Source: Acidimicrobiales bacterium (lineage in GTDB: Bacteria; Actinomycetota; Acidimicrobiia; Acidimicrobiales; JAVJTC01). Taken from it: a stretch of DNA of 64,000 nt. The position numbers and the translations under genes were made by a program. Below the pieces are notes generated by a model. It made no database searches and was not told the DNA's origin. It saw only the letters and a list, made by a program, of their open reading frames with translations. Positions 1 through 64,000 of this stretch are shown here, in pieces. Location: positions 62,001 to 126,000 of the forward strand of contig JAVJTC010000020.1 of the NCBI GenBank assembly GCA_040219085.1. The letters run 5' to 3'. Numbering within the stretch: position 1 is the first letter of the stretch; each line of letters starts with the position of its first letter.

Positions 1-50
1 TCGCCAGACATCCGACGACCCCCAGCCCTCGAGGCGGAGGACATATTTCA

Positions 51-833
51 ATGAAGAAGCTGTTTCTTGCACTGCTCGTCCTGGCGCTGGTGGCTGCCGC
101 CTGCGGTGGTGACGACGACGATTCCGCTGCGCCGTTCTCCACGGGGGATGACGGAGGCTCCGACCAGGCGGCCGGCGACGACGGTGGTTCCTCCGACGAC
201 GGAGGGTCCTTCTCGGGTGATTCCGGCAGCGACTGGTGCTCACTCGCGCAGAACGTGGAGGATGAGTCCTTCCTCGGCAACGACACCAACCCGTTCGCAG
301 GCGACGCCAGCAGCATCGAAGAGGCCTTCAAGACCACCCTGGACTTCGCAGACGAGGCTGAAGACCGGGCCCCCGACGAGATCTCCGACGACGTCGAGAC
401 CCTCTTCGACGGCCTCCGCCAGCTCGACGATGCGCTGAGCGACGTGGACTACAACTTCCTCGCGCTCGATACGTCGGCGTTGGCGTCGTTGGAGGACCCG
501 GCGTTCCAGGAGGCCTCCGAGAACATCCAGCGCTACAACTTCGAGGTCTGTGGTGTCGGCGACGGCGTCGAAGCGGGCGCTCCGGGCGACGACGGGGGCA
601 CCGCCGGGGACGATTCCTCCGACGACGGATTCGGTGACCTGCCGGCCGACGGCTCGTTCGGTGATGTCATCGCCCAGTCCCTGCAGCAGTCGCTCGGTCT
701 CAGCGAGGCGGACGCCCAGTGTCTGGTCGACAACCTCGACCTCGACAGCATCGATCCCGAGAACCTCGACACTTCGGCGCTGTTCGGCGTGTTCGCGGAG
801 TGCGACATCGACCTCGCCCAACTCGGTCAGTAG
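51..833 (+). CDS. Secreted acidic lipoprotein of unknown function
   Basis: 260 aa. The N-terminus is a type II signal peptide: MKK, a hydrophobic stretch, then a lipobox ending A-A-A-C at about Cys18, so the mature protein should be lipid-anchored outside the membrane. A low-complexity Asp/Gly/Ser linker (about residues 20-60) follows, then a helical region and a second Asp/Gly linker near 175-195. The last 60 residues carry two cysteines in an ADAQCLVDNL...AECDID pattern, which may form a disulfide-bonded mini-domain. GGAGG lies about 10 nt before the ATG. No enzyme motif is visible. The gene faces aceE and shares a strong hairpin with it. Real gene: very likely. Function: unknown. Confidence 0.85.
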   Translation: MKKLFLALLVLALVAAACGGDDDDSAAPFSTGDDGGSDQAAGDDGGSSDDGGSFSGDSGSDWCSLAQNVEDESFLGNDTNPFAGDASSIEEAFKTTLDFADEAEDRAPDEISDDVETLFDGLRQLDDALSDVDYNFLALDTSALASLEDPAFQEASENIQRYNFEVCGVGDGVEAGAPGDDGGTAGDDSSDDGFGDLPADGSFGDVIAQSLQQSLGLSEADAQCLVDNLDLDSIDPENLDTSALFGVFAECDIDLAQLGQ

Positions 834-864
834 CCGCGGGCCGCTGAGGCGGCACCGGTGAGTT

Positions 865-902
865 CGTGAAGGTGGCCGGCCCCGGGGCCGGCCACCTTCA
901 CG
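865..902. terminator. Perfect 38-bp palindrome between convergent genes
   Basis: The two 19-bp arms starting CGTGAAGGTGGCC are exact reverse complements with no spacer. The element sits 31 bp after the lipoprotein stop and 32 bp before the aceE stop, so it can act as a bidirectional hairpin terminator. There is no long T-tract on either side, as is common for high-GC actinobacterial terminators. Confidence 0.75.
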
Positions 903-934
903 TCCGGTGTCTGCTCACGGGTAGCCGGACGGCG

Positions 935-3664
935 TCAGTCGTCGAGGACCGGCGGGGCCTCGAACCAGTAGGGGTTCGTGGTGTCGGGGTCGATGCCGTG
1001 GCGGGCGATGGCCTCGTCCACGACGGAGGCCTCCACGACACCCTCGGTGCACAGCGCCGCGAGGACGCCGACGACGACGTGCGCTGTGTCCACCTCGAAG
1101 AAGCGGCGGAGCGCCTCGCGGGTGTCACTGCGCCCGAAGCCGTCCGTGCCGAGCACGTGGTGGGGGCGGCCGATCCACCGTGCAACCTGGTCGGGGACCA
1201 TCGCCATGAAGTCGGTGACGGCGAGAACGGGCCCTGAACTCCCCGCGAGGCGTTCGGTCACCCGCGGTGTGCGAGTCGGCTGTCCGGGGTGCAGGCGGTT
1301 CCACCGCTCGGCGTCGAGCGCCTCCTCGCGCAGCAGCTTGTAGGACGTCGCCGAGTAGAGGTCCACGGCGATGCCGTAGCGTTCGGCGAGCTCCGCCTGG
1401 GCCTCGCGGGCGGCGGTGTGCGCCGTCCCGGAGAACACGATGGTCGCCTGCGGGTCGGAGCCGTCGGGCGTCCCCGCCCACTTGTAGAGACCCGAGGTGA
1501 TGTCGTCCTCGGAGATGTGGTCGGCGCGAGCGGGCTGTTCATAGTTCTCGTTGTAGAGCGTCACGTAGTAGTAGACGTCCTCACCGTCGGCGGCGCCCGT
1601 GGCGGGGTACATGCGCTCGAAGCCGTCCATCATGATGGCGGCCATCTCGTAGGCGAAGGCCGGGTCGTAGGCCTGACAGGCGGGAACCGTCGACGCGAGG
1701 ACGAGGCTGTGGCCGTCCTGGTGCTGGAGGCCCTCACCCATCAGGGTCGTGCGCCCGGCCGTAGCGCCGAGCAGGAACCCCCGGGCACGCGAGTCCGCCG
1801 CGAGCCACAGCAGGTCGCCGACGCGCTGGAACCCGAACATCGAATAGAAGGTGTACATCGGCACCATCGGCACGCCGAGGTTGGCGTAGCAGGTGGCGGC
1901 GGCGATCCACTCGGCGACAGCACCGGCCTCGGTGATGCCCTCTTCGAGGATCTGGCCGTCGGTGCCCTCCGCGTAGGACAACAACAGGTCGTGGTCGACG
2001 GGCTCGTAGAGCTGCCCGGAGGCCGCGTAGATCTTGAACTCCCGGAACAGCGAGTCCATCCCGAACGTACGGGCCTCGTCCGCGACGATCGGCACGATCC
2101 GTTCGCCGACCTTCTCATCGCGCAGCAGGCCACGCAGCAGCGAGGTGAACGCCATCGTCGTCGACACCGCACGGCCGCCGGAGCCCTCGTCGAACTCGCC
2201 GAAGACCTTGCGGTCCGGGAGTTCGAGCTTGCGACGGTCCCGCACCACCCGTGACGGCAGCGGTCCGTCGAGCGCCCGGCGACGGCCCATGAGGTACTCG
2301 TGGACCTCGGACCCGGGTTCGGGGCGGAAGTAGGACGGCAGGCCGTCTTCGAGATCCGCCTCGGGAATCACGTCGGTCAGACGCAGGCGGTCGCGCAGAT
2401 CGAGCATCTGATCCTTGGTCATCTTCTTGATCTGGTGCGTCGCGTTGCGCCCCTCGAACCCCGGCCCGAGTGTCCAGCCTTTGATCGTCTTGGCGAGGAT
2501 CACCGTCGGACGGTCCGTCGTCTCGGTGGCCTTGCGGTAGGCGGCGTAGAGCTTGGCGTAGTCGTGTCCGCCGCGCGGGAGGTTCTCCAGGTCCTCGTCG
2601 GAGAGGTGTTCCACCATCTTGCGCAGGCGCGGATCAGGACCGAAGAAGTGCTCACGGATGTAGGCGCCGTTCTCGGTGGCGAAGCGCTGGTACGCGCCGT
2701 CGACCGTCGAGTTCATCTTGTTGACGAGCACGCCGTCCACGTCTGCGGCGAGCAGTTCGTCCCACTGCGAACCCCACAGGACCTTCACGACGTTCCAACC
2801 CGCGCCGCGGAACACGCCTTCGAGTTCCTGCACGATCTGGGAGTTGCCCCGGACGGGGCCGTCCAGGCGCTGAAGGTTGCAGTTCACGACCCAGATGAGG
2901 TTGCCGAGTCCCGACCGGCCGGCAATCGAGATGGCGCCCAGAGTCTCGGGCTCGTCCATCTCGCCGTCGCCGACGAAACACCAGATGCGCGAATCGGTCG
3001 TGTCGTCGAGGCGCCGGTCGTGCATGTAGCGGTTGAAGCGCGCGTGGTAGATCGAGTTGATGGGGCCCAGCCCCATCGACACCGTCGGGTATTCCCAGAA
3101 GTCCGGCATCAGCCGGGGGTGGGGGTAGCTGGAGAGCCCGTGCCCGCCGATCTCGGAGCGGAAGTTGTCGAGGTGGGCGTCGTCGAGTCGGCCCTCCAGG
3201 TACGCCCGGGCGTAGATCCCCGGCGCGGCGTGACCCTGGAAGTAGACGTGGTCGCCCGGGACGCCGTCCTCCTTGCCGCGGAAGAACCAGTTGAACCCCA
3301 CCTCGTACAGCGACGCCGACGACGCGAACGTCGACAGGTGCCCACCGATCCCGTCGGCCTTCATGTTCGCGTTGATCACCATCGCCGCCGCGTTCCAGCG
3401 GATGTAGCGGCGGATCTGACGCTCGATCCCCTCGTCACCGGGGAAGAACGGCTGTTCCTCGGGCGGGATGGTGTTCACGTAGGGCGTCGTCACCGTCGCC
3501 GGGACACCCACGTCGCGGTCCTGGGACCGCTCCAGCAGCTTCGTCACGAGGAACTTGGCCCGCTGGGGGCCCGACGCGTTGATCACGGCGTCGAGCGAGT
3601 CCAACCACTCCTTCGTCTCGCTCGGGTCGGCGTCGGGAAGAGCGTGGGAGTAGTGATCGGCCAT
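935..3664 (-). CDS. aceE: Pyruvate dehydrogenase E1 component, homodimeric type
   Basis: 909 aa, the usual length for homodimeric AceE. E1 uses thiamine diphosphate to decarboxylate pyruvate and passes the acetyl group to the lipoyl E2 subunit of the cytoplasmic pyruvate dehydrogenase complex. The TPP-binding motif GDGEMDEPE with a downstream NCNLQRLDGPVRGN is near residue 230, and family-typical stretches such as GGHLSTFASSASLYEVGFNWFF and MVPMYTFYSMFGFQR are present. The ATG at 3664 (MADHYSHALP) is chosen: the open frame continues upstream but becomes arginine-rich and unlike the family. No E2 or E3 gene lies nearby. The gene is transcribed away from the RNase H gene, with 95 bp between the two starts. 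Confidence 0.97.
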   Translation of the reverse strand: MADHYSHALPDADPSETKEWLDSLDAVINASGPQRAKFLVTKLLERSQDRDVGVPATVTTPYVNTIPPEEQPFFPGDEGIERQIRRYIRWNAAAMVINANMKADGIGGHLSTFASSASLYEVGFNWFFRGKEDGVPGDHVYFQGHAAPGIYARAYLEGRLDDAHLDNFRSEIGGHGLSSYPHPRLMPDFWEYPTVSMGLGPINSIYHARFNRYMHDRRLDDTTDSRIWCFVGDGEMDEPETLGAISIAGRSGLGNLIWVVNCNLQRLDGPVRGNSQIVQELEGVFRGAGWNVVKVLWGSQWDELLAADVDGVLVNKMNSTVDGAYQRFATENGAYIREHFFGPDPRLRKMVEHLSDEDLENLPRGGHDYAKLYAAYRKATETTDRPTVILAKTIKGWTLGPGFEGRNATHQIKKMTKDQMLDLRDRLRLTDVIPEADLEDGLPSYFRPEPGSEVHEYLMGRRRALDGPLPSRVVRDRRKLELPDRKVFGEFDEGSGGRAVSTTMAFTSLLRGLLRDEKVGERIVPIVADEARTFGMDSLFREFKIYAASGQLYEPVDHDLLLSYAEGTDGQILEEGITEAGAVAEWIAAATCYANLGVPMVPMYTFYSMFGFQRVGDLLWLAADSRARGFLLGATAGRTTLMGEGLQHQDGHSLVLASTVPACQAYDPAFAYEMAAIMMDGFERMYPATGAADGEDVYYYVTLYNENYEQPARADHISEDDITSGLYKWAGTPDGSDPQATIVFSGTAHTAAREAQAELAERYGIAVDLYSATSYKLLREEALDAERWNRLHPGQPTRTPRVTERLAGSSGPVLAVTDFMAMVPDQVARWIGRPHHVLGTDGFGRSDTREALRRFFEVDTAHVVVGVLAALCTEGVVEASVVDEAIARHGIDPDTTNPYWFEAPPVLDD

Positions 3665-3759
3665 GCGCCCATGATTGCGGATCGTTCGGGCATTCGATAC
3701 CCCCACCGGTCCGGTGCCCGGGATGACCCACCGTGGATCGGTCCGTGAGGCGTGCGAAC

Positions 3760-4833
3760 ATGACCGCTGTGTCACCTCCGCCTGCCGCTTCCCGAGACGC
3801 CGACCGCACGGTCGTCTACACCGACGGGGCCTGTTCCGGTAACCCCGGGCCGGGCGGGTGGGCCTGGATCGTTCCGGACGGACCGTTCGGCGCCGGTCAC
3901 GCGGAGCACACCACCAATCAGCGCATGGAACTCGAGGCGGCACTCGAGGCCGTCCGGGATCTGCCCCACCCCCTCGAAGTCGTGTCCGACTCCACGTACG
4001 TCGTCAACTGTTTCAGAGACGGCTGGTGGAAGGGTTGGCTGAAGCGCAACTGGCAGACGAGCGCGAAGAAGCCCGTCGCCAACCGGGACCTGTGGGAGCC
4101 CCTGATCGACGCGGTCCGCGCGGGCGACGTGACCTTCCGTTGGGTCAAGGGCCACGCGGGGGACCGTTGGAACGACTACGCGGACCGCCTCGCCGTGGAG
4201 GCTGCGTTCACCCAGACACCCCGCTCGGGCGACCGGACCCCTGAACATGTCGGCGGTCCCGATTCGAGCGGTCCCGGCCGTGCGGCGCGCGCCGCGGCGC
4301 CCGTGGACCGGGCCGAGGCGAAGGAGGCGGATCCGACGGGACGTGAGGCCCCGGCGGGGCACCGCCTCGTCGTGGGCGGCGACCGGGACCTCGTCGCGTC
4401 CCGCGCCCTGCTGACACACCTCGCCGAGATCATCGACGCCAAGGCGACGATGTTCGAGGACCTCGTGGTGCTGAGCGGGATGCGGATGGGGGGCGAGTCG
4501 GCCGGTGCCGAGGCCGCCCGGCGCGCCGGCGTGCCCTACGTGGCGGTCCTGCCGTACCCGGACCCCGCCGCACGGTGGCCTGTCGCCGCACGGGAGACCT
4601 TCGAGGACCTCGTGGCGGACGCCGCCGAGGTGATCGAGCTCCAGAAGAAGACGCCGACGGATGCGGCGTCGGCCCGGGGTGCCGTCGGGCGCCGCGACGC
4701 ATGGTTCCGCCGCAACGCCCACGAGGCTCTCGTGGTCGGTGACGACCAGTCCGGCGAGACGGCACGGTTCGTGAAGGGTCTGCGGGAGGTACTCGGCGAC
4801 GATGTGTGGGTGGTCCACCCGGAGGCATTCTGA
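3760..4833 (+). CDS. RNase HI fused to a C-terminal SLOG/DUF1273-like domain
   Basis: 357 aa, more than twice a normal RNase HI. The N-terminal ~145 residues are a complete RNase HI, which cuts the RNA strand of RNA-DNA hybrids: TDGACSGNPGPGGWA with catalytic Asp, QRMELEAALEAV with Glu, SDSTYVVN with Asp, and GHAGDRWNDYADRLA with the last Asp. After an Ala/Arg/Glu-rich linker, residues ~205-357 resemble the YpsA/DUF1273 branch of the SLOG fold: GMRMGGESAGAEAARRAG, PYPDPAARWP, ETFEDLVADAAEVIEL, and a late GETARF motif. SLOG domains bind nucleotide-like ligands. The ATG at 3760 is preceded by GTGAGG; an in-frame GTG at 3733 is possible. The stop overlaps the P450 start (TGATG). Confidence 0.85.
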   Translation: MTAVSPPPAASRDADRTVVYTDGACSGNPGPGGWAWIVPDGPFGAGHAEHTTNQRMELEAALEAVRDLPHPLEVVSDSTYVVNCFRDGWWKGWLKRNWQTSAKKPVANRDLWEPLIDAVRAGDVTFRWVKGHAGDRWNDYADRLAVEAAFTQTPRSGDRTPEHVGGPDSSGPGRAARAAAPVDRAEAKEADPTGREAPAGHRLVVGGDRDLVASRALLTHLAEIIDAKATMFEDLVVLSGMRMGGESAGAEAARRAGVPYVAVLPYPDPAARWPVAARETFEDLVADAAEVIELQKKTPTDAASARGAVGRRDAWFRRNAHEALVVGDDQSGETARFVKGLREVLGDDVWVVHPEAF

Positions 4834-6059
4834 TGAGCGACCTGTCCGACGACCGCTGCGCGAGTTTCGACATCGACGATCCGGGCTTCTGCCGTGACCC
4901 GTTCCCGACCTACGACGACCTGCGTGAGCAGTGCCCGGTCCTGCACTCCGACGCCCACTTCCGCGAGTACGGCGGTTACACACTGCTGACCCGCTACGAC
5001 GACGTGAAGAGTGCCGTGACCGACTGGCGGACCTACAGCTCCGCCGAGCCCGGCGTCACAGCCATGCCGATGATCATCCAGCGGGACTATCCGCTCCTGC
5101 CCGTCGAGGCGGATCCGCCCGATCACGCCCGCTACCGGGCACTGATCAGCCCGGTGTTCCGGCGCAGCCGTATCGAGGCGTTGCGCCCGGCCATGGTCCG
5201 GCTCCTCGACGAGCGTCTCGACCATCTCGCAGCAGTCGGTTCGGCGGACCTGGTCGCCGACGTCGTCGTCCCGTTCTCCACCGGGACCCTCGGCGAGTTC
5301 ATGAAGCTCCCCGCCGGGGACCGTGAACGTTGGGCCGAATGGGGTCACCGGCTGTTCTCCTCGGTCGAAGACCCTGAGGACGCCCGGCGGGCGACGGCCG
5401 AGATCGAGCACTACCTCGACGGGATCATCACCGAGCGCGAGGGCGAACCACGCGACGATTTCATCTCCATGCTCATGGAGTCCGAGGTGGACGGCCACCG
5501 CCTCTCGAGGGCGGAGATCCGTTCTTTCGGGATGCTTGTCCTCGCCAGCGCTGGGCACGAGACCTCCGCCAGCGCGATGTCGATGGCGCTCTACCACCTG
5601 GCCCACCACCCCGAGGCGCTCGACGAACTGCGGGCCCGGCCCGAACTGCTGCCCGCCGCCGTGGAGGAGATGTTGCGCTACGCGACGCCCGTGCAGATCT
5701 TCTGTCGGAACGCGACGCGCGACGTGTCCCTGCGCGGCACCACGATCCCCGCCGGATCGGTCGTCGCGACGAGCTACGGCGCAGCGAACACGGATCCCGC
5801 CGTGTTCGACGACGCCCACGAGGTGAGGCTGGACCGCTCGCCGAACCCGCACCTCACCTTCGGGGCCGGGCCGCACTTCTGCATCGGGGCACCGATCGCG
5901 CGCCTCGAGATGGAACTCCTCCTCGCCGGGGTGGCCGACCGGTTCGAGTCGATCGACATACCCGACGAGGAGGCGGTGGTGTGGAGCCCCCGGGGCGACC
6001 GTCGGGGGATCTGGGAACTACCCGCCACGGTGCGCCGCCGCGACGGCGCGCAGCGGTGA
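4833..6059 (+). CDS. Cytochrome P450
   Basis: 408 aa, a normal bacterial class I length. This is a haem monooxygenase that needs external ferredoxin and reductase, neither of which is in the window. Visible landmarks are the I-helix oxygen-binding motif AGHETS (about residue 240), the K-helix ExxR as EEMLR (about 279), and the haem loop FGAGPHFCIGAPIA with Cys ligand near 349. The start ATG overlaps the preceding TGA by one base. The next gene starts inside this gene's stop (GTGA), so P450 and hydantoinase A should be translated together. The substrate cannot be read from sequence; pairing with hydantoinase-type subunits suggests catabolism of a cyclic amide or related compound, but that is inference. 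Confidence 0.95.
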   Translation: MSDLSDDRCASFDIDDPGFCRDPFPTYDDLREQCPVLHSDAHFREYGGYTLLTRYDDVKSAVTDWRTYSSAEPGVTAMPMIIQRDYPLLPVEADPPDHARYRALISPVFRRSRIEALRPAMVRLLDERLDHLAAVGSADLVADVVVPFSTGTLGEFMKLPAGDRERWAEWGHRLFSSVEDPEDARRATAEIEHYLDGIITEREGEPRDDFISMLMESEVDGHRLSRAEIRSFGMLVLASAGHETSASAMSMALYHLAHHPEALDELRARPELLPAAVEEMLRYATPVQIFCRNATRDVSLRGTTIPAGSVVATSYGAANTDPAVFDDAHEVRLDRSPNPHLTFGAGPHFCIGAPIARLEMELLLAGVADRFESIDIPDEEAVVWSPRGDRRGIWELPATVRRRDGAQR

Positions 6060-7870
6060 CCTCACCGGGACCCCCGACCCGCGACCAGACCGCCCGGGTC
6101 GGTTCCGACACGGGCGGGACGTTCACGGACCTCGTCGCCGCCGACGGCACCATCACCAAGACGCTGTCGACGCCGGGTGACCCGGGAGAGGCGGTCAGAG
6201 CGGGGCTCGTGAGCCTCGGCGCGCGACGTCCCGACACGCTGACCCATGGGACGACGGTGGCGACCAACGCCGTTCTGGAACGTCGCGGCGCGCAGGTCGC
6301 ACTCGTGACGACGGAGGGTTTCTCCGACGTGATCGAGATCGGCCGACAGGACCGACCCTCCCTCTACGACCCCTTCGCCGACCGGCCCGAGCCGCTCGTC
6401 GCACGGGCGTTGCGGTTCGGCGTGGTGGAACGGCTCGCCGCCGACGGGTCGGTGCTCGTCCCCGTCGACCTCGCGACGATCCCGGAGATCCCCGACGAGG
6501 TCGGTGCGGTTGCGGTGGTCTTCCTGCACGCGGACCTGAACCCGGCCCACGAGCGCGCCGTCGCGGAGGTGCTGCGGTCGCGGGGGTTCGACGTCACGTG
6601 CTCCCACGAGGTGGCGCCGGAGTTCCGCGAATACGAACGCACCTCCACGACGGTCATGAACGCGTACATCCGTCCGCCGTGTCGCCGCTACCTCGACGGG
6701 CTCGCTCCCGCGGCGGGCGAGGTCTCGGTGATGACCTCCGCGGGCGGACTGGTTCCCGTGGCCGACGCGGCGACCTCACCGGTGCGCCTGCTGGTGTCGG
6801 GTCCCGCGGGGGGCGTACGCGCCGGCGCCGCGTACGCCGTGGCGTGTGGTCGACCCGACGCCATCACCTTCGACATGGGCGGTACGTCCACCGATGTGTG
6901 CCTCGTCCGGGACGGTCGTCCCGAACCGGCGACCGCCCGTGACATGGACGGCCTGCCCGTGAGGGTGCCCTCGCTCGACGTGTTGACGATCGGCGCCGGC
7001 GGTGGATCCATCGCCCGGGTCGATCCGGGCGGAGCCCTCGTCGTCGGCCCGCGCAGTGCGGGAGCCGAACCGGGCCCCGCCTGCTACGGACGCGGCGGGA
7101 CCGAGCCGACGGTGACCGACGCCAACCTCGTGGCGGGTCACCTGCCGCCCGGGGCGACTCTCGGCGATCTCGAACCGCTGAACGTGGAAGCCGCGCGCGG
7201 GGCGCTTGCCGCAGCCGGCGTGGACGCCGAGGGCGTCATCGCCGTGGTCGAGGCCAACATGGCCCGGGCACTGCGGCGCGTGAGCGTCGAACGCGGTGTC
7301 GATCCCCGCGGCCTCGCGCTCGTCGCATTCGGCGGGGCGGGGCCGCTGCACGCCTGTGGCCTCGCCGACGCCCTCGGGATGGAGACGGTCATCGTTCCGC
7401 CCCGCGCGGGTGTCCTGTCCGCGGTGGGGATTCTCGGGGCGCCCCGCCGTCACGACCTGGTCCGCTCGTGGCCCACCCCCACCGACCACACCGGGCTGGC
7501 CGATGCGCTCGATGCGCTCGCAGCGGAAGCCACGGCCGCCGTCGGCGGTGATGCCACCGTGGAGGTCGGCGTCGACTGCCGCTACGCGGGACAGAGCCAC
7601 GAGATCACGGTCGGGGCCGTTGCGGACTTCGCAGCCGAACACGAACGCCGCAACGGCTATCTGCGCGGCGGTGATGCCGTCGAGGTCGTCGCACTCCGGG
7701 CGGCGGCATCGGTCCCCGCCCCCGTCGACATCGCAGACCTGCCCGTCCTCGAACGTTCGGGTGGTGTCGGGCCCGTCGTGATCGCCGAGCCGGATGCCAC
7801 GACCTGGGTTCCGACCGGCTGGCGGGCCGAGCCCGGTCCGGTCGGCTGCCTGGTCCTCACCCGGGTCTGA
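6056..7870 (+). CDS. Hydantoinase/oxoprolinase family, A subunit
   Basis: 604 aa from a GTG that overlaps the P450 stop by 4 bp; the ORF upstream of it is P450 sequence in another frame. The family performs ATP-dependent opening of hydantoin, 5-oxoproline or related rings, or acetone carboxylation, as a complex with a B subunit. The N-terminal ATP-binding signature GSDTGGTFTDLV (Hydant_A_N) is followed by THGTTVATNAVLERRGA and EIGRQDRPSLYDPF; the central Hydantoinase_A domain has FDMGGTSTDVCLVRDG. It is somewhat shorter than many A subunits (often ~680 aa), mainly at the C-terminus. The cognate B subunit lies 1.8 kb downstream, after two antiporter genes. The exact substrate is unknown. Confidence 0.93.
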   Translation: MTSPGPPTRDQTARVGSDTGGTFTDLVAADGTITKTLSTPGDPGEAVRAGLVSLGARRPDTLTHGTTVATNAVLERRGAQVALVTTEGFSDVIEIGRQDRPSLYDPFADRPEPLVARALRFGVVERLAADGSVLVPVDLATIPEIPDEVGAVAVVFLHADLNPAHERAVAEVLRSRGFDVTCSHEVAPEFREYERTSTTVMNAYIRPPCRRYLDGLAPAAGEVSVMTSAGGLVPVADAATSPVRLLVSGPAGGVRAGAAYAVACGRPDAITFDMGGTSTDVCLVRDGRPEPATARDMDGLPVRVPSLDVLTIGAGGGSIARVDPGGALVVGPRSAGAEPGPACYGRGGTEPTVTDANLVAGHLPPGATLGDLEPLNVEAARGALAAAGVDAEGVIAVVEANMARALRRVSVERGVDPRGLALVAFGGAGPLHACGLADALGMETVIVPPRAGVLSAVGILGAPRRHDLVRSWPTPTDHTGLADALDALAAEATAAVGGDATVEVGVDCRYAGQSHEITVGAVADFAAEHERRNGYLRGGDAVEVVALRAAASVPAPVDIADLPVLERSGGVGPVVIAEPDATTWVPTGWRAEPGPVGCLVLTRV

Positions 7871-7916
7871 GCGCGAATCGTCGTCTCCACGGCTCGGCCA
7901 AGGTGCCCCATGCCGG

Positions 7917-7922
7917 TAGATT
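7917..7922 (+). promoter_or_regulatory. TANNNT -10 box for a leaderless khtT transcript
   Basis: TAGATT ends exactly 6 nt (GGGGGG) before the ATG of khtT. That places the transcription start on or next to the start codon. The G-run could also serve as a weak ribosome site if transcription begins further upstream. Confidence 0.55.
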
Positions 7923-7928
7923 GGGGGG

Positions 7929-8411
7929 ATGCATGACGTCGAGGAGACCGAGCTACCGGGTGTCGGGACGAAGTTCGACTTCGCCACCGAACAGGGAGGG
8001 CGGGTCGGAGTGCTCGTCCACCGTGGCGGGGACCGCGAGGTGCTGCACTACTCGAAGGCCGATCCCGACGCGTGTTCGGTCACGATGCGTCTCAGCGAGG
8101 ACGAGGCCGCCGTCATGGCCCGTCTGCTCGGGGCCACCGTACTCGCCGACCATCTCCACAAGGTGACCCACACCGTCTCGGGCGTGCGCATCGACTGGCA
8201 CGAGGTTCTCGACGTCTCTCCGCTCGCCGGTCGCTCACTGGGCGATCTCGCGATCCACACGCGTACCGGAGTGAGCATCGTGGCCATCCTGCGTGGCTCC
8301 GAGACCCTGGCGGCTCCGGGGGCCGAAGCCGTGGTCGAGGTGGGTGACACGCTCGTCGCCATCGGGACCGCCGAGGGGATCGAAGCGCTCGACGCACTCG
8401 CCGACGGCTGA
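7929..8411 (+). CDS. khtT: KhtT-like regulatory subunit of a K+/H+ antiporter
   Basis: 160 aa. The N-terminal ~65 residues match the KhtT N-domain (ETELPGVGTKFDFATEQGGR, then a VLVHRGGDREVLHY hairpin). The C-terminal ~75 residues form an RCK_C/TrkA-C domain ending in GDTLVAIGTAEGIEAL. In Bacillus, KhtT is a cytoplasmic subunit that gates the KhtU K+/H+ antiporter in response to nucleotide and pH. The adjacent gene, 10 bp downstream, is the KhtU-type transporter, so this is a standard khtTU pair. It has its own -10-like box. Oddly, the pair sits between the two hydantoinase subunit genes. Confidence 0.9.
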   Translation: MHDVEETELPGVGTKFDFATEQGGRVGVLVHRGGDREVLHYSKADPDACSVTMRLSEDEAAVMARLLGATVLADHLHKVTHTVSGVRIDWHEVLDVSPLAGRSLGDLAIHTRTGVSIVAILRGSETLAAPGAEAVVEVGDTLVAIGTAEGIEALDALADG

Positions 8412-8421
8412 ACCCGCCGGT

Positions 8422-9639
8422 ATGCCCCTCGTCTTCGCCGCGGGATCCACCGACGACGCGCTGATCTTCCTCGAGCTGGGCGCGATCTTCTTCGGGCTTG
8501 CGATCCTCGCCCGGGTCGCCGACCGCCTGGGCTTCAGCCCCATCCCGTTCTACATGGCGGCCGGGCTCTTCTTCGGCGAGGGCGGGTTCGTGGAACTCGA
8601 CCTGTCCCGCGAGTTCGTGGACATCGCGGCTGAGATCGGCGTGATCCTGCTTCTGTTGACGCTCGGCCTCGAGTACACCGCCGAAGAGCTGGGCAAGGGC
8701 CTGCGACGAGATGGGCGGGCCGGCCTGGTGGACCTCGTCCTCAACGGTGGCCCGGGCTTCGCGGCCGGGATGCTGCTGGGCTGGGACGCGACGTCATCGC
8801 TGCTGCTCGCCGGGATCACCTACATCTCGTCGTCGGGCATCATCGCCAAGCTCCTCGGCGACCTGAACCGGCTGGGTAACCGCGAGACCCCCACCGTGTT
8901 GTCGGTCCTCGTCATCGAGGACCTCGTCATGGCGCTGTACCTTCCGGTGGTCGGTGTCCTCCTGGCCGGGGACGACACGGCCGAAGCCGCCACGTCGCTC
9001 GGGATCGCGCTCGCGGTCGTCCTCCTCGTGCTGTTCGCGGCCATGCGCTACGGCGAGACGATCAGCGCGATGCTCCACGCCCGCACCGACGAGGGCCTGC
9101 TGCTCGGTGTCCTCGGGCTGACGCTCATCGTCGCCGGGGCGGCACAGTCCCTACAGGTCTCCGCGGCGATCGGCGCCTTCCTCGTCGGCATCGCCATCAC
9201 CGGCAACGTCGAGGAGCGGGCCCAGAAGCTCGTCCTGCCGTTGCGCGATCTCTTCGCCGCCACGTTCTTCGTGCTTTTCAGCCTCCAGGTGGACCCGGGG
9301 GAGATCCCCGGTGTTCTGCTTCCCGCGGCCATCCTCGCGGTGATCACCGCGGCGACGAAGATGGGCACCGGCTGGTTCGCCGCGTCGAGGGCGGGCATCG
9401 CCCTGCCGGGCCGGGTGCGAGCCGGTAGCGCGCTGATCGCCCGCGGTGAGTTCTCGATCGTCATCGCGGGTCTCGGTGTCGCCGCGGCCGACGAGGCGGG
9501 GATCGTCGACGACCTGGGACCCGTCGCCACGGCTTACGTGCTCATCCTGGCGATCGCGGGGCCGGTGTTCACCCGGTTCGCCGACGACTTCTCCAGGTGG
9601 CTGGTGAACCGCCGCGCGCCCGAGCCCGCTACCGCCTGA
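8422..9639 (+). CDS. khtU: KhtU-type CPA2 cation/proton antiporter
   Basis: 405 aa integral membrane protein with about a dozen hydrophobic segments and no C-terminal RCK domain, as expected when the regulatory domain is a separate KhtT protein. CPA2 features include the early LADRLGFSPIPFYMAAGLFFGE-like helix pair (here after GLAILARVADRLGF), EIGVILLLLTLGLEYT, and a late SALIARGEFSIVIAGLGVAAA helix. It would export K+ in exchange for H+ and so take part in pH and K+ homeostasis. ATG at 8422 is chosen because the upstream part of the open frame overlaps khtT and is arginine/proline-rich. Confidence 0.92.
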   Translation: MPLVFAAGSTDDALIFLELGAIFFGLAILARVADRLGFSPIPFYMAAGLFFGEGGFVELDLSREFVDIAAEIGVILLLLTLGLEYTAEELGKGLRRDGRAGLVDLVLNGGPGFAAGMLLGWDATSSLLLAGITYISSSGIIAKLLGDLNRLGNRETPTVLSVLVIEDLVMALYLPVVGVLLAGDDTAEAATSLGIALAVVLLVLFAAMRYGETISAMLHARTDEGLLLGVLGLTLIVAGAAQSLQVSAAIGAFLVGIAITGNVEERAQKLVLPLRDLFAATFFVLFSLQVDPGEIPGVLLPAAILAVITAATKMGTGWFAASRAGIALPGRVRAGSALIARGEFSIVIAGLGVAAADEAGIVDDLGPVATAYVLILAIAGPVFTRFADDFSRWLVNRRAPEPATA

Positions 9640-9665
9640 TGGGCTCCCGGCAGCCGAGCCCGCTC

Positions 9666-9671
9666 TAAGGT
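9666..9671 (+). promoter_or_regulatory. TANNNT -10 box for a leaderless hyuB transcript
   Basis: TAAGGT ends exactly 6 nt (TCGGAC preceded by T) before the ATG at 9678, and no Shine-Dalgarno sequence is present. This supports leaderless transcription of hydantoinase B separately from the antiporter genes. Confidence 0.5.
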
Positions 9672-9677
9672 TCGGAC

Positions 9678-11225
9678 ATGGCCGACAGCGGTGACAGCAT
9701 CGACGCGGCGGGTCTGCAGGTCCTGATCTCGCGCCTGACCGGGGTGGCCGAGGAGATGAGTGCCGTGCTGCGTCGGGCGGCGTTCAGCCCCAACATCAAG
9801 GAACGCGCCGACTGTTCCGCCGCGCTGTTCACCGCCGACGGCGAGTTGCTCGCGCAGGCCGAGAACATCCCCGTCCACCTCGGGTCGATGCCGGCTTCGG
9901 TAGCGGCGGTGATCGCCGCCTTCGGTGGCGCCTTCACCCCGGGCGACCAGATCGCCGTCAACGATCCCTTCGCCGGGGGGACCCACCTCAACGACCTGAC
10001 CCTCGTGGCGCCGTGTTTCGTCGCCGGGGACCTCGTCGGTTTCGCCGCGAACCGCGCCCACCACGCCGACCTCGGCGGTGGTGCGCCGGGATCCATCCCC
10101 GCTGACGCCACCGAGATCTTCCACGAGGGACTCCGTATCCCGCCGGTTCGCCTCGACGACGGCATCGTCGCCGTGCTGTGTGCGAACTCGCGCACGCCGG
10201 ATGAGCGCAGGGGCGACCTCGACGCCCAGCGCGGTGCCAATGTGGTGGGAGTGTCCCGGCTGGCTGAACTGGCCGCCGAACCTCTCGGCGAGGTGGTCGC
10301 ATACGGCGAGCGCAGGATGCGGACCGCCATCGCAGGCCTCCCCGACGGTCGGTGGTCCTTCACCGATGTGGTCGACTCCTGCGGGCCCGAGCCGCATCAG
10401 CAGGCGCCCTCGGAGATCACCGTGTCGGTCACGGTCGCCGGCCCCGAGATCGTGTTCGACTTCGAGGGCTCCGCATCGCAGCGACGTGGCAATGTCAACG
10501 CCGTGCGGGCGGTGACTGTGTCCGCCGTCGAGTTCGCACTCCGTTCGGCGACGGACCCGACGATCCCCGCCAACGGTGGCGCATCACGGGCGGTCACGGT
10601 GCGGGCCCCGCGCCGGTCGATCGTGGCGGCCGAGGCGCCTGCGGCGGTCGGTGCCGGCAACGTCGAGGTCTCCCAGCGGGTGGCCGACGTCTGTTTCGGG
10701 GCGCTCGCGCAGATCGTCCCGGACCGGGTCGGGGCGGCGTCGCAGGGGACGATGAACAACGTCCTCGTCGGCGGCGAAGGATGGGTCTACTACGAGACGG
10801 TCGGCGGCGGGCAGGGGGCGCGTCCCGGGCGTGACGGCATGAGTGGCGTGCACACCGCGATGACGAACACCCGCAACACGCCGATCGAGGCCCTGGAGCG
10901 GTCTTATCCGATGCGGGTGAGGCGTCTCCGGCTGGCGCACGGTTCGGGCGGGGCGGGAGAGTGGCGCGGCGGTGACGGCATCGAACGGGACCTGGAGGTC
11001 CTCGTCGACGCGACCCTTTCGCTGATCACCGAGAGACGTGTCTCTCAGCCGTGGGGTCTCGCGGGCGGCGAGCCGGGTGCGGTGGGGGAGAACTGGCTGC
11101 TACCGGGCGGCGACGAGGTTCGCGCGGAGCGCCTGCCCGACAAGTGCACGATCGAGCTGGAGGCCGGCGACATCCTCCGGATGCTGACGCCCGGCGGCGG
11201 CGGATGGGGTGAACCGGCGCTGTAG
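9678..11225 (+). CDS. Hydantoinase B/oxoprolinase family, B subunit
   Basis: 515 aa, a typical B-subunit length. It forms the second half of the ATP-dependent hydantoinase/oxoprolinase/acetone-carboxylase-like complex with the A subunit encoded at 6056-7870. Family signatures include EEMSAVLRRAAFSPNIKER, GELLAQAENIPVHLGSMP, a GDQIAVNDPFAGGTHLNDL block, NRAHHADLGG and a C-terminal MTNTRNTPIEALE with a GGAGEWRGGDG turn. The gene is separated from its partner by khtTU and has its own -10-like box. It converges on the DUF427 gene, with 17 bp between stops. Confidence 0.94.
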   Translation: MADSGDSIDAAGLQVLISRLTGVAEEMSAVLRRAAFSPNIKERADCSAALFTADGELLAQAENIPVHLGSMPASVAAVIAAFGGAFTPGDQIAVNDPFAGGTHLNDLTLVAPCFVAGDLVGFAANRAHHADLGGGAPGSIPADATEIFHEGLRIPPVRLDDGIVAVLCANSRTPDERRGDLDAQRGANVVGVSRLAELAAEPLGEVVAYGERRMRTAIAGLPDGRWSFTDVVDSCGPEPHQQAPSEITVSVTVAGPEIVFDFEGSASQRRGNVNAVRAVTVSAVEFALRSATDPTIPANGGASRAVTVRAPRRSIVAAEAPAAVGAGNVEVSQRVADVCFGALAQIVPDRVGAASQGTMNNVLVGGEGWVYYETVGGGQGARPGRDGMSGVHTAMTNTRNTPIEALERSYPMRVRRLRLAHGSGGAGEWRGGDGIERDLEVLVDATLSLITERRVSQPWGLAGGEPGAVGENWLLPGGDEVRAERLPDKCTIELEAGDILRMLTPGGGGWGEPAL

Positions 11226-11242
11226 ACGGGTCCGGGAGGTTC

Positions 11243-11527
11243 TCAGGCCTCGACGGTGACCTTGGGGTAGAAGGCCACGTGGTCGCGGATCTCTTCGGCC
11301 GCTTCGCTGGGATCCGGGTAGTACCAGGCCACGCCCTCGGCCCGCTCGCCGTCCACCTCGACGTCGTAGTACGACGCCGTCCCCTTCCAGTGGCACACCG
11401 TGGTGCGGTCTATCCCGGTGAAGTGCTCGGAGCGGATGGAGCCGGGCGGGAAGTAGACGTTTCCCTCCACCAGCTTCGTGTCGTCGGACTCCGCGATCAC
11501 GGTTCCGTTGAAGACTGCACGTGCCAT
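11243..11527 (-). CDS. DUF427 domain protein
   Basis: 94 aa, almost all DUF427: ARAVFNGTVIAESDDT, a VEGNVYFPPGSIR strand, CHWKGTASYYDVEVDG and AWYYPDPSEAAEEIRDHVAFY. DUF427 proteins are small all-beta proteins found widely in actinobacteria; no biochemical role is established that I can cite. GAGGGA lies 8-13 nt before the ATG. It is a single-gene unit, convergent with hyuB and divergent from the AP enzyme gene. Confidence 0.9.
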   Translation of the reverse strand: MARAVFNGTVIAESDDTKLVEGNVYFPPGSIRSEHFTGIDRTTVCHWKGTASYYDVEVDGERAEGVAWYYPDPSEAAEEIRDHVAFYPKVTVEA

Positions 11528-11627
11528 GGGGTCCCTCTCGGCTGGTTCGTCCCGGTCGACTGTGCCAACCCGTCGGCCCGGGGCGCCATTCCCACGACAC
11601 GGTGACGGCGCCGGAGCCCGGGGCCCC

Positions 11628-11633
11628 TAGATT
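11628..11633 (+). promoter_or_regulatory. TANNNT -10 box upstream of AP enzyme gene 1
   Basis: TAGATT lies about 34 nt before the TTG start. A transcription start near 11640 would leave a short leader containing the CCGGAGG ribosome site. No clear -35 element is visible. Confidence 0.45.
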
Positions 11634-11667
11634 CGGGGGGCGCACCCACTCACCGGAGGCCGGACCA

Positions 11668-13179
11668 TTGAGACAGCGACTCCTCGTGATCGCCTTGGAC
11701 GCGGCCGAGGCCGACGTGCTCGAGGAGGGAATCGACACGGGTCGGTTCCCCAATCTGGCGGGTATCGCCCGACAGGGGTCCTCGGCGCGCCTCACGAACT
11801 CCATGGAGTTCCTCCCGGGGACGATCTGGCCCGAGCTCCACACCGGTCGCTCGGGCTGGCGTGACGGCCACTTCTGCCATGTCGCCCAACTGCACGCCGG
11901 CGAGACCCGTCCGCGGCCCACCCGCGTCGACGAGATCGACATCGGCGGCGCATGGTTCAACGTGGCCGCACAGGCCGGAAGGCGCGTTGTCGTCGTCGAC
12001 CCGCCCCAGATGCTCGGTGACGTCGGCCCCCGGGGAGTATCGGTCGACCAGTGGCAGATGCACGACCACAACTGGGACATGCGGGTGGAGCCGCCCGAGC
12101 TCGCCCCGCTCTTCGAGGCGGCGGCCCGCGAGACCCCTTACCCGGTGTGCGACAGCCACCACGGCGACACGATCGAGGGCTACCGGTCGCTGCTCGCCGA
12201 CCTGAAGGCGACGGTTGCGGCCAAGCGGGACATCACCGTCCAGCTCCTGGAACGCCCGTGGGACGTCGCATTCGTCACCTTCACCGAGTCGCACTGCGCA
12301 GGCCACCAGTTCTGGCACTTCCGGGACCCCGGGTCGCCGTTCCACGACCCGGACGCACCCGGCGATCTCCGTGACGCGGTGGAGACCATCTACACGGAGC
12401 TCGATGCAGCCATCGGTGCGCTGGTCGCCGCCGCCGGAGACGACGCGCTGGTCGTGGTGGTGACGAGCCACGGCATGCAGTGGGAGGTGGGCGGCCAGGC
12501 GGCGCTCACGGTGGCGCTGACGCGGCTGGGCTATGGATCCGACGACATTCCCCTGGCCGAAGTCCGCCGGCGGATCCCGGCCCCCGTGCGGCGGCTCGCT
12601 CGGCGCGTCGTGCCCCGGCGTGTGGTGGATGCCCTCGGTGCCGACGCTCGTCACTTCGAGCGGGGCGGTTCCACCCGTGCGGTGACGGTGCCGAACAACC
12701 GCGGCGGCGCGGTCCGCCTGCGGGTGCGTGGGCGCGACCCGGGCGGTGTCATCGACCCCGACGAGGTGGCCGAGGTGCTCACGTCACTGCGCTCAGAGCT
12801 GGCCCAGCTCCGTACCGTCGCGACCGGCGAGCCCGTGATCGCCTCCATGACGACACCAGGCGAGGCGTTCGGTCCCGATGCGCACGCCGACCTGCCGGAC
12901 CTGCTCATCGACTTCCGCAGGGACGTCGGAGCGTTGGACCGGGTGCAGTCACCGGCCACGGGGGTCATCGAGGTCCCGTTGCGGTGGCCGTGGCTTCCCC
13001 GCACCGGCGATCACACCGACCACACCCGCGTGTGGCTGCAGGGCCCCGGTTGCGAGGAAGTGGACATGCAGGGCGCGTCGGCGATCGACCTGGCGCCGAC
13101 CCTTCTCACCGCATGTGGCGTGGAGGTCCCGTCGGACATGGACGGGGTCAGCCGCCTGGTGGTCGGCCGCGAGACCTGA
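11668..13179 (+). CDS. Alkaline-phosphatase-superfamily hydrolase (type I phosphodiesterase-like), paralogue 1
   Basis: 503 aa from a TTG with CCGGAGG 8 nt upstream; no ATG or GTG suits the family start. The protein opens with LLVIALDAAEADVLEEG (metal-binding Asp of the AP fold) and continues NLAGIARQGSSARL, then PGTIWPELHTGRSGWRDGH, where the Thr is a candidate nucleophile. TESHCAGHQFW and VTSHGMQWE supply further metal ligands, and CGVEVPSDMDG ends the fold. There is no signal peptide and no C/S-x-P-x-R sulfatase motif, so it should act in the cytoplasm on a phosphate or sulfate ester. A paralogue lies at 56218-57798, also beside glycosyltransferases and sulfotransferases, so a role in the glycan pathway is likely. 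The substrate is unknown. Confidence 0.8.
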   Translation: MRQRLLVIALDAAEADVLEEGIDTGRFPNLAGIARQGSSARLTNSMEFLPGTIWPELHTGRSGWRDGHFCHVAQLHAGETRPRPTRVDEIDIGGAWFNVAAQAGRRVVVVDPPQMLGDVGPRGVSVDQWQMHDHNWDMRVEPPELAPLFEAAARETPYPVCDSHHGDTIEGYRSLLADLKATVAAKRDITVQLLERPWDVAFVTFTESHCAGHQFWHFRDPGSPFHDPDAPGDLRDAVETIYTELDAAIGALVAAAGDDALVVVVTSHGMQWEVGGQAALTVALTRLGYGSDDIPLAEVRRRIPAPVRRLARRVVPRRVVDALGADARHFERGGSTRAVTVPNNRGGAVRLRVRGRDPGGVIDPDEVAEVLTSLRSELAQLRTVATGEPVIASMTTPGEAFGPDAHADLPDLLIDFRRDVGALDRVQSPATGVIEVPLRWPWLPRTGDHTDHTRVWLQGPGCEEVDMQGASAIDLAPTLLTACGVEVPSDMDGVSRLVVGRET

Positions 13180-13180
13180 G

Positions 13181-14335
13181 TCAGCGGGCGCGACCCCGGT
13201 CGAGTGCCTCGGTGAGGCCGGCTGCGAACACCTCGAAGGTGTGGTGGCGCCGGATGTGGTCCGGGCCCCGCCCCGCAGCTGCGACCGCGAGTGCATCGAG
13301 CCTGCCGACGGCGCCCTCGAGTGCCGCGCGGAGCGCGGCCGGGGTGAAGGGGTCGACGACGACACATCCGTAGCCATCGGGAAGTTGCGCCAGGCCGGCG
13401 GGTGTCGTCACCACCGGTACGCCGTACGCAGCGGCCTTGAGCAGGGTGCCCCGGGCCCGGCCGGACCCCGCGAACTCTGCGGGCAGGGGAGCGAGCACGA
13501 GATCGGCGCGGTGGTGGGCGGCACCCATCTCGGGCTCGCTCACCGGGCGGTCGTCCACGACGACCGCATGTGGGCCGACGCTTACGGGAAGGTCGAGGCC
13601 CGGCGACTGTGCGCCGGTCACCTCGACCGTCGTCGGGGTGGAGAACCCCACGAGGGCGGCCAGGAGTTCGTCGAGGCCCTTGTCGGGCCTTATGTGTCCG
13701 GGCACGAGGATCCTCAGCCGTCCATCTCCCGGCGACCCGTCGGTCGGGGGCGCGGCGGTCAGCGCATCGGACACGACCGGGTAGCCGATCACCACGGTCC
13801 GGGTTCCGGGGCACAGCGTCTCCACCGCCTCGGCGATCGGATCGCGCAGACAGATGACGACCTCGGCCTTGTCGAGGGTCTTGGTGAACGCCCGGAGCCG
13901 GGCGCGATGGATGGCAGGTCGGAGAAGGCGGTCCCGACCGAACGTCGCCGAGAGCTGCTCCCTGCTGTGAAGCACTGCGACGAACCGATCGGCTGAGCCG
14001 AACATGCTGTGCATCCACACACGGTCGTCGACCTCGAGGTCGACGAACGCGTCGGCGCCGAGGTCCGCCGCAGCGTCGAGCGCGGCGCGTAGCGACCGAC
14101 GGGCGGCAGGTAGTTGCGAGATGAACGAGCGACCGGGTTCACCGCTGCGGGCCGGCGGGAGGTCCACCCGGACGGGTCGGTCGTCGGGTTCGCGGCCCGA
14201 ACCGCGGGGACGGAAGACGACGACGTCGTGGCCGAGATCGCACAACGCAGTTGCGAGTGGTTCGGCCAGCCACCGGCGGTGGCCGCCGTCGGGCAGGCCG
14301 TCGTAGAGGGCGACCGTGAGGTGGCGTGGGGTCAT
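13181..14335 (-). CDS. Glycosyltransferase, GT4-like (GT-B fold)
   Basis: 384 aa. The N-terminal half starts VALYDGLPDGGHRRWLAEPL, a typical first strand and donor-side glycine region of GT-B enzymes. The C-terminal half has LVPGHIRPDKGLDELLAAL and a donor-binding loop, ARGTLLKAAAYGVPVVTTPAGLA. The usual E-x7-E of GT4 is degenerate here: the first Glu position reads AEFAGSGRARG. It probably transfers a sugar from a nucleotide donor onto a surface glycan intermediate on the cytoplasmic face. Its stop is 1 bp from the convergent AP enzyme stop, and it is divergent from the next glycosyltransferase gene (113 bp between starts). Confidence 0.8.
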   Translation of the reverse strand: MTPRHLTVALYDGLPDGGHRRWLAEPLATALCDLGHDVVVFRPRGSGREPDDRPVRVDLPPARSGEPGRSFISQLPAARRSLRAALDAAADLGADAFVDLEVDDRVWMHSMFGSADRFVAVLHSREQLSATFGRDRLLRPAIHRARLRAFTKTLDKAEVVICLRDPIAEAVETLCPGTRTVVIGYPVVSDALTAAPPTDGSPGDGRLRILVPGHIRPDKGLDELLAALVGFSTPTTVEVTGAQSPGLDLPVSVGPHAVVVDDRPVSEPEMGAAHHRADLVLAPLPAEFAGSGRARGTLLKAAAYGVPVVTTPAGLAQLPDGYGCVVVDPFTPAALRAALEGAVGRLDALAVAAAGRGPDHIRRHHTFEVFAAGLTEALDRGRAR

Positions 14336-14389
14336 CGTGTCGTCGGTTCTCGCCGCGATCGGTGGCCGCCGGGTCGGAAAGCGACGCCT

Positions 14390-14395
14390 TATCCT
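14390..14395 (+). promoter_or_regulatory. Possible TANNNT -10 box upstream of nucleotide-sugar transferase
   Basis: TATCCT lies 53 nt before the GTG start, in the 113-bp divergent gap. CCGGAAGG follows near the start codon as ribosome site. Support is the motif alone. Confidence 0.3.
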
Positions 14396-14448
14396 AGGGG
14401 CCCGGATCCGCCCCGCGGCTCCCGACGCTCCCCCGGAAGGACCGACCT

Positions 14449-15195
14449 GTGCGCGTCGTCGCGTGTTCCAGTCCGTCGCACGATGTGTTGACCGAGAAGT
14501 GGTTCCTGCCGACTCTGGGGCCCGGGTTCGAACCCGATGTCTTCCCGATCGCCCAGCACTGCCCGTCGGCGGAGTTCGAGGCCGACGGTTGGCACGAGCA
14601 GATGAACGCGAAGATCCAGACGGTCCTCTCGGCGTTCGAGGCCGACGACGAAGTCGTCGTCTTCAGTGACGTCGACGTGCGTTTCTTCGAGGGCTTCACG
14701 CCCGCGGTCGCCCGGACCCTGCTGGGCCGTGACGACATCGTCTTCCAACAGGGCGGGGTCGACGGCTCCGTCTGCGCCGGGTTCTTCATCTTCCGGGTCA
14801 GCGACCGCTTCGGCGGGCTCCTGCGCCGATGGAGTGACGAGTTCGCATCCGGTGCCCACGTCGGCGACGAGTCGGCGCTCAACGCCGCACTCGAGGTCCG
14901 CCGCAGTTATCTCGGCAGCCGCAGCCTCCGGCTTGGTGACCGCGTCGCGCGTGGAACCTTCCGGGCGATCACCACGGTCGCTCCCCGTCGTTCGCACTCG
15001 ATCCACGGGGTCCGGTGGCGGGCGCTGCCCCGCACGGTGTGGAACCCGGGTCTGTCCCATCCCGGCGTGTGGACACAGGGATCCCGCCTCGACGTCCCTC
15101 AGGGAATCCTCGTCCATCACGCCAACCACTGCGTCGGCGTCGACGACAAGCTCGCCCAACTCGCAGCGGTGGACGCCATCGTCGCAGTCCGCTGA
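14449..15195 (+). CDS. Nucleotide-diphospho-sugar transferase-like glycosyltransferase (GT-A)
   Basis: 248 aa from GTG, with GGAAGG 9-14 nt upstream. The sequence resembles the Nucleotid_trans (PF03407) type of GT-A fold: an MNAKIQTVLSAFEADDEVVVF lead into the DxD-like SDVDVRFFEG (about residue 67), then GVDGSVCAGFFIFRVS, and a late HHANHC motif that could supply the metal-binding His. It should transfer a hexose or similar sugar to a glycan acceptor. No membrane segment. It stands alone on the plus strand, ahead of the helicase gene. Confidence 0.75.
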   Translation: MRVVACSSPSHDVLTEKWFLPTLGPGFEPDVFPIAQHCPSAEFEADGWHEQMNAKIQTVLSAFEADDEVVVFSDVDVRFFEGFTPAVARTLLGRDDIVFQQGGVDGSVCAGFFIFRVSDRFGGLLRRWSDEFASGAHVGDESALNAALEVRRSYLGSRSLRLGDRVARGTFRAITTVAPRRSHSIHGVRWRALPRTVWNPGLSHPGVWTQGSRLDVPQGILVHHANHCVGVDDKLAQLAAVDAIVAVR

Positions 15196-15238
15196 CGACG
15201 CACCGTGGGCGCTGCGTCGCATCCCGGGTGCGGGGCTG

Positions 15239-15244
15239 TAGCCT
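15239..15244 (+). promoter_or_regulatory. Candidate -10 box and long 5' leader of the DEAD-box helicase
   Basis: TAGCCT is the last TANNNT in this 223-bp gap that lies well upstream of the helicase GTG at 15419. A start near 15251 would give a leader of about 170 nt that holds no gene and ends in the AGGAGA ribosome site. Long leaders are typical of cold-shock helicase and CspA messages, where they act as RNA thermosensors or autoregulation sites; that role is inferred here. Confidence 0.35.
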
Positions 15245-15418
15245 CGAACCAAGTCGGAGAGGTCGCAATGTGATCCCTCCGAGCGCATCCTGATCCGCCG
15301 CCCGAAGGCTGGGCGTCGGAGATCTCTCGGTCTTCTCCGCCCACGGGCGTGCTGCTCGAGCGAGTGCGTCTCGAGCCCCCCGCATCAGCCCGCATCCGCG
15401 CGGGCCAGGAGAAATACC

Positions 15419-16882
15419 GTGACAACGACCTTCGAATCACTCGGAACGCCGCGCGCTATCTGCGACGTACTCGCAGAACGTGGCATCACCGAGCCGTTCC
15501 CCATACAGGCGGCCGCTGTGGCCGACGGCCTCGCCGGCCGCGACATCTGCGGCCGTGCGCCGACCGGTTCGGGCAAGACGCTCGCCTTCGGTATCCCGCT
15601 CGTCGCCAACCTGCCGTCTGCGAAGCCCAAGCGCCCGCGGGCACTCGTGCTCGCCCCCACCCGTGAACTCGCCGGTCAGATCGCCGACGAGTTGAAGCCC
15701 CTCGCCCGCTCGATGGGCAGCAGCATTCTGACCGTCTTCGGCGGAGTCGGCTACGGGCCCCAGCGCAAGGGCCTGTCCCGTGGCGTCGAGATCCTCGTCG
15801 CGTGCCCGGGACGCCTCGCCGACCTCATCGGTGAGGGTGCCGTCAGCCTCGGCGACGTCGAACGCGTGGTTCTCGACGAAGCGGACCGGATGGCCGACAT
15901 GGGCTTCCTGCCTGCGGTCGAGAAGCTGCTCGACCAGACGAGCCGCAAGCGCCAGACCATGCTCTTCTCCGCGACGCTCGACGGCGCCGTCGACCGTCTC
16001 GTCCGCAACTACCAGACCAACCCGGTCCGGCACGACGTCACCACCCCGGGCGACGAGCCGGACCTGTGCCACACCCTGGTCGAGATCGGTCGGACCGAGC
16101 GTGCGAAGGTCGCCGCTGACGTCATCAAGCGTCACGGGTCGACCATCGTGTTCTGTCGGACTCGGCGCGGCGCCGACCGCGTCGCCCGCCAGATCGAGAA
16201 GTTCGGCGTCGTGACCGCCCCGATCCACGGCGGTCGCAACCAGAACCAGCGCCAGAGGGCACTCGAGGCCTTCATGTCCGGGCGGGTCACCGCTCTGATC
16301 GCAACCGACGTGGCTGCACGCGGTATCCACGTGGACAACGTGGCGTGTGTCGTGCATTACGACCCGCCCGCCGACGCGGAGACCTATGTGCACCGTTCGG
16401 GCCGCAGCGGCCGAGCGGGTGCCGAGGGTCAGGTCATCTCCCTGCTGGAATCCTCACAGATGCGTGACGCCCGCAAGATGTTGCGTTCGCTCGACATCGA
16501 GGACGCTCCTGAACAGAGTGGCGGAGCCACGAAGCCCGCGGCCAAGGCCCGACCCGAGACACGGTCCGAGCCGACGTCGAAGGCATCGACGCAGCGTGAC
16601 AACGGCCGGTCGCGGGAGCCCGCGAACGGCCGGCGCCGTCCCGAACGTGAGAAGGTCGCCGTCGCCGCGGCCGGTAGCGGCGACACCCATTCGGGTGAGG
16701 TCAAGTTCTTCGACCGTCGACGCGGCTTCGGGTTCATCGCCCACGCCGAGCGCGGTGACGTGTTCGTGCACCACAGCGCACTGCCCGGTGCGGGCAAGTC
16801 GCTGAAGGGCGGCGAAGCGGTCTCCTTCGAGATTGCTCCCGGACGCAGGGGCGACGAAGCGAGAAAGGTCGTGGTCCACTGA
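15419..16882 (+). CDS. DEAD-box RNA helicase with C-terminal cold-shock domain
   Basis: 487 aa from GTG with AGGAGA 7 nt upstream. An ATP-dependent RNA helicase with the full motif set: Q motif GITEPFPIQ, APTGSGKT, APTRELAGQ, DEADRM, FSATLD, IVFCRTRRGADR, TDVAARGIHVDNV and HRSGRSGRAG (residues ~10-340). A charged, disordered linker follows (~355-420). Residues ~423-487 form a cold-shock domain with RNP1 as RGFGFIAH and RNP2 as DVFVHHSAL, an RNA-binding module normally encoded by separate csp genes. The fused CSD would add single-stranded RNA binding to the unwinding core, fitting mRNA or ribosome remodelling at low temperature. The stop overlaps the next start (TGATG). Confidence 0.95.
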   Translation: MTTTFESLGTPRAICDVLAERGITEPFPIQAAAVADGLAGRDICGRAPTGSGKTLAFGIPLVANLPSAKPKRPRALVLAPTRELAGQIADELKPLARSMGSSILTVFGGVGYGPQRKGLSRGVEILVACPGRLADLIGEGAVSLGDVERVVLDEADRMADMGFLPAVEKLLDQTSRKRQTMLFSATLDGAVDRLVRNYQTNPVRHDVTTPGDEPDLCHTLVEIGRTERAKVAADVIKRHGSTIVFCRTRRGADRVARQIEKFGVVTAPIHGGRNQNQRQRALEAFMSGRVTALIATDVAARGIHVDNVACVVHYDPPADAETYVHRSGRSGRAGAEGQVISLLESSQMRDARKMLRSLDIEDAPEQSGGATKPAAKARPETRSEPTSKASTQRDNGRSREPANGRRRPEREKVAVAAAGSGDTHSGEVKFFDRRRGFGFIAHAERGDVFVHHSALPGAGKSLKGGEAVSFEIAPGRRGDEARKVVVH

Positions 16883-17127
16883 TGGCACGCGGTAGAGAGA
16901 CCTTCGAGAAGCGACTCCGAGAGAAGAAGCGCCAGGAGAAGGCCGCCGCCAAGGCGGCTCGCAAGGAAGAACGCAAGGACATCGACGACACCGTCGAGGA
17001 CGAGCAGGCGCTGCTCGAGCGGTTCCGCAAGCTCAGCGAGAGTTATGCGGCCGAAGAGATCGACGAGGAGTCCTTCGAGGAACGCAAAGCCGAGATCTTC
17101 GAGAAGCTCGGCATCGAAGCGGGCTGA
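16882..17127 (+). CDS. Small charged protein with SHOCT-like C-terminus
   Basis: 81 aa. The N-terminal half is a very basic, coiled-coil-prone helix (EKRLREKKRQEKAAAKAARK); the C-terminal ~30 residues, SYAAEEIDEESFEERKAEIF, fit a SHOCT-type short helical motif (x-G/E-x-I-T/D-x-E-E-F-E-x-x-K). No membrane segment. It is translationally coupled to the DEAD-CSD helicase by a TGATG overlap, so a helper role, perhaps RNA or ribosome association through the basic helix, is plausible but unproven. Confidence 0.8.
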   Translation: MARGRETFEKRLREKKRQEKAAAKAARKEERKDIDDTVEDEQALLERFRKLSESYAAEEIDEESFEERKAEIFEKLGIEAG

Positions 17128-17133
17128 CCAGCC

Positions 17134-17994
17134 TCAGGGCCAGCTGATTCCGACGAGTTGCCGGAGGCGGCGGTTCGAGTCGGCGAAGTGCGTGTCCAGG
17201 CCGGCTTTCAGGGCCGGATCCATCTCCTCATAGGTGCCTTCGTGGCGCGGCGCGAACGACATCGAGGCCGGCGCAGGTCCGAGGCCGAGGTGTTCGAGGA
17301 CCGTGGCGAACGTCTCCGCCGGGTGGTCTCGGAGATCCTCGCTCCGTAGAACGAGGATCTGGTCGCGGGGAAAGTGGGCGAACCAGGCCTCGAGGTGGTC
17401 CGCGTACATGCCCTTGTGCAGGTAGGCCCACTTCGCCCACCTCGGTTGCACCGTGTCGTCGCCGGCACGAACCTGCTCCATGACCGCTGCCAGTCGGCCG
17501 GGTTCGGCCGCGACAGCTTCAGCGAAGGTCTCGAGCGGTTCGTGGCCGTGGCGCCGGGCGTGGTGGAAGTGCGAGTGGGCCCGGCTGACGGGCTCACGCA
17601 GCAGGACCACCATCGGCACGTCGGGCAGAGCCGCGCGTACCCGCGCGGGCCCGAGCGGGTGGGAGAAGAACGGCGTCGCCTCGCCGCTGATGCGTCGGCG
17701 GGGCCATTGCATGTAGAGCCTGTGGGGGAACTCGCGCCGATAGTCGCCGAAGCTTTCGTAGCGGTGGGGTGCACCGAAGTAGTTGAGTTCCTTGACGCGC
17801 GGAGCGACGACACCGGGATGGGACTTCAGGTAGTGGAACAGCGCGCTCGTTCCCGCCTTCATCGCTCCCAGGACCAGGAACGACGGGAGTACGTGCCACT
17901 CGGGACGCCCCACGCGAATGAGACGTCCCCGGACGCGATGCGCCCGCTTCTTGGCGGTCGAGGCCACCTGCCGCCCGGAACCGGATGTCGCCAC
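17134..17994 (-). CDS. Sulfotransferase (NDST/heparan-sulfate type)
   Basis: 286 aa from GTG. It should transfer sulfate from PAPS to a glycan hydroxyl or amine. The PAPS 5'-phosphosulfate loop is FLVLGAMKAGTSALFHYLKS (about residues 38-57), followed by KELNYFGAPHRYES and EATPFF, both typical of bacterial sulfotransferases related to heparan-sulfate enzymes. The 3'-phosphate motif is VVLLREPVSRAHSHFHHARR. No signal peptide, so it acts in the cytoplasm. It is the last gene of a minus-strand run, 11 bp after the SRPBCC gene. It is one of seven intact sulfotransferases in the window; the other six cluster between 50 and 56 kb. Confidence 0.9.
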   Translation of the reverse strand: MATSGSGRQVASTAKKRAHRVRGRLIRVGRPEWHVLPSFLVLGAMKAGTSALFHYLKSHPGVVAPRVKELNYFGAPHRYESFGDYRREFPHRLYMQWPRRRISGEATPFFSHPLGPARVRAALPDVPMVVLLREPVSRAHSHFHHARRHGHEPLETFAEAVAAEPGRLAAVMEQVRAGDDTVQPRWAKWAYLHKGMYADHLEAWFAHFPRDQILVLRSEDLRDHPAETFATVLEHLGLGPAPASMSFAPRHEGTYEEMDPALKAGLDTHFADSNRRLRQLVGISWP

Positions 17995-18005
17995 GTCTGT
18001 CGAGC

Positions 18006-18473
18006 TCAGGTGGTCACCGCGGCGTCGAGGCGCTCGAGGGTCTTCTCGATGTTCGTCGCGTGCCTCTTGGGGTAACCCATCAGCTCGAGGGCGCTCGGGA
18101 TGGCTGCGGTCGAGTAGTCGAACGTCTCGGTCACCTTCGTGTGGTCGTCATCGACCGGCTCGAGTTCGTAGCGCCAGCGGTGCTTTCCCAAGTGGCCCCA
18201 GGCGATCAGGCGATTGGGCTCGTATTCGAGGACGGTGCTCTTGATCCCGTAAGGGAAGGGCCCCATGCGCATCTTCATCCCGAATCTCGAGCCCATCTCG
18301 AGGCGCGGGGGACCCGAGACCGCGGACTTCTGCACCGTTCCGCTGCCGTCGATCTCGCTGTGCCGTGCCGGGTCCGTGAGCAGGTCGAAGATAGTCTCGG
18401 CGGGCGCAGCGATGACCCGACTCGCCCAGACCTTGCGACCTTCGTGGACGGCAGGTGTGAAATCGTCGGTCAT
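18006..18473 (-). CDS. SRPBCC (START-like) domain protein
   Basis: 155 aa. An alpha/beta helix-grip protein of the polyketide cyclase/SRPBCC family, which binds hydrophobic ligands: it opens with WASRVIAAPAETIFDLLTDP, then HSEIDGSGTVQ, IKSTVLEYEPNRLIAWGH and a C-terminal helix. The frame is open for another 105 codons upstream, but that part lies inside the epimerase gene and is arginine-rich; the ATG at 18473 is 3 bp after the epimerase stop and is taken as the start. SRPBCC and TIGR01777 modules are often linked or fused in bacteria, suggesting one functional unit; the ligand is unknown. Confidence 0.88.
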   Translation of the reverse strand: MTDDFTPAVHEGRKVWASRVIAAPAETIFDLLTDPARHSEIDGSGTVQKSAVSGPPRLEMGSRFGMKMRMGPFPYGIKSTVLEYEPNRLIAWGHLGKHRWRYELEPVDDDHTKVTETFDYSTAAIPSALELMGYPKRHATNIEKTLERLDAAVTT

Positions 18474-18475
18474 GG

Positions 18476-19375
18476 TCAGTCCTTTCCGAGCACGGCGCGT
18501 AGCGCCGGCTCGATGTCGCGGTGGTGGAAGTCGTACCCGGCGGCCTGCAGGACGGTAGGGAGGATCTTCGCACTGTTGATGAGGTTCTCCACCGCCTCGG
18601 AACCGAGGAGGAGCTTGGGGCCGATCATGGGGACCGGGAGGACCGTCGGTCGGTGCAGGACCCGCCCGATGGTGTCGGTGAATTCGCCGTTGCGGACGGG
18701 GTTCGGGGCGGTCAGATTCACGGGACCGGCCACGTCGGCGGTGAGCAGGAACATGATGGCGTCGACCTCGTCGTCGATCGAGATCCAACTGAGCCAGCGG
18801 TCCGCCGATCCCATCCGGCCGCCGAGGCCGAGCTTGAACAGCGGCAACTGGCGGCCGAGGAACGGGCCGTCGGGGTCCAGCACGATTCCGGTGCGGAGGT
18901 TGACGGTGCGGACGCCGGCTTCCACGGCGGGCGCCGCGGCCTTCTCCCAGTTGATGCAGATCTCCGCGTTGAAGTCATCGCCGGGGGTCGAGGACTCCGT
19001 GAGTTCCTCCTCGCCGCGGTCGCCGTAGAACCCGATCGCCGATCCGCTGAGGAAGACACCCGGACCGTTGTCGAGGCCTGCGAGCGTGTCGGCGAGCAGC
19101 TTGGTGGAGTCGACCCGGCTCGAGTAGAGGACCTTCTTGCGTGCGTCGCTCCACCGCTTGTCGCCGATCCCCGCGCCGGCCAGGTGGACGACCGCGTCGA
19201 GTCCTTCGAAGGATGGCGCGTCGATCTCGCCCGCCGAGGGCTTCCAGTAGATCTCGTCAGCTCCGTGCTCGGGTCGGCGCCGAACGACGCGAACCGCGCG
19301 GTGGCCTTCTGCGGTGAGTCGGGCGACGAGCTTGGTTCCGATGAGTCCCGAGGAGCCGGTTACGGCGACATCCAT
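18476..19375 (-). CDS. TIGR01777 family NAD(P)-dependent epimerase (SDR39U1/YfcH-like)
   Basis: 299 aa, the normal size. An extended SDR with the N-terminal nucleotide-binding loop VAVTGSSGLIGTKLVARL, the family-specific VVHLAGAGIGDKRW, FLSGSAIGFYGD and INWEKAA blocks, and the C-terminal DUF1731 region ending in AGYDFHHRDIEPALRAVL. The enzyme should act on a nucleotide sugar or similar ligand, but the family has no settled reaction. It heads a three-gene unit with the SRPBCC protein and a sulfotransferase, and is divergent from the LapA-type gene (116 bp gap). Confidence 0.92.
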   Translation of the reverse strand: MDVAVTGSSGLIGTKLVARLTAEGHRAVRVVRRRPEHGADEIYWKPSAGEIDAPSFEGLDAVVHLAGAGIGDKRWSDARKKVLYSSRVDSTKLLADTLAGLDNGPGVFLSGSAIGFYGDRGEEELTESSTPGDDFNAEICINWEKAAAPAVEAGVRTVNLRTGIVLDPDGPFLGRQLPLFKLGLGGRMGSADRWLSWISIDDEVDAIMFLLTADVAGPVNLTAPNPVRNGEFTDTIGRVLHRPTVLPVPMIGPKLLLGSEAVENLINSAKILPTVLQAAGYDFHHRDIEPALRAVLGKD

Positions 19376-19464
19376 GTGTGACCTTCCCTTGTCGACTGTC
19401 TATCGTCGCACGTCACTCGTGACGCGCCGTGCCTCTCTCCACCATGCACTTCGCCGCTGTCGGT

Positions 19465-19470
19465 TAGCGT
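19465..19470 (+). promoter_or_regulatory. TANNNT -10 box for the LapA-domain gene
   Basis: TAGCGT ends 21 nt before the ATG; the short leader contains GGGAGGG as ribosome site. Confidence 0.4.
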
Positions 19471-19491
19471 GGATGCGAACGGGAGGGTGAC

Positions 19492-19740
19492 ATGGCCAAC
19501 GAGAATCAGGGACAGGGCTTCGACGACTCGGGGCGGAGCATCAACGTAGGCCTCATCGTGGGCCTGCTCGGCGTGGTGGCATTTCTCCTGTTCATCTTCC
19601 AGAACACCGAGGACACCGACGTCGAATGGCTGATGTTCGACGTCTCGATGCCGAAGTACCTGCTGCTGTTGATCACGTCGGGGATCACGTTGGCCGTCTC
19701 GGTGATCGGCGTCTGGGTAGTCGGTCGACGGAGGCGCTGA
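19492..19740 (+). CDS. LapA-domain (DUF1049) membrane protein
   Basis: 82 aa with two transmembrane helices: VGLIVGLLGVVAFLLFIFQN at about 20-39 and YLLLLITSGITLAVSVIGVW at about 56-75, then a basic tail RRRR. The FQNTEDTDVEWLMF motif between the helices is typical of the LapA/DUF1049 family of small inner-membrane proteins, linked in E. coli to lipopolysaccharide assembly; in an actinobacterium the role is unclear. GGGAGGG precedes the ATG. It forms a single-gene unit. Confidence 0.88.
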   Translation: MANENQGQGFDDSGRSINVGLIVGLLGVVAFLLFIFQNTEDTDVEWLMFDVSMPKYLLLLITSGITLAVSVIGVWVVGRRRR

Positions 19741-19786
19741 CGGCGCCCGAACGCCTTCGCTACGGGGCGGTGTCGCGAGTCCTTCT

Positions 19787-21616
19787 CTACGGACTGCAAC
19801 CCGCGGGTAGCCGGATGTGGCGGTCCACGGCCACCCCCGAGAGGGTGACCGCTGGCTCGCCAGGTGCGGCGACGATGACGTCTACCTCGACGCGCCCGCC
19901 GACGCCGACGTGCACGGTGGCCTCGTGGCCGGCGGAATAGCCCGCCGACGCGCTGATCTCCCGCTGTGCGACGAGAGCTTCGGGGTGACCTGCGTGCCCG
20001 GGCTCGTACACCGATACGAGCGTGCCCGGTCCACCGCCGAGAGAGGCATCGACGGATACCTCGATCCAGTGGCCCGTCCGGGACCGGTTCATGGCCAGAA
20101 CCGAACCCAGCGCGGGTTCCCACTCGACGAGGAGGAGGTCGAGACGTCCGTCGCGGTCGACGTCCGCGACGGGCGCGCTGACCCAGTACTGGTCCGAGCC
20201 GAGGCCGGTCGGAGCTGAGAAGGTCGGCATTCCTTCCGGGTCGATACCGAGATGTCGGAACACGGCGGCCCGTGTTCCACCCTCGGCGGACGCAGATGTC
20301 ACGATGTCGGGCCAGCCGTCGTTGTCGAGGTCGGCGAACTCCACGTGGGGCGCCTTCGTGGGGAGGCCGACGAGCCCGGCCGCCCGCGTGACGTCGACGA
20401 AGGTGGGTGCATCGCCGGCGGCGACCGTCGTGTTGAGGTAGAGCCGGACGGGCTCGGTCCGGTCGTCGTCGACGGTGGAGTTGAAGTGCTGGCCGACGAT
20501 CAGGTCCGGCCGACCGTCGCGGTTGACGTCGGCTGCGTCGACGCCCGCGACGTCGTCCTCGTTTCCGGGTAGGTCCCAGACGAACACCGACGAGTCGGCT
20601 TCGGTGAAACCACGCTCACCGCCGACGAAGAGCCGGTTGGAGCCGCCGACGAAGACATCGGCCATGCCGTCGGCGTTCAGATCCACGGTGACGACTCCGA
20701 GTCCGTGAACGTCGAGCGGCAACCCGAGTTCCCCGGTCGCATCGGAGAACCGCAGGTCGCCACGGTTGAGGTACAGCCGGGAGGATCCTCCCGCCCAACG
20801 GTCCTCGAGCACGAAGAGGTCGGGAAGGCCGTCCCGGTCGGCGTCGAGCACGCCGATCGACCGTCCGCCGAGGGTCGGGTCGATCCCGTCCCCTTCGACG
20901 GGGTCGAGTCGGCCGCCGTCGTTCTCGTAGACGGAGCTCGGGAGTCGTTGCCGCTCATTCGTCCGGGGATTGCGGGCGAGGACGAGATCGAGATCGCCGT
21001 CGAGGTCGAGGTCGGCGAACACGGCCCCGCTCGTCCGGCCCAGCGCTCCGTCGAGGTCGGTCGTGGCGGCGAACTCGGCGCCGTCGCCCAGCAGGAGCCG
21101 GTCGGGCGCCGGGCCGTCGGCACCGCGTAGCGCGTAGTTCTCCACAGGTCGGTCGGCGAACGTGCCCACGACGAGGTCGACGAGACCGTCGTCGTCGACG
21201 TCGCCGAAGGCCGCCGCGTGCGCATGCATGCCCCGCAGCGGCTCATCCAGACCGAACCCGGTGGTCTCGTCGACGAAACTCAACGGTCCTGCGGCCCCAT
21301 CGGTCGGTGCGGCCCAGCACACGAGGGCTCGATGGTCCCCTCCGTCGATCGCAGGTGGGTGATCTGCCTCGGTCGTGGCTGTAGGGGTTGGCGGATCCGT
21401 GTCGTCGGGGGTCGGTGCGGCCGGTGGCTGATCCGCCCCGGTGGAGGAGTCTCCGGCCGGCGCGGACGGGTTCGGCTCCGGGGTGAGGTCGTGCTGCCCG
21501 GCGGTGGGTGTGGCCGCCGCCGCAGGGCCCGCTGCCGGTTCGCCGGAGGACCCGCTTCCACATGCGGCCGCCAGCAGACAGAACCCGAGAAGCGTGGCCA
21601 CCGGCGTCCGCTTCAC
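19787..21616 (-). CDS. CRTAC1-like FG-GAP repeat lipoprotein
   Basis: 609 aa. It starts with a lipoprotein signal peptide (lipobox LLAAACGS), then a Pro/Thr/Ala/Glu-rich linker to about residue 95. At least seven FG-GAP/VCBS repeats follow, each with a calcium-binding DxDxDGxxD loop: DVDDDGLVD, DLDLDGDLD, DADRDGLPD, DLNADGMAD, DVNRDGRPD, DLDNDGWPD, DVDRDGRLD, together likely forming a beta-propeller. The last ~100 residues (NRSRTGHWIEVSVDA, REISASAGY) match the ASPIC/UnbV C-terminal domain, as in CRTAC1 proteins. It is probably a cell-surface binding or adhesion protein. Its GTG start overlaps the upstream lipoprotein stop (GTGA), so the two are made together. Confidence 0.88.
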   Translation of the reverse strand: MKRTPVATLLGFCLLAAACGSGSSGEPAAGPAAAATPTAGQHDLTPEPNPSAPAGDSSTGADQPPAAPTPDDTDPPTPTATTEADHPPAIDGGDHRALVCWAAPTDGAAGPLSFVDETTGFGLDEPLRGMHAHAAAFGDVDDDGLVDLVVGTFADRPVENYALRGADGPAPDRLLLGDGAEFAATTDLDGALGRTSGAVFADLDLDGDLDLVLARNPRTNERQRLPSSVYENDGGRLDPVEGDGIDPTLGGRSIGVLDADRDGLPDLFVLEDRWAGGSSRLYLNRGDLRFSDATGELGLPLDVHGLGVVTVDLNADGMADVFVGGSNRLFVGGERGFTEADSSVFVWDLPGNEDDVAGVDAADVNRDGRPDLIVGQHFNSTVDDDRTEPVRLYLNTTVAAGDAPTFVDVTRAAGLVGLPTKAPHVEFADLDNDGWPDIVTSASAEGGTRAAVFRHLGIDPEGMPTFSAPTGLGSDQYWVSAPVADVDRDGRLDLLLVEWEPALGSVLAMNRSRTGHWIEVSVDASLGGGPGTLVSVYEPGHAGHPEALVAQREISASAGYSAGHEATVHVGVGGRVEVDVIVAAPGEPAVTLSGVAVDRHIRLPAGCSP

Positions 21617-23088
21617 GGGAGCTCGACGATCACGAGCACGACCTCGCCGAAGCTCTCCTCGCCCGCCTCGCCGGCGTTGAAGCCGATGTAGACGAGTCTC
21701 CGGTCAGCGTCGACTGTCAGGTTGTAGGTACCGCCCAGGCGCAGGCCGAGCTGTCGTTCGGCGAGGTCGTTCAGCTCGACGATCACGGACTCGCGACCGG
21801 TCTCGGGGTCCAGCTCCAGCAGCGGGGTCCCCTGCTCCCAGGCGCCACCGTGTGCGTCGGGGACGTAGAGGACGGTGTCGCCGTCGGGAGAGACCGCCAT
21901 GGACGTCGTGTATCCGGCCGCGTCGTCGAGGACCTCCATGCGACCACCGCTGTCGATCGTGAAGAACACCTCGGGGTTGCGGGTGACGCCGACGAGCGTG
22001 CCCTTTGTGTCCGGTCCGACCACGGCTCGCAGGAAACGACCCGGCATCTCGTCGGTGAGACGGGTCATCTCGCCGGTGGACGGATCGAGCACGGCGAGGC
22101 GGCCGTCGCCGACTGTCCACAAGACCCGGCCCATGTCGTCGACTGCGAGGCTACGGAAGCCGTCGTGGCCGGGTTCGGTGATGCTGCGGACGACCTCGCC
22201 GGTCGCGGTGTCGAACACCAGGAGCGTCCCGGTGTCGGTCTCGGGCTCCACGGCCTCCATGAAGAGATACCGGCCGTCTGAGGTTGCCGCCATCGAGGGG
22301 ATGCCCCGTTGTTCGGCCGGGACGCCGAGGTCCCGGATCGTGGCGGCCCGAGGGTCGAGCCGGAACAGGTGGTCTCCCGAATACCCGTCGCCGTAGTCGA
22401 GGTTGCGCCGGGTGCCCCAGTACGTTGCCACGTACACGTCGTCGCACGGCCCTTCGACCATCTGAGCGTGGATCTTGCCGTACCCCCAGGCGCCCGGCTG
22501 ATGGTCGACGAGGTCGATGACGTCGGCGATCATCGTCAACTGGCGGATGTCGTGCTCGTAGACGTAGATGTAGGAGTTCCCGTCGACGCCGAGGTGGTCG
22601 CCGATCGCGGACAGGTGCCGACCGTCGTCGAGCACGATGCCCTGTCCCCACTGGCTCCACGGGTTCCCCTCGTAGGACGGGTGGGGGTACACGACGGCGT
22701 GGACGGTCACCGAATCCCCGCCCCCGTCGCGCAGTGTCGTCGCGGTCGCCACGGGCCCGTCGAGCCACGGGTCGCCACCGGGATCGACGCATCTGGTGGC
22801 CTCGCCCGCAGGCGTCGCCGGTGTCGTTCGAGGGGTGTCGGTGGGTGCTTCGATGCCGGCGGCATCGTCGGGGGGAACGGTCGCGTCCGAAGGTGTGGAG
22901 CGTGGCGACGGCGGATCGGCTACGGGCGACTCCGCGTGTCGCGAGACCTCGGGTGTGGGTTCGGGTGCGGAAGCGGCGGGGGGCTGTTCCTGCACACCGG
23001 AGGTGGAGGGGGCCTCGTCGGTGGACGACGCGCAGGCTGCGGTGATCATGCAGAGCGCGGTGACTACGACCCACGTGGACTTCACCAC
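21613..23088 (-). CDS. Beta-propeller lipoprotein of unknown function
   Basis: 491 aa from one of two adjacent GTG codons (23088 or 23085), just before KSTWVVVTALCMITAACASS, a lipoprotein signal with lipobox ITAAC. A Pro/Ser/Thr/Glu linker runs to about residue 110. The rest reads as repeated four-stranded blades: YIYVYEHDIRQL, HLFRLDPRAATI, TLLVFDTATGEVV, RLAVLDPSTGEM, TTSMAVSPDGDTV, LLELDPETGRESV. This is the YVTN/PQQ-like propeller style seen in binding proteins and lyases. No catalytic motif is recognised. It is translationally coupled to the CRTAC1-like lipoprotein; joint surface function is inferred. Confidence 0.8.
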   Translation of the reverse strand: MVKSTWVVVTALCMITAACASSTDEAPSTSGVQEQPPAASAPEPTPEVSRHAESPVADPPSPRSTPSDATVPPDDAAGIEAPTDTPRTTPATPAGEATRCVDPGGDPWLDGPVATATTLRDGGGDSVTVHAVVYPHPSYEGNPWSQWGQGIVLDDGRHLSAIGDHLGVDGNSYIYVYEHDIRQLTMIADVIDLVDHQPGAWGYGKIHAQMVEGPCDDVYVATYWGTRRNLDYGDGYSGDHLFRLDPRAATIRDLGVPAEQRGIPSMAATSDGRYLFMEAVEPETDTGTLLVFDTATGEVVRSITEPGHDGFRSLAVDDMGRVLWTVGDGRLAVLDPSTGEMTRLTDEMPGRFLRAVVGPDTKGTLVGVTRNPEVFFTIDSGGRMEVLDDAAGYTTSMAVSPDGDTVLYVPDAHGGAWEQGTPLLELDPETGRESVIVELNDLAERQLGLRLGGTYNLTVDADRRLVYIGFNAGEAGEESFGEVVLVIVELP

Positions 23089-23132
23089 GGCGTTCCCCGA
23101 TGACTCTCGTCGTGCGTCTTGCGGTACGGGCG

Positions 23133-23138
23133 ACTCTA
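23133..23138 (-). promoter_or_regulatory. TANNNT -10 box for the two-lipoprotein operon
   Basis: On the minus strand this reads TAGAGT, about 45 nt before the GTG start of the propeller lipoprotein. It lies in the divergent gap facing the plus-strand box at 23205. Confidence 0.35.
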
Positions 23139-23204
23139 GCGAGGGGCGACGGCCGGCGACTGTCGGGGACGGGCCACACACCGGTTCGGCGCGTTCTGGA
23201 GTCG

Positions 23205-23210
23205 TAGGCT
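23205..23210 (+). promoter_or_regulatory. TANNNT -10 box for the membrane-protein gene
   Basis: TAGGCT ends 18 nt before the ATG at 23229. No good Shine-Dalgarno sequence is seen. Confidence 0.4.
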
Positions 23211-23228
23211 GGACGCCGGTGCCGAACC

Positions 23229-24002
23229 ATGTCCGACTTCCCGACAGATGAGGCCATGTTGGGCGCGTGCGCGGCAATGGCCGCCGCGCTGCTCGGCTGG
23301 GCGCACATCGGGATACGTCGCGGGCTCGGGCTGGCGTGGTTCGTGGCGATCATCACCGTCATCGGAGCCAGCCGGGACCTGCTCGACGCTCAGGCGCTGA
23401 GGAAGGCGCCGGACGGTGTGCTCGCAGCGGGGATCATCGCGTTCGGCCTGGCCGTCGTGTTCTCCGTCTCTCTCTCGTGGAGTCGGGACGTGCGAGCCCG
23501 GTCGATCGTCCTGTGGGCCGCGGGTGCCGTCGGGGTGTTCGTCTGCGTGCCCGACACGGAGGCCATCGCCCTCGTCGGATCGGGTCTGGTCGTGCTGGCT
23601 CTGGTGTCCTGGCTCAGAGCGTGGCCGCCCGTCTCGTCGGCGGCTGTGATCGCTACGGCCGCGCTGGTCCTCGCAGCAGCGATCGTGGGAGCCCGGGGCC
23701 GGCCGCCGTCGATGGCTGGTGCGCTCGGCGCAGTCGCCCTGGCGATACTCGCGCCGGTCCTCGAGACCATGGTCGGCAGGAGGCGCGGACGGCTGCACCT
23801 GGGGCCGGTTCCGGCCGCCGTGATCGTGTCGGTCACCGCCGTCGTGGCAGGTCGGGTCGCCGGCATAGGTCGGGGCACCTCCGAGGCCACGGTCCTCGCT
23901 GTGGTCATCGCCTCGGTGGGACTCGTGGCGTGGCTGCTCGCGCTCGCCGTTCCGGTGCTGCGGATGCCTGCCGATCAGGCGTCGGCGAGAAGGCGCTCGT
24001 AG
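23229..24002 (+). CDS. Multi-spanning membrane protein, unknown
   Basis: 257 aa with about seven to eight hydrophobic helices (for example LGACAAMAAALLGWAHIGI, GIIAFGLAVVFSVSLSW, SSAAVIATAALVLAAAIVG, VILAVVIASVGLVAWLLAL-like near the C-terminus). Short basic loops follow several helices. I do not recognise the family; it could be a polysaccharide-related or transport membrane protein. The opposite strand is also open here but reads as an arginine- and histidine-rich shadow. The 3' end overlaps the convergent GT4 gene by 28 bp. Confidence 0.72.
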   Translation: MSDFPTDEAMLGACAAMAAALLGWAHIGIRRGLGLAWFVAIITVIGASRDLLDAQALRKAPDGVLAAGIIAFGLAVVFSVSLSWSRDVRARSIVLWAAGAVGVFVCVPDTEAIALVGSGLVVLALVSWLRAWPPVSSAAVIATAALVLAAAIVGARGRPPSMAGALGAVALAILAPVLETMVGRRRGRLHLGPVPAAVIVSVTAVVAGRVAGIGRGTSEATVLAVVIASVGLVAWLLALAVPVLRMPADQASARRRS

Positions 24003-25138
24003 GTGGCGAGTGTGATGTCGATCACGGTGGACTGGTCGAAGTCCCGACGGGCCTTGCGGGCCGCCGCCTCGCCCATCCCGGTTCGCAGGTGGCTGTCGGC
24101 GACGAGTCGCCCGATGGCGTCGGCGAGGGAGGCCGGGTCCCTCACCGGAACGAGTACGCCGGTGAGGCCGTTGTCGACCACCTGGCGGCATCCCCGGATG
24201 TCGGTCGCGACGATCGGCAGGCCAGCGGCGGCGGCCTCCATTGCTGAACGCGGCCAACCCTCGCGGTGCGAGGCGAGGACGTAGAGGTCCATCGCGGCGT
24301 ACCACCGTTGAACGTCGGACCGTTCGCCGGCGAAACGCACGCCCGCTTCGGCGGCTTCGCTGCGGGTCGCGTCGTCGAGCGCGTCGGGCTTGTCGGGGTC
24401 GTCGGGTCCGATGACGACCAGGACGGCCTCGGGGTGATCGGCTCGGACAGTCCGCATGGCGGTGAAGAGTTCCGGGTAGCCCTTCTCCGCCACCAGACGC
24501 CCGACCGCACCCACGACCACCGCCTCCTCGTGTAGTCCCAACGACGCACGCACGTCGAGGCGCCACCGGGGGAAGTCCTCCGATGCGCCGAAGCGGGCGA
24601 GGTCCACGCCGTTGCCGAGGAGGGTCAGTTTGGACTCCGGGATACGAAGACGGCGCAGCACGGCGACGTCCTCGGGGTTCTGCACCAGCTCGGCGTCGCT
24701 GAACGTGGCGGCGAATCGTTCGAGTGCGTAGACGAACAGACGGCGGGGGAGGGGGTCGTCGGGTGTCGCGTACAGCCCGTGCACGGTGTTCACGACGACC
24801 GGAACGCGGGCGGTGGCGCCGGCGATACGCCCGAGAAGGCCGGGCTTGGGGTTGTGTGTGTGGACGATCGCCGGACGCAGCCGGCGGAACAGACGGTGCA
24901 ACTCACCGAGCGCGAGCAGGTCGCGGTGCGGTGCCGGGGCACGGGTCGAATGGGTGAGGGGATGGTGGACGATCCCGTCGGCCTCGAGCGCATCGGTCCA
25001 CGGCCCCGGCGCCGACGCGGTGTGGACCTCGTAGCCGGCGTCGGCGAACGCCCGCAGCTGGGGGCCGAGTAGGAGCTCGAGGCTCATGTCGACGGTGGTC
25101 ACGTGGAGAATCCGGGGGAGGGCCTCCGGCGCCCTCAC
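23975..25138 (-). CDS. Glycosyltransferase family 4
   Basis: 387 aa from a GTG that overlaps the preceding deacetylase stop by 4 bp. N-terminal acceptor domain: ILHVTTVDMSLELLLGPQL, then IVHTHNPKPGLLGRIAG and NTVHGLYAT. C-terminal donor domain: VGAVGRLVAEKGYPELFTAM, LVVIGPDDPDKPDALDD and the GT4 E-x7-E signature EGWPRSAMEAAAAGLPIVAT, which grips the nucleotide sugar. It is cytoplasmic or membrane-associated and transfers one sugar with retained configuration. Pairing with a polysaccharide deacetylase suggests sequential action on the same surface glycan. Confidence 0.93.
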   Translation of the reverse strand: MRAPEALPRILHVTTVDMSLELLLGPQLRAFADAGYEVHTASAPGPWTDALEADGIVHHPLTHSTRAPAPHRDLLALGELHRLFRRLRPAIVHTHNPKPGLLGRIAGATARVPVVVNTVHGLYATPDDPLPRRLFVYALERFAATFSDAELVQNPEDVAVLRRLRIPESKLTLLGNGVDLARFGASEDFPRWRLDVRASLGLHEEAVVVGAVGRLVAEKGYPELFTAMRTVRADHPEAVLVVIGPDDPDKPDALDDATRSEAAEAGVRFAGERSDVQRWYAAMDLYVLASHREGWPRSAMEAAAAGLPIVATDIRGCRQVVDNGLTGVLVPVRDPASLADAIGRLVADSHLRTGMGEAAARKARRDFDQSTVIDITLATYERLLADA

Positions 25139-25953
25139 GACTCGGCGCCCGCGTACCTGCGCCGGTCCAGCAGTTCACGCAGCCGCCCCTCGAGACGCAT
25201 CCCGCCGTCGAGCTTGTGGGTGAACCAGCGCATGCCGTCGCTCGTCTGGATCGGGGTGCGGCCCAGGCGGTGCCGGTCGGTCGCCCCATGTGGATTCACC
25301 CGGTTGCCGGCCAGCGCCGCTGACACGAAGCGGTCCCGGACGATGGACTCGGTCGCCGCACGGGGCGGGATCGCCTTCGGGTACGCGAAATGGTGGGGGT
25401 CGATGTCGAGGTTGTCGCGGATCAGGCCGATCGACACGTCGAGATCGGCTGCGGCGACGCGCACGGCGGTGGTCTCGAGTGCCAGGTGGGCGTGGGTGTG
25501 CGATCCGATCGTGACGAGCCCCGTCGCGACCGCTTCGGCGAGACCGCTCCAGCCGAGTGGCGTTCCGTCGCCCCAGAAGGGTTCCTCGTCGTCGATCCAG
25601 CGGGTCGCCACGTACAGCGTGGCCGGAATCGCGTGGCGTTCCAGAATGGGAACAGCGACGTCCACGAAGTCGCCGGTCCCGTCGTCGAAGGAGACGACGA
25701 CGGGACTCTCGGCCGGCGGCTCCGCTGCGTCGAGAGTCGCCAGCGCGGCATCGAGCGACATGGCACGACCCGAGTCCGCCAGTGCCGCCATCTGGTCATC
25801 GAAGAGGTCGGCCGGCAGGTCCACCTGCGAGGTCGTGCCGGCACCGACGCGGTGATAGAGCAGGATGACGATGCCGCGCCGGTCGGGGCCGACGCGGTCT
25901 GCGGCGGCCGCCGCCCGCTTCACGGTCGTACGTAACGTCGTGGCGAGCTCCAC
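25135..25953 (-). CDS. Polysaccharide deacetylase (NodB/CE4)
   Basis: 272 aa from GTG with GAGGGAGAA before it. CE4 family enzymes remove N- or O-acetyl groups from polysaccharides using a metal bound by Asp-His-His. Motif 1 is VVVSFDDGTGDFVDVAVPIL (Ser where Thr is common), motif 2 is IGSHTHAHLAL with the two His ligands, motif 3 is FAYPKAIPP. The early ILLYHRVG is typical for the family. There is no obvious signal peptide, so either it acts on cytoplasmic lipid-linked intermediates or export is unconventional. First gene of the two-gene unit with the GT4 enzyme. Confidence 0.92.
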   Translation of the reverse strand: MELATTLRTTVKRAAAAADRVGPDRRGIVILLYHRVGAGTTSQVDLPADLFDDQMAALADSGRAMSLDAALATLDAAEPPAESPVVVSFDDGTGDFVDVAVPILERHAIPATLYVATRWIDDEEPFWGDGTPLGWSGLAEAVATGLVTIGSHTHAHLALETTAVRVAAADLDVSIGLIRDNLDIDPHHFAYPKAIPPRAATESIVRDRFVSAALAGNRVNPHGATDRHRLGRTPIQTSDGMRWFTHKLDGGMRLEGRLRELLDRRRYAGAES

Positions 25954-25987
25954 GGTTCTCCCTCGGGGCGGTCACAGCGACCTCGCA

Positions 25988-25993
25988 ACCGTA
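25988..25993 (-). promoter_or_regulatory. TANNNT -10 box for deacetylase-GT4 unit
   Basis: Reads TACGGT on the minus strand, 34 nt before the GTG; the leader holds GAGGGAG as ribosome site. Confidence 0.4.
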
Positions 25994-26053
25994 CCGGCTC
26001 GGCGGGGTCGTCTCGGGACGGCGGGAAGTGACCCGCGTGGGGACGGGGTGTCT

Positions 26054-26059
26054 TAGGCT
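26054..26059 (+). promoter_or_regulatory. TANNNT -10 box for a leaderless GNAT transcript
   Basis: TAGGCT ends exactly 6 nt before the GTG at 26066 and no Shine-Dalgarno sequence is present, which fits leaderless initiation. Confidence 0.5.
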
Positions 26060-26065
26060 GCCGAC

Positions 26066-27037
26066 GTGGAGATCCGTGCGGCACAGGACAGCGACCTCGG
26101 TGAGGTCGTGGCTGTGTGCACCGCCGCGCTCGGCTGGGACGCGAAGGACCCGAACGAGGAGTGGTTCTGGTGGAAACACCAGCGGAACCCGTTCGGAGCG
26201 TCACCGATCTGGGTGGCCGTCGAGGACGGCGCGATCGTGGCCGTGCGGGCGTTCATGCGGTGGCGCTTCGTTCGGGGCGAGCGGTCGGTGTCGGTGGTCC
26301 GGGCGGTGGACACGGCGACACTGCCGTCGCACCAGCGACGGGGGCTCTTCTCCACGCTTACGAAGCACGGCCTCGCCGAACTCGAGGCCGACGGTGTGGA
26401 CTTCGTCTTCAACACGCCGAACGACCAGAGTCGCCCGGGATACCTCTCCATGGGCTGGCGGGAGGTCGGCCCGGTCCCGATCGCCGTGCGCCCGGCTGGT
26501 CTGGGTTCGCTGGGTCGGACGATGCGCTCCCGGGTGCCCGCCGCCAAGTGGTCGCTGCCTTGCGACGTCGGGGAGCCCGTGAGCGAACTCGTCACCAGTC
26601 ATCCCGATGAGACGGCCGACCTGCTCGACGCTGCTGCCGGTTCCGGTGACGCCTGGCGCACCGCCCGCAGCGCGGAGTATCTCGCATGGCGCTACGGGTT
26701 CGGGCCGCTGCGCTACCGGGCGTTGACTCCGGGCACGGTCGCCGACGGCCTCGTCGTGTTCCGGCTCCGTACCCGCGGCCCGGCCACCGAGTGTGCCGTC
26801 TGTGAGGTTCTGGTTCCCGGACCCGACCCCCGCAGGGGAGCGCGACTGCTGCTCAAGCGGCTTCGCCGCGAGGTCCGGGCGGACCACCTGATCGTCTCGG
26901 CCGGGGTCGTCAGCGGGCTCGACTGGATTCCGGCGGGTCGCCTCGGCCCTGTGGTCACGGTGCGTGACGCGGCAACTTCGGCGCCGTCGTCCATCGCCGA
27001 CTTCGAGCTCGCGCTCGGCGACGTGGAGCTCTTCTGA
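26066..27037 (+). CDS. GNAT family N-acetyltransferase
   Basis: 323 aa, longer than a single GNAT domain (~150 aa). The N-terminal half is a clear GNAT fold: AAQDSDLGEVVAVCTAALGW, the acetyl-CoA loop SHQRRGLFSTLTKHGLAEL (motif A R/Q-x-x-G-x-G/A variant), then VFNTPNDQSRPGYLSMGW. The C-terminal half (about 175-323) looks like a second, weaker alpha/beta domain with EYLAWRYGFGPLRYRAL, a pattern seen in acetyltransferases of polysaccharide clusters. It may acetylate an amino sugar. It is coupled to the following GT4 gene by a TGATG overlap. Confidence 0.85.
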   Translation: MEIRAAQDSDLGEVVAVCTAALGWDAKDPNEEWFWWKHQRNPFGASPIWVAVEDGAIVAVRAFMRWRFVRGERSVSVVRAVDTATLPSHQRRGLFSTLTKHGLAELEADGVDFVFNTPNDQSRPGYLSMGWREVGPVPIAVRPAGLGSLGRTMRSRVPAAKWSLPCDVGEPVSELVTSHPDETADLLDAAAGSGDAWRTARSAEYLAWRYGFGPLRYRALTPGTVADGLVVFRLRTRGPATECAVCEVLVPGPDPRRGARLLLKRLRREVRADHLIVSAGVVSGLDWIPAGRLGPVVTVRDAATSAPSSIADFELALGDVELF

Positions 27038-28158
27038 TGGGAACCGACGGCGACGGGCGGATCCGGGTCCTCTGGCTGATCAAGGGACTCGGGCCCGGTG
27101 GCGCCGAGCGGCTTCTCGTTCACCACGCCCGGGCGCGTGACCGCGAGCGCTTCGCCTACGAGGTGGCCTACCTCGTCCCGGAGAAGTCCCACCTCGTGCC
27201 CGAGCTGACCCAGCTCGGACTCGCAGTGACGTGCTACGACTCGCCCCGCACCCGTGACGTGGCGTGGGTGCCGCAACTGTTCCTGCGACTACGCCGTGAC
27301 CCGGTCGACGTCATCCACGTCCACTCCCCGTTGCTGGCCGCGAAGGTCAGGGTGATGGTGCGCGCCCTGCCCCGCCGGATACGCCCCGCCGTGGTCACCA
27401 CCGAGCACAACGAGTGGGGCAAGCACCGCAGCGCCACCCGCTGGGCCAACCGGCTGACCATGGGGCTCGACGACCACACCGTGGCGGTGGCGTCCGGCGT
27501 GCGCGAGAGCATGCACCGCTCCCGGCGCGGCGATGTCGAGGTGCTGGTCCACGGAATCGATCTGGCCACGGTGCGCGACGCGGCCGACCGGGCGGGGGCG
27601 CGTGACGAACTCGGAATCGGTCACGACGAGCTCGTGGTGGTGACCGTGGCCAACTACCGCAGGGAGAAGGCCTACGACGTACTGATGGCGGCTGCGCGCA
27701 AGGTGATTGACGAGACAGCGGATGTCCGCTTCGTCGCCGTCGGGCAGGGCCCGTTGGCTGGGGAGATCGAGGACCGGCATCGCCGGCTCCACCTCGGCGA
27801 TCGCATGATCCTCACCGGCTACCGCCCGGACGCGGTGCGCATCATGTCGGCCGGTGACATCTTCTGCCTCGCGTCGCGCCATGAGGGCCTCCCCGTGGCG
27901 CTGATGGAGGCACTCGCACTCGGGCTGCCCGTGGTGGCCACCGACGTCGGCGGTGTCGGCGAGGTGGTCCGCTCGGCGGGAGTCGGTCGCGTCGTGCACC
28001 CGGACCGTACCGACGACCTCGTCGACGCGCTGGAGATCGAGCTCGCCGACGACGAAGTCCGACGTGCCCACGCGGCTGCAGCCGTCGAGGCGGCGGAGCG
28101 GTTCTCGGTGGTCCACGCGGTGGATCGTCTCGAAGAGATCTACGCGGAGGTCGCGTGA
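27037..28158 (+). CDS. Glycosyltransferase family 4
   Basis: 373 aa. A retaining GT-B glycosyltransferase: VLWLIKGLGPGGAERLLVHH at the N-terminus (classic GT4 start), HVHSPLLAAKVR and TTEHNEWGKHR in the acceptor half, then VTVANYRREKAYDVLMAAA, FVAVGQGPL and the donor motif HEGLPVALMEALALGLPVVA (E-x7-E). It is cytoplasmic or peripheral. It lies between the GNAT (1-bp overlap) and a fucosyltransferase-like gene (4-bp GTGA overlap), so three sequential glycan-tailoring steps are probably co-translated. Confidence 0.94.
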   Translation: MGTDGDGRIRVLWLIKGLGPGGAERLLVHHARARDRERFAYEVAYLVPEKSHLVPELTQLGLAVTCYDSPRTRDVAWVPQLFLRLRRDPVDVIHVHSPLLAAKVRVMVRALPRRIRPAVVTTEHNEWGKHRSATRWANRLTMGLDDHTVAVASGVRESMHRSRRGDVEVLVHGIDLATVRDAADRAGARDELGIGHDELVVVTVANYRREKAYDVLMAAARKVIDETADVRFVAVGQGPLAGEIEDRHRRLHLGDRMILTGYRPDAVRIMSAGDIFCLASRHEGLPVALMEALALGLPVVATDVGGVGEVVRSAGVGRVVHPDRTDDLVDALEIELADDEVRRAHAAAAVEAAERFSVVHAVDRLEEIYAEVA

Positions 28159-29135
28159 GTCGGGCGCGGTCCAGGCCGGTCGTGGCCGCGACCCGTCTCG
28201 TGAATGGAATCCTGCGCCGGGCAGTCGAGATCGAGGCGCGTCCGGTCGACGTTCCGAGGCGCCGCCACGAGAGGTTCCTGCCGCGGTCGGTGTGGCGACG
28301 GGCGATCAAGCTTGAATACGGCGTCTACGACGAGGGCAGCGGGACCCTTCACGTCGTCCATGACTACGGCCTCTTCAGCTGCCTCTCGGTGACGCTGTGG
28401 TCACTAGCGGACCTCTTCCGTGACGGGCACGTCCCGCGTCGGCTGAATCTCGACCGGACGCTCGGAGCGTTCCGGGACCCGGGGCGGGACACCACCGGGT
28501 CGGTGTTGTTCACTACCGACGTGGACCCGGTGGGTCTCGACCGCCTGAAGGAGATGCAACCGTCGCGACTGGTCCGCTTCGACCACCACGGCGACTACGG
28601 GCAGTTCGACTTCGAGGTCCTCACCGCACTGCGCGAGACGTACCTCGCCGTGAGCCCGGCGGTCCTCGAGCGGGCAGCTGAACTCGAGCGGGAGTTCCTC
28701 GTCGCCGGGGCGCGCTACGGCGCAGTGTGCATCCGTGGAACCGACAAGGCTCGCGAGGTGATCCCGCTCGACTCGGCCCTCTACGTCGAAGCAGCCCGGT
28801 CGCTGCTCGACGAGGGCGCCGTCGACCGCATTCTCATCCAGACCGACCAGGCCCAGATCGCCCGGCTCTTCGAGCGCGAGTTCGCCGGTCGATGCGACCG
28901 CTTCACCGTGCTGCCCGTGACCGAGACCCTCCAGGGAATCCACCTTTCGACCGCAGTCGACGGCCGCCGCCTCGAGTTCGCGCGCGACATGGTGGCCGCC
29001 GTGATGGTCATCGCAGGCATGCCACGTGTCATCACCCACACGGGCAACGTCGGTGCATGGACAACCCTGTTCCGTGGGTCTGGCGAGGGTGTCATCCAGG
29101 CGACGCCCAGAGGGTTCGTTTCACTCGACGCCTGA
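28155..29135 (+). CDS. Putative fucosyltransferase-like glycosyltransferase
   Basis: 326 aa from a GTG overlapping the GT4 stop by 4 bp. The sequence CIRGTDKAREVIPLDSALYV resembles the R-x-T-D-K motif of NodZ/FUT8-type and related GT-B fucosyltransferases, which binds the GDP-sugar, and ILIQTDQAQIARLFEREF fits the next strand. The N-terminal half contains LEYGVYDEGSGTLHVVHDYG and is not recognisable. No signal peptide. The family assignment rests mainly on the RGTDK block, so the donor sugar is uncertain. Its 3' end overlaps the convergent gene by 15 bp. Confidence 0.6.
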   Translation: MSRARSRPVVAATRLVNGILRRAVEIEARPVDVPRRRHERFLPRSVWRRAIKLEYGVYDEGSGTLHVVHDYGLFSCLSVTLWSLADLFRDGHVPRRLNLDRTLGAFRDPGRDTTGSVLFTTDVDPVGLDRLKEMQPSRLVRFDHHGDYGQFDFEVLTALRETYLAVSPAVLERAAELEREFLVAGARYGAVCIRGTDKAREVIPLDSALYVEAARSLLDEGAVDRILIQTDQAQIARLFEREFAGRCDRFTVLPVTETLQGIHLSTAVDGRRLEFARDMVAAVMVIAGMPRVITHTGNVGAWTTLFRGSGEGVIQATPRGFVSLDA

Positions 29136-29681
29136 GCCGTGGCGGTCGACGAGTATCGCCATCGATGTCGCCATCGTCGCGGCGGCAGTGGTGACCGCTT
29201 CGACGGGGATGTCGGCCGAGCGCACACGCCGCAGGCGGTTGGCCGCCAGAGCCGCGGGGAGATTCGTCGCCAGTTCGAACCGTGCCCGCTGCACGTGACG
29301 GCCGCGGTCACCTGGCTCGAAGTACACCCGTGGGTCGCTCACCGGTCGCAGCGCCTCCACCTGGGTGGGGTTGAGATGCATATGCCCTTCGTCGGCGCCG
29401 AAACAGTCGAGGCGCATCACCTCGGAGTCGTGCACGTACACGGATGCCGACGGCCCGCTACCGACGCCCGGAACGACCGACCAGAACACCGCGATCCGAC
29501 AGTTCGGTGTGACCTCTATCCAGGACAGGTCCCACGCGCCGTCGGAACGGTTCTCGCGTCGCTCCCGCTGCGATCGGCGGTGGGTGAGTTCGTCGAGGAC
29601 CACGCTCGGTGTCGCCGCGTGGGCGAACCAGCGGATGCGATCGCGGATCCCGTGACCGCGGAGCGGGTCGAGTAGCCCCAT
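29121..29681 (-). CDS. Conserved hypothetical protein
   Basis: 186 aa. There is no signal peptide or membrane helix. The central part, WSVVPGVGSGPSASVYVHD followed by SEVMRLDCFGADEGHMHLNP, looks like a compact beta-rich domain with His and Asp that might bind metal; I do not recognise a named family with certainty. Codon third positions are strongly G/C, as in neighbouring genes, supporting real coding rather than the open plus-strand frame over the same bases. It lies 13 bp after the nucleotide-sugar dehydrogenase and is probably the second gene of that unit. Confidence 0.65.
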   Translation of the reverse strand: MGLLDPLRGHGIRDRIRWFAHAATPSVVLDELTHRRSQRERRENRSDGAWDLSWIEVTPNCRIAVFWSVVPGVGSGPSASVYVHDSEVMRLDCFGADEGHMHLNPTQVEALRPVSDPRVYFEPGDRGRHVQRARFELATNLPAALAANRLRRVRSADIPVEAVTTAAATMATSMAILVDRHGSGVE

Positions 29682-29694
29682 GCGTCCCGATTCC

Positions 29695-30954
29695 TCAGAG
29701 CCGTTCGACGTTCGGGCCGTCCAGCACGCGGCGACAGTCGAAGATGTAGCGGGAGTGGGCCACGACCGTGTCGGCGTCGAACTCGTCGTGGTCGACGAGC
29801 ATCACGACCACGTCGGCTGCTTCGAGTTCGGCGGGGGAGGCGTCGACCCGGGCGACCCCCGCGGGAACGTCGGCGTCGATGACGTGGGGGTCGGCGGCGA
29901 CGACGATGGCGCCGAGATCGAGGAGGGCCCGGGCGACGTCGGCGGAAGGTGACTCCCGGGCGTCGGAGGTGTTGCGCTTGTACGCAAGTCCGAGCAGGAG
30001 GATCCGTTGCCCCTTGACCGGGCGCTCCTGGTCGTTCAGCGCCGCAGTGATACGACGTGCCACGTAGTCGGGCATGTGGTCGTTGACGTCGTTGGCCAAC
30101 TCGACGAAGCGGAAGTTCAGGCCGAGGCTGTGCTTGACCCGCCACGACAGGTACGAGGGGTCGACCGGCAGGCAGTGCCCGCCGACACCGGGGCCGGGGG
30201 TGAATCGCATGTAGCCGAACGGCTTGGTCGAGGCTGCGTCGATCGCCTCCCACACGTCGATGTCGAGGTCGTGGGCGTACATGGCCAACTCGTTGACGAG
30301 GGCGATGTTGACGTGCCGGAATGTGTTCTCGAGGAGCTTCGTCAGCTCGGCGGTCTGGGTGGAGGCGACCTCGACGACCTCGTCGACGATGTCGCGGTAG
30401 AACGCGGCGACCTTCTCGAGCGACGCCGGGTTCACGCCGGAGACGACCTTCGGGGTGTTCTCGAGTCGGTGGACGGCGTTGCCGGGGTCGATCCGTTCGG
30501 GGCTGTAGCCGAGATGGAAGTCGGTGCCCGCCGTGAGGCCGGACCCCTCTTCGAGCAGCGGCCCGACGAGTTCCACCGTCGTCCCGGGCCAGGTGGTGGA
30601 CTCGAGTACCACTGTCGCCCCGGCGGTGAGGTGCTCGCCGAGTGACCGGCTCGCCGATTCGATGTAGCTGAGGTCCGGGGCCCCCTCGCGCAGCGGGGTC
30701 GGGACGGAGATGACGGCGAAGTCGAAGTCCGGCAGGTCGTCCGCGCTGGTGGTGGGGTGGTAGCGGCCTGACGCAAGGGCGTCGGCGACCTCGGGGTCGC
30801 TGACGTCGCCCACTATCGACCGCCCTGAGGCGAGCGCGGTGATCTTGGACTCGTCGAGGTCGTAGCCCCACGTGTCGTAGCCGGCGGCGACCGCCCGTAT
30901 CGACAGTGGCAGGCCGACGTAGCCCTGGCCGACGATGACGACGGAGCGGGTCAT
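29695..30954 (-). CDS. Nucleotide-sugar dehydrogenase (UDP-HexNAc 6-dehydrogenase, WecC/WbpA-like)
   Basis: 419 aa, normal length. It oxidises C6 of a UDP-hexose(NAc) to the uronic acid with two NAD+, supplying acidic sugars for surface glycans. The NAD loop VVIVGQGYVGLPLSIRAVAA opens the protein. SVPTPLREGAPDLSYIESA, ESTTWPGTT and GYSPERIDPGN are hallmarks of the UDP-ManNAc/GlcNAc dehydrogenase branch rather than UDP-glucose dehydrogenase. The catalytic Cys is in GPGVGGHCLPVDP, and LGLAYKRNTSDARESP starts the C-terminal UDP-binding domain. The ATG has no clear ribosome site; a stable hairpin lies 11 nt upstream in the probable leader. Confidence 0.95.
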   Translation of the reverse strand: MTRSVVIVGQGYVGLPLSIRAVAAGYDTWGYDLDESKITALASGRSIVGDVSDPEVADALASGRYHPTTSADDLPDFDFAVISVPTPLREGAPDLSYIESASRSLGEHLTAGATVVLESTTWPGTTVELVGPLLEEGSGLTAGTDFHLGYSPERIDPGNAVHRLENTPKVVSGVNPASLEKVAAFYRDIVDEVVEVASTQTAELTKLLENTFRHVNIALVNELAMYAHDLDIDVWEAIDAASTKPFGYMRFTPGPGVGGHCLPVDPSYLSWRVKHSLGLNFRFVELANDVNDHMPDYVARRITAALNDQERPVKGQRILLLGLAYKRNTSDARESPSADVARALLDLGAIVVAADPHVIDADVPAGVARVDASPAELEAADVVVMLVDHDEFDADTVVAHSRYIFDCRRVLDGPNVERL

Positions 30955-30964
30955 GGAAAGAGAA

Positions 30965-30989
30965 GACCCGCCGGGTGCACCGGCGGGTC
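30965..30989 (-). terminator. Hairpin with T-rich tail (terminator or attenuator)
   Basis: A 10-bp perfect stem GACCCGCCGG with a 5-nt loop is followed on the minus strand by TTCTCTTTCC and then directly by the dehydrogenase ATG. It can terminate transcripts from the LAXTG-protein gene. Since a candidate -10 box lies just upstream at 31012, it may also be an attenuator in the dehydrogenase leader. Confidence 0.6.
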
Positions 30990-31011
30990 GAAGGCGGCCT
31001 GCATGGCCGCG

Positions 31012-31017
31012 AGGCTA
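31012..31017 (-). promoter_or_regulatory. Candidate -10 box for the dehydrogenase transcript
   Basis: Reads TAGCCT on the minus strand, about 58 nt before the dehydrogenase ATG. A transcript from here would carry the hairpin at 30965-30989 in its leader. Confidence 0.35.
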
Positions 31018-31047
31018 TCGGACCGACCGCTCAGGCCGGTCGACGCT

Positions 31048-31644
31048 TCAGCTCTCCGAGCGGCGGGTGCGGACCCCGAACAGGACGAGCGAGCCGAGTG
31101 CGATGGCGCCGACGGCGATGGTGATCATCGGCATGGTCGACGAGCCGGTGAAGGCGAGGTCTCCGAGGACATCCGAGGTCGGCTCGGTGGTCGCCTCGGG
31201 GGTCGGGGTCACCGTCTCGCTCAGAACGTCAGCAGCGATGGTGCAGGGATCCGGGTCGAGGGCCGGCGACTCCTGTGAGCGAGGTGTGGTGGACAGGACG
31301 TCGTCCTCACCGTCGGCGCCAAGGCCGACTGCGGTGTAGGTGGCCGGTGCGGTGTTGTCGAACGTGTCCGTCGGGTAGGGGAACGTCTCGCTGAAAGCGG
31401 TGGTCGCGTCCGCGGTGGTGGTGCCGAGGGGGGCGGTGACGCCGTCCTGGTTGATCGACACGGCGACCTCGGTGCCCGGCTCGTAGCCTTCGCCGCTGAT
31501 GGTGACTGTCGAGCCGTCGTCGGCGATCAGATCACACTGGATGCCGTCGATGTACTGCGCCTGGGCCGGTGCGATGGCGAAGAGCCCAACGGCGAGCACG
31601 AGGCCTGCGATGGCAGCAATTCGTCGGATCAGTGAGCTACGCAT
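31048..31644 (-). CDS. Secreted LAXTG-type cell-wall sorted protein
   Basis: 198 aa. A Sec signal peptide (RRIAAIAGLVLAVGLFAIAP, cleavage probably after AQA) is followed by a beta-rich domain of about 110 residues (TVTISGEGYEPGTEVAVSI), a Thr/Pro/Glu linker, and a C-terminal sorting-like signal: LAFTG, a hydrophobic helix MITIAVGAIALGSLVLFGV, and a basic tail RTRRSES. LAXTG is the motif preferred by class E sortases of high-GC actinobacteria, so the protein is probably anchored to peptidoglycan. No sortase gene is in the window. Its function beyond display is unknown. A hairpin terminator follows. Confidence 0.85.
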   Translation of the reverse strand: MRSSLIRRIAAIAGLVLAVGLFAIAPAQAQYIDGIQCDLIADDGSTVTISGEGYEPGTEVAVSINQDGVTAPLGTTTADATTAFSETFPYPTDTFDNTAPATYTAVGLGADGEDDVLSTTPRSQESPALDPDPCTIAADVLSETVTPTPEATTEPTSDVLGDLAFTGSSTMPMITIAVGAIALGSLVLFGVRTRRSES

Positions 31645-31702
31645 GAGGAGCCTCTGTGGTGCGGGTAGTGGCGGTTCGTGACCGAATCACACTCTGAGTG
31701 AC

Positions 31703-31708
31703 AATGTA
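31703..31708 (-). promoter_or_regulatory. TANNNT -10 box for the LAXTG-protein gene, next to a short palindrome
   Basis: Reads TACATT on the minus strand, about 58 nt before the ATG. CACTCTGAGTG (31690-31700), an 11-bp palindrome, overlaps the likely transcription start and could be an operator; that is speculative. Confidence 0.35.
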
Positions 31709-31821
31709 CCCGGATTCGGACCCGGTGACCAGAGCGTGGGCCAAAAGTCTCATTTCGTTCACCGACGCTCAAGTAGCGGGGGCCGCCTACGGGTGGCACC
31801 CGGGATGTCACGAATCTGCCT

Positions 31822-34155
31822 TCACCCTAGCGCCGCCCGCAGTGTGACATCGCCCGAGGCGTCGAAATCCGCCACCAGTTCGGGACCACGGGCCTCGAAC
31901 CCGCCGGCCGGCGCCAGGTCGCCGTTGTCCAGTCGTCGGGCGATCACGGTGTAGCGGTCCGGGTTGACCGTGGGCTGAGGGGAGACCACCAGGTCATAGA
32001 ATCCGTCGGACAGATCGACCGCTCCTGCGAGCCGCAACTCGAAGGTCATGGTCTCGCCGGCACCCACACGCAGAGTGGTCCAGAACACGTTGTGGCCGTT
32101 CTCGGTGGAGCGTCCCACCACGCTCTGTAGCCCGTCGATGGTCACGAACTCCACGTCGAGAGGGGTGAACACCTCGACGCGGGTCTTGTTGAGGCCCGCG
32201 GGGAAGAAGCGGTCGTTGGATCCGATGATCGCGGACGAGAGTCCCTCGTCGGGTGCGTTGTTCGTCACCTCCACCGTCACGAGTGCCTCGACCCGCCCCG
32301 TCGCCTCGATTCCGACGTCGTAGGTGATGTGCCGCTCGAGGAAGTAGTCCACCTTGGACTGGCTTCCGTTCTGGGCTGCGACTGCGATGAGGTCCTGGCC
32401 GTCGACGGTCGGGTGCGCTCCGTCGAGGCCGGCCGCGACGAAGAGCGCCTGTTCGTCGGGGTGAACCGAGTGCAACATCAGCCGGTCCTCGTCGACGACG
32501 GGTCCCAGGATGTCCGACAGCACCCGGGGCGAGGGCACGTCGATGGAGAGCAGTCGACCGAAGACCTCGCGCAGGGCCTCGTCGAGGCTGTCCTGGCGTT
32601 CAGCGTCGTCGAAGCGGTCCTCGAGAGCGGCGTACTGGTCGAACAACAGGTACTCGGCGGCATTGGACTCGGTGAGGCGTTCGCCGCCGACCTCGACCGG
32701 TCCGGTGATGTCCAGCAGCGCGGCCAGGACCTCCGGATCCATCGAGATCACTCCGTCGAGTTCGGTCCCACCGGCCTGGGGGTAGAGCTCTTCGATCACC
32801 TCGGCGACGTCGGGGAAGTCCGGCGAGAAGCTCAGGTCCTGGAAGAACTGTTCGGGTGTGAAGCGCCCGTAGCTCACCAGGTAGTCCTCGGGCCCGCTGA
32901 GGGTGGCGTCGTTCTCGCGCAAGACGGCATTGAGTTCGTCGGGGCGTCCGCTGCGGGTGAGCACGAGCTGTCCGTCGATCGCGGTCAGTTCGCCGAACGC
33001 GCCGATGAAGCCGCCGAGGCCGCGCAGCTCCGACGGCGTCACGAAGACGACGAGGTACGTGCGCTCGCCCTCCCCGCCGAGTAGCGACGGTGTCAGCCGG
33101 ATGGTCTCCGCGATGCGCTCCACGTCGGGCAGGTTGTCGTCGATCTCCGTCTCGATCTCGCCGAGGCGGTCCGTGATGGGAGGCAACAGCCATGGACTGT
33201 CGACGTCGTCGATGGTGTCGGCTGCGTCGCGCAGGGCATCGACGACGCGTGCGACGCGGGGCTCATAGTCCGCCACCAGCGCCAGATCGAAGCGGCCGTT
33301 GCTCGGGCGGAGTGCATCGAGTTCGATCGAGTCGGTGACCTCCGCCGCCGTCGCTGTGACGTTCGCGGCGCTGCCGGTCAGTCGCCCGAGTGCACGTGCC
33401 TGGTGGCCGACGAAGGGGACGAGGCGGCCGGTGATGGCCCAGGGTGCGTCGATGCTGTCGTTGGCGGAGGAGAAGAAGTCGCCGGCCTCGCTGAGGAGTC
33501 GGGCGGCGCGCTGGTCGTCGCCGTCGCGGAGGGCGTCGAGCCCCGCCTCGGCGAGGTCGATCCCCTCCTCGACGTCGCTGCGGGCTCCGAGCGCGGCGAC
33601 GAGAGCGAGCCCGGAGAACAGCCCCGCGACGACCACGGCGCCGAGGGCGGCCCACCGGGTCTTCACCCGGACCCGTGCGGGAGCGGCCCGCCAGCCCGAG
33701 ATGAACATCGGAGTGAGAATCGCCGCGACGACCAGGGCGCTGGAGCCGGTGAACCCGTAGTCGCCGAGGCGCAACAGCGCCTGGGCGGCCAGGCCACCGA
33801 CGGCCGCTCCGTAGACGCGTCGGCGGCCGAGGAACATCGAGGTGGGGATGGCGACGACGAGTGCGGCGAGGCCGAACAGCAGCGACATCGCGTGTTCGGC
33901 ACCAGCGGTGGCGGTGGCCGCAGCCACTACGAGCCACGACCACCTGCGGGCGTAGGACGTGATGAAGGCGATGGCCGCCGCCAACAGCGCCCGGTAGATG
34001 ATGTCGACGACGTCGGTTCCGGTGGGTTGGCCGTCGGCGAAGGCACCGACGATGCCCGATGCGGCGCACACGCCCCACACGAGGCGACGTTCGGTCAGCG
34101 AGGTGACGCGGCGTCCGCTGCTCTCGCGGCGCAGTGTCTCTTTCGGTGTCGCCAC
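31822..34155 (-). CDS. DUF4012 membrane-anchored protein
   Basis: 777 aa from GTG with GAGGGAG before it. The first ~190 residues hold about five to six transmembrane helices (for example ALLAAAIAFITSYA, WLVVAAATATAGAEH, AALGAVVVAGLFSGLALVAA). The long extracytoplasmic part is DUF4012: a helical stretch (ARLLSEAGDFFSSANDSI, GRLVPFVGHQARALGRLTG), then LVVFVTPSELRGLGGFIGAFG and SRRPDELNA-like sequence. DUF4012 proteins are common in actinobacterial polysaccharide loci, but their biochemical role is not established. It is divergent from the WbpM-like dehydratase gene, supporting a link to glycan assembly or export. Confidence 0.9.
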   Translation of the reverse strand: MATPKETLRRESSGRRVTSLTERRLVWGVCAASGIVGAFADGQPTGTDVVDIIYRALLAAAIAFITSYARRWSWLVVAAATATAGAEHAMSLLFGLAALVVAIPTSMFLGRRRVYGAAVGGLAAQALLRLGDYGFTGSSALVVAAILTPMFISGWRAAPARVRVKTRWAALGAVVVAGLFSGLALVAALGARSDVEEGIDLAEAGLDALRDGDDQRAARLLSEAGDFFSSANDSIDAPWAITGRLVPFVGHQARALGRLTGSAANVTATAAEVTDSIELDALRPSNGRFDLALVADYEPRVARVVDALRDAADTIDDVDSPWLLPPITDRLGEIETEIDDNLPDVERIAETIRLTPSLLGGEGERTYLVVFVTPSELRGLGGFIGAFGELTAIDGQLVLTRSGRPDELNAVLRENDATLSGPEDYLVSYGRFTPEQFFQDLSFSPDFPDVAEVIEELYPQAGGTELDGVISMDPEVLAALLDITGPVEVGGERLTESNAAEYLLFDQYAALEDRFDDAERQDSLDEALREVFGRLLSIDVPSPRVLSDILGPVVDEDRLMLHSVHPDEQALFVAAGLDGAHPTVDGQDLIAVAAQNGSQSKVDYFLERHITYDVGIEATGRVEALVTVEVTNNAPDEGLSSAIIGSNDRFFPAGLNKTRVEVFTPLDVEFVTIDGLQSVVGRSTENGHNVFWTTLRVGAGETMTFELRLAGAVDLSDGFYDLVVSPQPTVNPDRYTVIARRLDNGDLAPAGGFEARGPELVADFDASGDVTLRAALG

Positions 34156-34181
34156 GGCGCGCTCCCTCGGTGTCGCCCGGA

Positions 34182-34187
34182 AGGCTA
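34182..34187 (-). promoter_or_regulatory. TANNNT -10 box for the DUF4012 gene
   Basis: Reads TAGCCT on the minus strand, 26 nt before the GTG at 34155; the leader contains GAGGGAG. Confidence 0.4.
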
Positions 34188-34320
34188 CGGCCCCGACGTT
34201 CCTCGCGGGCGGAGCCAGGTCACCGGACCCACCTCGGGGTCGGGTAACCGTCCGGCGGCGAGATGATCAATTCTTGGGAGATATGGGGCACGGCCCTTCC
34301 CCGAGTGCCCAGAGTGGCCG

Positions 34321-34326
34321 TACACT
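34321..34326 (+). promoter_or_regulatory. TANNNT -10 box for the dehydratase gene
   Basis: TACACT on the plus strand in the divergent gap, about 75 nt before the preferred ATG at 34402. No -35 consensus is visible 17 bp upstream. Confidence 0.35.
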
Positions 34327-34401
34327 GACGAATCCGAATATCTGACCGCGCACCGTGGGCGGTCGGTGATGCAGGCCGCAGCCTGTGGGAGTTCACGAGA
34401 G

Positions 34402-36258
34402 ATGGTCGACAGGATGCGTCAGGGCGTGCGCAGGGCGGAGACCGCACTGTGGCGCGTCGCCCAGGCGGCCGATCGCCGTCGTCGTGTCTTCGAACTCGGT
34501 GTGGACATCGTCTCATGGACCTTCGCCGTGTGGGTGGCTCTGTGGTGGCGCTTCGAGTTCACGCTCGGTGAGTGGCCGCTGCACCGGGTCTGGGGTCTGA
34601 TCGGCATCGCCGTGATCAGCCAGGTCGCTATCGGCGGCGCATTCGGTCTGTACCGCGGCCGGTGGCGCTTCGGCAGCTTCGACGAGGCGGCGGCGCTGCT
34701 GAGGACCGTGTTGTCGGCGACGGGGATCGTCGCGGTCGTCAACCTGGTGGTCCCGGACCGGCTCGCGCCCACATCGGTCGCCGCGGGCGGCGGGGCCCTG
34801 GCGCTCCTGTTGACGGGCGGCCTGCGCTACACGTGGCGGTTGTTCCGTGAGCGCCAACTGCGTCCGGACCACACCCGGGCCAAGCGGGTGCTGGTCTTCG
34901 GTGCCGGCGAGGGTGGCATCTCACTGGTGACCCAACTCCTGCGCAACCCCGACAGCCCCCTGATCCCCGTGGGCTTCCTCGACGACAACGCCGACAAGCG
35001 CCACCTCGAGGTGCGCGGCGTCAAGGTCCTCGGCACCCGCTACGACATCGCCGAGGTCGCCCGTCGCCTCCACGTGGACCACCTCGTCGTGGCGATCCCC
35101 AGCGCCAATTCCACCCTGTTGCGCAAGCTCGCCCAGGTGGCGGTGGACGTGGGCCTCGACGTGTCCGTCCTCCCTCCCGTGGAGGAGTTCCTCGAGGGGC
35201 ATCGTCCGAGCGCGGCCGACATCCGGCCCCTGGACATCCGAGACCTGCTCGGGCGCCACGAGGTCCAACTCGACGTCTCGCAGATCGCTGACTACGTGCG
35301 GGGCAAGCGCGTCCTGGTCACCGGTGCCGGCGGCTCGATCGGCTCGGAGTTGTGCCGCCAGCTGGACAAGTTCGCTCCGTCAGAACTCGTCATGTTGGAC
35401 CGCGACGAGTCGGCGCTGCACGCCGTGGAGTTGTCGTTGCACGGTCGGGCGCTGCTGGACCGTCGCAACCTCGTGGTCGCCGACATCCGCGACGCGGAGC
35501 GCGTTGCGGAGGTCTTCTCCGAGCACCGCCCGAACGTCGTGTTCCACGCGGCGGCACTCAAGCACCTGCCTCTCCTCGAGATGTACCCGGAGGAGGGCGT
35601 CAAGACCAACGTCTACGGCACGCTCAACGTGTTGAGCGGCGCCAGCGGTGTCGGCGTCGACCGTTTCGTCAACGTCTCGACCGACAAGGCCGCCGATCCC
35701 ACGAGCGTGCTGGGGTGGACCAAACAGATCGCCGAGCAGTTGACGGCCGCCTACGGCGAGGACCAGTCGGGCACATACCTGTCGGTGCGGTTCGGCAACG
35801 TCCTCGGAAGCCGGGGGTCGGTGCTCGAGGCCTTCCGGTCCCAGGTCGCCAGCGGCGGCCCCATCACGGTCACCCACCCCGACGTGACGCGGTTCTTCAT
35901 GACCCCCGAGGAGGCCGCCCAGCTGGTCATCCAGGCCGGTGCGGTCGGCCGCGACGGCGAGGCGCTCGTGTTGGACATGGGCGAACCCGTCAAGATCCTC
36001 GACGTCGCCCGGCAGTTGGCGGCGCAGGCGGACCGTCCGATCGAGATCGTCTTCACCGGGCTGAGGCCTGGGGAGAAGATGCACGAGGTCCTCTTCGGCC
36101 TCGGCGAGATAGACCAGCGTCCCGCCCATCCGCTCATTTCGCATGTCCCCGTGGAACCTGTTCCGCTGAAGGGCTTCGAGGAGCGCGTCATGGCGCAGCT
36201 GAGCGTGCACCGCAACGCCAACCCTCTCGTCGACGACGACATCCGTCGCTTTGGATGA
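34402..36258 (+). CDS. Membrane-bound nucleotide-sugar 4,6-dehydratase (WbpM/PglF/CapD-like)
   Basis: 618 aa from ATG 34402, chosen because GGGAG lies 10 nt upstream; a GTG at 34366 is in frame. Four N-terminal transmembrane helices (~25-135) lead into a first nucleotide-binding domain (VLVFGAGEGGISLVTQLL), then the SDR domain (VLVTGAGGSIGSELCRQL). These enzymes make UDP-4-keto-6-deoxy-GlcNAc, precursor of diacetamido-trideoxy and related sugars. The motifs HAAALKHLPLLEMYPEE, NVSTDKAADPTSVLG and RFGNVLGSRGSV are canonical. In the YxxxK site the first residue is Leu (LGWTK), where Campylobacter and Pseudomonas homologues have Met or Tyr. It overlaps the following fucosyltransferase gene by 8 bp. 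Confidence 0.93.
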   Translation: MVDRMRQGVRRAETALWRVAQAADRRRRVFELGVDIVSWTFAVWVALWWRFEFTLGEWPLHRVWGLIGIAVISQVAIGGAFGLYRGRWRFGSFDEAAALLRTVLSATGIVAVVNLVVPDRLAPTSVAAGGGALALLLTGGLRYTWRLFRERQLRPDHTRAKRVLVFGAGEGGISLVTQLLRNPDSPLIPVGFLDDNADKRHLEVRGVKVLGTRYDIAEVARRLHVDHLVVAIPSANSTLLRKLAQVAVDVGLDVSVLPPVEEFLEGHRPSAADIRPLDIRDLLGRHEVQLDVSQIADYVRGKRVLVTGAGGSIGSELCRQLDKFAPSELVMLDRDESALHAVELSLHGRALLDRRNLVVADIRDAERVAEVFSEHRPNVVFHAAALKHLPLLEMYPEEGVKTNVYGTLNVLSGASGVGVDRFVNVSTDKAADPTSVLGWTKQIAEQLTAAYGEDQSGTYLSVRFGNVLGSRGSVLEAFRSQVASGGPITVTHPDVTRFFMTPEEAAQLVIQAGAVGRDGEALVLDMGEPVKILDVARQLAAQADRPIEIVFTGLRPGEKMHEVLFGLGEIDQRPAHPLISHVPVEPVPLKGFEERVMAQLSVHRNANPLVDDDIRRFG

Positions 36259-37186
36259 GCGCCTCCGACGTCGGCTCGGGCGGCTCGTCGATGCGGAACC
36301 GGTCCAGCGTGGCCTGACGCCCGTCTGGAAAGCTCTGGGCAGGGTGGGCGTCGTCGAGACGACGCCCTCGGTGGCCCCTCACATCCACGGCGGGCTCGGC
36401 AACCAGATATTCATGTTGGCCACGGCCCGTTTCCATGCCAGGCGGACCGGGCGGCAACTGGTGCTCAGGCCGCGGGTCTTCAACGGTCCGCCGTACTGGG
36501 ACACGATCTTCGCGCCGCTGCTCGCGGAGGACGGCGTTGTCATGCTCGAGCCGGGAACGGGGCTGCGGCACGTGATCGGCCCGTCTCTCGTTCACACGGA
36601 GCCGGACTACTCGTTCTCGCCCATTCCGGACGTGCCGACCCCCTCGATCCGTCTGATGGGCTTCTTCCAGTCCGCCCGGTATTTCCCCGACGAGGATCTG
36701 AGCTGGATCGCCCGACCCGTGGCGGAAGTCGCCGAGGTGTCACGGCGGATACTCGACGCGGACTCGCCTGAGGGTTGGGTGTTCGTCCACGTGCGGCGAG
36801 GCGCCGACTACCGCAAGCTGCCGCACCTGCATCCTGTGGTGGCCGAGTCCTATTACGAGGAGGCGACGAGCAGGTTCGGTCCCGATGCCCGGTTCGTGGT
36901 CAGCTCCGACGACATGGCCTGGTGCCGCCGGGCCGATGTCTTCGCCGACCAGCGGTTCCGGTTCATGCCCGATGGCGTCTCGGCCGAGGTGGCGCTCGAG
37001 TTCGGGAGCCGCTGCACGGGTGGCTTCGTCATGGCGAACTCGAGTTACTCCTGGTGGAGCGTGCGTCTCGGTACGGCTGACCGCCGGGTCATCGCACCCG
37101 ATCCGTGGTTCGGTCCGGCGCTCGCCGGCCGAGACCTCTCCGACATGTACGACCCGGGCTGGGAGCGGATTATCTGGTCCGGTTGA
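36251..37186 (+). CDS. GT11 family alpha-1,2-fucosyltransferase-like enzyme
   Basis: 311 aa from a TTG inside the end of the dehydratase gene; start uncertain. GT11 motifs are clear: GGLGNQIFMLATARFHARRT (about residue 47), FVHVRRGADY (GDP-sugar binding, the family's HxRRGD/xY block), SYYEEATSRFGPDARFVVSSDD, and FVMANSSYSWWSVRLG near the C-terminus. It should transfer fucose or a related deoxy sugar from a GDP donor to a glycan. It is cytoplasmic and follows the dehydratase in one transcript. The decayed epimerase fragment begins only 7 bp after its stop, on the opposite strand. Confidence 0.93.
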   Translation: MDERLRRRLGRLVDAEPVQRGLTPVWKALGRVGVVETTPSVAPHIHGGLGNQIFMLATARFHARRTGRQLVLRPRVFNGPPYWDTIFAPLLAEDGVVMLEPGTGLRHVIGPSLVHTEPDYSFSPIPDVPTPSIRLMGFFQSARYFPDEDLSWIARPVAEVAEVSRRILDADSPEGWVFVHVRRGADYRKLPHLHPVVAESYYEEATSRFGPDARFVVSSDDMAWCRRADVFADQRFRFMPDGVSAEVALEFGSRCTGGFVMANSSYSWWSVRLGTADRRVIAPDPWFGPALAGRDLSDMYDPGWERIIWSG

Positions 37187-37192
37187 GGCCGC

Positions 37193-37423
37193 ATGGACGC
37201 TCGACGACGACGCGAGGACCACGTGGGCCTCGTCCTCCTCGCAGACCGCAACGAGGGGTTCAGAGGTGCCAGTGGCGTTGGCTTCGTGGCTCGCCACCGG
37301 GTCGGCGACGGACGGGGCGACGTTGCCGAGCGCGCCGAGGTGGATGACGGAGTCGCGCCCGCCGACGGCGGTGGCACGGCGTCGGGGTCCAGGCGCGTCG
37401 CCTCATGGAACTCGATGTCGGAT
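37193..37423 (-). pseudogene. Remnant of an NAD-dependent sugar epimerase, paralogous to 42573-43505
   Basis: Read on the minus strand, the fragment starts DESDIEFHEATRLDPDAV directly at the ABC exporter's stop codon, shifts frame once, then continues DSVIHLGALGNVAPSVADPV, ASHEANATGT and ASSSSVH before ending next to the fucosyltransferase stop. The intact epimerase has the matching blocks DVEFHEATLLDPDAV, DSIIHLGALGSVPRSVADPM and MASHEANATGT. About 48 N-terminal codons, the frame, and the C-terminal ~190 residues are lost. The intact copy likewise follows an ABC exporter gene of the same length, so this is the relic of a duplicated exporter-epimerase pair. Confidence 0.88.
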
Positions 37424-39133
37424 TCATCCGAGATGTGCGGTCTCGAGGCTGGGGAGGATCTCCGCGGTCGGCCCGATCCGGAAGATCTCACCCTCGCGCA
37501 GCTCGACGACACGGTCACAGATGGACAGCGTCGTCAGCCGGTGGGCGATGATCACGATCGTCCGGTCGCCCCGGATCCGCTCCAGCGTCTCCTGGATCAG
37601 GCCCTCGGTGGCCACGTCGAGCGCGCTGGTGGGTTCGTCGAGTACCAACAGCGAAGGCCGACCGGCGAGAGCGCGGGCGATGCCGATGCGTTGGATCTGG
37701 CCGCCGGAGAGGTTCCGCATGGTGGCGCCCACGTCGGTGTCGTACCCGTGGGGCAACGACATGATCGTCTCGTGGATGCCCGCCTCCCGGGCCGCCGTCT
37801 GGAGAGCGTCGTCGTCGACGTGGGATCGGTACACGGTGATGTTGTCCCTCACCGTTCCGTGGAAGAGTGCGGGGGCCTGGGGGACGAGGGCAACCTGGTG
37901 GGACCAGGAGTCGACGGTGTAGGCGTGGGCGTCGCGGCCGTTGACACGGAAGCGGCCTTCGGTCGGAGCGCGCAGGCGGACGAGAATCTGTGAGAGAGTG
38001 GACTTGCCGCTGCCGGAGGGGCCGGCGAGACCGATGACCTCGCCGCGAGGCACGACCAGGTCGACGCTGTGGACGGCCGGCTGGTCATCGTCGGTGTACG
38101 TGTAGCCGAGCCCGCGCATCTCGATGGTCTCGATCGTTTCTAGATTGGCGTCGCCGAAGGCCTCGACAGCTTCGTTGAAGGACCTGCGTGACTCCTCGAT
38201 CCGTTCGAGAGGGCCGACGGCGCCGATGATGCTGCTGATGCCGCTCTGGAGTTGCTGTCCGTACGTGAGCGAACGTAGAAGCAACAGCGCGATTGCCCCG
38301 AATCCGGCGACGTTGAGATCGTCCTGGCGCGAGGCGATGTACAGCAGCGCGAGTACGACGAACAGGCCGAGTGCACGGTAGGCGGGCGTGACGAGTTGGC
38401 CGATCGACATCGCACGCTTCTGAAGATCCCGGACACGCCGTGTGTGTCCTTCGAGGTGATCGTGGGCCACGTCTCTGGTGCCGAAGACCCGGAAGTCGAG
38501 GGTGTGTGTCGAGACCTCGCTGATGGTCTCACCCAGGGATAGCGAGGCTTGCGAGGTGTCTCGACTCAGCGTCTTGAGGAGCCGGTTGATCGGGATCATC
38601 GCTGCGACGACGACCGACCCGAGGCCGATCATGATGAGTGTCGAGATCGGGTTGATGGTGAAGGCGGCCACAATCATCACAATGACGCTCACGAGTGCGA
38701 TGGTCAGACGGCTGAGCTGGACGAGCCCGGTCGCGCCGCTCGTCACGAAGCCGTTCTGCGACTGGAGGCGGCCCTCGCGCTCGGCCGACTGGCGCTCCCA
38801 GCGGGCGTTGAGGTAGCGCTGCCAGAGGCCCATGCGCTCCCGGTAGAGGTAGAGAGCGTTCACTCTCGCAACACTGAAAGCGGTGGTGATGTTCAGCAGT
38901 AGGGCGGCCGAGACGGCGACAGCGCCGATGGTGAGCAGTTGATCCACCGACAGCTCCAGGTCCAACGGGCCGAGGGTGCCGTCGAACGAGTTCTCGCCAT
39001 CAGCGACGATCTTCGCCAGCGGAACGATGGCGATCAGCGCAACAGTCTCCGCGGCTGCAGCAAGACCGCCGAACATGGCGAGGGGGATCAGCCATAGTCG
39101 ATAGCCGCGGAGTAGACGGATGACATCGATCAT
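37424..39133 (-). CDS. ABC transporter, fused membrane and ATPase domains (PglK/MsbA-like), copy 1
   Basis: 569 aa from ATG 39133; the open frame runs further upstream into a separate gene remnant. Six transmembrane helices in the first ~310 residues (ABC type I exporter), then the ATPase: Walker A GPSGSGKST, Q-loop PQAPALFHG, signature NLSGGQIQR, Walker B LLVLDEPTSALD, His switch IIAHRLTT. Such half-transporters dimerise and flip lipid-linked oligosaccharides, as PglK does. It is very similar over its full length to copy 2 at 43534-45243 and identical in size. The protein ends ETAHLG in both copies. Two related exporters may flip two related intermediates or be partly redundant. Confidence 0.95.
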   Translation of the reverse strand: MIDVIRLLRGYRLWLIPLAMFGGLAAAAETVALIAIVPLAKIVADGENSFDGTLGPLDLELSVDQLLTIGAVAVSAALLLNITTAFSVARVNALYLYRERMGLWQRYLNARWERQSAEREGRLQSQNGFVTSGATGLVQLSRLTIALVSVIVMIVAAFTINPISTLIMIGLGSVVVAAMIPINRLLKTLSRDTSQASLSLGETISEVSTHTLDFRVFGTRDVAHDHLEGHTRRVRDLQKRAMSIGQLVTPAYRALGLFVVLALLYIASRQDDLNVAGFGAIALLLLRSLTYGQQLQSGISSIIGAVGPLERIEESRRSFNEAVEAFGDANLETIETIEMRGLGYTYTDDDQPAVHSVDLVVPRGEVIGLAGPSGSGKSTLSQILVRLRAPTEGRFRVNGRDAHAYTVDSWSHQVALVPQAPALFHGTVRDNITVYRSHVDDDALQTAAREAGIHETIMSLPHGYDTDVGATMRNLSGGQIQRIGIARALAGRPSLLVLDEPTSALDVATEGLIQETLERIRGDRTIVIIAHRLTTLSICDRVVELREGEIFRIGPTAEILPSLETAHLG

Positions 39134-39165
39134 GGCCGCACGCGCCCCGTGGATCGCACGAGGCA

Positions 39166-39171
39166 ACGGTA
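39166..39171 (-). promoter_or_regulatory. TANNNT -10 box for ABC exporter copy 1
   Basis: Reads TACCGT on the minus strand, 32 nt before the ATG at 39133, inside the otherwise non-coding stretch after the methyltransferase remnant. Confidence 0.35.
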
Positions 39172-39255
39172 GCCATCTGAGCCCGTACTTCGACCTCTGA
39201 GGAGGCCGTGAGTCAGGCGCCCTGTCGCTTCGGTGTCGGCATCGCCACCAGATCT

Positions 39256-39610
39256 GCAGTGTTGACCGAACTAGGACGAACGGGGCCGCAGTGCGTGGAC
39301 CTCGGCATTCACCCCACAGCACGACACGCTCGTCGCGGTCAGCCTTGTCGTGGAGGAATGAAGTCCAGTGTTCGATCATGGCGGAGGTGGTTGCGGCGAA
39401 CCGGCGCGCGGCAGCGACAACGGATTCGACATCCGCGTCGTCGGGTTGTGGTCGCTCGCCGTCGTTCGAGAGCCGTGCATCGGCGAGGATGTGCCGGTCG
39501 TCGGATCCGAGGCGTGTCGAATCCACTGCGAGGCCCAGACGCCGCAGCATGCGGGCGAGGGACCCGGCGGCGAAGCCGCGCCCAAGAACGGCACCTCGCC
39601 AACCGCTCAT
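39256..39610 (-). pseudogene. Remnant of a SAM-dependent methyltransferase (Methyltransf_14-like C-terminus)
   Basis: The 583-bp gap between the GT2 gene and ABC copy 1 holds no intact gene, but about 118 codons in frame with the ABC gene look protein-like: AVLGRGFAAGSLARMLRRLG resembles a Rossmann start, and DDADVESVVAAARRFAA, MIEHWTSFLHDKA, RVVLWGECRGPRTAAPF resemble the C-terminal helix plus 'VVLWGAGSKG' strand of C-methyltransferases of sugar pathways. The middle of the protein is missing or altered, and the sequence runs on into the ABC gene without a stop. Most likely a gene broken by deletion. Elsewhere in the gap I see only the exporter promoter region. Confidence 0.4.
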
Positions 39611-39716
39611 CCGACGAATGTGGCGAGGCTAGAAGCACCGTCAGCAGGCACCAACTGCCGCTGTTTGGCAAGGGAGTGTCTGACAGTCCCGCGTGTTGGC
39701 GGGCGACCGGCACGGG

Positions 39717-40610
39717 TCAGGTCGCCCGCGCCGCTTTCAGCCGCCGCTTGACCCGCGCAGCACGTCGCCGTAGCTGATACGCGAGCTTGGAGAGGGGGTA
39801 GTCGACACGCAGGACCCGCTCACACGCGCGTCGTTCGGAGTCCGACAGGGCGGTTCGCGCGAGTGCGGCACGGTACTCTGCGCGGCGGATGTCGTCGCCG
39901 CTCGCATGGTTGCCGTGCGGATCATGCCATTTCGCCTGTTCTTGGAGGCTCATGTGTGATCCCGAGTAGGCGCCTTCGTGGACGCGTCGCTTGAACAGCA
40001 CCTCGTCGACGACGGCGAACGGGCCGTAGAGCGCCATCTCGGCGAGGAGGTTCCGGTCGGCGCCGACGTGGGCCCCGTGTCCGGGCGTGCGCCTGAGGAT
40101 GTCGGTTCGCATGACACCGAAGATCTGGAAGCACGAGTGGTTCTTGGCCACGATGTCGCGAAAGCGGACCGAAGGGCGGGGGGACTCGACACGTAGCCCG
40201 TATTCCTCCACCCCCAGAGCCTTCCCTTCGGCGTCGATACGGGCGATGCGTGAGCAGGCGAGTACCACGTCGGGTCGGTCTTCGAGGCGCTCCACGCAGC
40301 GCGCCAGGTACGTGGGCTCGACGACGTCGTCGTGAGCGGCCCATTTGAAGTAGCGCCCGCTCGCTCGGGCCAACGTGTCGTTGTAGTTGCGGGCTGCTCC
40401 GACGTTCTCGGGTTGACGGTGGTAGCTGACGCGAGGGTCGGCTGCCACGAATTCTCTGCACACCTCTTCGGTGGCGTCTGTCGAGGCGTTGTCGCAGATG
40501 ACGAGCTCGAAGTCTTCGAGAGTCTGTTCGAGGTGGGAGCGGATCGCCTGGCTCACCAACGCTTCACCGTTGCGAACCGGCATGCCGATACTCACACGTG
40601 GCGTCGTCAC
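39717..40610 (-). CDS. Glycosyltransferase family 2
   Basis: 297 aa from GTG 40610, which has AGGGAGGGGAG about 10 nt upstream; the longer open frame lacks family similarity. An inverting GT-A enzyme: VSIGMPVRNGEALVSQAIRS, FELVICDNASTDATEEV, the DxD-like AAHDDVVEPTYLARCVE and later HVGADRNLLAEMALYGPF. The C-terminus is strongly basic (RRRAARVKRRLKAAR), suggesting membrane contact. It probably adds a sugar to the lipid-linked glycan on the cytoplasmic side. It is upstream of the methyltransferase remnant and ABC copy 1 in the same direction. Confidence 0.93.
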   Translation of the reverse strand: MTTPRVSIGMPVRNGEALVSQAIRSHLEQTLEDFELVICDNASTDATEEVCREFVAADPRVSYHRQPENVGAARNYNDTLARASGRYFKWAAHDDVVEPTYLARCVERLEDRPDVVLACSRIARIDAEGKALGVEEYGLRVESPRPSVRFRDIVAKNHSCFQIFGVMRTDILRRTPGHGAHVGADRNLLAEMALYGPFAVVDEVLFKRRVHEGAYSGSHMSLQEQAKWHDPHGNHASGDDIRRAEYRAALARTALSDSERRACERVLRVDYPLSKLAYQLRRRAARVKRRLKAARAT

Positions 40611-40692
40611 GAGGCTTACTCCCCTCCCTGGTTCACAGGGCCCGACAATACGGTGCTGCGCCCGTGTGGTCGATCTGGTGCCGCACGGATCG

Positions 40693-41316
40693 TCACCAGG
40701 ATGCCGGCGCACCGACGGCGGTCACGCCGCCTGGGATGTCGTCGAGCACCACGGCGCCGGCTCCGATTCGTGCGCCGTCGCCGATGGTGATGCCGGGTGT
40801 GACGATCGCTCCGGTGCCGAAGAAGACTTCACGGCCCACGGTCACGGAGCCGTTGAGGTGGACGCCGGGGGAGAGGGTCGAGTACCGGCCGACCCGGCAG
40901 TCGTGGGAGACGACTGCATTGACGTTCAGGTGGACGTGGCGCCCGAGGCGGACGTTGGTGGTGACCCGGGCTCCCGCCGCGAGTTGGACCCCGGGGGACA
41001 GCTCGACGTCGGATCCGATCGTGGCGGCAGGGTGAACCAGGGTGATCGCTGTGCGGTTCCAGCCGGTGAGACGTTCGTCAAGCGCCCGGCGGGTGGAACC
41101 GTCCCCGATTCCGAGCGTGTACGCCACGTCGAGCTCTTCGAGCAGGTCGAGCGCGCCGATGTGAGGGGCGTCGCGTCGTTCGAGAAGCTCGGGGGCGGGG
41201 ACGGTGTCGGCGACGAAGCCCGCGAATTCGGGGACGTCGTGTTGCTCACGCAGGGCCTCGACGATGTCGAGCACCTCGCGCCCGTGACCTCCCGCTCCGA
41301 CGATGACGAGGCGCAT
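40693..41316 (-). CDS. NeuD/PglD-like sugar O- or N-acetyltransferase
   Basis: 207 aa from ATG 41316. The N-terminal nucleotide-sugar domain LVIVGAGGHGREVLDIVEAL is typical for the NeuD/PglD family, and hexapeptide repeats of a left-handed beta-helix fill the rest: IGSDVELSPGVQLAAGARVT, VNAVVSHDCRVGRYSTLSPG, IGDGARIGAGAVVLDDIPGG. His in VVSHDCRVG is the usual catalytic base. PglD acetylates a UDP-4-amino-sugar, using acetyl-CoA. With a PglF-like dehydratase and PglC-like transferase nearby, a role in making an N-acetylated deoxy amino sugar is likely; the aminotransferase is not visible in the window. Confidence 0.93.
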   Translation of the reverse strand: MRLVIVGAGGHGREVLDIVEALREQHDVPEFAGFVADTVPAPELLERRDAPHIGALDLLEELDVAYTLGIGDGSTRRALDERLTGWNRTAITLVHPAATIGSDVELSPGVQLAAGARVTTNVRLGRHVHLNVNAVVSHDCRVGRYSTLSPGVHLNGSVTVGREVFFGTGAIVTPGITIGDGARIGAGAVVLDDIPGGVTAVGAPASW

Positions 41317-41322
41317 CCGGCG

Positions 41323-41328
41323 AGCGTA
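41323..41328 (-). promoter_or_regulatory. TANNNT -10 box for a leaderless acetyltransferase transcript
   Basis: Reads TACGCT on the minus strand, ending exactly 6 nt before the ATG at 41316. This is the same spacing as at khtT, hyuB, the GNAT gene and the last gene. Confidence 0.5.
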
Positions 41329-41382
41329 CAGCGGTGGTCGAGGGACGTCTGTGAGCCGATCTCGCCGCCCGGACGGTGACAC

Positions 41383-41388
41383 TACGCT
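41383..41388 (+). promoter_or_regulatory. TANNNT -10 box for the P-loop gene
   Basis: TACGCT on the plus strand, 35 nt before the GTG at 41424; a strong CGGGAGGGGG ribosome site lies in the leader. Confidence 0.4.
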
Positions 41389-41423
41389 CGGGGCGCCGAC
41401 GATCTCGTGTCGGGAGGGGGCGA

Positions 41424-41990
41424 GTGGGCACTGTCGTGATCGTGGCCGGGGTGAACGGGGCCGGAAAGTCGACGCTGCTCGATTCGGCGACGACGGAAGC
41501 GGGCCTCGATGAGCTCGCGTCAGTCCTCGGACTCAGACGCGACGCTTCCCCCGTCCGACGGATCGAGCTGAGGGACCTGGACCGGCTCCGTTCGTTCGAC
41601 GGCGTCATCCTGGTCGAGGTCTCGATCACGAGACTCTTCGACTCGGACATGCGGTGTCACCTCCGGCGTCTCGAGTACCTGGTCGCCCGTGGCGATGCCG
41701 TCTCGTGCACGCTGACGATCGGTCGTACCGATGCTGTCGTCCGTCTCGTCAGACGGAACTCGCGCATGGTGCTGCGATTGCTGCGAAGGACCCGCTACCG
41801 CAGAGCCCTGAGCATCGTCTATCGAAGCGTGCGGGCCGTCGTTCGCTATCGCGACATGGTGGGCCTTCACGGTCGGTGGTCGACCTGGTGCGTCGATCAC
41901 GCTGTTCGCGAGGTGGTCGTGAGTTTCGAGCAGGTCACTGGTGCGAGTGCCGATTCGGCGAACCGCGGGAGCAGGCAGGTCAGCCAGTGA
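41424..41990 (+). CDS. P-loop NTPase-like protein, unknown
   Basis: 188 aa from GTG, chosen for the CGGGAGGGGG ribosome site 4 nt upstream. It starts VVIVAGVNGAGKSTLLDSA, a textbook Walker A, but I see no clear Walker B; VILVEVSITRLFDSD or the later Arg-rich helices could take part. No transmembrane helix. It might be a small kinase or a sulfotransferase-like P-loop protein, since PAPS-binding loops resemble Walker A, but the perfect GxxxxGKST favours a nucleotide kinase. It overlaps the convergent phosphoglycosyl transferase gene by 11 bp. Confidence 0.6.
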   Translation: MGTVVIVAGVNGAGKSTLLDSATTEAGLDELASVLGLRRDASPVRRIELRDLDRLRSFDGVILVEVSITRLFDSDMRCHLRRLEYLVARGDAVSCTLTIGRTDAVVRLVRRNSRMVLRLLRRTRYRRALSIVYRSVRAVVRYRDMVGLHGRWSTWCVDHAVREVVVSFEQVTGASADSANRGSRQVSQ

Positions 41991-42594
41991 CGATCGGGTC
42001 GTCGTCGGGGTGGCCCTCGACACCTTCGCCCGAGCTCACGGCGCCCAACGTGCGGGCGAGGATCGACAGATCCAGCCGCAACGAGCAGCGGTTCACGTAG
42101 TCGACGTCGTAGCGGATCCGCTCGTCCCAGGGGATCGAGTTGCGGCCGTTGATCTGCGCGAGCCCCGTGATTCCGGGCCGCACCTCCAGTCGACGTCGCT
42201 GGAAGTCGTCGTAGCGCTCCACCTGCTCGCGCACCGTGGGCCTGGGTCCGATCACGCTCATGTCGCCACGGGCGACGTTGATCAGTTGGGGGAGTTCGTC
42301 GAGGGAGAAGCGCCGCAGAACGCGTCCGACGGTGGTGATGCGGTCGTCTGCGGGGATCAGCGGGTTGTCGCCGTCGAGCATCGAACGGAACTTGAGGGCC
42401 TCGAACGGGACGCCGTCGAGTCCGATGCGCTCCTGACGGAACAGGACCGGCCCACGCGAGGTGACTTTGACGGCCACAGCGGCGACGGCGCCGACGAGCA
42501 GCGCCACGGGCGAGACCGCGGCGAGGATCACCCCGTCGAGCAGCCGCTTGCCCCGGTAGCCGACGATGGGCGTCACCTCAGGCTCCGCCACCAT
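41980..42594 (-). CDS. Initiating phosphoglycosyl transferase (PglC/WbaP C-domain type)
   Basis: 204 aa, the size of monotopic PglC-type enzymes. It moves a sugar-phosphate from a UDP-sugar to undecaprenyl phosphate, the first committed step of a lipid-linked glycan. GYRGKRLLDGVILAAVSPVA starts the re-entrant membrane helix. SRGPVLFRQERIGLDG contains the catalytic region, then FEALKFRSM, RRFSLDELPQLINVARGDMS with the catalytic Asp-Glu pair, and IGPRPTVREQVERY and RPGITGLAQINGRN. It overlaps the epimerase gene by 22 bp. It is the only initiating enzyme in the window, so most glycosyltransferases here probably act after it. Confidence 0.96.
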   Translation of the reverse strand: MVAEPEVTPIVGYRGKRLLDGVILAAVSPVALLVGAVAAVAVKVTSRGPVLFRQERIGLDGVPFEALKFRSMLDGDNPLIPADDRITTVGRVLRRFSLDELPQLINVARGDMSVIGPRPTVREQVERYDDFQRRRLEVRPGITGLAQINGRNSIPWDERIRYDVDYVNRCSLRLDLSILARTLGAVSSGEGVEGHPDDDPIVTG

Positions 42595-43505
42595 TCCACG
42601 GTCGCCTCGATCCCGGGACGGAACTCCACGGGGGTCACGTCGGGGAAGAGGCTCTCGAGGAGCGTGGGGTCGGCCTGGGTGTGGGGGACGTCGCCGGCGC
42701 GGTTCGAGCCGTGGTTGCGTTCGAGGGGGCGGCCGAGGATCTCCTCGAGGTGCCCGATGATCTGGAGGAGATCGATACGGGACCCGAACGCGAGGTTGAC
42801 GGGTGTCGGATGGCTGACCTGTCTGATCACCGCGTCGACGAGGACCTCGGCGACGGTGCCGACGTAGGTGAAGTCCCGGCTCTGGGTGCCGTCACCGTGG
42901 ACGGGGATCGGTTCCCCGGACAGGGCCGCCTCGATGAAGGCGGGCATGACCGGTGCATAGGCGTGGTGCGCCGGTTGGTGGGGGCCGTACACGTTGAAGA
43001 ACCGGAAGGCGAGGGCCGGGAGCTCGTAACACTCACGGAAGGCGAGCGTGTACCACTCTGTGGCGAGCTTGGAGGCCGCGTAAGGGCTCATCGGCCTGGT
43101 CGGGAGGTCCTCGTGCTTGGGAAGGTCCGGCACGGACCCGTAGACGCTCGACGACGACGCGACGACGACGGGGAGGTTCCCAGCGTCGCGAGCTGCGATC
43201 AGCAGGTTGAGGGTGCCGGTGGCGTTCGCCTCGTGGCTCGCCATCGGGTCGGCGACGGATCGGGGCACGCTGCCGAGCGCACCGAGGTGGATGATCGAGT
43301 CGCATCCTTCGACGGCCCTGGAGACGGCGTCAGGATCGAGGAGTGTCGCCTCGTGGAATTCGACGTCGATCTCGTCGACGTTGTGACGGAACCCGGTCGA
43401 CAGGTCGTCAAGCACCCGTACACCTGCGACGCCGTCCGTCTCGAGCAGGAGATGGCACACGTTCGTGCCGATGAACCCCGCGCCTCCGGTTACCAGGACT
43501 CGCAT
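42573..43505 (-). CDS. NAD-dependent epimerase/dehydratase (UDP-HexNAc C4-epimerase-like)
   Basis: 310 aa extended SDR. VLVTGGAGFIGTNVCHLLLE binds NAD, SSSSVYG holds the catalytic Ser/Thr, and SPYAASKLATEW holds YxxxK; RFFNVYGPHQP is typical of the GalE/WbpP group that epimerises UDP-GlcNAc or UDP-Glc at C4. It supplies the donor for the initiating transferase next to it or for chain extension. Part of a minus-strand unit: ABC exporter, epimerase (28 bp), phosphoglycosyl transferase (22-bp overlap). A broken paralogue sits at 37193-37423 after the other exporter. Confidence 0.94.
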   Translation of the reverse strand: MRVLVTGGAGFIGTNVCHLLLETDGVAGVRVLDDLSTGFRHNVDEIDVEFHEATLLDPDAVSRAVEGCDSIIHLGALGSVPRSVADPMASHEANATGTLNLLIAARDAGNLPVVVASSSSVYGSVPDLPKHEDLPTRPMSPYAASKLATEWYTLAFRECYELPALAFRFFNVYGPHQPAHHAYAPVMPAFIEAALSGEPIPVHGDGTQSRDFTYVGTVAEVLVDAVIRQVSHPTPVNLAFGSRIDLLQIIGHLEEILGRPLERNHGSNRAGDVPHTQADPTLLESLFPDVTPVEFRPGIEATVEWWRSLR

Positions 43506-43533
43506 GGATTCGTTCCTCCGTCGATGTGGTTTG

Positions 43534-45243
43534 TCAGCCGAGGTGGGCGGTCTCGAGCCCGGGAAGGATCTGCTCGGTCGGCCCGACGCGGACGATCCGG
43601 CCGTTGTCGAGTTCGACGATCCGGTCGCAGATCGTCAGGGTCGTGAGGCGGTGGGCGATGACAACGATGGTCAGCTCGCCGCGGATGCGTTCGAGTGTCT
43701 CCTGGATGAAGCCCTCCGTTGCCACGTCGAGCGCGCTCGTCGGCTCGTCGAGGATCAACAGTGATGGCCGGCCGGCCAGCGCACGGGCGATGCCGATGCG
43801 TTGGACCTGCCCACCCGAGAGGTTGCGGAGCGTTGCGCCGATGGCCGTGTCGTAGCCGTCTGGAAGTGCGGAGATCGTCTCGTGGATGCCGGCGGCCCGG
43901 GCGGCGGCGGTGATCGCTGCTTCGTCGACGGTCTCTCGGTAGACGCTGATGTTGTCGCGCACGGTGCCGTGGAACAGCGCGGGTGCCTGGGGGACCAGCG
44001 CGACCTGACCTGTCCATGACTCGACGTCGTAGTCGCGGGCGTCACGGCCGTTGACGAGATACTGGCCGCCGGTCGGTTCTCGGAGGCGGACGAGCGCGTG
44101 GGACAGGGTCGTCTTCCCGCTGCCCGAGGGTCCGGCGAGTCCGACGACCTCACCGCGCCGCAGCGACAGGTCCACGTCGCGGACTGCGGCCGCGTCGGCG
44201 TCCGGGTACACGTAGGCGAGTCGTCGCAGCTCGATGTCTTCGATGGTCCCGAGCGTCTCGTCGCCGAACCGCTGCGCCGCCGAGCCGAACTTACGGCGGG
44301 TCTCCTCGAGCTGTTCGAGCGGTCCGACGGCACCGATGATCGTCCCGACGCTGTTCTGAAGGCGCGATCCGTAGCCGAGTGAGCGCAAGAGAAGCAGTGC
44401 GATGGCGCCGAAGCCGGCGACGTTCAGGTCGGCCTGGCGCGAGCCGATGAACAAGAGCGCCAGAACGACGAGCAGTCCCAGGGTCCGGTAGGCGGGGGTG
44501 ACGACCCCACGGATCGTGGCCGCGCGGCGTTCGAGGTTCCGGACCCGGCGGGTGTCCTTCTCGAGGAGTCGGCGGGCGACGGTCATGGATCCGAACACCC
44601 GGAAGTCGAGGGTGTGGGTGGAGACCTCGCTGATGGTCTCGCCGAGCGACATGCGTGCCCGTGAAGTGTGTCGTCCGAGATGCTTGAGGTGACGGTTGAT
44701 CGGGATCAGGATCGACACGACGACGCTCCCGAGGCCGATCATGATGAGCGTCGACACCGGGTTGATGGTGAACGCGGCCACCACCATCACGAGGACGCTG
44801 ACGCCGGCGACCGTGAGGGCACTGAGCTGTGACAGACCCTGCGCGCCGCTGGTCACGAACCCGTTGTGGGTCTGCAGGCGCCCCTCGCGCTCTGCGGACT
44901 GCTGCTCCCAACGTGCGTTCAGATACCGGTCCCACAGTCCCATCCGTTCCCGGTACAGGTACGTGGCGATCAGCTTCGCCATACTGAACGCGCTGAGCAG
45001 GCTGAACACCAGCGATGCCAGGACCGACACAGCGGCGATGCCGAGGAGCTGATCGATCGAGAGATCGATGTCGAACGGGCCGATGGTGCCGGCGAACGAG
45101 TCGTTGCCGTCGGCGACGATCTTGGCGAGGGGCACGATGGAGATGAGAGCGACCGTCTCAGCCACGGCTGCGAGCGCGGCGAGGACGGCGAGTGGAAGCA
45201 GCCAGATCAGATACGGCCTCAGGAGGCGGATGACGTCGATCAC
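43534..45243 (-). CDS. ABC transporter, fused membrane and ATPase domains (PglK/MsbA-like), copy 2
   Basis: 569 aa, the same length as copy 1. Six transmembrane helices, with conserved blocks AETVALISIVPLAKIVADG, ERMGLWDRYLNARWEQQSAE, GETISEVSTHTLDFRVFG in the intracellular loops. ATPase motifs: GPSGSGKTT, PQAPALFHG, NLSGGQVQR, LLILDEPTSALD, VIAHRLTT. The likely role is flipping a lipid-linked oligosaccharide across the membrane. It heads the unit with the epimerase and the initiating transferase, so it may be the exporter tied to the main pathway, with copy 1 as a diverged duplicate. Confidence 0.96.
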   Translation of the reverse strand: MIDVIRLLRPYLIWLLPLAVLAALAAVAETVALISIVPLAKIVADGNDSFAGTIGPFDIDLSIDQLLGIAAVSVLASLVFSLLSAFSMAKLIATYLYRERMGLWDRYLNARWEQQSAEREGRLQTHNGFVTSGAQGLSQLSALTVAGVSVLVMVVAAFTINPVSTLIMIGLGSVVVSILIPINRHLKHLGRHTSRARMSLGETISEVSTHTLDFRVFGSMTVARRLLEKDTRRVRNLERRAATIRGVVTPAYRTLGLLVVLALLFIGSRQADLNVAGFGAIALLLLRSLGYGSRLQNSVGTIIGAVGPLEQLEETRRKFGSAAQRFGDETLGTIEDIELRRLAYVYPDADAAAVRDVDLSLRRGEVVGLAGPSGSGKTTLSHALVRLREPTGGQYLVNGRDARDYDVESWTGQVALVPQAPALFHGTVRDNISVYRETVDEAAITAAARAAGIHETISALPDGYDTAIGATLRNLSGGQVQRIGIARALAGRPSLLILDEPTSALDVATEGFIQETLERIRGELTIVVIAHRLTTLTICDRIVELDNGRIVRVGPTEQILPGLETAHLG

Positions 45244-45348
45244 TGCTCTACCAGTCGGCGGGCAGTACCTGGCCTTGAGACCTGCACAGGGCTTCGAGGA
45301 TACGGCCCGGAGGCGCTCGACCGTCTCAGGGCCCGCCCTCTTCTCCGG

Positions 45349-45354
45349 TAGCGT
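45349..45354 (+). promoter_or_regulatory. TANNNT -10 box for the six-gene glycosyltransferase operon
   Basis: TAGCGT ends 8 nt before the ATG at 45363, a near-leaderless arrangement. It would drive the whole chain to 50808. Confidence 0.45.
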
Positions 45355-45362
45355 GACCGGCG

Positions 45363-46472
45363 ATGCGCATCACGTTCGTGACGAGCGTCGCCTTCGGCGG
45401 AGCGCTCGAGAGCTCGAACCTGCTGGCCGACCGCCTCGCGGCGCGGGGCCACGAGGTGGAGATGATCCACGGGACCCGTGGGCACTCGATGCTGAAGACG
45501 TTTCACCGGCGAGCGGTCAACCTGTCGACGAAGCTCTCCGGCACGCCGCTCGAGGACCTGTCGTGGTGGGCGGCCCGCCACCTGCGCCGCTCCGGTGCCG
45601 AGAGGCGTTCCGGCGCGGGCGTCACAGTGGTCGCCGTCGACGTTCCTGAGAACGAGGCGATGCGCCGTCTGGGTGACGGCGTGGACGTCGTAGTCGGCTA
45701 CAGCATCAGCCGTCCCGCCTGGCGCCAGATCCTGGGTCGCGCCCGCGTTGCGGGGGTCCCGACGGTTCTGTACCTGCGAGAGGACGAGTCGCTCGGTCAC
45801 CTGGACCGGCCCGACGCGGCCGACCGCGTCGTGGCGAACGCGGAGGTCCACGCGCGGCGGGCAAGGGACAAGGGGTACGACGCGACGACGATCCCGTCGA
45901 TCATCGACCGTGACCGGTGCCGCGCCGAGACGACGAGGAGCGTGGCGCTGCTGGTGAACCCGATCGCCGACTACGGGGTGGATGTGGTGCTCTCTCTCGC
46001 CGAAGTGCTGCCCGAGGTGCGCTTCGTCCTCCAGGAGTCCTGGCCGCTGACCGGCGAGAACCTCGAGGTTCTCGAGGCCCGCTGCCGCGAGCTTCCCAAC
46101 CTGGAGCTGCGTCGGTTCACGTCGCGCATCGCGGACGTCTACCGGGACGCGAAGGTGCTGCTCGTCCCCTACGGCGACGACAACCGCCCGCGGGTGGTCG
46201 CCGAGGCCCAGACGAACGGCATTCCCGTGCTCGGAGCGGATCGGCCGGGCATCGCGGAGGTGGCCGGTGCCGGCGGTGTGCTAGTCGACCCGGCGAGCGG
46301 ACTCGACGTGTGGGAACGGGAGCTGCGCCGGCTGTGGACCGACGCGGCGCACTACGAGGAGCTGTCGCGTCTCGCCCGCCAGAACAGCGTGGCGGCGGAA
46401 CGCGCCGAGGACGCGCTCGTCGACCGATTCGAGGAGATGGTCACCGAGCTGGTGGGGGCGACGTCGCCGTGA
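45363..46472 (+). CDS. Glycosyltransferase family 4 (first gene of a six-gene operon)
   Basis: 369 aa. GT-B fold: ITFVTSVAFGGALESSNLLA at the N-terminus, GRARVAGVPTVLYLREDESL and VANAEVHARRARDKGYD before the hinge, IPSIIDRD, and the donor motif VPYGDDNRPRVVAEAQTNGI followed by PVLGADRPGIAEVAG (E-x7-E degenerate to PRVVAE). It should use a nucleotide sugar to extend the lipid-linked chain. No membrane helix. The stop overlaps the next gene's GTG (4 bp). The preceding ABC exporter unit is divergent, so the two operons share a 119-bp control region. Confidence 0.9.
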   Translation: MRITFVTSVAFGGALESSNLLADRLAARGHEVEMIHGTRGHSMLKTFHRRAVNLSTKLSGTPLEDLSWWAARHLRRSGAERRSGAGVTVVAVDVPENEAMRRLGDGVDVVVGYSISRPAWRQILGRARVAGVPTVLYLREDESLGHLDRPDAADRVVANAEVHARRARDKGYDATTIPSIIDRDRCRAETTRSVALLVNPIADYGVDVVLSLAEVLPEVRFVLQESWPLTGENLEVLEARCRELPNLELRRFTSRIADVYRDAKVLLVPYGDDNRPRVVAEAQTNGIPVLGADRPGIAEVAGAGGVLVDPASGLDVWERELRRLWTDAAHYEELSRLARQNSVAAERAEDALVDRFEEMVTELVGATSP

Positions 46473-47323
46473 AGCTGTCGGTGATCGTTCCGGTCCTGGA
46501 CGTTGCGGCGACCCTTCCCGCCCAGCTCGAGGCGCTCGGAGCCCAGGACCACGACGGTGACTGGGAGATCATCATCGCCGACAACGGATCGGTGGACGGC
46601 ACGCTCGAGCTCGCCCGCAGTGCCGCGAAGGCGAACCCCCGGGTCACGGTCGTGACCGGTCCCACCGGGATGACCCGCTCGGTCGGGGCGGCACGCAACC
46701 TGGGGATGCGACACGCCACTGGTGACGCCGTCGCGTTCTGTGACGGCGACGACGTGGTGGCCCGCGGGTGGGTGCGTGCCGTGGTGGAGGGTCTCGCGGC
46801 GCACCCTGCTGTGACCGGTCCGCTCGACTATGACCCGTTGAACCCACCGTGGCTCCGTGGCGCGCGAGGAGCGGTCGGCGTCGACCAGTGTCCGATGTTC
46901 GACGGGGTGTTCCCGTTCATGAACGGCGCGAACCTGGCGGTGCGCGGCGACGTGGTCGACGCCGTTGGCTACTTCGACGAGCGCCGCGGCGCCGAGGACA
47001 TCGAGTTCGCGCTGCGGCTCTTCGACAACGGCTACGCCGTCGGGTTCTGCCCCGACATGGTCGTGCACTACCGGCTGCGGGCCGAGCTGGCGACGAACTG
47101 GCGACAGGCACGCGCCTATGGGGCCGGGCGGCGGGGGATCCGCCGTTGTTTGCGCGAACGGGGACTCGACGCGCAAGGACCCAAGTGGCGCAACGCTCTG
47201 TGGCTCGCGCGCCGTCTGCCCTCGATTCGGACCCGCGGCGGCCGATATCGATGGACGTGGGTCCTGGGGAATCTTCTCGGCGAGACGCTGGGCCGCGCCG
47301 AATTGTCCGGCACGGCGAGGTGA
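46469..47323 (+). CDS. Glycosyltransferase family 2
   Basis: 284 aa from a GTG overlapping the previous stop by 4 bp. GT-A inverting enzyme: KLSVIVPVLDVAATLPAQLE, WEIIIADNGSVDGTLELA, GAARNLGMRHATGDAVAFCD with the DxD as CDGDDVV (about residue 90), FPFMNGANLAVRGDV and the ED motif GAEDIEFALRLFDNG. The C-terminus is basic with an aromatic patch, typical of membrane-attached GT2 enzymes. It and the following gene are the same length (284 aa) and alike in sequence, so they are probably tandem duplicates with different specificity. Confidence 0.95.
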   Translation: MKLSVIVPVLDVAATLPAQLEALGAQDHDGDWEIIIADNGSVDGTLELARSAAKANPRVTVVTGPTGMTRSVGAARNLGMRHATGDAVAFCDGDDVVARGWVRAVVEGLAAHPAVTGPLDYDPLNPPWLRGARGAVGVDQCPMFDGVFPFMNGANLAVRGDVVDAVGYFDERRGAEDIEFALRLFDNGYAVGFCPDMVVHYRLRAELATNWRQARAYGAGRRGIRRCLRERGLDAQGPKWRNALWLARRLPSIRTRGGRYRWTWVLGNLLGETLGRAELSGTAR

Positions 47324-48174
47324 GCGCGCCCCCCGAGGTGTCTGTGGTCATTCCCGCGCGCGATGTCGCAGAGACGATCGACGCGCAACTCGACGCCCTC
47401 GAGTGCCAGACCTTCACCGGGCCCTTCGAAGTCGTACTGGTCGACAACGGCTCGACGGATGACACCGTCGCCTGTGCTCTGCGCCATGACCTGGATCTCC
47501 GTGTGGTCAGGGCAACGGATCGAAGCGGTGTCGCCTACGCCCGCAACGTCGGCATCGCGGCGGCCCGTGCCGACATGGTGCTGGTGTGCGACGGCGACGA
47601 CGTCGTGTCTGAGCACTGGGTCGCGTCGATGGTCGACGCGCTGTCGCACGACGCAGTGGTCGGCGGTCCCGTCGAGCTGGAGATGCTCAACACCCCGGCG
47701 CTGGCGGCCAGCCGGGGCCGCAACGACATGTCGACGCCGCTACGGCGCGGCAGCGTGGCCATGTTGCCGGGCTGCAACTTCGGGCTACGGCGCGAGTTGG
47801 TGGATCGTGTCGGTCCCTTCGACGAGCACTTCGACGGGCTCGAGGACCACGAGTACGCGTTGCGGTTGCACGCCGCGGGCGTCCCCATCGGCTTCGCCCC
47901 AGACGCGGTGGTCCACTACCGCTTCCGCACCGCCACGCGCGATCTGGTGCGCCAGGGCTTCTTCTACGGTCGCAGCCACCCGCTGCTGGCCCGCCGCGCC
48001 GAAGAGCTGGGCGCCCCTACTCCGCCGCGGTTCGAGTGGAAGGGGTGGGCCTGGCTCGTCGTGTACCTGCCGCTGCTGTTCCGGGCTGAGCAGCGGTGCC
48101 GGTGGTTCTGGGTGGCCGCCAACCGCTGGGGGCGGGTCGTGGGCAGCGTCGGGGTGAGGAAGATCTGGTTGTGA
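47320..48174 (+). CDS. Glycosyltransferase family 2
   Basis: 284 aa from GTG with a 4-bp overlap. SVVIPARDVAETIDAQLDAL, VVLVDNGSTDDTVACAL, RNVGIAAARADMVLVCDGDD with DxD, MLPGCNFGLRRELVDRVGPF and the ED motif LEDHEYALRLHAAG. It resembles the preceding gene across its length. The C-terminal part has WAWLVVYLPLLFRAEQ, an amphipathic or membrane-associated helix. Probable role: extension of the lipid-linked glycan on the cytoplasmic face. Confidence 0.95.
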   Translation: MSAPPEVSVVIPARDVAETIDAQLDALECQTFTGPFEVVLVDNGSTDDTVACALRHDLDLRVVRATDRSGVAYARNVGIAAARADMVLVCDGDDVVSEHWVASMVDALSHDAVVGGPVELEMLNTPALAASRGRNDMSTPLRRGSVAMLPGCNFGLRRELVDRVGPFDEHFDGLEDHEYALRLHAAGVPIGFAPDAVVHYRFRTATRDLVRQGFFYGRSHPLLARRAEELGAPTPPRFEWKGWAWLVVYLPLLFRAEQRCRWFWVAANRWGRVVGSVGVRKIWL

Positions 48175-49076
48175 GCCCCGCGCTGCATGGGATCCTGGTC
48201 ACCTACCGACGACACGATGACCTCGCCCGGTACCTCGATGTGCTCCGTGGCCAGACGGTCCGCCTGGAGCGGTTGGTGGTCGTCGACAACGAGGCGTCTC
48301 CGGTGGTCGCCGACCTGGTGCGCGCGGCCGCGGACGTGGCTGAGAGGGTCGACCACCTGCTGATGCCGGAGAACACCGGGCCCGCCGGTGCCATCGCCGC
48401 GGGCATGGGAGAGCTCCTCACCACAGCGGGCGACGACGAATGGATGTTCCTGCTGGACGACGACGATCCGCCGGTGCGTGACGACACGCTCGCCGCCATC
48501 GCCGCAGTGGCCGCCGACCTCACCGCGAGGGGCGACGACTGCGGAGCGGTCGGCGCGTGGGGGGCCCGACTCGATCGGTGGACCGGGCGGCTGCGCTTCG
48601 TGCCGGACACCGACCCCGTCGAGGTGGACTACGTGTCGGGGAACTCGCTGCCCCTGTACCGGGTCGGCGCGCTGCGGCGTGTCGGCGTGGGGCCCGCCGA
48701 GCTGTTCTTCGGCTTCGACGACCTGGAGCTGGGTCTGCGGCTCCGGGCGGGCGGCTTCACGGTGTGGTCGGCGGGGCTGGCCGCTGTTCACGGGCTGGGC
48801 GGGAGCGCCCGACCGGGGCGGGTGTCGGGGCGGGTGACGCCGCCCACCTGGCGGCGCTACTACAGCTTGCGAAACCTCGTGTGGATCTACCGCAGGTACG
48901 GTCTTGTCGTGCCGGCGCTGTTCGTGTCGGTGACCGCCGGTCTTCTCAAGCCCCTCGTGAACCTCCCGTTCAGCCCCCGGGTGGCCGGGCGGAGCCTCCG
49001 TCAGAACATGTCGGCGCTGCGGGACGGATGGTCCGGCCGCCTCGGGAGGTCTGTCGATCCGGGGCCCGTCAGATGA
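48171..49076 (+). CDS. Glycosyltransferase family 2 (GlfT2/rhamnosyltransferase-like)
   Basis: 301 aa from GTG with a 4-bp overlap. Motifs: HGILVTYRRHDDLARYLDVL, LVVVDNEASPVVADL, MPENTGPAGAIAAGMGELL, the DxD-like FLLDDDDPPVRDD, and GFDDLELGLRLRAGGF. The PENxGxAGA block and triple-Asp DDD are seen in galactofuranosyl- and rhamnosyltransferases. The C-terminal third has YYSLRNLVWIYRRYGL and a hydrophobic helix VPALFVSVTAGLLKPLV, so it is likely membrane-bound. Donor sugar not determined by sequence. Confidence 0.93.
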   Translation: MSPALHGILVTYRRHDDLARYLDVLRGQTVRLERLVVVDNEASPVVADLVRAAADVAERVDHLLMPENTGPAGAIAAGMGELLTTAGDDEWMFLLDDDDPPVRDDTLAAIAAVAADLTARGDDCGAVGAWGARLDRWTGRLRFVPDTDPVEVDYVSGNSLPLYRVGALRRVGVGPAELFFGFDDLELGLRLRAGGFTVWSAGLAAVHGLGGSARPGRVSGRVTPPTWRRYYSLRNLVWIYRRYGLVVPALFVSVTAGLLKPLVNLPFSPRVAGRSLRQNMSALRDGWSGRLGRSVDPGPVR

Positions 49077-50071
49077 GGAAAGGTGATCCATCCGTGGCTG
49101 GCCGGTTCGTCGATGTGGCTTTCTCGATCGATGAGAACTTCGCCAAACAGGGCGCAGTCGTGCTCGCCTCACTCGCAGCGGTGGCCGATCCCGATTCCCA
49201 TTATCGCGTGCATCTGCTCGGGGACGATCTCACGCCGTCGACGCGCCGGGAACTCCGCCGCATCGCTGAAGACGCCGGCATCGAGCTCAGACTCGTCGAG
49301 GTCGACGACAAGGCGATTCGAGCGCTCCCGGAGCTGTCGGGCAAGACCCGGCCCGCCTACTTCCGCCTTCTGCTGCCCGAGATCCTCGACGGCGTGGCAG
49401 ACCGCGTTCTCTACGTCGACGCGGACACCGTGTTCTGCGCCGATCCTGCCGAGCTCATCGACGTCGAACTCCACGGACGCGCCTTTGCTGCGGTCCGATC
49501 GGGATGGAGCCCCTGGCTGTGTTGCGAAGGCGGGCCGCCCAACTGGCGTGAGCTGGGGCTCGACCCCCGAGCTCCTTACTTCAACTCTGGTGTCCTGGTG
49601 ATGGATGTCGCCGCATGGCGCGAGGAGAACCTCTCCGAGAGGAGTTTCGCCTTCCTCAGCGACAACAGGGACACGATGACCCTCATGGACCAGCAGGCGC
49701 TCAACAGCGTCGTCCAAGGGGAGTGGGCTGAGCTACCTCCCCGCTGGAATCAACAGGAGTACGTGTTCTCCCCAACCGGCCTGGCGCGCGTGATCTGGAC
49801 CGAAGAGGAGGTCCGGGAGGCGATCGACGAGCCGGGGATCATCCACTATCTCGGCCTCCACAAGCCGTGGATGAGCGCAGGGAACCACCCTCAGTCGCAG
49901 CGGTGGTTCGATGCACTCGACACCACGAAATGGGTTGGTTGGCGACCCGAGGAACGGTCTCCGGCGGCGGCAGCGTACAACCGGTTGGTGGTGGCCTGGC
50001 GTGTGATCAGGCACGGATCGATCAAGGGTCGCTCCAAGGCGCCGAGCCGACATGGCCGCCCGGTGCGATGA
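49073..50071 (+). CDS. Glycosyltransferase family 8 (LgtC-like)
   Basis: 332 aa from an ATG overlapping the previous stop (ATGA). GT8 retaining enzyme: FVDVAFSIDENFAKQGAVVL, YRVHLLGDDLTPSTR, RPAYFRLLLPEILDGVADRV, the DxD YVDADTVFCADPAEL, YFNSGVLVMDVAAWR, DQQALNSVVQGEW and a C-terminal HYLGLHKPW metal-binding His. LgtC-type enzymes transfer galactose or glucose to surface oligosaccharides. Its stop overlaps the sulfotransferase start, so sulfation may follow directly on this sugar. Confidence 0.95.
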   Translation: MRKGDPSVAGRFVDVAFSIDENFAKQGAVVLASLAAVADPDSHYRVHLLGDDLTPSTRRELRRIAEDAGIELRLVEVDDKAIRALPELSGKTRPAYFRLLLPEILDGVADRVLYVDADTVFCADPAELIDVELHGRAFAAVRSGWSPWLCCEGGPPNWRELGLDPRAPYFNSGVLVMDVAAWREENLSERSFAFLSDNRDTMTLMDQQALNSVVQGEWAELPPRWNQQEYVFSPTGLARVIWTEEEVREAIDEPGIIHYLGLHKPWMSAGNHPQSQRWFDALDTTKWVGWRPEERSPAAAAYNRLVVAWRVIRHGSIKGRSKAPSRHGRPVR

Positions 50072-50808
50072 TCATCTCCCACGAGCACAGTTTCATCTTC
50101 ATCAAGACCCACAAGACGGCGGGATCATCCATCGAGGCGGCCCTGTCACCTCATGTGGGCGACGACGCGGTTGTCACGCAGCTGCTGCCTGACGAGCCGC
50201 CCGAACACAACAGCCGGAACCATCGCGGGCTCTTCAATCCGATCCCAGATGTCGTCGCCGCATTCCGCGCAGGCCATGATCGGCCGCGTCGCCGGGGTGC
50301 AGGGGTGTTCGAACCCCTGCTCCGGCTGCGGCGGCGTCAGCGCTACTGGGAGCACATGAGTCTGGGAGCAGCCCTTCGCCACTCTCCGCGGGAGGTCGGG
50401 TCCTACTACCGGTTCTGTTTCGAGCGGAACCCATGGGACAAGGTGCTTTCGATCTGGTTCTGGTCCGGGCGCCAGGCGGGGCGGCAGCGGACGATGGACG
50501 GGTTCGAGCGGTGGCTCGACATGCCCGACACGCCTCGCGGTCTGAGGTCGGATTGGCACCTCTACTCGCTCGGCGGGAAGCTGGCCGTCGATTTCGTCGG
50601 TCGATTCGAGGATCTCGAACAGGATCTCCGGGTGGCGATGCGCCCGTGTGGAGTGGACACGTCGATCCTCGAGATTCCCCACCACAAGAAGGCGCCCAGA
50701 TCGCCTGACGTTCAGATAAGTCAAAGGGCGAGCCGTCGAATCGAGGAGATGTTCCACCGGGAGATCGAGGCGTTCGGGTATGAGCCGCCTTCTGGCCTCA
50801 TTGCCTGA
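50068..50808 (+). CDS. Sulfotransferase family 2 protein
   Basis: 246 aa from an ATG with a 4-bp overlap. It opens with IISHEHSFIFIKTHKTAGSS, the PAPS-binding 5'-phosphosulfate loop of the Sulfotransfer_2 family (KTHKTAGSS), and has the 3'-phosphate motif YRFCFERNPWDKVLSIW. No signal peptide; likely sulfates the cytoplasmic lipid-linked intermediate made by the five glycosyltransferases before it. It ends 19 bp from another Sulfotransfer_2 gene pointing towards it. A truncated relative with the same opening (MIISHAHRFIFIKTEKTAG) is at 60515-60775. Confidence 0.93.
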   Translation: MIISHEHSFIFIKTHKTAGSSIEAALSPHVGDDAVVTQLLPDEPPEHNSRNHRGLFNPIPDVVAAFRAGHDRPRRRGAGVFEPLLRLRRRQRYWEHMSLGAALRHSPREVGSYYRFCFERNPWDKVLSIWFWSGRQAGRQRTMDGFERWLDMPDTPRGLRSDWHLYSLGGKLAVDFVGRFEDLEQDLRVAMRPCGVDTSILEIPHHKKAPRSPDVQISQRASRRIEEMFHREIEAFGYEPPSGLIA

Positions 50809-50827
50809 CGATGCTGTTCGACCACTG

Positions 50828-51505
50828 CTATTCGTAACCGAAGATCTCCATATCCAACGCGTAGAGAACGGCAGCGCGCTGCCTGAGAGCGGCGGACCAG
50901 GCGTTGTCTCTCTTCTCCGTCGCGTTCTTTACTGGCACGTCGGAGAACTCGACGTCGAGATGGGCAAACACCTGTCCGAGGTCGGAGGCCAAGTTCTCCA
51001 TCCGCCCGAGAAAGTCGATTCGTGTCAGGTCGATGGAGCGGCTCTGGAGCCGGACGTGCGGCTCAGCGTTTCGTAGGTCCAGCGTCTCGAGGTGCTCGAG
51101 GAAGCCCTCTGGTGACCGGCTCGAAGGCGGTAGTGCGTAGAAGTTCCGGTCCCGGACCTTATTTCGCCAGCACGACTCCAGGCGGTCAACTGGATGGCGG
51201 ACGATTGCCCAAGCGAAATAGCTGTCGAATAGCCGTAGCGGTAGTCGCACGTGCGCTGGGTGCCGGGCTTCGCAGGTTATCGAATGGTCGTCGAACGCCT
51301 GAAGAAGTGCGCGCGATGCAACCTTTGGGACGCGGTACCAAATGAAAGAACTGCTATGACTAATCGTGACGTCATACGGGCGCAAAGGGGTGAGCCGCAA
51401 AGCGCGCTGAAGGTATCGGCCAGGGCGAGTAAGTGTCCGGTCGCGTCCTGGGATCGTTCGGAAGAATCGTTGTGCAATATGCCGCTCAGGCTGTCCAGCG
51501 TTCAA
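50828..51505 (-). CDS. Sulfotransferase family 2 protein
   Basis: 225 aa from a TTG that lies inside the end of the preceding gene (20-bp overlap); an internal start is possible. The PAPS loop is SSSFIWYRVPKVASRALLQA (VPKVASRAL), with the 3'-phosphate motif FAWAIVRHPVDRLESCWRNK. The spacing and 'VPKxAS' form match carbohydrate sulfotransferases of the CHST8/10-like group. Base composition is locally lower in G+C (30 of 60 bases at 51301-51360) than in the bulk. It is the last gene of the minus-strand sulfotransferase operon. Confidence 0.88.
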   Translation of the reverse strand: MNAGQPERHIAQRFFRTIPGRDRTLTRPGRYLQRALRLTPLRPYDVTISHSSSFIWYRVPKVASRALLQAFDDHSITCEARHPAHVRLPLRLFDSYFAWAIVRHPVDRLESCWRNKVRDRNFYALPPSSRSPEGFLEHLETLDLRNAEPHVRLQSRSIDLTRIDFLGRMENLASDLGQVFAHLDVEFSDVPVKNATEKRDNAWSAALRQRAAVLYALDMEIFGYE

Positions 51506-52379
51506 TGAATTGAGTTCTCTCTTCGCGGGTGTAGAAATGCTCGCAGAGCTCGCTCGAATAGACGGCCGACAGTAGCGGTAGGGGAAGGTTGGCGTTCTTC
51601 AGGAACGATGCGTACGGGCCAGCGTTCTTGGTCCGATTCACGTTTACCGGGACGAGCGAAATCTCTGTTGTCTCTCGGAGGAAGTTCCCGATAGCAGATG
51701 GGCCTGCACGGTCGAAATCCTCGAATCGAAGAAGTAGGAGCGAGTGGCGGTCACCGGGGATCAGCTGAGAGCCCTGAGTAGGATCGAACGGGTGTGCATA
51801 GACATCGATTCCTGTAGTCGCCTCTAGTTCGGTTCGAAACCAGTCTTGCTCGACTCCGAGGCGGCGGATCATGGTGCAGATGTCGTCCCGATGGTCCTCG
51901 GCGCTCGAGGAGATGTGGTCGATGGCGCCGCGTTCGAACTGCGACTGAAGGCCGTAGAAATAGGCGGAGACAGCGCGAGCAACAGGTTCACGGACGGCCG
52001 TGATGATCTGCCACCGTCGTCGGCGTGAGGCTCGCATGTGCAGGCTGAGCCATTGGGAGCGCCACCAGAAACGCGGTCGATGGCCACTCACCGAGGAGTT
52101 CGCTGCGGAGATGCGACGACGCAGCTCCCGCTGATTCAGCGTGTGGGCTTTCAACACAGGTCTCGGAGTTGCGGCCTCTAGCGCGTGGGTCAGAGCGCTG
52201 GTTCCGGCCTTCCCCATCGAGTAGACGAGGACTGGATCCTCGCGGCGAAGCAGCATTTCCATCTCGGCCCAAGTGCTGAGCCTGTCGACGACCGAATACC
52301 GGCGCCGGGCGACACGCGCGGGTTCCTTCACCCAATGAGAAATCGGGGATAGGGCACCTGCCGGCCGAGCGGTCACCAC
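51486..52379 (-). CDS. Sulfotransferase-like protein (NKWYS/capsular polysaccharide type)
   Basis: 297 aa. The N-terminal motif PVLVYSMGKAGTSALTHALE is a PAPS-loop variant (MGKAGTS), followed by VLKAHTLN and WQIITAVREPVARAVSAYFY as the 3'-phosphate motif. This arrangement is that of the 'putative capsular polysaccharide synthesis' (NKWYS) family. A late LLLLRFEDFD and NVNRTKNAGP support a sulfotransferase fold. It is cytoplasmic. It starts 6 bp after the preceding gene and overlaps the next. GTG start at 52379. Confidence 0.85.
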   Translation of the reverse strand: MVTARPAGALSPISHWVKEPARVARRRYSVVDRLSTWAEMEMLLRREDPVLVYSMGKAGTSALTHALEAATPRPVLKAHTLNQRELRRRISAANSSVSGHRPRFWWRSQWLSLHMRASRRRRWQIITAVREPVARAVSAYFYGLQSQFERGAIDHISSSAEDHRDDICTMIRRLGVEQDWFRTELEATTGIDVYAHPFDPTQGSQLIPGDRHSLLLLRFEDFDRAGPSAIGNFLRETTEISLVPVNVNRTKNAGPYASFLKNANLPLPLLSAVYSSELCEHFYTREERTQFIERWTA

Positions 52380-52385
52380 GGCCGC

Positions 52386-53156
52386 CTACTGTGCAAAGTC
52401 GCCATGCCGCTTCAGGAACTTGGCGAAGGCCGTGTTCGCTAGCACGTTCGTCACCTCGGAGAGGTTGGCGATCCGGTCTGAAGTCTGGGGTGGAAGGAGC
52501 CGCTTCAACCCGGATGAAAGGGGGATGCTGGTGTCGACACCCAGGAAAGACAGAATGCAGTGATCGTGGTCGGACGGGTCGGCAACCGCTTCTTCGTAGA
52601 TGACCTCGAGATGGGATACCTGCTCAACCAGACGCCTGTGACGACGGATCAATCGCATCCTTCGCTCGAGTTGCTCGACCAGGTCGCTCGTCGGAACGAC
52701 CACTGGCTCCGCGGTGCCACGCCGACCGCGACTGATGAACTTACCGCTGGCGTTCGCAGCCAACGCAGAGACATGGGTGTCGAGGACGTTCTCGCGGACT
52801 AGGTGGAGCACGCTGAAATCATGATGTGGCAGCGAAACCAGGAGAGAGGGGTTTCGCCGCAGTTGGTCGTACATCAGTCGGAAGCCGGTAGCCGGCAGGG
52901 CGGGGTTGCCGAAGCGAACCGCCAGGTAGCGGTTCTTCGAAACCGCCGGGAGAGCAGTTGAGAGGACGCTGCCGACGGTGGAGCGGTGCTGCCAGCTGTA
53001 GTAGGTATCGGCGCTTCCCTGAGACCGTCGGAACAGCTCGCCATCCACCTCGACCTGCGGGTGGCTGCGAAGGCGGTCAGCAAGCCAGTTGGATCCGGAC
53101 CTCTGGGTCGTGAGGATGATGAACCGCGTGGCTGCCGCCTGGCTCGTAGACGCCAT
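52386..53156 (-). CDS. Sulfotransferase (Stf0/Sulfotransfer_1-like)
   Basis: 256 aa from ATG 53156, which overlaps the previous stop by one base (an in-frame start at 53192 would overlap more). The PAPS loop is FIILTTQRSGSNWLADRLRS (QRSGSNWL), the form found in Stf0-like trehalose/glycolipid sulfotransferases, followed by GELFRRS and FSVLHLVRENVLDTHVSALA as 3'-phosphate motif. The C-terminal part has LEVIYEEAVADPSDHDHCIL, common to bacterial members. It differs in subfamily from its neighbours, so it probably sulfates a different position. Confidence 0.88.
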   Translation of the reverse strand: MASTSQAAATRFIILTTQRSGSNWLADRLRSHPQVEVDGELFRRSQGSADTYYSWQHRSTVGSVLSTALPAVSKNRYLAVRFGNPALPATGFRLMYDQLRRNPSLLVSLPHHDFSVLHLVRENVLDTHVSALAANASGKFISRGRRGTAEPVVVPTSDLVEQLERRMRLIRRHRRLVEQVSHLEVIYEEAVADPSDHDHCILSFLGVDTSIPLSSGLKRLLPPQTSDRIANLSEVTNVLANTAFAKFLKRHGDFAQ

Positions 53157-54070
53157 CAGAGAGTCAACGCCCCTTCCGCTCTGGTCAGCCATTTCTCGAA
53201 CGGTCCGTCGAACCGCTCGGCGAGTTCGGCAACTACGGGCAAGTAGAGCCGCGCCAGCTCACGTTCCACTTCGCGGGGCATCGAAGGACCGCTTGCAGCA
53301 TTGATCGGCGGAGGTCCACCGTCGGGGAACTCTCGGGCGTCGATGCCGAGGAACTCGGCAAGGGAGGTCAGGAGCCGGTTCGGATCATCTACGACATCGT
53401 CGAAGAATCCGAGCCATAGAGAACGATTGCCGTAGACGCTCGACCACGTGTCGATCACGTCAATGTAGTGGCGCGGCGAAATCGAGTGTTGAAGGTGTTC
53501 GACGACTGACTCGGGTGACGAGAGGTCGGTTCGTTCCAGCCAACCGTTCCGAGAGCGGTGTTTCAGATGAGACCACGTCCAATCGATGGGGTCTCGCAAC
53601 ATCACCAAGATCTTGGCCTGCGGGCACAGGAGCTGAACGTCGCGGACCTCAGCAACGCCCAACTGGGAGTAGCTCGGAGTCAGTTCACCGCCGATGTACG
53701 CGGCGTCGCGCTCGAAGAGCTTGAGGTACCAAGTGTCGTCGGGTACGCCGATATAGTAGCGCCCGAGCCACGCGAGGTCGCGAATTCGGAGGTGTCCGAT
53801 CGCTGAACGCAAGTCACGCCGGAGCCGGGTCCGAACCTCCTTGGAACGAGCAATCTCGCGCACGCCGTCCCAGCGCGAACTGCGGCGCGACAGGTAGCTC
53901 GCTGATTGGAACGAGGGCGAGCGCGTGAAGTAGTGCAGTTCCTTACGTGGGGGAAGCCACGTCGCTGGGTGAGCTCGCAGCGCGCTTGCTAGCCACGTAG
54001 TGGCGGAGCGGCCCATTCCTGCGCACAGAAAGTCAACGCGCTGGGTCGTGCTGGGCCGGCGGCCAGTCAT
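53156..54070 (-). CDS. Sulfotransferase (NDST-like)
   Basis: 304 aa from ATG with a 4-bp overlap on the upstream GT. PAPS loop VDFLCAGMGRSATTWLASAL (GMGRSATTWL), KELHYFTRS typical of the heparan-sulfate-like group, GELTPSYS, and the 3'-phosphate motif ILVMLRDPIDWTWSHLKHRS. LWLGFFDDVVDDPNRLLTSL and EFLGID close the fold. It is similar in design to the sulfotransferase at 17134-17994. Predicted cytoplasmic, PAPS-dependent, acting on a sugar. Confidence 0.91.
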   Translation of the reverse strand: MTGRRPSTTQRVDFLCAGMGRSATTWLASALRAHPATWLPPRKELHYFTRSPSFQSASYLSRRSSRWDGVREIARSKEVRTRLRRDLRSAIGHLRIRDLAWLGRYYIGVPDDTWYLKLFERDAAYIGGELTPSYSQLGVAEVRDVQLLCPQAKILVMLRDPIDWTWSHLKHRSRNGWLERTDLSSPESVVEHLQHSISPRHYIDVIDTWSSVYGNRSLWLGFFDDVVDDPNRLLTSLAEFLGIDAREFPDGGPPPINAASGPSMPREVERELARLYLPVVAELAERFDGPFEKWLTRAEGALTL

Positions 54071-55314
54071 CGCAGCTGTGCCATTCGGGTGAGAACACGC
54101 TCATCTCGGACGAGGCCTTCCATGTCACGAATCGGGACGATCTGGTTTCGACCTTCCCCCTTCCAGTTCGAATTGAGCCCGTCGTAGTGAAGGTAGCTCA
54201 GGGTCTCGGGTTCCGCGATATAGGACCGGAATGGCCTACGGAGTTCGGCTTGATGCACCCGAAGCAACCGGGCAGTTCCACCGCGAATCATATATTTGCG
54301 CACCTTGCGTATTTCGTCAGGATACCGCCAGGTGAAATCCGTTGCGCAGCGTTCGGGCAGTGGCTTCTCGACGTTCGATGCGGCGGGAACACGGTGCTGA
54401 TAGGTGACCAGTTCACCGAACCAGGGCGGAACGCGCCGGAGGAAGTCCTGAAGTGTCGGGATCTGTCCGTCCAAGGCGAGGTACTCGTCCACATCGAAAT
54501 TCGCAAGCCAGCTGCCCCTACTGGTCATCTGGTAGGCATGATTCAGTGCCCCCCATTGAGCAAACGTCGTCTCGTAGCTGCGATGAATCCCAAACGGAAA
54601 GTCCCACTCGACGAGGATGATGTCAGACGGTGTGGAAACCCGGGAAAGTGCGCCTGCCACTTCGTCTCTATCATCGCTCCCGTTGTCGTAGATGAGGACC
54701 CGGGAGAAGCCGAGACAAGCGTGATAGCGGGCCCAGTCAGCAAGCCATCGGGCAGGGTTGTTCTTCTGAATGGCGACAATGGCCATGCCGCGTTTCGAGC
54801 CCGGCCATCGTCTCGGACGGACAACGGCGGAGAAGGCTCTACCGAAGTGAAGTACGACCTCGCCAAGTGGCCGCCCGAGAGGGCGTGTTGGGAACGTGTA
54901 AGCCCATACCTTGTCTTGTCGAGAGTCGGGCCGCGTGATCCTTGCAGTCCCGAGTTGTATTCGACGACCTCGTGAGCTGATCGATTCTGCGCGAATCGGC
55001 AACAGGTTGTCAGCGAGGTTTCGCATGGGCGGGCCGATCCCATGCAGTCGCCCCCAGCTGTCGAGGAACCAGTCATAGACGACTGTGTAACGATCGTATT
55101 GCGTCAGCTCGCGGGCCGAGATCGGTGTCTGCTCATCCTTGTCAAGTGAGATGTCGTCCGACCTGCGCTCCAAACCGAGATGTCCTGGTACCGACACCGA
55201 CGAGGGGACATACCGAGTTGGTTGCACCTGCTTGAGGCTAGCGGATTGGCCTCTGAGGGAGCGTCGGCCGAGCTGCTCGGGCTTCTCCGGCCAGCAAGTC
55301 GAGGTGGCGATCAC
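54067..55314 (-). CDS. GT92-like glycosyltransferase
   Basis: 415 aa from a GTG overlapping the upstream stop by 4 bp; the first ~85 residues are poorly conserved. AIVAIQKNNPARWLADWARY, CLGFSRVLIYDNGSDD and SWLANFDVDEYL (DxD about residue 270) are typical of the GT92/DUF23 family, which transfers galactose or related sugars with inversion; KVRKYMIRGG and YLHYDGLNSNWKGEGRN follow. It is the only glycosyltransferase inside the sulfotransferase operon, so it may add the sugar that is then sulfated. Confidence 0.85.
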   Translation of the reverse strand: MIATSTCWPEKPEQLGRRSLRGQSASLKQVQPTRYVPSSVSVPGHLGLERRSDDISLDKDEQTPISARELTQYDRYTVVYDWFLDSWGRLHGIGPPMRNLADNLLPIRAESISSRGRRIQLGTARITRPDSRQDKVWAYTFPTRPLGRPLGEVVLHFGRAFSAVVRPRRWPGSKRGMAIVAIQKNNPARWLADWARYHACLGFSRVLIYDNGSDDRDEVAGALSRVSTPSDIILVEWDFPFGIHRSYETTFAQWGALNHAYQMTSRGSWLANFDVDEYLALDGQIPTLQDFLRRVPPWFGELVTYQHRVPAASNVEKPLPERCATDFTWRYPDEIRKVRKYMIRGGTARLLRVHQAELRRPFRSYIAEPETLSYLHYDGLNSNWKGEGRNQIVPIRDMEGLVRDERVLTRMAQLR

Positions 55315-56135
55315 GCAGTTTCGTAGCTGTAGTGCCGAAGGAGTTCGAGAGCCTCTGGAATCGCGAGTAGTTCCCGGACGGGATCCTCAGAGCTGCTTTC
55401 ACGCCACGCTCCCACGGAGTTGGTGGTCACCGCACGCGCTGGGCCGAACCAGGCGGTGTTCGACTTGACGACCGCCGAGGTCGGGTAAGCGAGAAACGCG
55501 GTTACGAAGTCGACTTCGAGGAACTCGCAGACTCGGCGAAGGGTCGGCTCGTACTGGCCTACGAGATCCTCATAGCGGATCGTCAGCACTTGGGGATGGT
55601 CCTCGACGGCCTTCCCGGCTCCCACGTCGGCGACCCAGCGCCGCGGCTGGACATGGGTCGAGTCGGGATTGCTCGGGTGTCTCGACCTGACAACATCACG
55701 GCCGTCTCGCACGATGTTGAGAAGTCGAATGCCGGCACCAAAGTGATCGATAAGCCTCTCGAAGTACCAAACATTGCGGGGCGTCTTCTCGCACCATCGA
55801 CGTGCCGTGGGCGAGATCGCGGACTCGACCAGGTGTTCGTACAGTAGTTCGAGGCGAAACGGCGCATCGAGTCCGAGCTCAGGCTTGAGGGCGCCTCGAC
55901 ACAGCGCGCCGGTCTCCTGGGGAATGGCATGGATCTCCGGATGGCATGAGAGGACGGAAAGCAAAAGCGTCGTGCCCGACCGTCCGCAGCCGCCAATCAC
56001 GATCGGTTCGCGGCTCAATTGTCGGATCCGGCGCACTCGTCCCGGAAGGGCTCGTGTCAGGAGGTAGGTGTTCGAACGGAGCCAGGCCCGCTTGTGTCGG
56101 TAGTGGAAATCGTCCTTGACCCTGTCGAGTCCCAT
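55311..56135 (-). CDS. Sulfotransferase (Sulfotransfer_3-like)
   Basis: 274 aa, first gene of the minus-strand operon. PAPS loop PIVIGGCGRSGTTLLLSVLS (GRSGTTLL), QETGALCRG, WCEKTPRN, and the 3'-phosphate motif LLNIVRDGRDVVRSRHPSN; VLTIRYEDLVGQYEPTLRRV, EFLEVDF and RAVTTNSVGAWRES are classical C-terminal features. All residues expected for catalysis by this family are in place. It is divergent from AP enzyme 2 (82-bp gap). Confidence 0.93.
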   Translation of the reverse strand: MGLDRVKDDFHYRHKRAWLRSNTYLLTRALPGRVRRIRQLSREPIVIGGCGRSGTTLLLSVLSCHPEIHAIPQETGALCRGALKPELGLDAPFRLELLYEHLVESAISPTARRWCEKTPRNVWYFERLIDHFGAGIRLLNIVRDGRDVVRSRHPSNPDSTHVQPRRWVADVGAGKAVEDHPQVLTIRYEDLVGQYEPTLRRVCEFLEVDFVTAFLAYPTSAVVKSNTAWFGPARAVTTNSVGAWRESSSEDPVRELLAIPEALELLRHYSYETA

Positions 56136-56217
56136 GCCCGTTCACCACTTCTCGCCGTTCGACCAACGTGCCGCGACGCGGACGGCCTGGAAACTAGCAC
56201 CTTGGATGTGGTAGCGA

Positions 56218-57798
56218 ATGGCTCCAGTGGCTCCCAACCTTTCTCCAGCAAGTTCCCGACCCCATCATGTGGTCTACGTCGGATTCGACGCCATGGACCA
56301 CCGGGCGGCAGGGAAATTCGCGGCGGCTGGCGCCATGCCGAATGTCGCCAAGCTGCTGGCTTCTGCGCCTCACACCGTGGTGAAGAACCCGGTCGGGTTC
56401 GTCGTCGGCGGGATCTGGCCCAGCTTCCGCACCGGCCGCTGGCCCGGGCGGCACGGGCGGCACTGCTACGTGCAGCTCGAGGTCGGCACCTACGACTTCG
56501 TGCCCGTCGCTCCCGCCGACATCGACGGCACCCATTTCTGGGTCGACGTGGCTGCGGCCGACAAGCGCATTCTCGCCATGGACATGCCCTTCAGCGTGGC
56601 CGTCCCCGAGGCCGGCGGCGTCCAGATCCTCGACTGGGGATCACACGACAGGCGGGTGGCCTACGCCACGGTGCCCGAGCCCGAAGGCGCTGCGATTCTC
56701 GAGGCGCACGGCGAGCACCCCGTGAAGCCCAAGTGTGATGACTTCGCTCGCGCCGAGAGGTGGGAGGAGCTGCGCGACGGGTTGGTCAGAGGGGCCGCGA
56801 CCCACGCGGACATCCTCCTCGACGAGGTCGCCCGTGGCGACTTCGACCTGATCGCCACGGTGTTCGGGGAGAGCCACTGCGCAGGCCACCAGCTGTGGAA
56901 GATCCACGACACGGCCTACGTGGACCACGATGCGCAGCTACGGGCGGAACTCGGCGACGCGTTCGTCGACGTCTACAGCGCCCTCGACGCCCAGCTCGGC
57001 CGGCTGCTCGATGCGCTGCCCGACGCACTGGTCTATCTGCACATGAGCCACGGCATGGGAGCTCACCACGACGGCGACCATCTCCTCGCCGAGATCCTGC
57101 GCCGCCTCGACGACCCCGGCGCCCGGACTGGCGTGCGCGAGCGCCTCGGCCGCCTCGCCCACCGGGCCAAGGGACTGGTCCGGCCGCTCGTCCCTCACCG
57201 CTACCGGCGTGCCGCCTACCAACGGCGCCGCTCCGGCGTCGCCGACAGGATCGTCGAGGACCGCCGCACACGGCGCTTCTTCCACCACCCCAACAACACG
57301 ATGTACAGCGGGATCCGGATCAACCTCGAAGGGCGGGAGCCCGAGGGGAAAGTGTCACGTGCCGAGCTCGACGATACGGTCTCCTGGCTCCGAGCCGAGC
57401 TCGAGTCCCTCGTCGACCCCGCAACCGGCCGAGAGCTCGTCACAGCGGTCCTGCGGGTGTCCGACCTCTACGACGGTCCGCACCTCGACGAGCTTCCGGA
57501 TCTCGTCGTCGACTGGAACCGTGACGCACCCATCTCGAAGGCGTCGTCGCCGACGATCGGCACCGTCACTGGTCGCTACGCCAGCACCCGATCCGGTGAC
57601 CATCGCCTCGACGGCCATCTCTTCGTCACCGGACCCGGTTCCGAAGGCATCGACCTCGGTGAGTCCGTGGATCTCGTCGACATCGCTCCGACGATCGCGG
57701 GACACTTCGGGGTCACCCTCGACGACATCGACGGTCGGCCCATTCCCGGCCTCGCCGAAGTCACCGTGGCGAGGCGTGGGCCGCAGCCGTCCAACTGA
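56218..57798 (+). CDS. Alkaline-phosphatase-superfamily hydrolase (type I phosphodiesterase-like), paralogue 2
   Basis: 526 aa. It has the same architecture as 11668-13179: HVVYVGFDAMDHRAAGKF with the metal Asp, VGGIWPSFRTGRWPGRHGRH, VFGESHCAGHQLWKIHD, LHMSHGMGAHHDGDHLL and GHFGVTLDDIDGRPIPGL at the end. At the place where paralogue 1 has PGTIWPELHTG this one has VGGIWPSFRTG, so the candidate nucleophile Thr is Gly here and another Ser/Thr must serve, or activity is altered. No signal peptide; no formylglycine sulfatase motif. Embedded between a sulfotransferase operon and another glycosyltransferase, it probably handles a sulfated or phosphorylated glycan intermediate. Confidence 0.82.
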   Translation: MAPVAPNLSPASSRPHHVVYVGFDAMDHRAAGKFAAAGAMPNVAKLLASAPHTVVKNPVGFVVGGIWPSFRTGRWPGRHGRHCYVQLEVGTYDFVPVAPADIDGTHFWVDVAAADKRILAMDMPFSVAVPEAGGVQILDWGSHDRRVAYATVPEPEGAAILEAHGEHPVKPKCDDFARAERWEELRDGLVRGAATHADILLDEVARGDFDLIATVFGESHCAGHQLWKIHDTAYVDHDAQLRAELGDAFVDVYSALDAQLGRLLDALPDALVYLHMSHGMGAHHDGDHLLAEILRRLDDPGARTGVRERLGRLAHRAKGLVRPLVPHRYRRAAYQRRRSGVADRIVEDRRTRRFFHHPNNTMYSGIRINLEGREPEGKVSRAELDDTVSWLRAELESLVDPATGRELVTAVLRVSDLYDGPHLDELPDLVVDWNRDAPISKASSPTIGTVTGRYASTRSGDHRLDGHLFVTGPGSEGIDLGESVDLVDIAPTIAGHFGVTLDDIDGRPIPGLAEVTVARRGPQPSN

Positions 57799-57810
57799 AT
57801 CCGACGGAGC

Positions 57811-58800
57811 TCAGGCTTCGTCGCGGGCCTCGTACCAGCGCGGAATCGCCTGGTCGTCGGCTGGCAGAAAATCGCGCCAGTCGCGCAGGCGTACCGGACG
57901 GTTGCCGAGGCGCGTGCGGCGGAGTCGGACCTGATCCCAGTCCCCCGAGTACACCGCGCTGACGTGGTCGCTGCGGCCGGCAATCGGATGGCGGCGGTTC
58001 CGTTCGATGCGTTCGGCTACGAGCGCGGACCGGCGCCGGAAGTCCGCCTCGGCCCGGAACGGGAAGTGGTGGGTGATCACACCGTCCGCGGGCTCAGGCC
58101 ACGGAACCTCCGCAGTAGCTGCCGGCCGGTGCAGCCCCCACCATTGGCGCGGGCTCGGCGCCCCCGGGTCGACGCGCAACAGCTGGTGCTTGAAGTGCCC
58201 CGCCGCACAGTAGGCGACGAGTTCGCGCTCACACATCGGCTGGAAGTCGATCGGATGACGCGCCCGCACGTTTGCGGGCTCGCGGTCTGGGTAGTGGTTG
58301 TAGAACGTCGAACCCACCACCGGGAAACCGCTGTCGAGATCGGCGAGATACGCGCGGATCGTCCGGCCCCCCGGGCCTCGTGGGAACTCGTCGGCGTCGA
58401 GGTGCAGCCACCACGTCGGCTCCCGGAGCGTCTCCGCCGACACAGACGTGGCGATCTCGTCGAGGAGCCTCGAGCGGGTGTCTTCGAACGGGTCGTCTGC
58501 TCCTGGCGTCGCGACCACCTCGGCGCCGGCTGCGACCGCCCTCGTGACCGTCTCGTCGGGGCTCGAGTGGTCGATCAACAGGAAACGGTCACATCCCTGC
58601 GAGAAGGCGTTCATCACCGTTGCCTCGATGATGTCCTCCTCGGCGAACGCGAAGCAGACCGCGATGAGGCGGAACGACGGCAACGGCGAGGGGTCCGCCG
58701 GCCGGGGACGCACCACGGTCGTCCGCGCCCCCGCGGGGCGGTTCCTGAGGCGGCGCACGGCCCACTTGATCCTGTTGGCAACATGCCGTGCCCGGCTCAC
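57811..58800 (-). CDS. Glycosyltransferase family 2-like (GT92-related)
   Basis: 329 aa from GTG 58800 with GGAGAG upstream; an earlier GTG at 58839 is in frame. LIAVCFAFAEEDIIEATVMN, FLLIDHSSPDETV and WWLHLDADEFPRG (DxD) match Glyco_tranf_2_4/GT92-like enzymes; the middle has STFYNHYPDREPANVRARHP and GHFKHQLLRVDPGAP. The N-terminus is basic. It should transfer a sugar on the cytoplasmic side. Its 3' end faces the AP enzyme 2 stop, 12 bp apart, and its start faces the GMC oxidoreductase. Confidence 0.85.
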   Translation of the reverse strand: MSRARHVANRIKWAVRRLRNRPAGARTTVVRPRPADPSPLPSFRLIAVCFAFAEEDIIEATVMNAFSQGCDRFLLIDHSSPDETVTRAVAAGAEVVATPGADDPFEDTRSRLLDEIATSVSAETLREPTWWLHLDADEFPRGPGGRTIRAYLADLDSGFPVVGSTFYNHYPDREPANVRARHPIDFQPMCERELVAYCAAGHFKHQLLRVDPGAPSPRQWWGLHRPAATAEVPWPEPADGVITHHFPFRAEADFRRRSALVAERIERNRRHPIAGRSDHVSAVYSGDWDQVRLRRTRLGNRPVRLRDWRDFLPADDQAIPRWYEARDEA

Positions 58801-58865
58801 AGTCGTTCCGTTCTCTCCTGTGCCGGTCGGAGCCAACACTTGACCATCGAGGTTCGCAGCCGATC

Positions 58866-58871
58866 ACCTTA
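58866..58871 (-). promoter_or_regulatory. TANNNT -10 box for the GT92-related gene
   Basis: Reads TAAGGT on the minus strand, about 66 nt before the preferred GTG, within the divergent gap with the GMC oxidoreductase gene. Confidence 0.3.
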
Positions 58872-58910
58872 GGGAACGAAGCCATCCACAACTCGACCGG
58901 AGAGAAAACG

Positions 58911-60614
58911 GTGATCATCGACGCAGCCTCTCTCGCCGGCAGCAACAGCCTGGAGACCGATGTGTGCATCGTCGGATGCGGGCCCGCCGGCGGAACGGTC
59001 GCGCTGGAGCTCGCCGACCGCGGACTCGAGGTCGTTGCTCTCGAGGCGGGCCCCGACGGGATGCCACCGATGCCCTCCGACGGGGAGACCGCCGAGGTCA
59101 CCGGCGTGCCGTATCCGGTCGAGGCGTCACGGCTCGAGCACCTCGGCGGGTCCGCGCCGATGTGGCACGTGTGGAACCCTGGAGATGGCGGGCCGCTCGT
59201 TCGACTCGGCCCGCTGCGCGCGGAGCACTTCGAGGAGCGACCGTGGCTGCCCAACACCGGTTGGCCGTTCGGCCGGGACCACCTCGAGGGCTGGTTCGCC
59301 CGCACCGCCGACGTGCTCGGGATAGCGGAACCCGACTTCGGCGTCCCCGCTGCTCTCGACGCCGTCGCCCGGGACCTCGTCGACGGGTTCGTGCCCGGGA
59401 CACTGAGGTTCGGCCCACGTAGCGCCATCGTGGAGGTCCAACGCCGGCGGCTCGAGGCCTGTCCCGCACGGGTCGTGGTCAACGCCCCGCTCATCCGGCT
59501 CTGCCCAGGTCCGGGCGAAGCCTCCATCGCCACCGCCGTCGTCCGTACCCCGGCCGGCGAAGAGGTCCACGTGGCGGCTCGGGCGTTCGTGCTCGCCGCC
59601 GGCGGCATCGACAACGCCCGCGCGCTGCTGCTGCTCGCCGGACCCGACGACCGCGGACCCGGGAACCGCCACGGGCTTGTCGGCCGGTTCTTCACCGAGC
59701 ACCCCCACCGTCGCACCGCAGTCATCCGTACGAGGTCCTCGCTGCTCGACCCGGTCGAACAGACCCGACACGCGACCACCGACGGCGAGCTCTGGTTCTT
59801 CACCGACCCGGACGAGGCCCGCCGCCGGGGAACCGGCTCGCTCGGGATCGGCGTCAACGCGGCCGGTCCCCTGATCTTCGCCCGGGGCCGCTGGCTCGAC
59901 CGGCCAGCCGAAGGCGACGGCGCCTTCGGCGAGCTGTGGCGCCACTCCCTACGCCACGACCGGAGCCCATCGCCCGCCGACCTTGTCCGCGCCGGCGTGC
60001 GCGATCCCGTGCCGGCCGCGTCCCACCTCGCCCGACGGGCCGTGGCCGCGGTCGACGCATGCCGGCTTGCGAAACGTCGCCGCTCCGAGGAGCGCTTCTA
60101 CTCGCTGCACGTGATGGCCGAGCACCGCTCGCTGCCCGACAACAGGGTCACCCTGTCCCCGCGTAAGGCGAGCGACGGCCTCCCCCTCGCCCGGCTGCAC
60201 TTCACCCTCGACGACGGCACCCTCGCCGACATCCGGGCGAACCACGAGGCCTTCGTCGACAGCCTACGGCGCCGCCTCGACGGGGAGCTTGTCAGCCGTT
60301 CCGCCGACTACCGCTCGCCTGCAGGCTTCAGCTGGGGCTACCACCACATGGGGACGACCCGCATGCATCCCGACCCCGCCCGAGGCGTCGTGGACGCCGA
60401 CTGTCGTGTTCACGACCTCGACAATCTCTACGTCGCCGGGTCATCGGTTTTCCCCACGTCCGGTGTCACCAACCCCACGTTCACCCTCGTCGCCTTGGCA
60501 CTTCGGCTGGCAGATCACCTGGCGGGGCTGCTCCTGACCGGCGACGAGGGCGGTCGGCGTCCGGAAGCCGCGCCAGGCCAACCGAGCGATGCCCGTTCGA
60601 GCCCACCGACATAG
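58911..60614 (+). CDS. GMC-type FAD-dependent oxidoreductase
   Basis: 567 aa from GTG with CGGAGAG 7 nt upstream; the longer open frame upstream is not family-like. CIVGCGPAGGTVALELADRG is the FAD-binding loop (~residues 19-38); FVLAAGGIDNARALLLLAG and the C-terminal YHHMGTTRMHPD with catalytic His and NLYVAGSSVFPTSGVTNPT with the second catalytic residue (Asn in place of His) define the GMC fold. These enzymes oxidise alcohols, sugars or sterols. In this context oxidation of a sugar or polyol attached to the glycan is likely, substrate unknown. The last 100 bp overlap, on the other strand, a broken sulfotransferase. Confidence 0.92.
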   Translation: MIIDAASLAGSNSLETDVCIVGCGPAGGTVALELADRGLEVVALEAGPDGMPPMPSDGETAEVTGVPYPVEASRLEHLGGSAPMWHVWNPGDGGPLVRLGPLRAEHFEERPWLPNTGWPFGRDHLEGWFARTADVLGIAEPDFGVPAALDAVARDLVDGFVPGTLRFGPRSAIVEVQRRRLEACPARVVVNAPLIRLCPGPGEASIATAVVRTPAGEEVHVAARAFVLAAGGIDNARALLLLAGPDDRGPGNRHGLVGRFFTEHPHRRTAVIRTRSSLLDPVEQTRHATTDGELWFFTDPDEARRRGTGSLGIGVNAAGPLIFARGRWLDRPAEGDGAFGELWRHSLRHDRSPSPADLVRAGVRDPVPAASHLARRAVAAVDACRLAKRRRSEERFYSLHVMAEHRSLPDNRVTLSPRKASDGLPLARLHFTLDDGTLADIRANHEAFVDSLRRRLDGELVSRSADYRSPAGFSWGYHHMGTTRMHPDPARGVVDADCRVHDLDNLYVAGSSVFPTSGVTNPTFTLVALALRLADHLAGLLLTGDEGGRRPEAAPGQPSDARSSPPT

Positions 60615-60775
60615 GCCCGGTGCGCTCTGTGACGGCGCTGGACGACCTCGTCCTCCTCCCAGAATGGGGTGATGTCGTCGGATCCGCAGTATCGGGAGAG
60701 GGCGATCTCGAGACTGGTTCCTGCGGTCTTCTCGGTCTTGATGAAGATGAAACGGTGCGCGTGGGAAATGATCAT
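60515..60775 (-). pseudogene. Truncated Sulfotransfer_2 family gene
   Basis: An 86-codon frame begins with the ATG of MIISHAHRFIFIKTEKTAG, the PAPS loop region of the family and nearly the same as the opening of the intact gene at 50068. After about residue 45 similarity stops and the rest reads out as low-complexity sequence overlapping the GMC gene end. The 3'-phosphate motif and all downstream parts are missing. The start overlaps the ACP stop by 4 bp (ATGA), so it was once the last gene of the FkbH-ACP unit. Confidence 0.8.
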
Positions 60776-61020
60776 CCGTCGCTGCAGGTCAGCTGACGGA
60801 TCACCGCTGCGAGTTCCCCGACGTTCGCGAGTGCCTCGATGTCGTCGGCTGCGAACTCGATGCCGAACTCCTCTTCGATCGCGTAGATGAGGGAGATGTG
60901 GGCGACCGAGTCCCACCCCACGACGTCGTCCGTCGTCGTCGCCGCCGAGATGGTCACGTCGTCGTCCATGAACACGTCGCGAAACACGGCCTCGAGCCGT
61001 CTCGTCACGTCGTCATCCAT
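60772..61020 (-). CDS. Acyl carrier protein
   Basis: 82 aa ACP fold. The phosphopantetheine Ser lies in VGWDSVAHISLIYAIEEEFG (WDSVAH; the usual DSL with Val for Leu), about residue 38, and helices 1-4 are all present. As it follows directly on FkbH (start inside the FkbH end, 8-bp overlap), the cargo is probably a glyceryl unit derived from 1,3-bisphosphoglycerate. No polyketide synthase is near, so the group may be passed to a glycan by the neighbouring acyltransferase. Confidence 0.94.
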   Translation of the reverse strand: MDDDVTRRLEAVFRDVFMDDDVTISAATTTDDVVGWDSVAHISLIYAIEEEFGIEFAADDIEALANVGELAAVIRQLTCSDG

Positions 61021-62929
61021 CGTGTCCCTCCGGTCTCGTGGGGCCACCCGTAACGCTCATCGGCGGGTCGAGCGGGGCCACTCCGTCCACGTCGAGGCGC
61101 CAGTGTGTGGTCCCGTCCTCGTCACGCGCCACCCGGCAGAGGCCGAGCTCCTCGTAGACGTCGGCTATCAGCCCGTTGCGTTCGGTGGGCACGTAGGTGG
61201 CCGTGACCCCTCGGCAACTCCGACGGCGTGCTTCGGCGACGAGCGCATCGAACAGGGCGTGCTCGAGTCGCCGCCCGATCACCCGGCAGCTCATCACGAA
61301 GCTGTCGACGTCGAGCGTGTCCCCTTCCTCGCGGGCCAGCAAGACCGCCACGAGACCGTGATCGGCCAGGCGATCGGCCAGCCGACCGGTGATGGTCACC
61401 CATGTGGGGTCGGTCGCCATCCGTCGAACGTCGTCGAGGCTGTGGCGGCGCGTCGTCATGTTCCACTGGTTGGTCTTGCCGAGCAGCTGGGCGACCCGCG
61501 CCTCGGTCGCCCCAACGATCGGTCCCAGCGTCGCCCTCATCTCCAGGTCGACGAGAAACTCCTCGAGCGACCTGGCGGACTGCCGGGCTTCTTCTGCGGC
61601 GGCCCGGGCACGGTACTTCTCCGTGCGACTGCGGTCCTCTTCGGAGAAGGCCGGCGTCTCGAAGCGGGGATAGCGGGAGAGCGCCGCCGGGTACCCGGCC
61701 GGGTCCGGGGGGAGCATGATGACATCGACCTCGGGCAACTCGGACCGGATGGCCTCGCGCTCGGCCGGGTTGTCGTCGAGGAAGGCGATCGAGTCGAGGC
61801 CGATGTCGAGACCGTCGGCGATCCGTCGCAGGTTCACCGGCTTGGGGTCCCAGTTCGCCACGAACGCCGCAACGTCGTCGATGCCGAGCACCATCTCGGG
61901 ATGCTCGAGGAACGGCGACCGGGCGATCTCGTCGGTGTTCTTCGAACAGACGGCGAGTATCACGCCCCGTTCCCTCAGATCCCGCATCACACGTTGGAGC
62001 TCCACGTGGGCCTCCCCCTCGGCGGTGCCACCGAGGGAGATCTCGGAGAGCCCGTCGTCCCCGATAGAGCCCCCCCACAGGGTGCCGTCGAGGTCGGTGA
62101 CCAGGCACTTGCGCGCGAGCCCGAGTCGGGCGGCGACGACCACGGCGATACTGCGCGCCAGGGAGGGGACCGCGGGGATCGCGGGGTCGTGCTTCGCGAC
62201 GAACCACCAGCGGGGATCGAACCACCCATCGCGACCGAGACGGGCGGCGATCGAGGCCGCGTCGACGCACGCGACGTCGGCCCCGGCGGCCGCGACGGCG
62301 AGACGGGCGTTCAGCGCACGGATCATCGACAGGCGGGATCCGGGCAGGCCCGCCGCGAGGTGACCGAACGGATCCGAGTCGGGCGGGACGAACCCCACCT
62401 GGACGACGTGGCGCGCCCGGTCCTCGCGCAGCCGATCCCACGCCGAGGACCAACGGGCGACTTCGGCCTCCACCACCTCGTCGTGGTCGTCGCGGAAGCC
62501 GTCGATCGAAGTCGCGCCGAGGTGAGGAACCAGCACCACGACGTCCGGGTCGGCGCGGTGAAGGGTCGACGACGGGTCGAGGATCTCTTGCCAGTAAAGC
62601 CCGAAGCCGGTCTGGTCGACGGACGCGGCGACCCGCTCCCGGGCGAGCGCGGCCGGCAGGACCGCCGTCAGCACGTCGGTCGTCGCGGTCCCAACCACCC
62701 ACACCTTCGCTGTGCGGAGGTGGCCTGGCGCCGGGTTGTCGGCGAGAACCTTCGCCGCGGCGGTCCACGCCGTGGCGTCCTCGCCTCCGTCGACGGCACG
62801 CACCGCCCAGGCGGCGGCACCCTCCCTGTCGCCGCCGGATAGGAGGCGCCGGGCGATTCGTGCGCACAATCGGGCGTCGGGCACCTCGACAGCCCGTGCC
62901 CGGGTCAGGTCGTCGACGAGCGGGTCCAC
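61013..62929 (-). CDS. fkbH: FkbH-like glyceryltransferase/phosphatase (HAD-IIIC)
   Basis: 638 aa from GTG. FkbH loads D-1,3-bisphosphoglycerate onto an ACP with loss of phosphate, giving glyceryl-S-ACP. Residues 1-270 are the N-terminal SGNH-like domain of the longer FkbH proteins. KCLVTDLDGTLWGGSIGDDG (DxDGTLW) is the HAD catalytic loop, followed by ILAVCSKNTDEIARSPF, WDPKPVNLRRIADGL and FLDDNPAEREAIRSELPEV. The C-terminal ~150 residues form a GNAT-like domain (FVMSCRVIGRRLEHALFDAL, YVPTERNGLIADVYEELG). Next gene: ACP, so the pair is functionally linked; acting in a glycan, not polyketide, cluster is inferred. Confidence 0.94.
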   Translation of the reverse strand: MDPLVDDLTRARAVEVPDARLCARIARRLLSGGDREGAAAWAVRAVDGGEDATAWTAAAKVLADNPAPGHLRTAKVWVVGTATTDVLTAVLPAALARERVAASVDQTGFGLYWQEILDPSSTLHRADPDVVVLVPHLGATSIDGFRDDHDEVVEAEVARWSSAWDRLREDRARHVVQVGFVPPDSDPFGHLAAGLPGSRLSMIRALNARLAVAAAGADVACVDAASIAARLGRDGWFDPRWWFVAKHDPAIPAVPSLARSIAVVVAARLGLARKCLVTDLDGTLWGGSIGDDGLSEISLGGTAEGEAHVELQRVMRDLRERGVILAVCSKNTDEIARSPFLEHPEMVLGIDDVAAFVANWDPKPVNLRRIADGLDIGLDSIAFLDDNPAEREAIRSELPEVDVIMLPPDPAGYPAALSRYPRFETPAFSEEDRSRTEKYRARAAAEEARQSARSLEEFLVDLEMRATLGPIVGATEARVAQLLGKTNQWNMTTRRHSLDDVRRMATDPTWVTITGRLADRLADHGLVAVLLAREEGDTLDVDSFVMSCRVIGRRLEHALFDALVAEARRRSCRGVTATYVPTERNGLIADVYEELGLCRVARDEDGTTHWRLDVDGVAPLDPPMSVTGGPTRPEGHDG

Positions 62930-62935
62930 CGGGAC

Positions 62936-63532
62936 CTAGTCTCCATCCGGGCCACCGGGCATCTTCATCGCCTTCGCCGGCGGGCCGCTCACGACCATGC
63001 CGGCGGGCACGTCACGCATCACGACGGCATTCGGTCCGATGCGGACGTCGTCGCCGATCGTGATCTGCCCGATGATGGCGGCACCGGCACCGACTCGGAC
63101 ACGGTCGCCGAGGATCGGACCGTTGTGACGATCGTCGAACGTCGCCGCACCGATCGTGACGTTCTGGCGGATCATGCAGTCCGAACCGATGCGGGCGTAG
63201 GGATGGATGACGATGCCGCCCTGGTGAGCGATCCAGAACCTGGGGCCGATCGTCGCCGTCTCGTGGATCTCGATCCCGTAGTGGTTCCGCACGAACCGGT
63301 GCAGCGTGCGGTAGACGGCGAACAGGGGCACCCGCACCCAGCGGGACTCGGCCGTGCGTCGCCAGGCACCGAAGCGGTACACGGCCAACGCGCGGAAGCC
63401 GGGCTTCGTCCAGTCCCGGCGGTTGCAGCGGTAGTCGGATCGTACGGCCCCGACGAGGGTCGAGAGTGGCTCCACGTTCGGCGCCTCCCGGCGGTTGATG
63501 ACCTTGGCGGACGGTGATGTCACTCTAGACAT
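62936..63532 (-). CDS. Hexapeptide-repeat acyltransferase (serine O-acetyltransferase-like)
   Basis: 198 aa from ATG 63532; the frame upstream is shadow sequence of the divergent gene. The N-terminal helical part (AVRSDYRCNRRDWTKPGFRA) resembles CysE/WcaF-type enzymes. Then a left-handed beta-helix: IGPRFWIAHQGGIVIHPYAR, IRQNVTIGAATFDDRHNGP, VGAGAAIIGQITIGDDVRIG and AVVMRDVPAGMVVSGPPAKA. The AHQGGIVIHPYARIG segment bears the catalytic His. It could acetylate serine, but its place beside FkbH-ACP suggests acyl transfer onto a sugar. Six bp separate its stop from the FkbH start. Confidence 0.88.
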   Translation of the reverse strand: MSRVTSPSAKVINRREAPNVEPLSTLVGAVRSDYRCNRRDWTKPGFRALAVYRFGAWRRTAESRWVRVPLFAVYRTLHRFVRNHYGIEIHETATIGPRFWIAHQGGIVIHPYARIGSDCMIRQNVTIGAATFDDRHNGPILGDRVRVGAGAAIIGQITIGDDVRIGPNAVVMRDVPAGMVVSGPPAKAMKMPGGPDGD

Positions 63533-63568
63533 CGGCGACGTCACGGGAGCGTTGAGGTATTGCCGATA

Positions 63569-63574
63569 TAGGCT
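63569..63574 (+). promoter_or_regulatory. TANNNT -10 box for a leaderless transcript of the last gene
   Basis: TAGGCT ends exactly 6 nt (CCCGCG) before the ATG at 63581; no Shine-Dalgarno sequence. Confidence 0.5.
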
Positions 63575-63580
63575 CCCGCG

Positions 63581-64000
63581 ATGGGTTGGACACGCCGCAT
63601 GGCCGAACGAGCTGGTACCCACGGCGACGTGCAGGTCGCCGTCGTCGGCGCCGGCTTCATCGGCCGTGGCCTCGTCTCCCAGCTCGGAATCGCGCCGGGG
63701 ATGCGCTGCGCCCTCCTCGTCAACCGCAGCGTCGAGCGGGCGCTCGACGCGTGGCGCGCTGTGGGAGTCGAGCCGGACGGCGTCGTCGTCAGCGACGAAC
63801 CGGCGAAGCTCGCCGCGGCCATCGACGAGGGTCGACCGACCGTCACACGCGACGCGGCGATCCTGCCGGAGCTCGCCCGCATCGACATGGTCGTCGAGGC
63901 GACCGGCGCCATGGACCACGGCGCCACGGTCATTCTCGACGCGCTCACCGCCGGCCGCGACGTCGTGTCGATGAACGCCGAGGTCGACGCCACCATCGGC
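63581..64000 (+). CDS. NAD(P)-dependent dehydrogenase, homoserine-dehydrogenase-like (partial, runs off the window)
   Basis: The first 140 codons only. VQVAVVGAGFIGRGLVSQL is a dinucleotide-binding Rossmann loop; CALLVNRSVERALDAWRAVG, VTRDAAILPELARIDMVVEA and GRDVVSMNAEVDATIG match the N-terminal half of the homoserine-dehydrogenase-like proteins that often carry a C-terminal SAF domain and occur in surface-sugar clusters. The rest lies outside. It is divergent from the acyltransferase gene by 48 bp and probably leaderless. Substrate unknown. Confidence 0.8.
   Translation, partial: MGWTRRMAERAGTHGDVQVAVVGAGFIGRGLVSQLGIAPGMRCALLVNRSVERALDAWRAVGVEPDGVVVSDEPAKLAAAIDEGRPTVTRDAAILPELARIDMVVEATGAMDHGATVILDALTAGRDVVSMNAEVDATIG

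Follow-up and report, generated by a model that had tools for sequence, protein, structure and literature searches.

A foreign-looking sulfotransferase operon beside glycosyltransferase genes suggests a sulfated surface polysaccharide in an Acidimicrobiales bacterium

Six sulfotransferases of several families lie side by side

Six sulfotransferase genes and one GT92/GT2-like glycosyltransferase gene occupy positions 50068-56135 of the window (the whole 64,000-nucleotide stretch of DNA analysed here), and an ORF check found all of them open and intact. Five of the sulfotransferase genes (P2, P3, P4, P5, and P7) form a tightly packed minus-strand operon with the glycosyltransferase gene (P6), and this operon runs towards a glycosyltransferase operon on the plus strand, whose last gene is the sixth sulfotransferase gene, P1. 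A preliminary description had proposed this gene set in two convergent operons, and both points held: all seven proteins exceeded a Pfam cut-off (22 bits for Sulfotransfer_2, 25.1 for NKWYS, and 27 for Sulfotransfer_3), and the facing stops lie at 50808 (P1, plus) and 50828 (P2, minus).

50068-50808, plus strand: P1, Sulfotransfer_2, last gene of the plus-strand glycosyltransferase operon (Pfam 27.5 bits)
50828-51505, minus strand: P2, Sulfotransfer_2, last gene of the minus-strand operon (Pfam 47.8 bits)
51486-52379, minus strand: P3, NKWYS family, sulfotransferase fold predicted (Pfam 55.3 bits)
52386-53192, minus strand: P4, NodH/Stf0-like Sulfotransfer_3 (Pfam 39.6 bits)
53156-54070, minus strand: P5, Sulfotransfer_1/3 (Pfam 45.2/35.3 bits, 45.2 being Sulfotransfer_3)
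54067-55314, minus strand: P6, GT92/GT2_4-like glycosyltransferase (Pfam GT2_4/GT92 44.9/36.5 bits, both above cut-off)
55311-56135, minus strand: P7, Sulfotransfer_3, first gene of the minus-strand operon (Pfam 70.9 bits)

Operon status follows from gene overlaps only, since no promoter or terminator stood out at the locus, and the 37-nt overlap of the P5 ORF with P4 leaves the position of the P4 start codon in doubt. The sulfotransferases lack transmembrane-like segments (maximal 19-residue hydropathy 0.7-1.4).

By Pfam, the sulfotransferases comprise two Sulfotransfer_2, one NKWYS, and three Sulfotransfer_3 proteins, in line with the several subfamilies first described, and one finer label required revision. 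P4 had been called Stf0-like, but the Stf0 profile (PF09037) reached only 19.2 bits, under its cut-off of 22; P4 is nearer to NodH, the LPS sulfotransferase that is its only solved-structure match (9vki, E 1.3e-3), and a plasmid relative carries the annotation Nodulation protein H. For P5, “NDST-like” is loose, because its best solved match is 3rnl (E 3.7e-10) and it had no match to solved NDST/HS3OST structures at E<0.01. NCBIfam provided no name for any island protein, except a far sub-threshold NoeE match.

Cofactor loops are retained in all six proteins

Both PAPS loops, the 5'-PSB (K/R, G/A, S/T) and the 3'-PB (R...S), are present in 6/6 sulfotransferases of the island, as initially reported, and loss of PAPS-binding residues was not seen. 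The loop residues are invariant across relatives for P1 (K13, K16, R120, and S128 among eight class members), P2 (K61, R103, and S111), P7, and the NKWYS protein P3 (K57, R130, and S138 in the family alignment), while P4 and P5 were judged from a single sequence. The fold was tested for P3 only, the least certain of the six, which is modelled with a PAPS-sulfotransferase fold: for a structure prediction with pLDDT 75, VIA-align listed sulfotransferases in 50/50 entries (Z 7.8-9.3), with Foldseek alone yielding weak matches. A single-sequence AlphaFold model of P1 was of low confidence (pLDDT 38).

One alternative is that some members (NKWYS, P4, and P5) are P-loop enzymes transferring a group other than sulfate, in keeping with the naming of NKWYS only as “putative capsular polysaccharide synthesis protein” and with the weak sequence-level match of its profile to solved sulfotransferases (E 0.2-0.6). 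However, the fold comparison and the invariant K, R, and S of the NKWYS loops, together with NKWYS genes sitting among other sulfotransferases in another genome (G184), make this reading very improbable.

The island is embedded in a sulfotransferase-rich region with putative polysaccharide genes

The surroundings of the island include further sulfotransferase genes and extensive glycan-assembly functions:

17134-17994, minus strand: NDST/HS3OST-like Sulfotransfer_1 gene (Pfam 43.1 bits)
37424-45243, minus strand: two ABC exporters, GT2, hexapeptide acyltransferase, Bac_transf priming enzyme, and sugar epimerase (Pfam), adjoining the glycosyltransferase operon
45363-50071, plus strand: glycosyltransferases GT4, GT2, GT2, GT2, and GT8, leading into P1 (Pfam; mostly 4-nt overlaps)
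60515-60776, minus strand: truncated Sulfotransfer_2 (P1-like) remnant (sequence comparison with P1)

The gene at 17134 matched solved NDST/HS3OST structures with E 6.5e-16 to 1e-10 (1t8t 6.5e-16, 1nst 1e-14), which bears out its first annotation as NDST-like. The truncated gene at 60515, also first read as NDST-like, belongs instead to Sulfotransfer_2: it reads MIISHAHRFIFIKTEKTAGTSLEIALSRYCGSDD and is 52% identical to P1 over 54 residues. An ACP-FkbH pair lies near this remnant, and an Asn-synthase/HPrK-like/PqqD-like cluster with a sulfotransferase at its end is found further upstream on the contig. The 14 glycosyltransferase genes originally counted in the window correspond to thirteen glycosyltransferase-family genes and one Bac_transf priming gene.

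At the scale of the contig, 12 sulfotransferases fall within 93 kb, of roughly 19 found across the 3.77 Mb genome, and this clustering is not due to chance. The same contig encodes a Sulfotransfer_3-GT4 fusion of 684 aa, which, together with a sulfotransferase-glycosyltransferase fusion in G184, ties sulfation to glycosyl transfer. Sulfotransferases, glycosyltransferases, a priming enzyme, and export genes are thus co-located, as in clusters of the xss and wps-1 type. Cofactor supply is encoded elsewhere: a cysC, cysN, and cysD operon beside a CysQ-like gene, with the single APS kinase copy of the genome, is unlinked to the island (contig C29 vs. C20). In a further genome (G217), a cysDNC operon runs directly into three Sulfotransfer_2 genes.

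The minus-strand operon is foreign in composition

Horizontal transfer is the probable source of the minus-strand operon (51-56 kb). Its GC content is 0.59-0.62 vs. 0.69, the GC3 of P2-P7 deviates by z = -2.7 to -5.0, with P6 lowest within the operon, and P7 has its nearest matches among proteins from KSB1 and Planctomycetes, its relatives (36-54%) spanning KSB1, Planctomycetota, Marinimicrobia, Woesearchaeota, Myxococcota, and Cyanobacteria. This composition, the extent of the roughly 93 kb sulfotransferase-rich region, and the Sulfotransfer_2 identity of the 60515 remnant had escaped the preliminary description. A phage origin was rejected (P2 and NKWYS had no match in 50,697 phage records, nor P4 in viral contigs), as were a mobile-element signature (no tRNA within the window and no convincing flanking repeats) and an anti-phage defence role, for which PADLOC returned nothing for the seven genes. 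Both exporters match PADLOC mad3/mad8 through their ABC ATPase domain.

Other families of the class also have loci with multiple sulfotransferases: six genes in 9 kb in G184/G352, six in 9 kb in G020, and eight in 19 kb in G215. Their sets differ between genomes, and none of the other genomes searched had exactly this combination of six genes. Some of the P1 relatives within the class (33-46%) share the glycosyltransferase context, and G020 retains the GT4-GT2-ST2 gene order. In G035, a P2 relative (32%) adjoins a P1 relative, together with GT4s, a deacetylase, DUF4012 homologues, and an ABC exporter 36% identical to the one at 37424.

Surface-glycan loci swap cassettes, and many of these sulfotransferases might be unexpressed or transient members of an imported, largely redundant gene store. 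The foreign composition of P2-P7, the truncated remnant, the cross-phylum relatives of P7, and the genome-to-genome variation would all fit, but 6/6 genes are intact and tightly packed and have kept their cofactor residues, and we regard such a store as improbable.

A multi-enzyme sulfation module is the favoured interpretation

We consider it likely that the enzymes of the island act together in the cytoplasm to sulfate a cell-surface polysaccharide at multiple sites, and that horizontal transfer has enlarged this module. The PAPS loops, the PAPS supply operon, the glycosyltransferase and exporter context, and the sulfotransferase-glycosyltransferase fusions make a multiply sulfated surface glycan, as first suggested, the best explanation. 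With six different sulfotransferases in a row, of which five lie in DNA of foreign appearance next to sugar-chain genes, the organism probably has a surface coat of heavily sulfated sugar polymer; polymers of this kind have been described in few bacteria other than cyanobacteria. From the gene content, we infer the acceptor, the order of steps, and the sulfated product, as well as the dense, site-specific character of the sulfation.

The CysD, CysN, and CysC proteins would make PAPS, with the CysQ-like phosphatase clearing PAP, while the Bac_transf enzyme would prime a lipid on which cytoplasmic glycosyltransferases build an oligosaccharide. During assembly, each of the soluble sulfotransferases, which belong to different families, may modify its own position or residue before export and polymerisation by ABC and Wzy-type machinery. 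The imported operon, situated at the end of a class-shared GT4-GT2-GT8-Sulfotransfer_2 operon type, would add sulfation positions and one sugar.

The acceptor cannot be read from the sulfotransferase family, and lipids, peptides, and small molecules are possible substrates. The product could therefore be of low molecular mass, such as a sulfoglycolipid, a Nod-factor-like lipo-oligosaccharide, or a peptide, as for mycobacterial Stf0 and rhizobial NodH. NodH is the nearest solved relative of P4, and the sulfotransferase-terminated Asn-synthase cluster and the ACP-FkbH pair point the same way; yet the neighbouring genes are many GT2/GT4/GT8 enzymes, a priming glycosyltransferase, ABC exporters, and Wzz/Wzy-type genes, such lipids need fewer than six sulfotransferases, and relatives in other families occupy the same kind of polysaccharide locus. 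A low-molecular product thus appears unlikely, and a sulfated polysaccharide is preferred. Much more tentatively, the class as a whole may make densely, multiply sulfated, heparin-like surface polysaccharides through mix-and-match, horizontally traded sulfotransferases, NKWYS (PF10364) being one family.

Comparison with known systems

Sulfated polysaccharides are, as initially noted, little described in actinobacteria outside mycobacterial sulfolipids, and bacterial ones are stated to be known almost only from cyanobacteria (PMC13390465, PMC8205485). Granular sludge contains sulfated GAG-like material whose producers and enzymes were not identified there (PMC10483923). Loci of this kind point to organisms and enzymes outside the cyanobacteria that are candidates for making such polymers. 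They also suggest a function that can be tested for the NKWYS family and, with their several sulfotransferase classes, supply bacterial enzymes for the synthesis of heparin-like polymers.

The term “undescribed system” was nevertheless an overstatement, as sulfotransferase-bearing polysaccharide clusters are described in xss (PMC8205485) and wps-1 (PMC13390465). The synechan xss cluster of Synechocystis PCC 6803, whose sulfated product is proven chemically, likewise places sulfotransferases of distinct subfamilies inside a glycosyltransferase/polysaccharide cluster (Wzx-Wzy in xss); however, this cyanobacterial cluster has two sulfotransferases, whereas the present region has six in 6 kb and 12 in 93 kb, and the passages of PMC8205485 used here mention no NKWYS or NodH-like member, both of which are present here. 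The wps-1 cluster of Actinoplanes missouriensis (2026) is also an actinobacterial polysaccharide cluster, of Wzx/Wzy type, with sulfotransferases of different families, an adjacent sulfate adenylyltransferase/APS-kinase-family gene, and a putative sulfated product; its sulfotransferases number two, belong to other families, and are both required for normal sporangia (PMC13390465). Pontiella sulfatireligans (Verrucomicrobiota), for which a sulfated GAG-like polymer was measured, similarly has a sulfotransferase within a glycosyltransferase cluster (a putative sulfated-GAG cluster), but only one, and three in the genome (PMC7356697). P4 resembles NodH in sequence; unlike NodH and Stf0, it is part of a multi-sulfotransferase operon, and the Stf0 profile stays under its cut-off. 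Since the xss and wps-1 precedents have two sulfotransferases each, this locus belongs to a known type but carries its sulfotransferases at higher density.

Organization of the sulfotransferase island

All seven genes that a preliminary description placed at 50068-56135 are present as open, intact reading frames, and six are sulfotransferases with Pfam matches above cut-off, the NKWYS protein (P3) being included in this total via loop-residue and fold evidence:

50068-50808 (+), P1, Sulfotransfer_2
50828-51505 (-), P2, Sulfotransfer_2
51486-52379 (-), P3, NKWYS
52386-53192 (-), P4, NodH/Stf0-like Sulfotransfer_3
53156-54070 (-), P5, Sulfotransfer_1/3
54067-55314 (-), P6, GT92/GT2_4-like
55311-56135 (-), P7, Sulfotransfer_3

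As described, the operons are convergent, their facing stops 19 nt apart, and both are tightly packed, with overlaps at 46469/46472, 47320/47323, 48171/48174 and 50068/50071 (plus strand) and 55311/55314, 54067/54070, 53156/53192 and 51486/51505 (minus strand). Subfamily labels required revision: P4, called Stf0-like, falls below the Stf0 cut-off and is instead nearest to NodH, while P5, called NDST-like, is a Sulfotransfer_1/3 member with no NDST match at E<0.01. The gene at 17134 does show the proposed similarity to NDST/HS3OST; the remnant at 60515 is indeed a truncated sulfotransferase, but P1-like Sulfotransfer_2 rather than NDST-like, and the reported 14 glycosyltransferase genes are reached when the Bac_transf priming enzyme is counted in. 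Directly upstream of the remnant, genes for an acyl carrier protein and an FkbH-domain protein (60772-62929, -) suggest a glyceryl-type modification. Two PF01663 (type I phosphodiesterase/nucleotide pyrophosphatase) genes lie at 11686-13179 (+) and 56218-57798 (+), one of them divergent from the island operon.

The PAPS loops noted earlier (5'-PSB and 3'-PB) occur in every island sulfotransferase. Invariant residues are K13, K16, R120 and S128 in the P1 family, K61, R103 and S111 in the P2 set, R52, S53, G54, T55, R143 and S151 in the P7 family, and K57, R130 and S138 across seven NKWYS members of the class. The predicted NKWYS model (pLDDT 75) gave weak Foldseek matches, topped by the sulfotransferase 3rnl; in VIA-align, whose list comes from Foldseek's own candidates, 50/50 listed entries were sulfotransferases, at moderate Z (7.8-9.3, with 8-9 considered moderate). 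This uniformity and the invariant loop residues argue strongly for the NKWYS protein as a predicted sulfotransferase. The term NKWYS itself does not occur in the literature searched.

Genomic context and PAPS supply

The window spans C20:62001-126000 of the source genome (3.77 Mb, 45 contigs). Contig C20 carries 12 sulfotransferase genes between about 24.9 and 118.2 kb, in addition to the remnant. One is a Sulfotransfer_3-GT4 fusion (C20:26907-28961, L010:6907-8961), whose 684-aa product carries Sulfotransfer_3 at 9-230 and GT4 at 330-655 in one chain; another locus (L122:8394-12140) has an analogous 1248-aa ST-GT-GT fusion. Companion genes encode Wzy_C, Wzz/tyrosine-kinase-like and ABC exporter proteins and two DUF4012 proteins of 777 and 774 aa (window 31822-34155; C20:41056-43380, L011:1056-3380). 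DUF4012 homologues also accompany sulfotransferase loci of two other class genomes, G035 (L130) and G184 (L132). PAPS supply is represented by a cysC, cysN, cysD operon on contig C29, adjoined by a gene of the inositol-phosphatase family, plausibly CysQ. Separately, PqqD-like, HPr-kinase-like, Asn-synthase and nucleotidyltransferase-like genes, with a Sulfotransfer_1 gene last (C20 about 46.0-53.9 kb, L011:6000-13900), resemble a lasso-peptide-type RiPP cluster that includes a sulfotransferase.

Distribution across the class

Among 395 class genomes, NKWYS occurs in 8, Sulfotransfer_2 in 37 (with the highest number of matches, five, in the window's genome) and Sulfotransfer_3 in 205, so lone sulfotransferases are ordinary and it is their density and mix that are unusual. 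A search for the same gene set, as previously proposed, did not recover the exact combination from any other genome it covered. Multi-sulfotransferase architectures nevertheless recur:

G184 and G352: 6 sulfotransferases in 9 kb, two of them NKWYS, alongside genes for an ABC-2 exporter
G020: 6 in 9 kb
G215: 8 in 19 kb
G035: 4 in 9 kb

G020 keeps the window's GT4-GT2-Sulfotransfer_2 gene order, and in G035 relatives of P1 (46%) and P2 (32%) sit among homologues of the window's GT4s (54-62%) and of its deacetylase, ABC exporter and DUF4012 gene. In a further class genome, G217 (L126:44-5770), cysD-cysN-cysC continue without break into three tandem Sulfotransfer_2 genes.

Signs of import

P2-P7 have GC of 0.59-0.62 and GC3 of 0.67-0.76, compared with averages of 0.69 and 0.86 across 108 other genes on the contig (z -2.7 to -5.0); P1 is intermediate (z -2.1). 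Relatives of P7 at 36-54% identity came from KSB1, Planctomycetota, Marinimicrobia, Woesearchaeota, Myxococcota and Cyanobacteria, in a scan that starts from exact peptide patterns and in records from which genomes close to the window's may be missing. In a tree, P7 clusters with KSB1 proteins apart from the class's own Sulfotransfer_3 proteins, with SH-aLRT 89 (below the 95 mark) and with the class represented by its top family scorers rather than P7's nearest relatives. By eye, the KSB1 relatives (L104-L108) adjoin genes for an apparent solute symporter and large secreted proteins, not a capsule locus. Around the island we found neither a mobile element nor a boundary repeat. A second lower-GC3 patch, at C20 about 29-40 kb (L010) and containing a Sulfotransfer_2 gene (32939-33547), is possibly another import.

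Proposed mechanism and comparison with known systems

In the simplest account, a lipid-linked oligosaccharide would be sulfated at several positions in the cytoplasm, then exported and polymerised. The island proteins contain no transmembrane-like segments, which together with the sulfotransferase-glycosyltransferase fusions and shared operons supports sulfation during assembly; a polymeric product and the sulfation of particular positions are inferred.

Two cluster papers present bacterial sulfated polysaccharides as essentially cyanobacterial (PMC8205485, PMC13390465), and a granular-sludge study describes the enzymes making bacterial sulfated glycans as largely unknown (PMC10483923). The locus had been put forward as a candidate for an undescribed system, but it has precedents and is not a new category: the synechan cluster has two sulfotransferases and a proven product (PMC8205485), Actinoplanes wps-1 has two and an unverified product (PMC13390465), and Pontiella has a sulfated GAG-like polymer (PMC7356697). 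Relative to these, the island represents a denser variant that also has extra families and shows signs of import.
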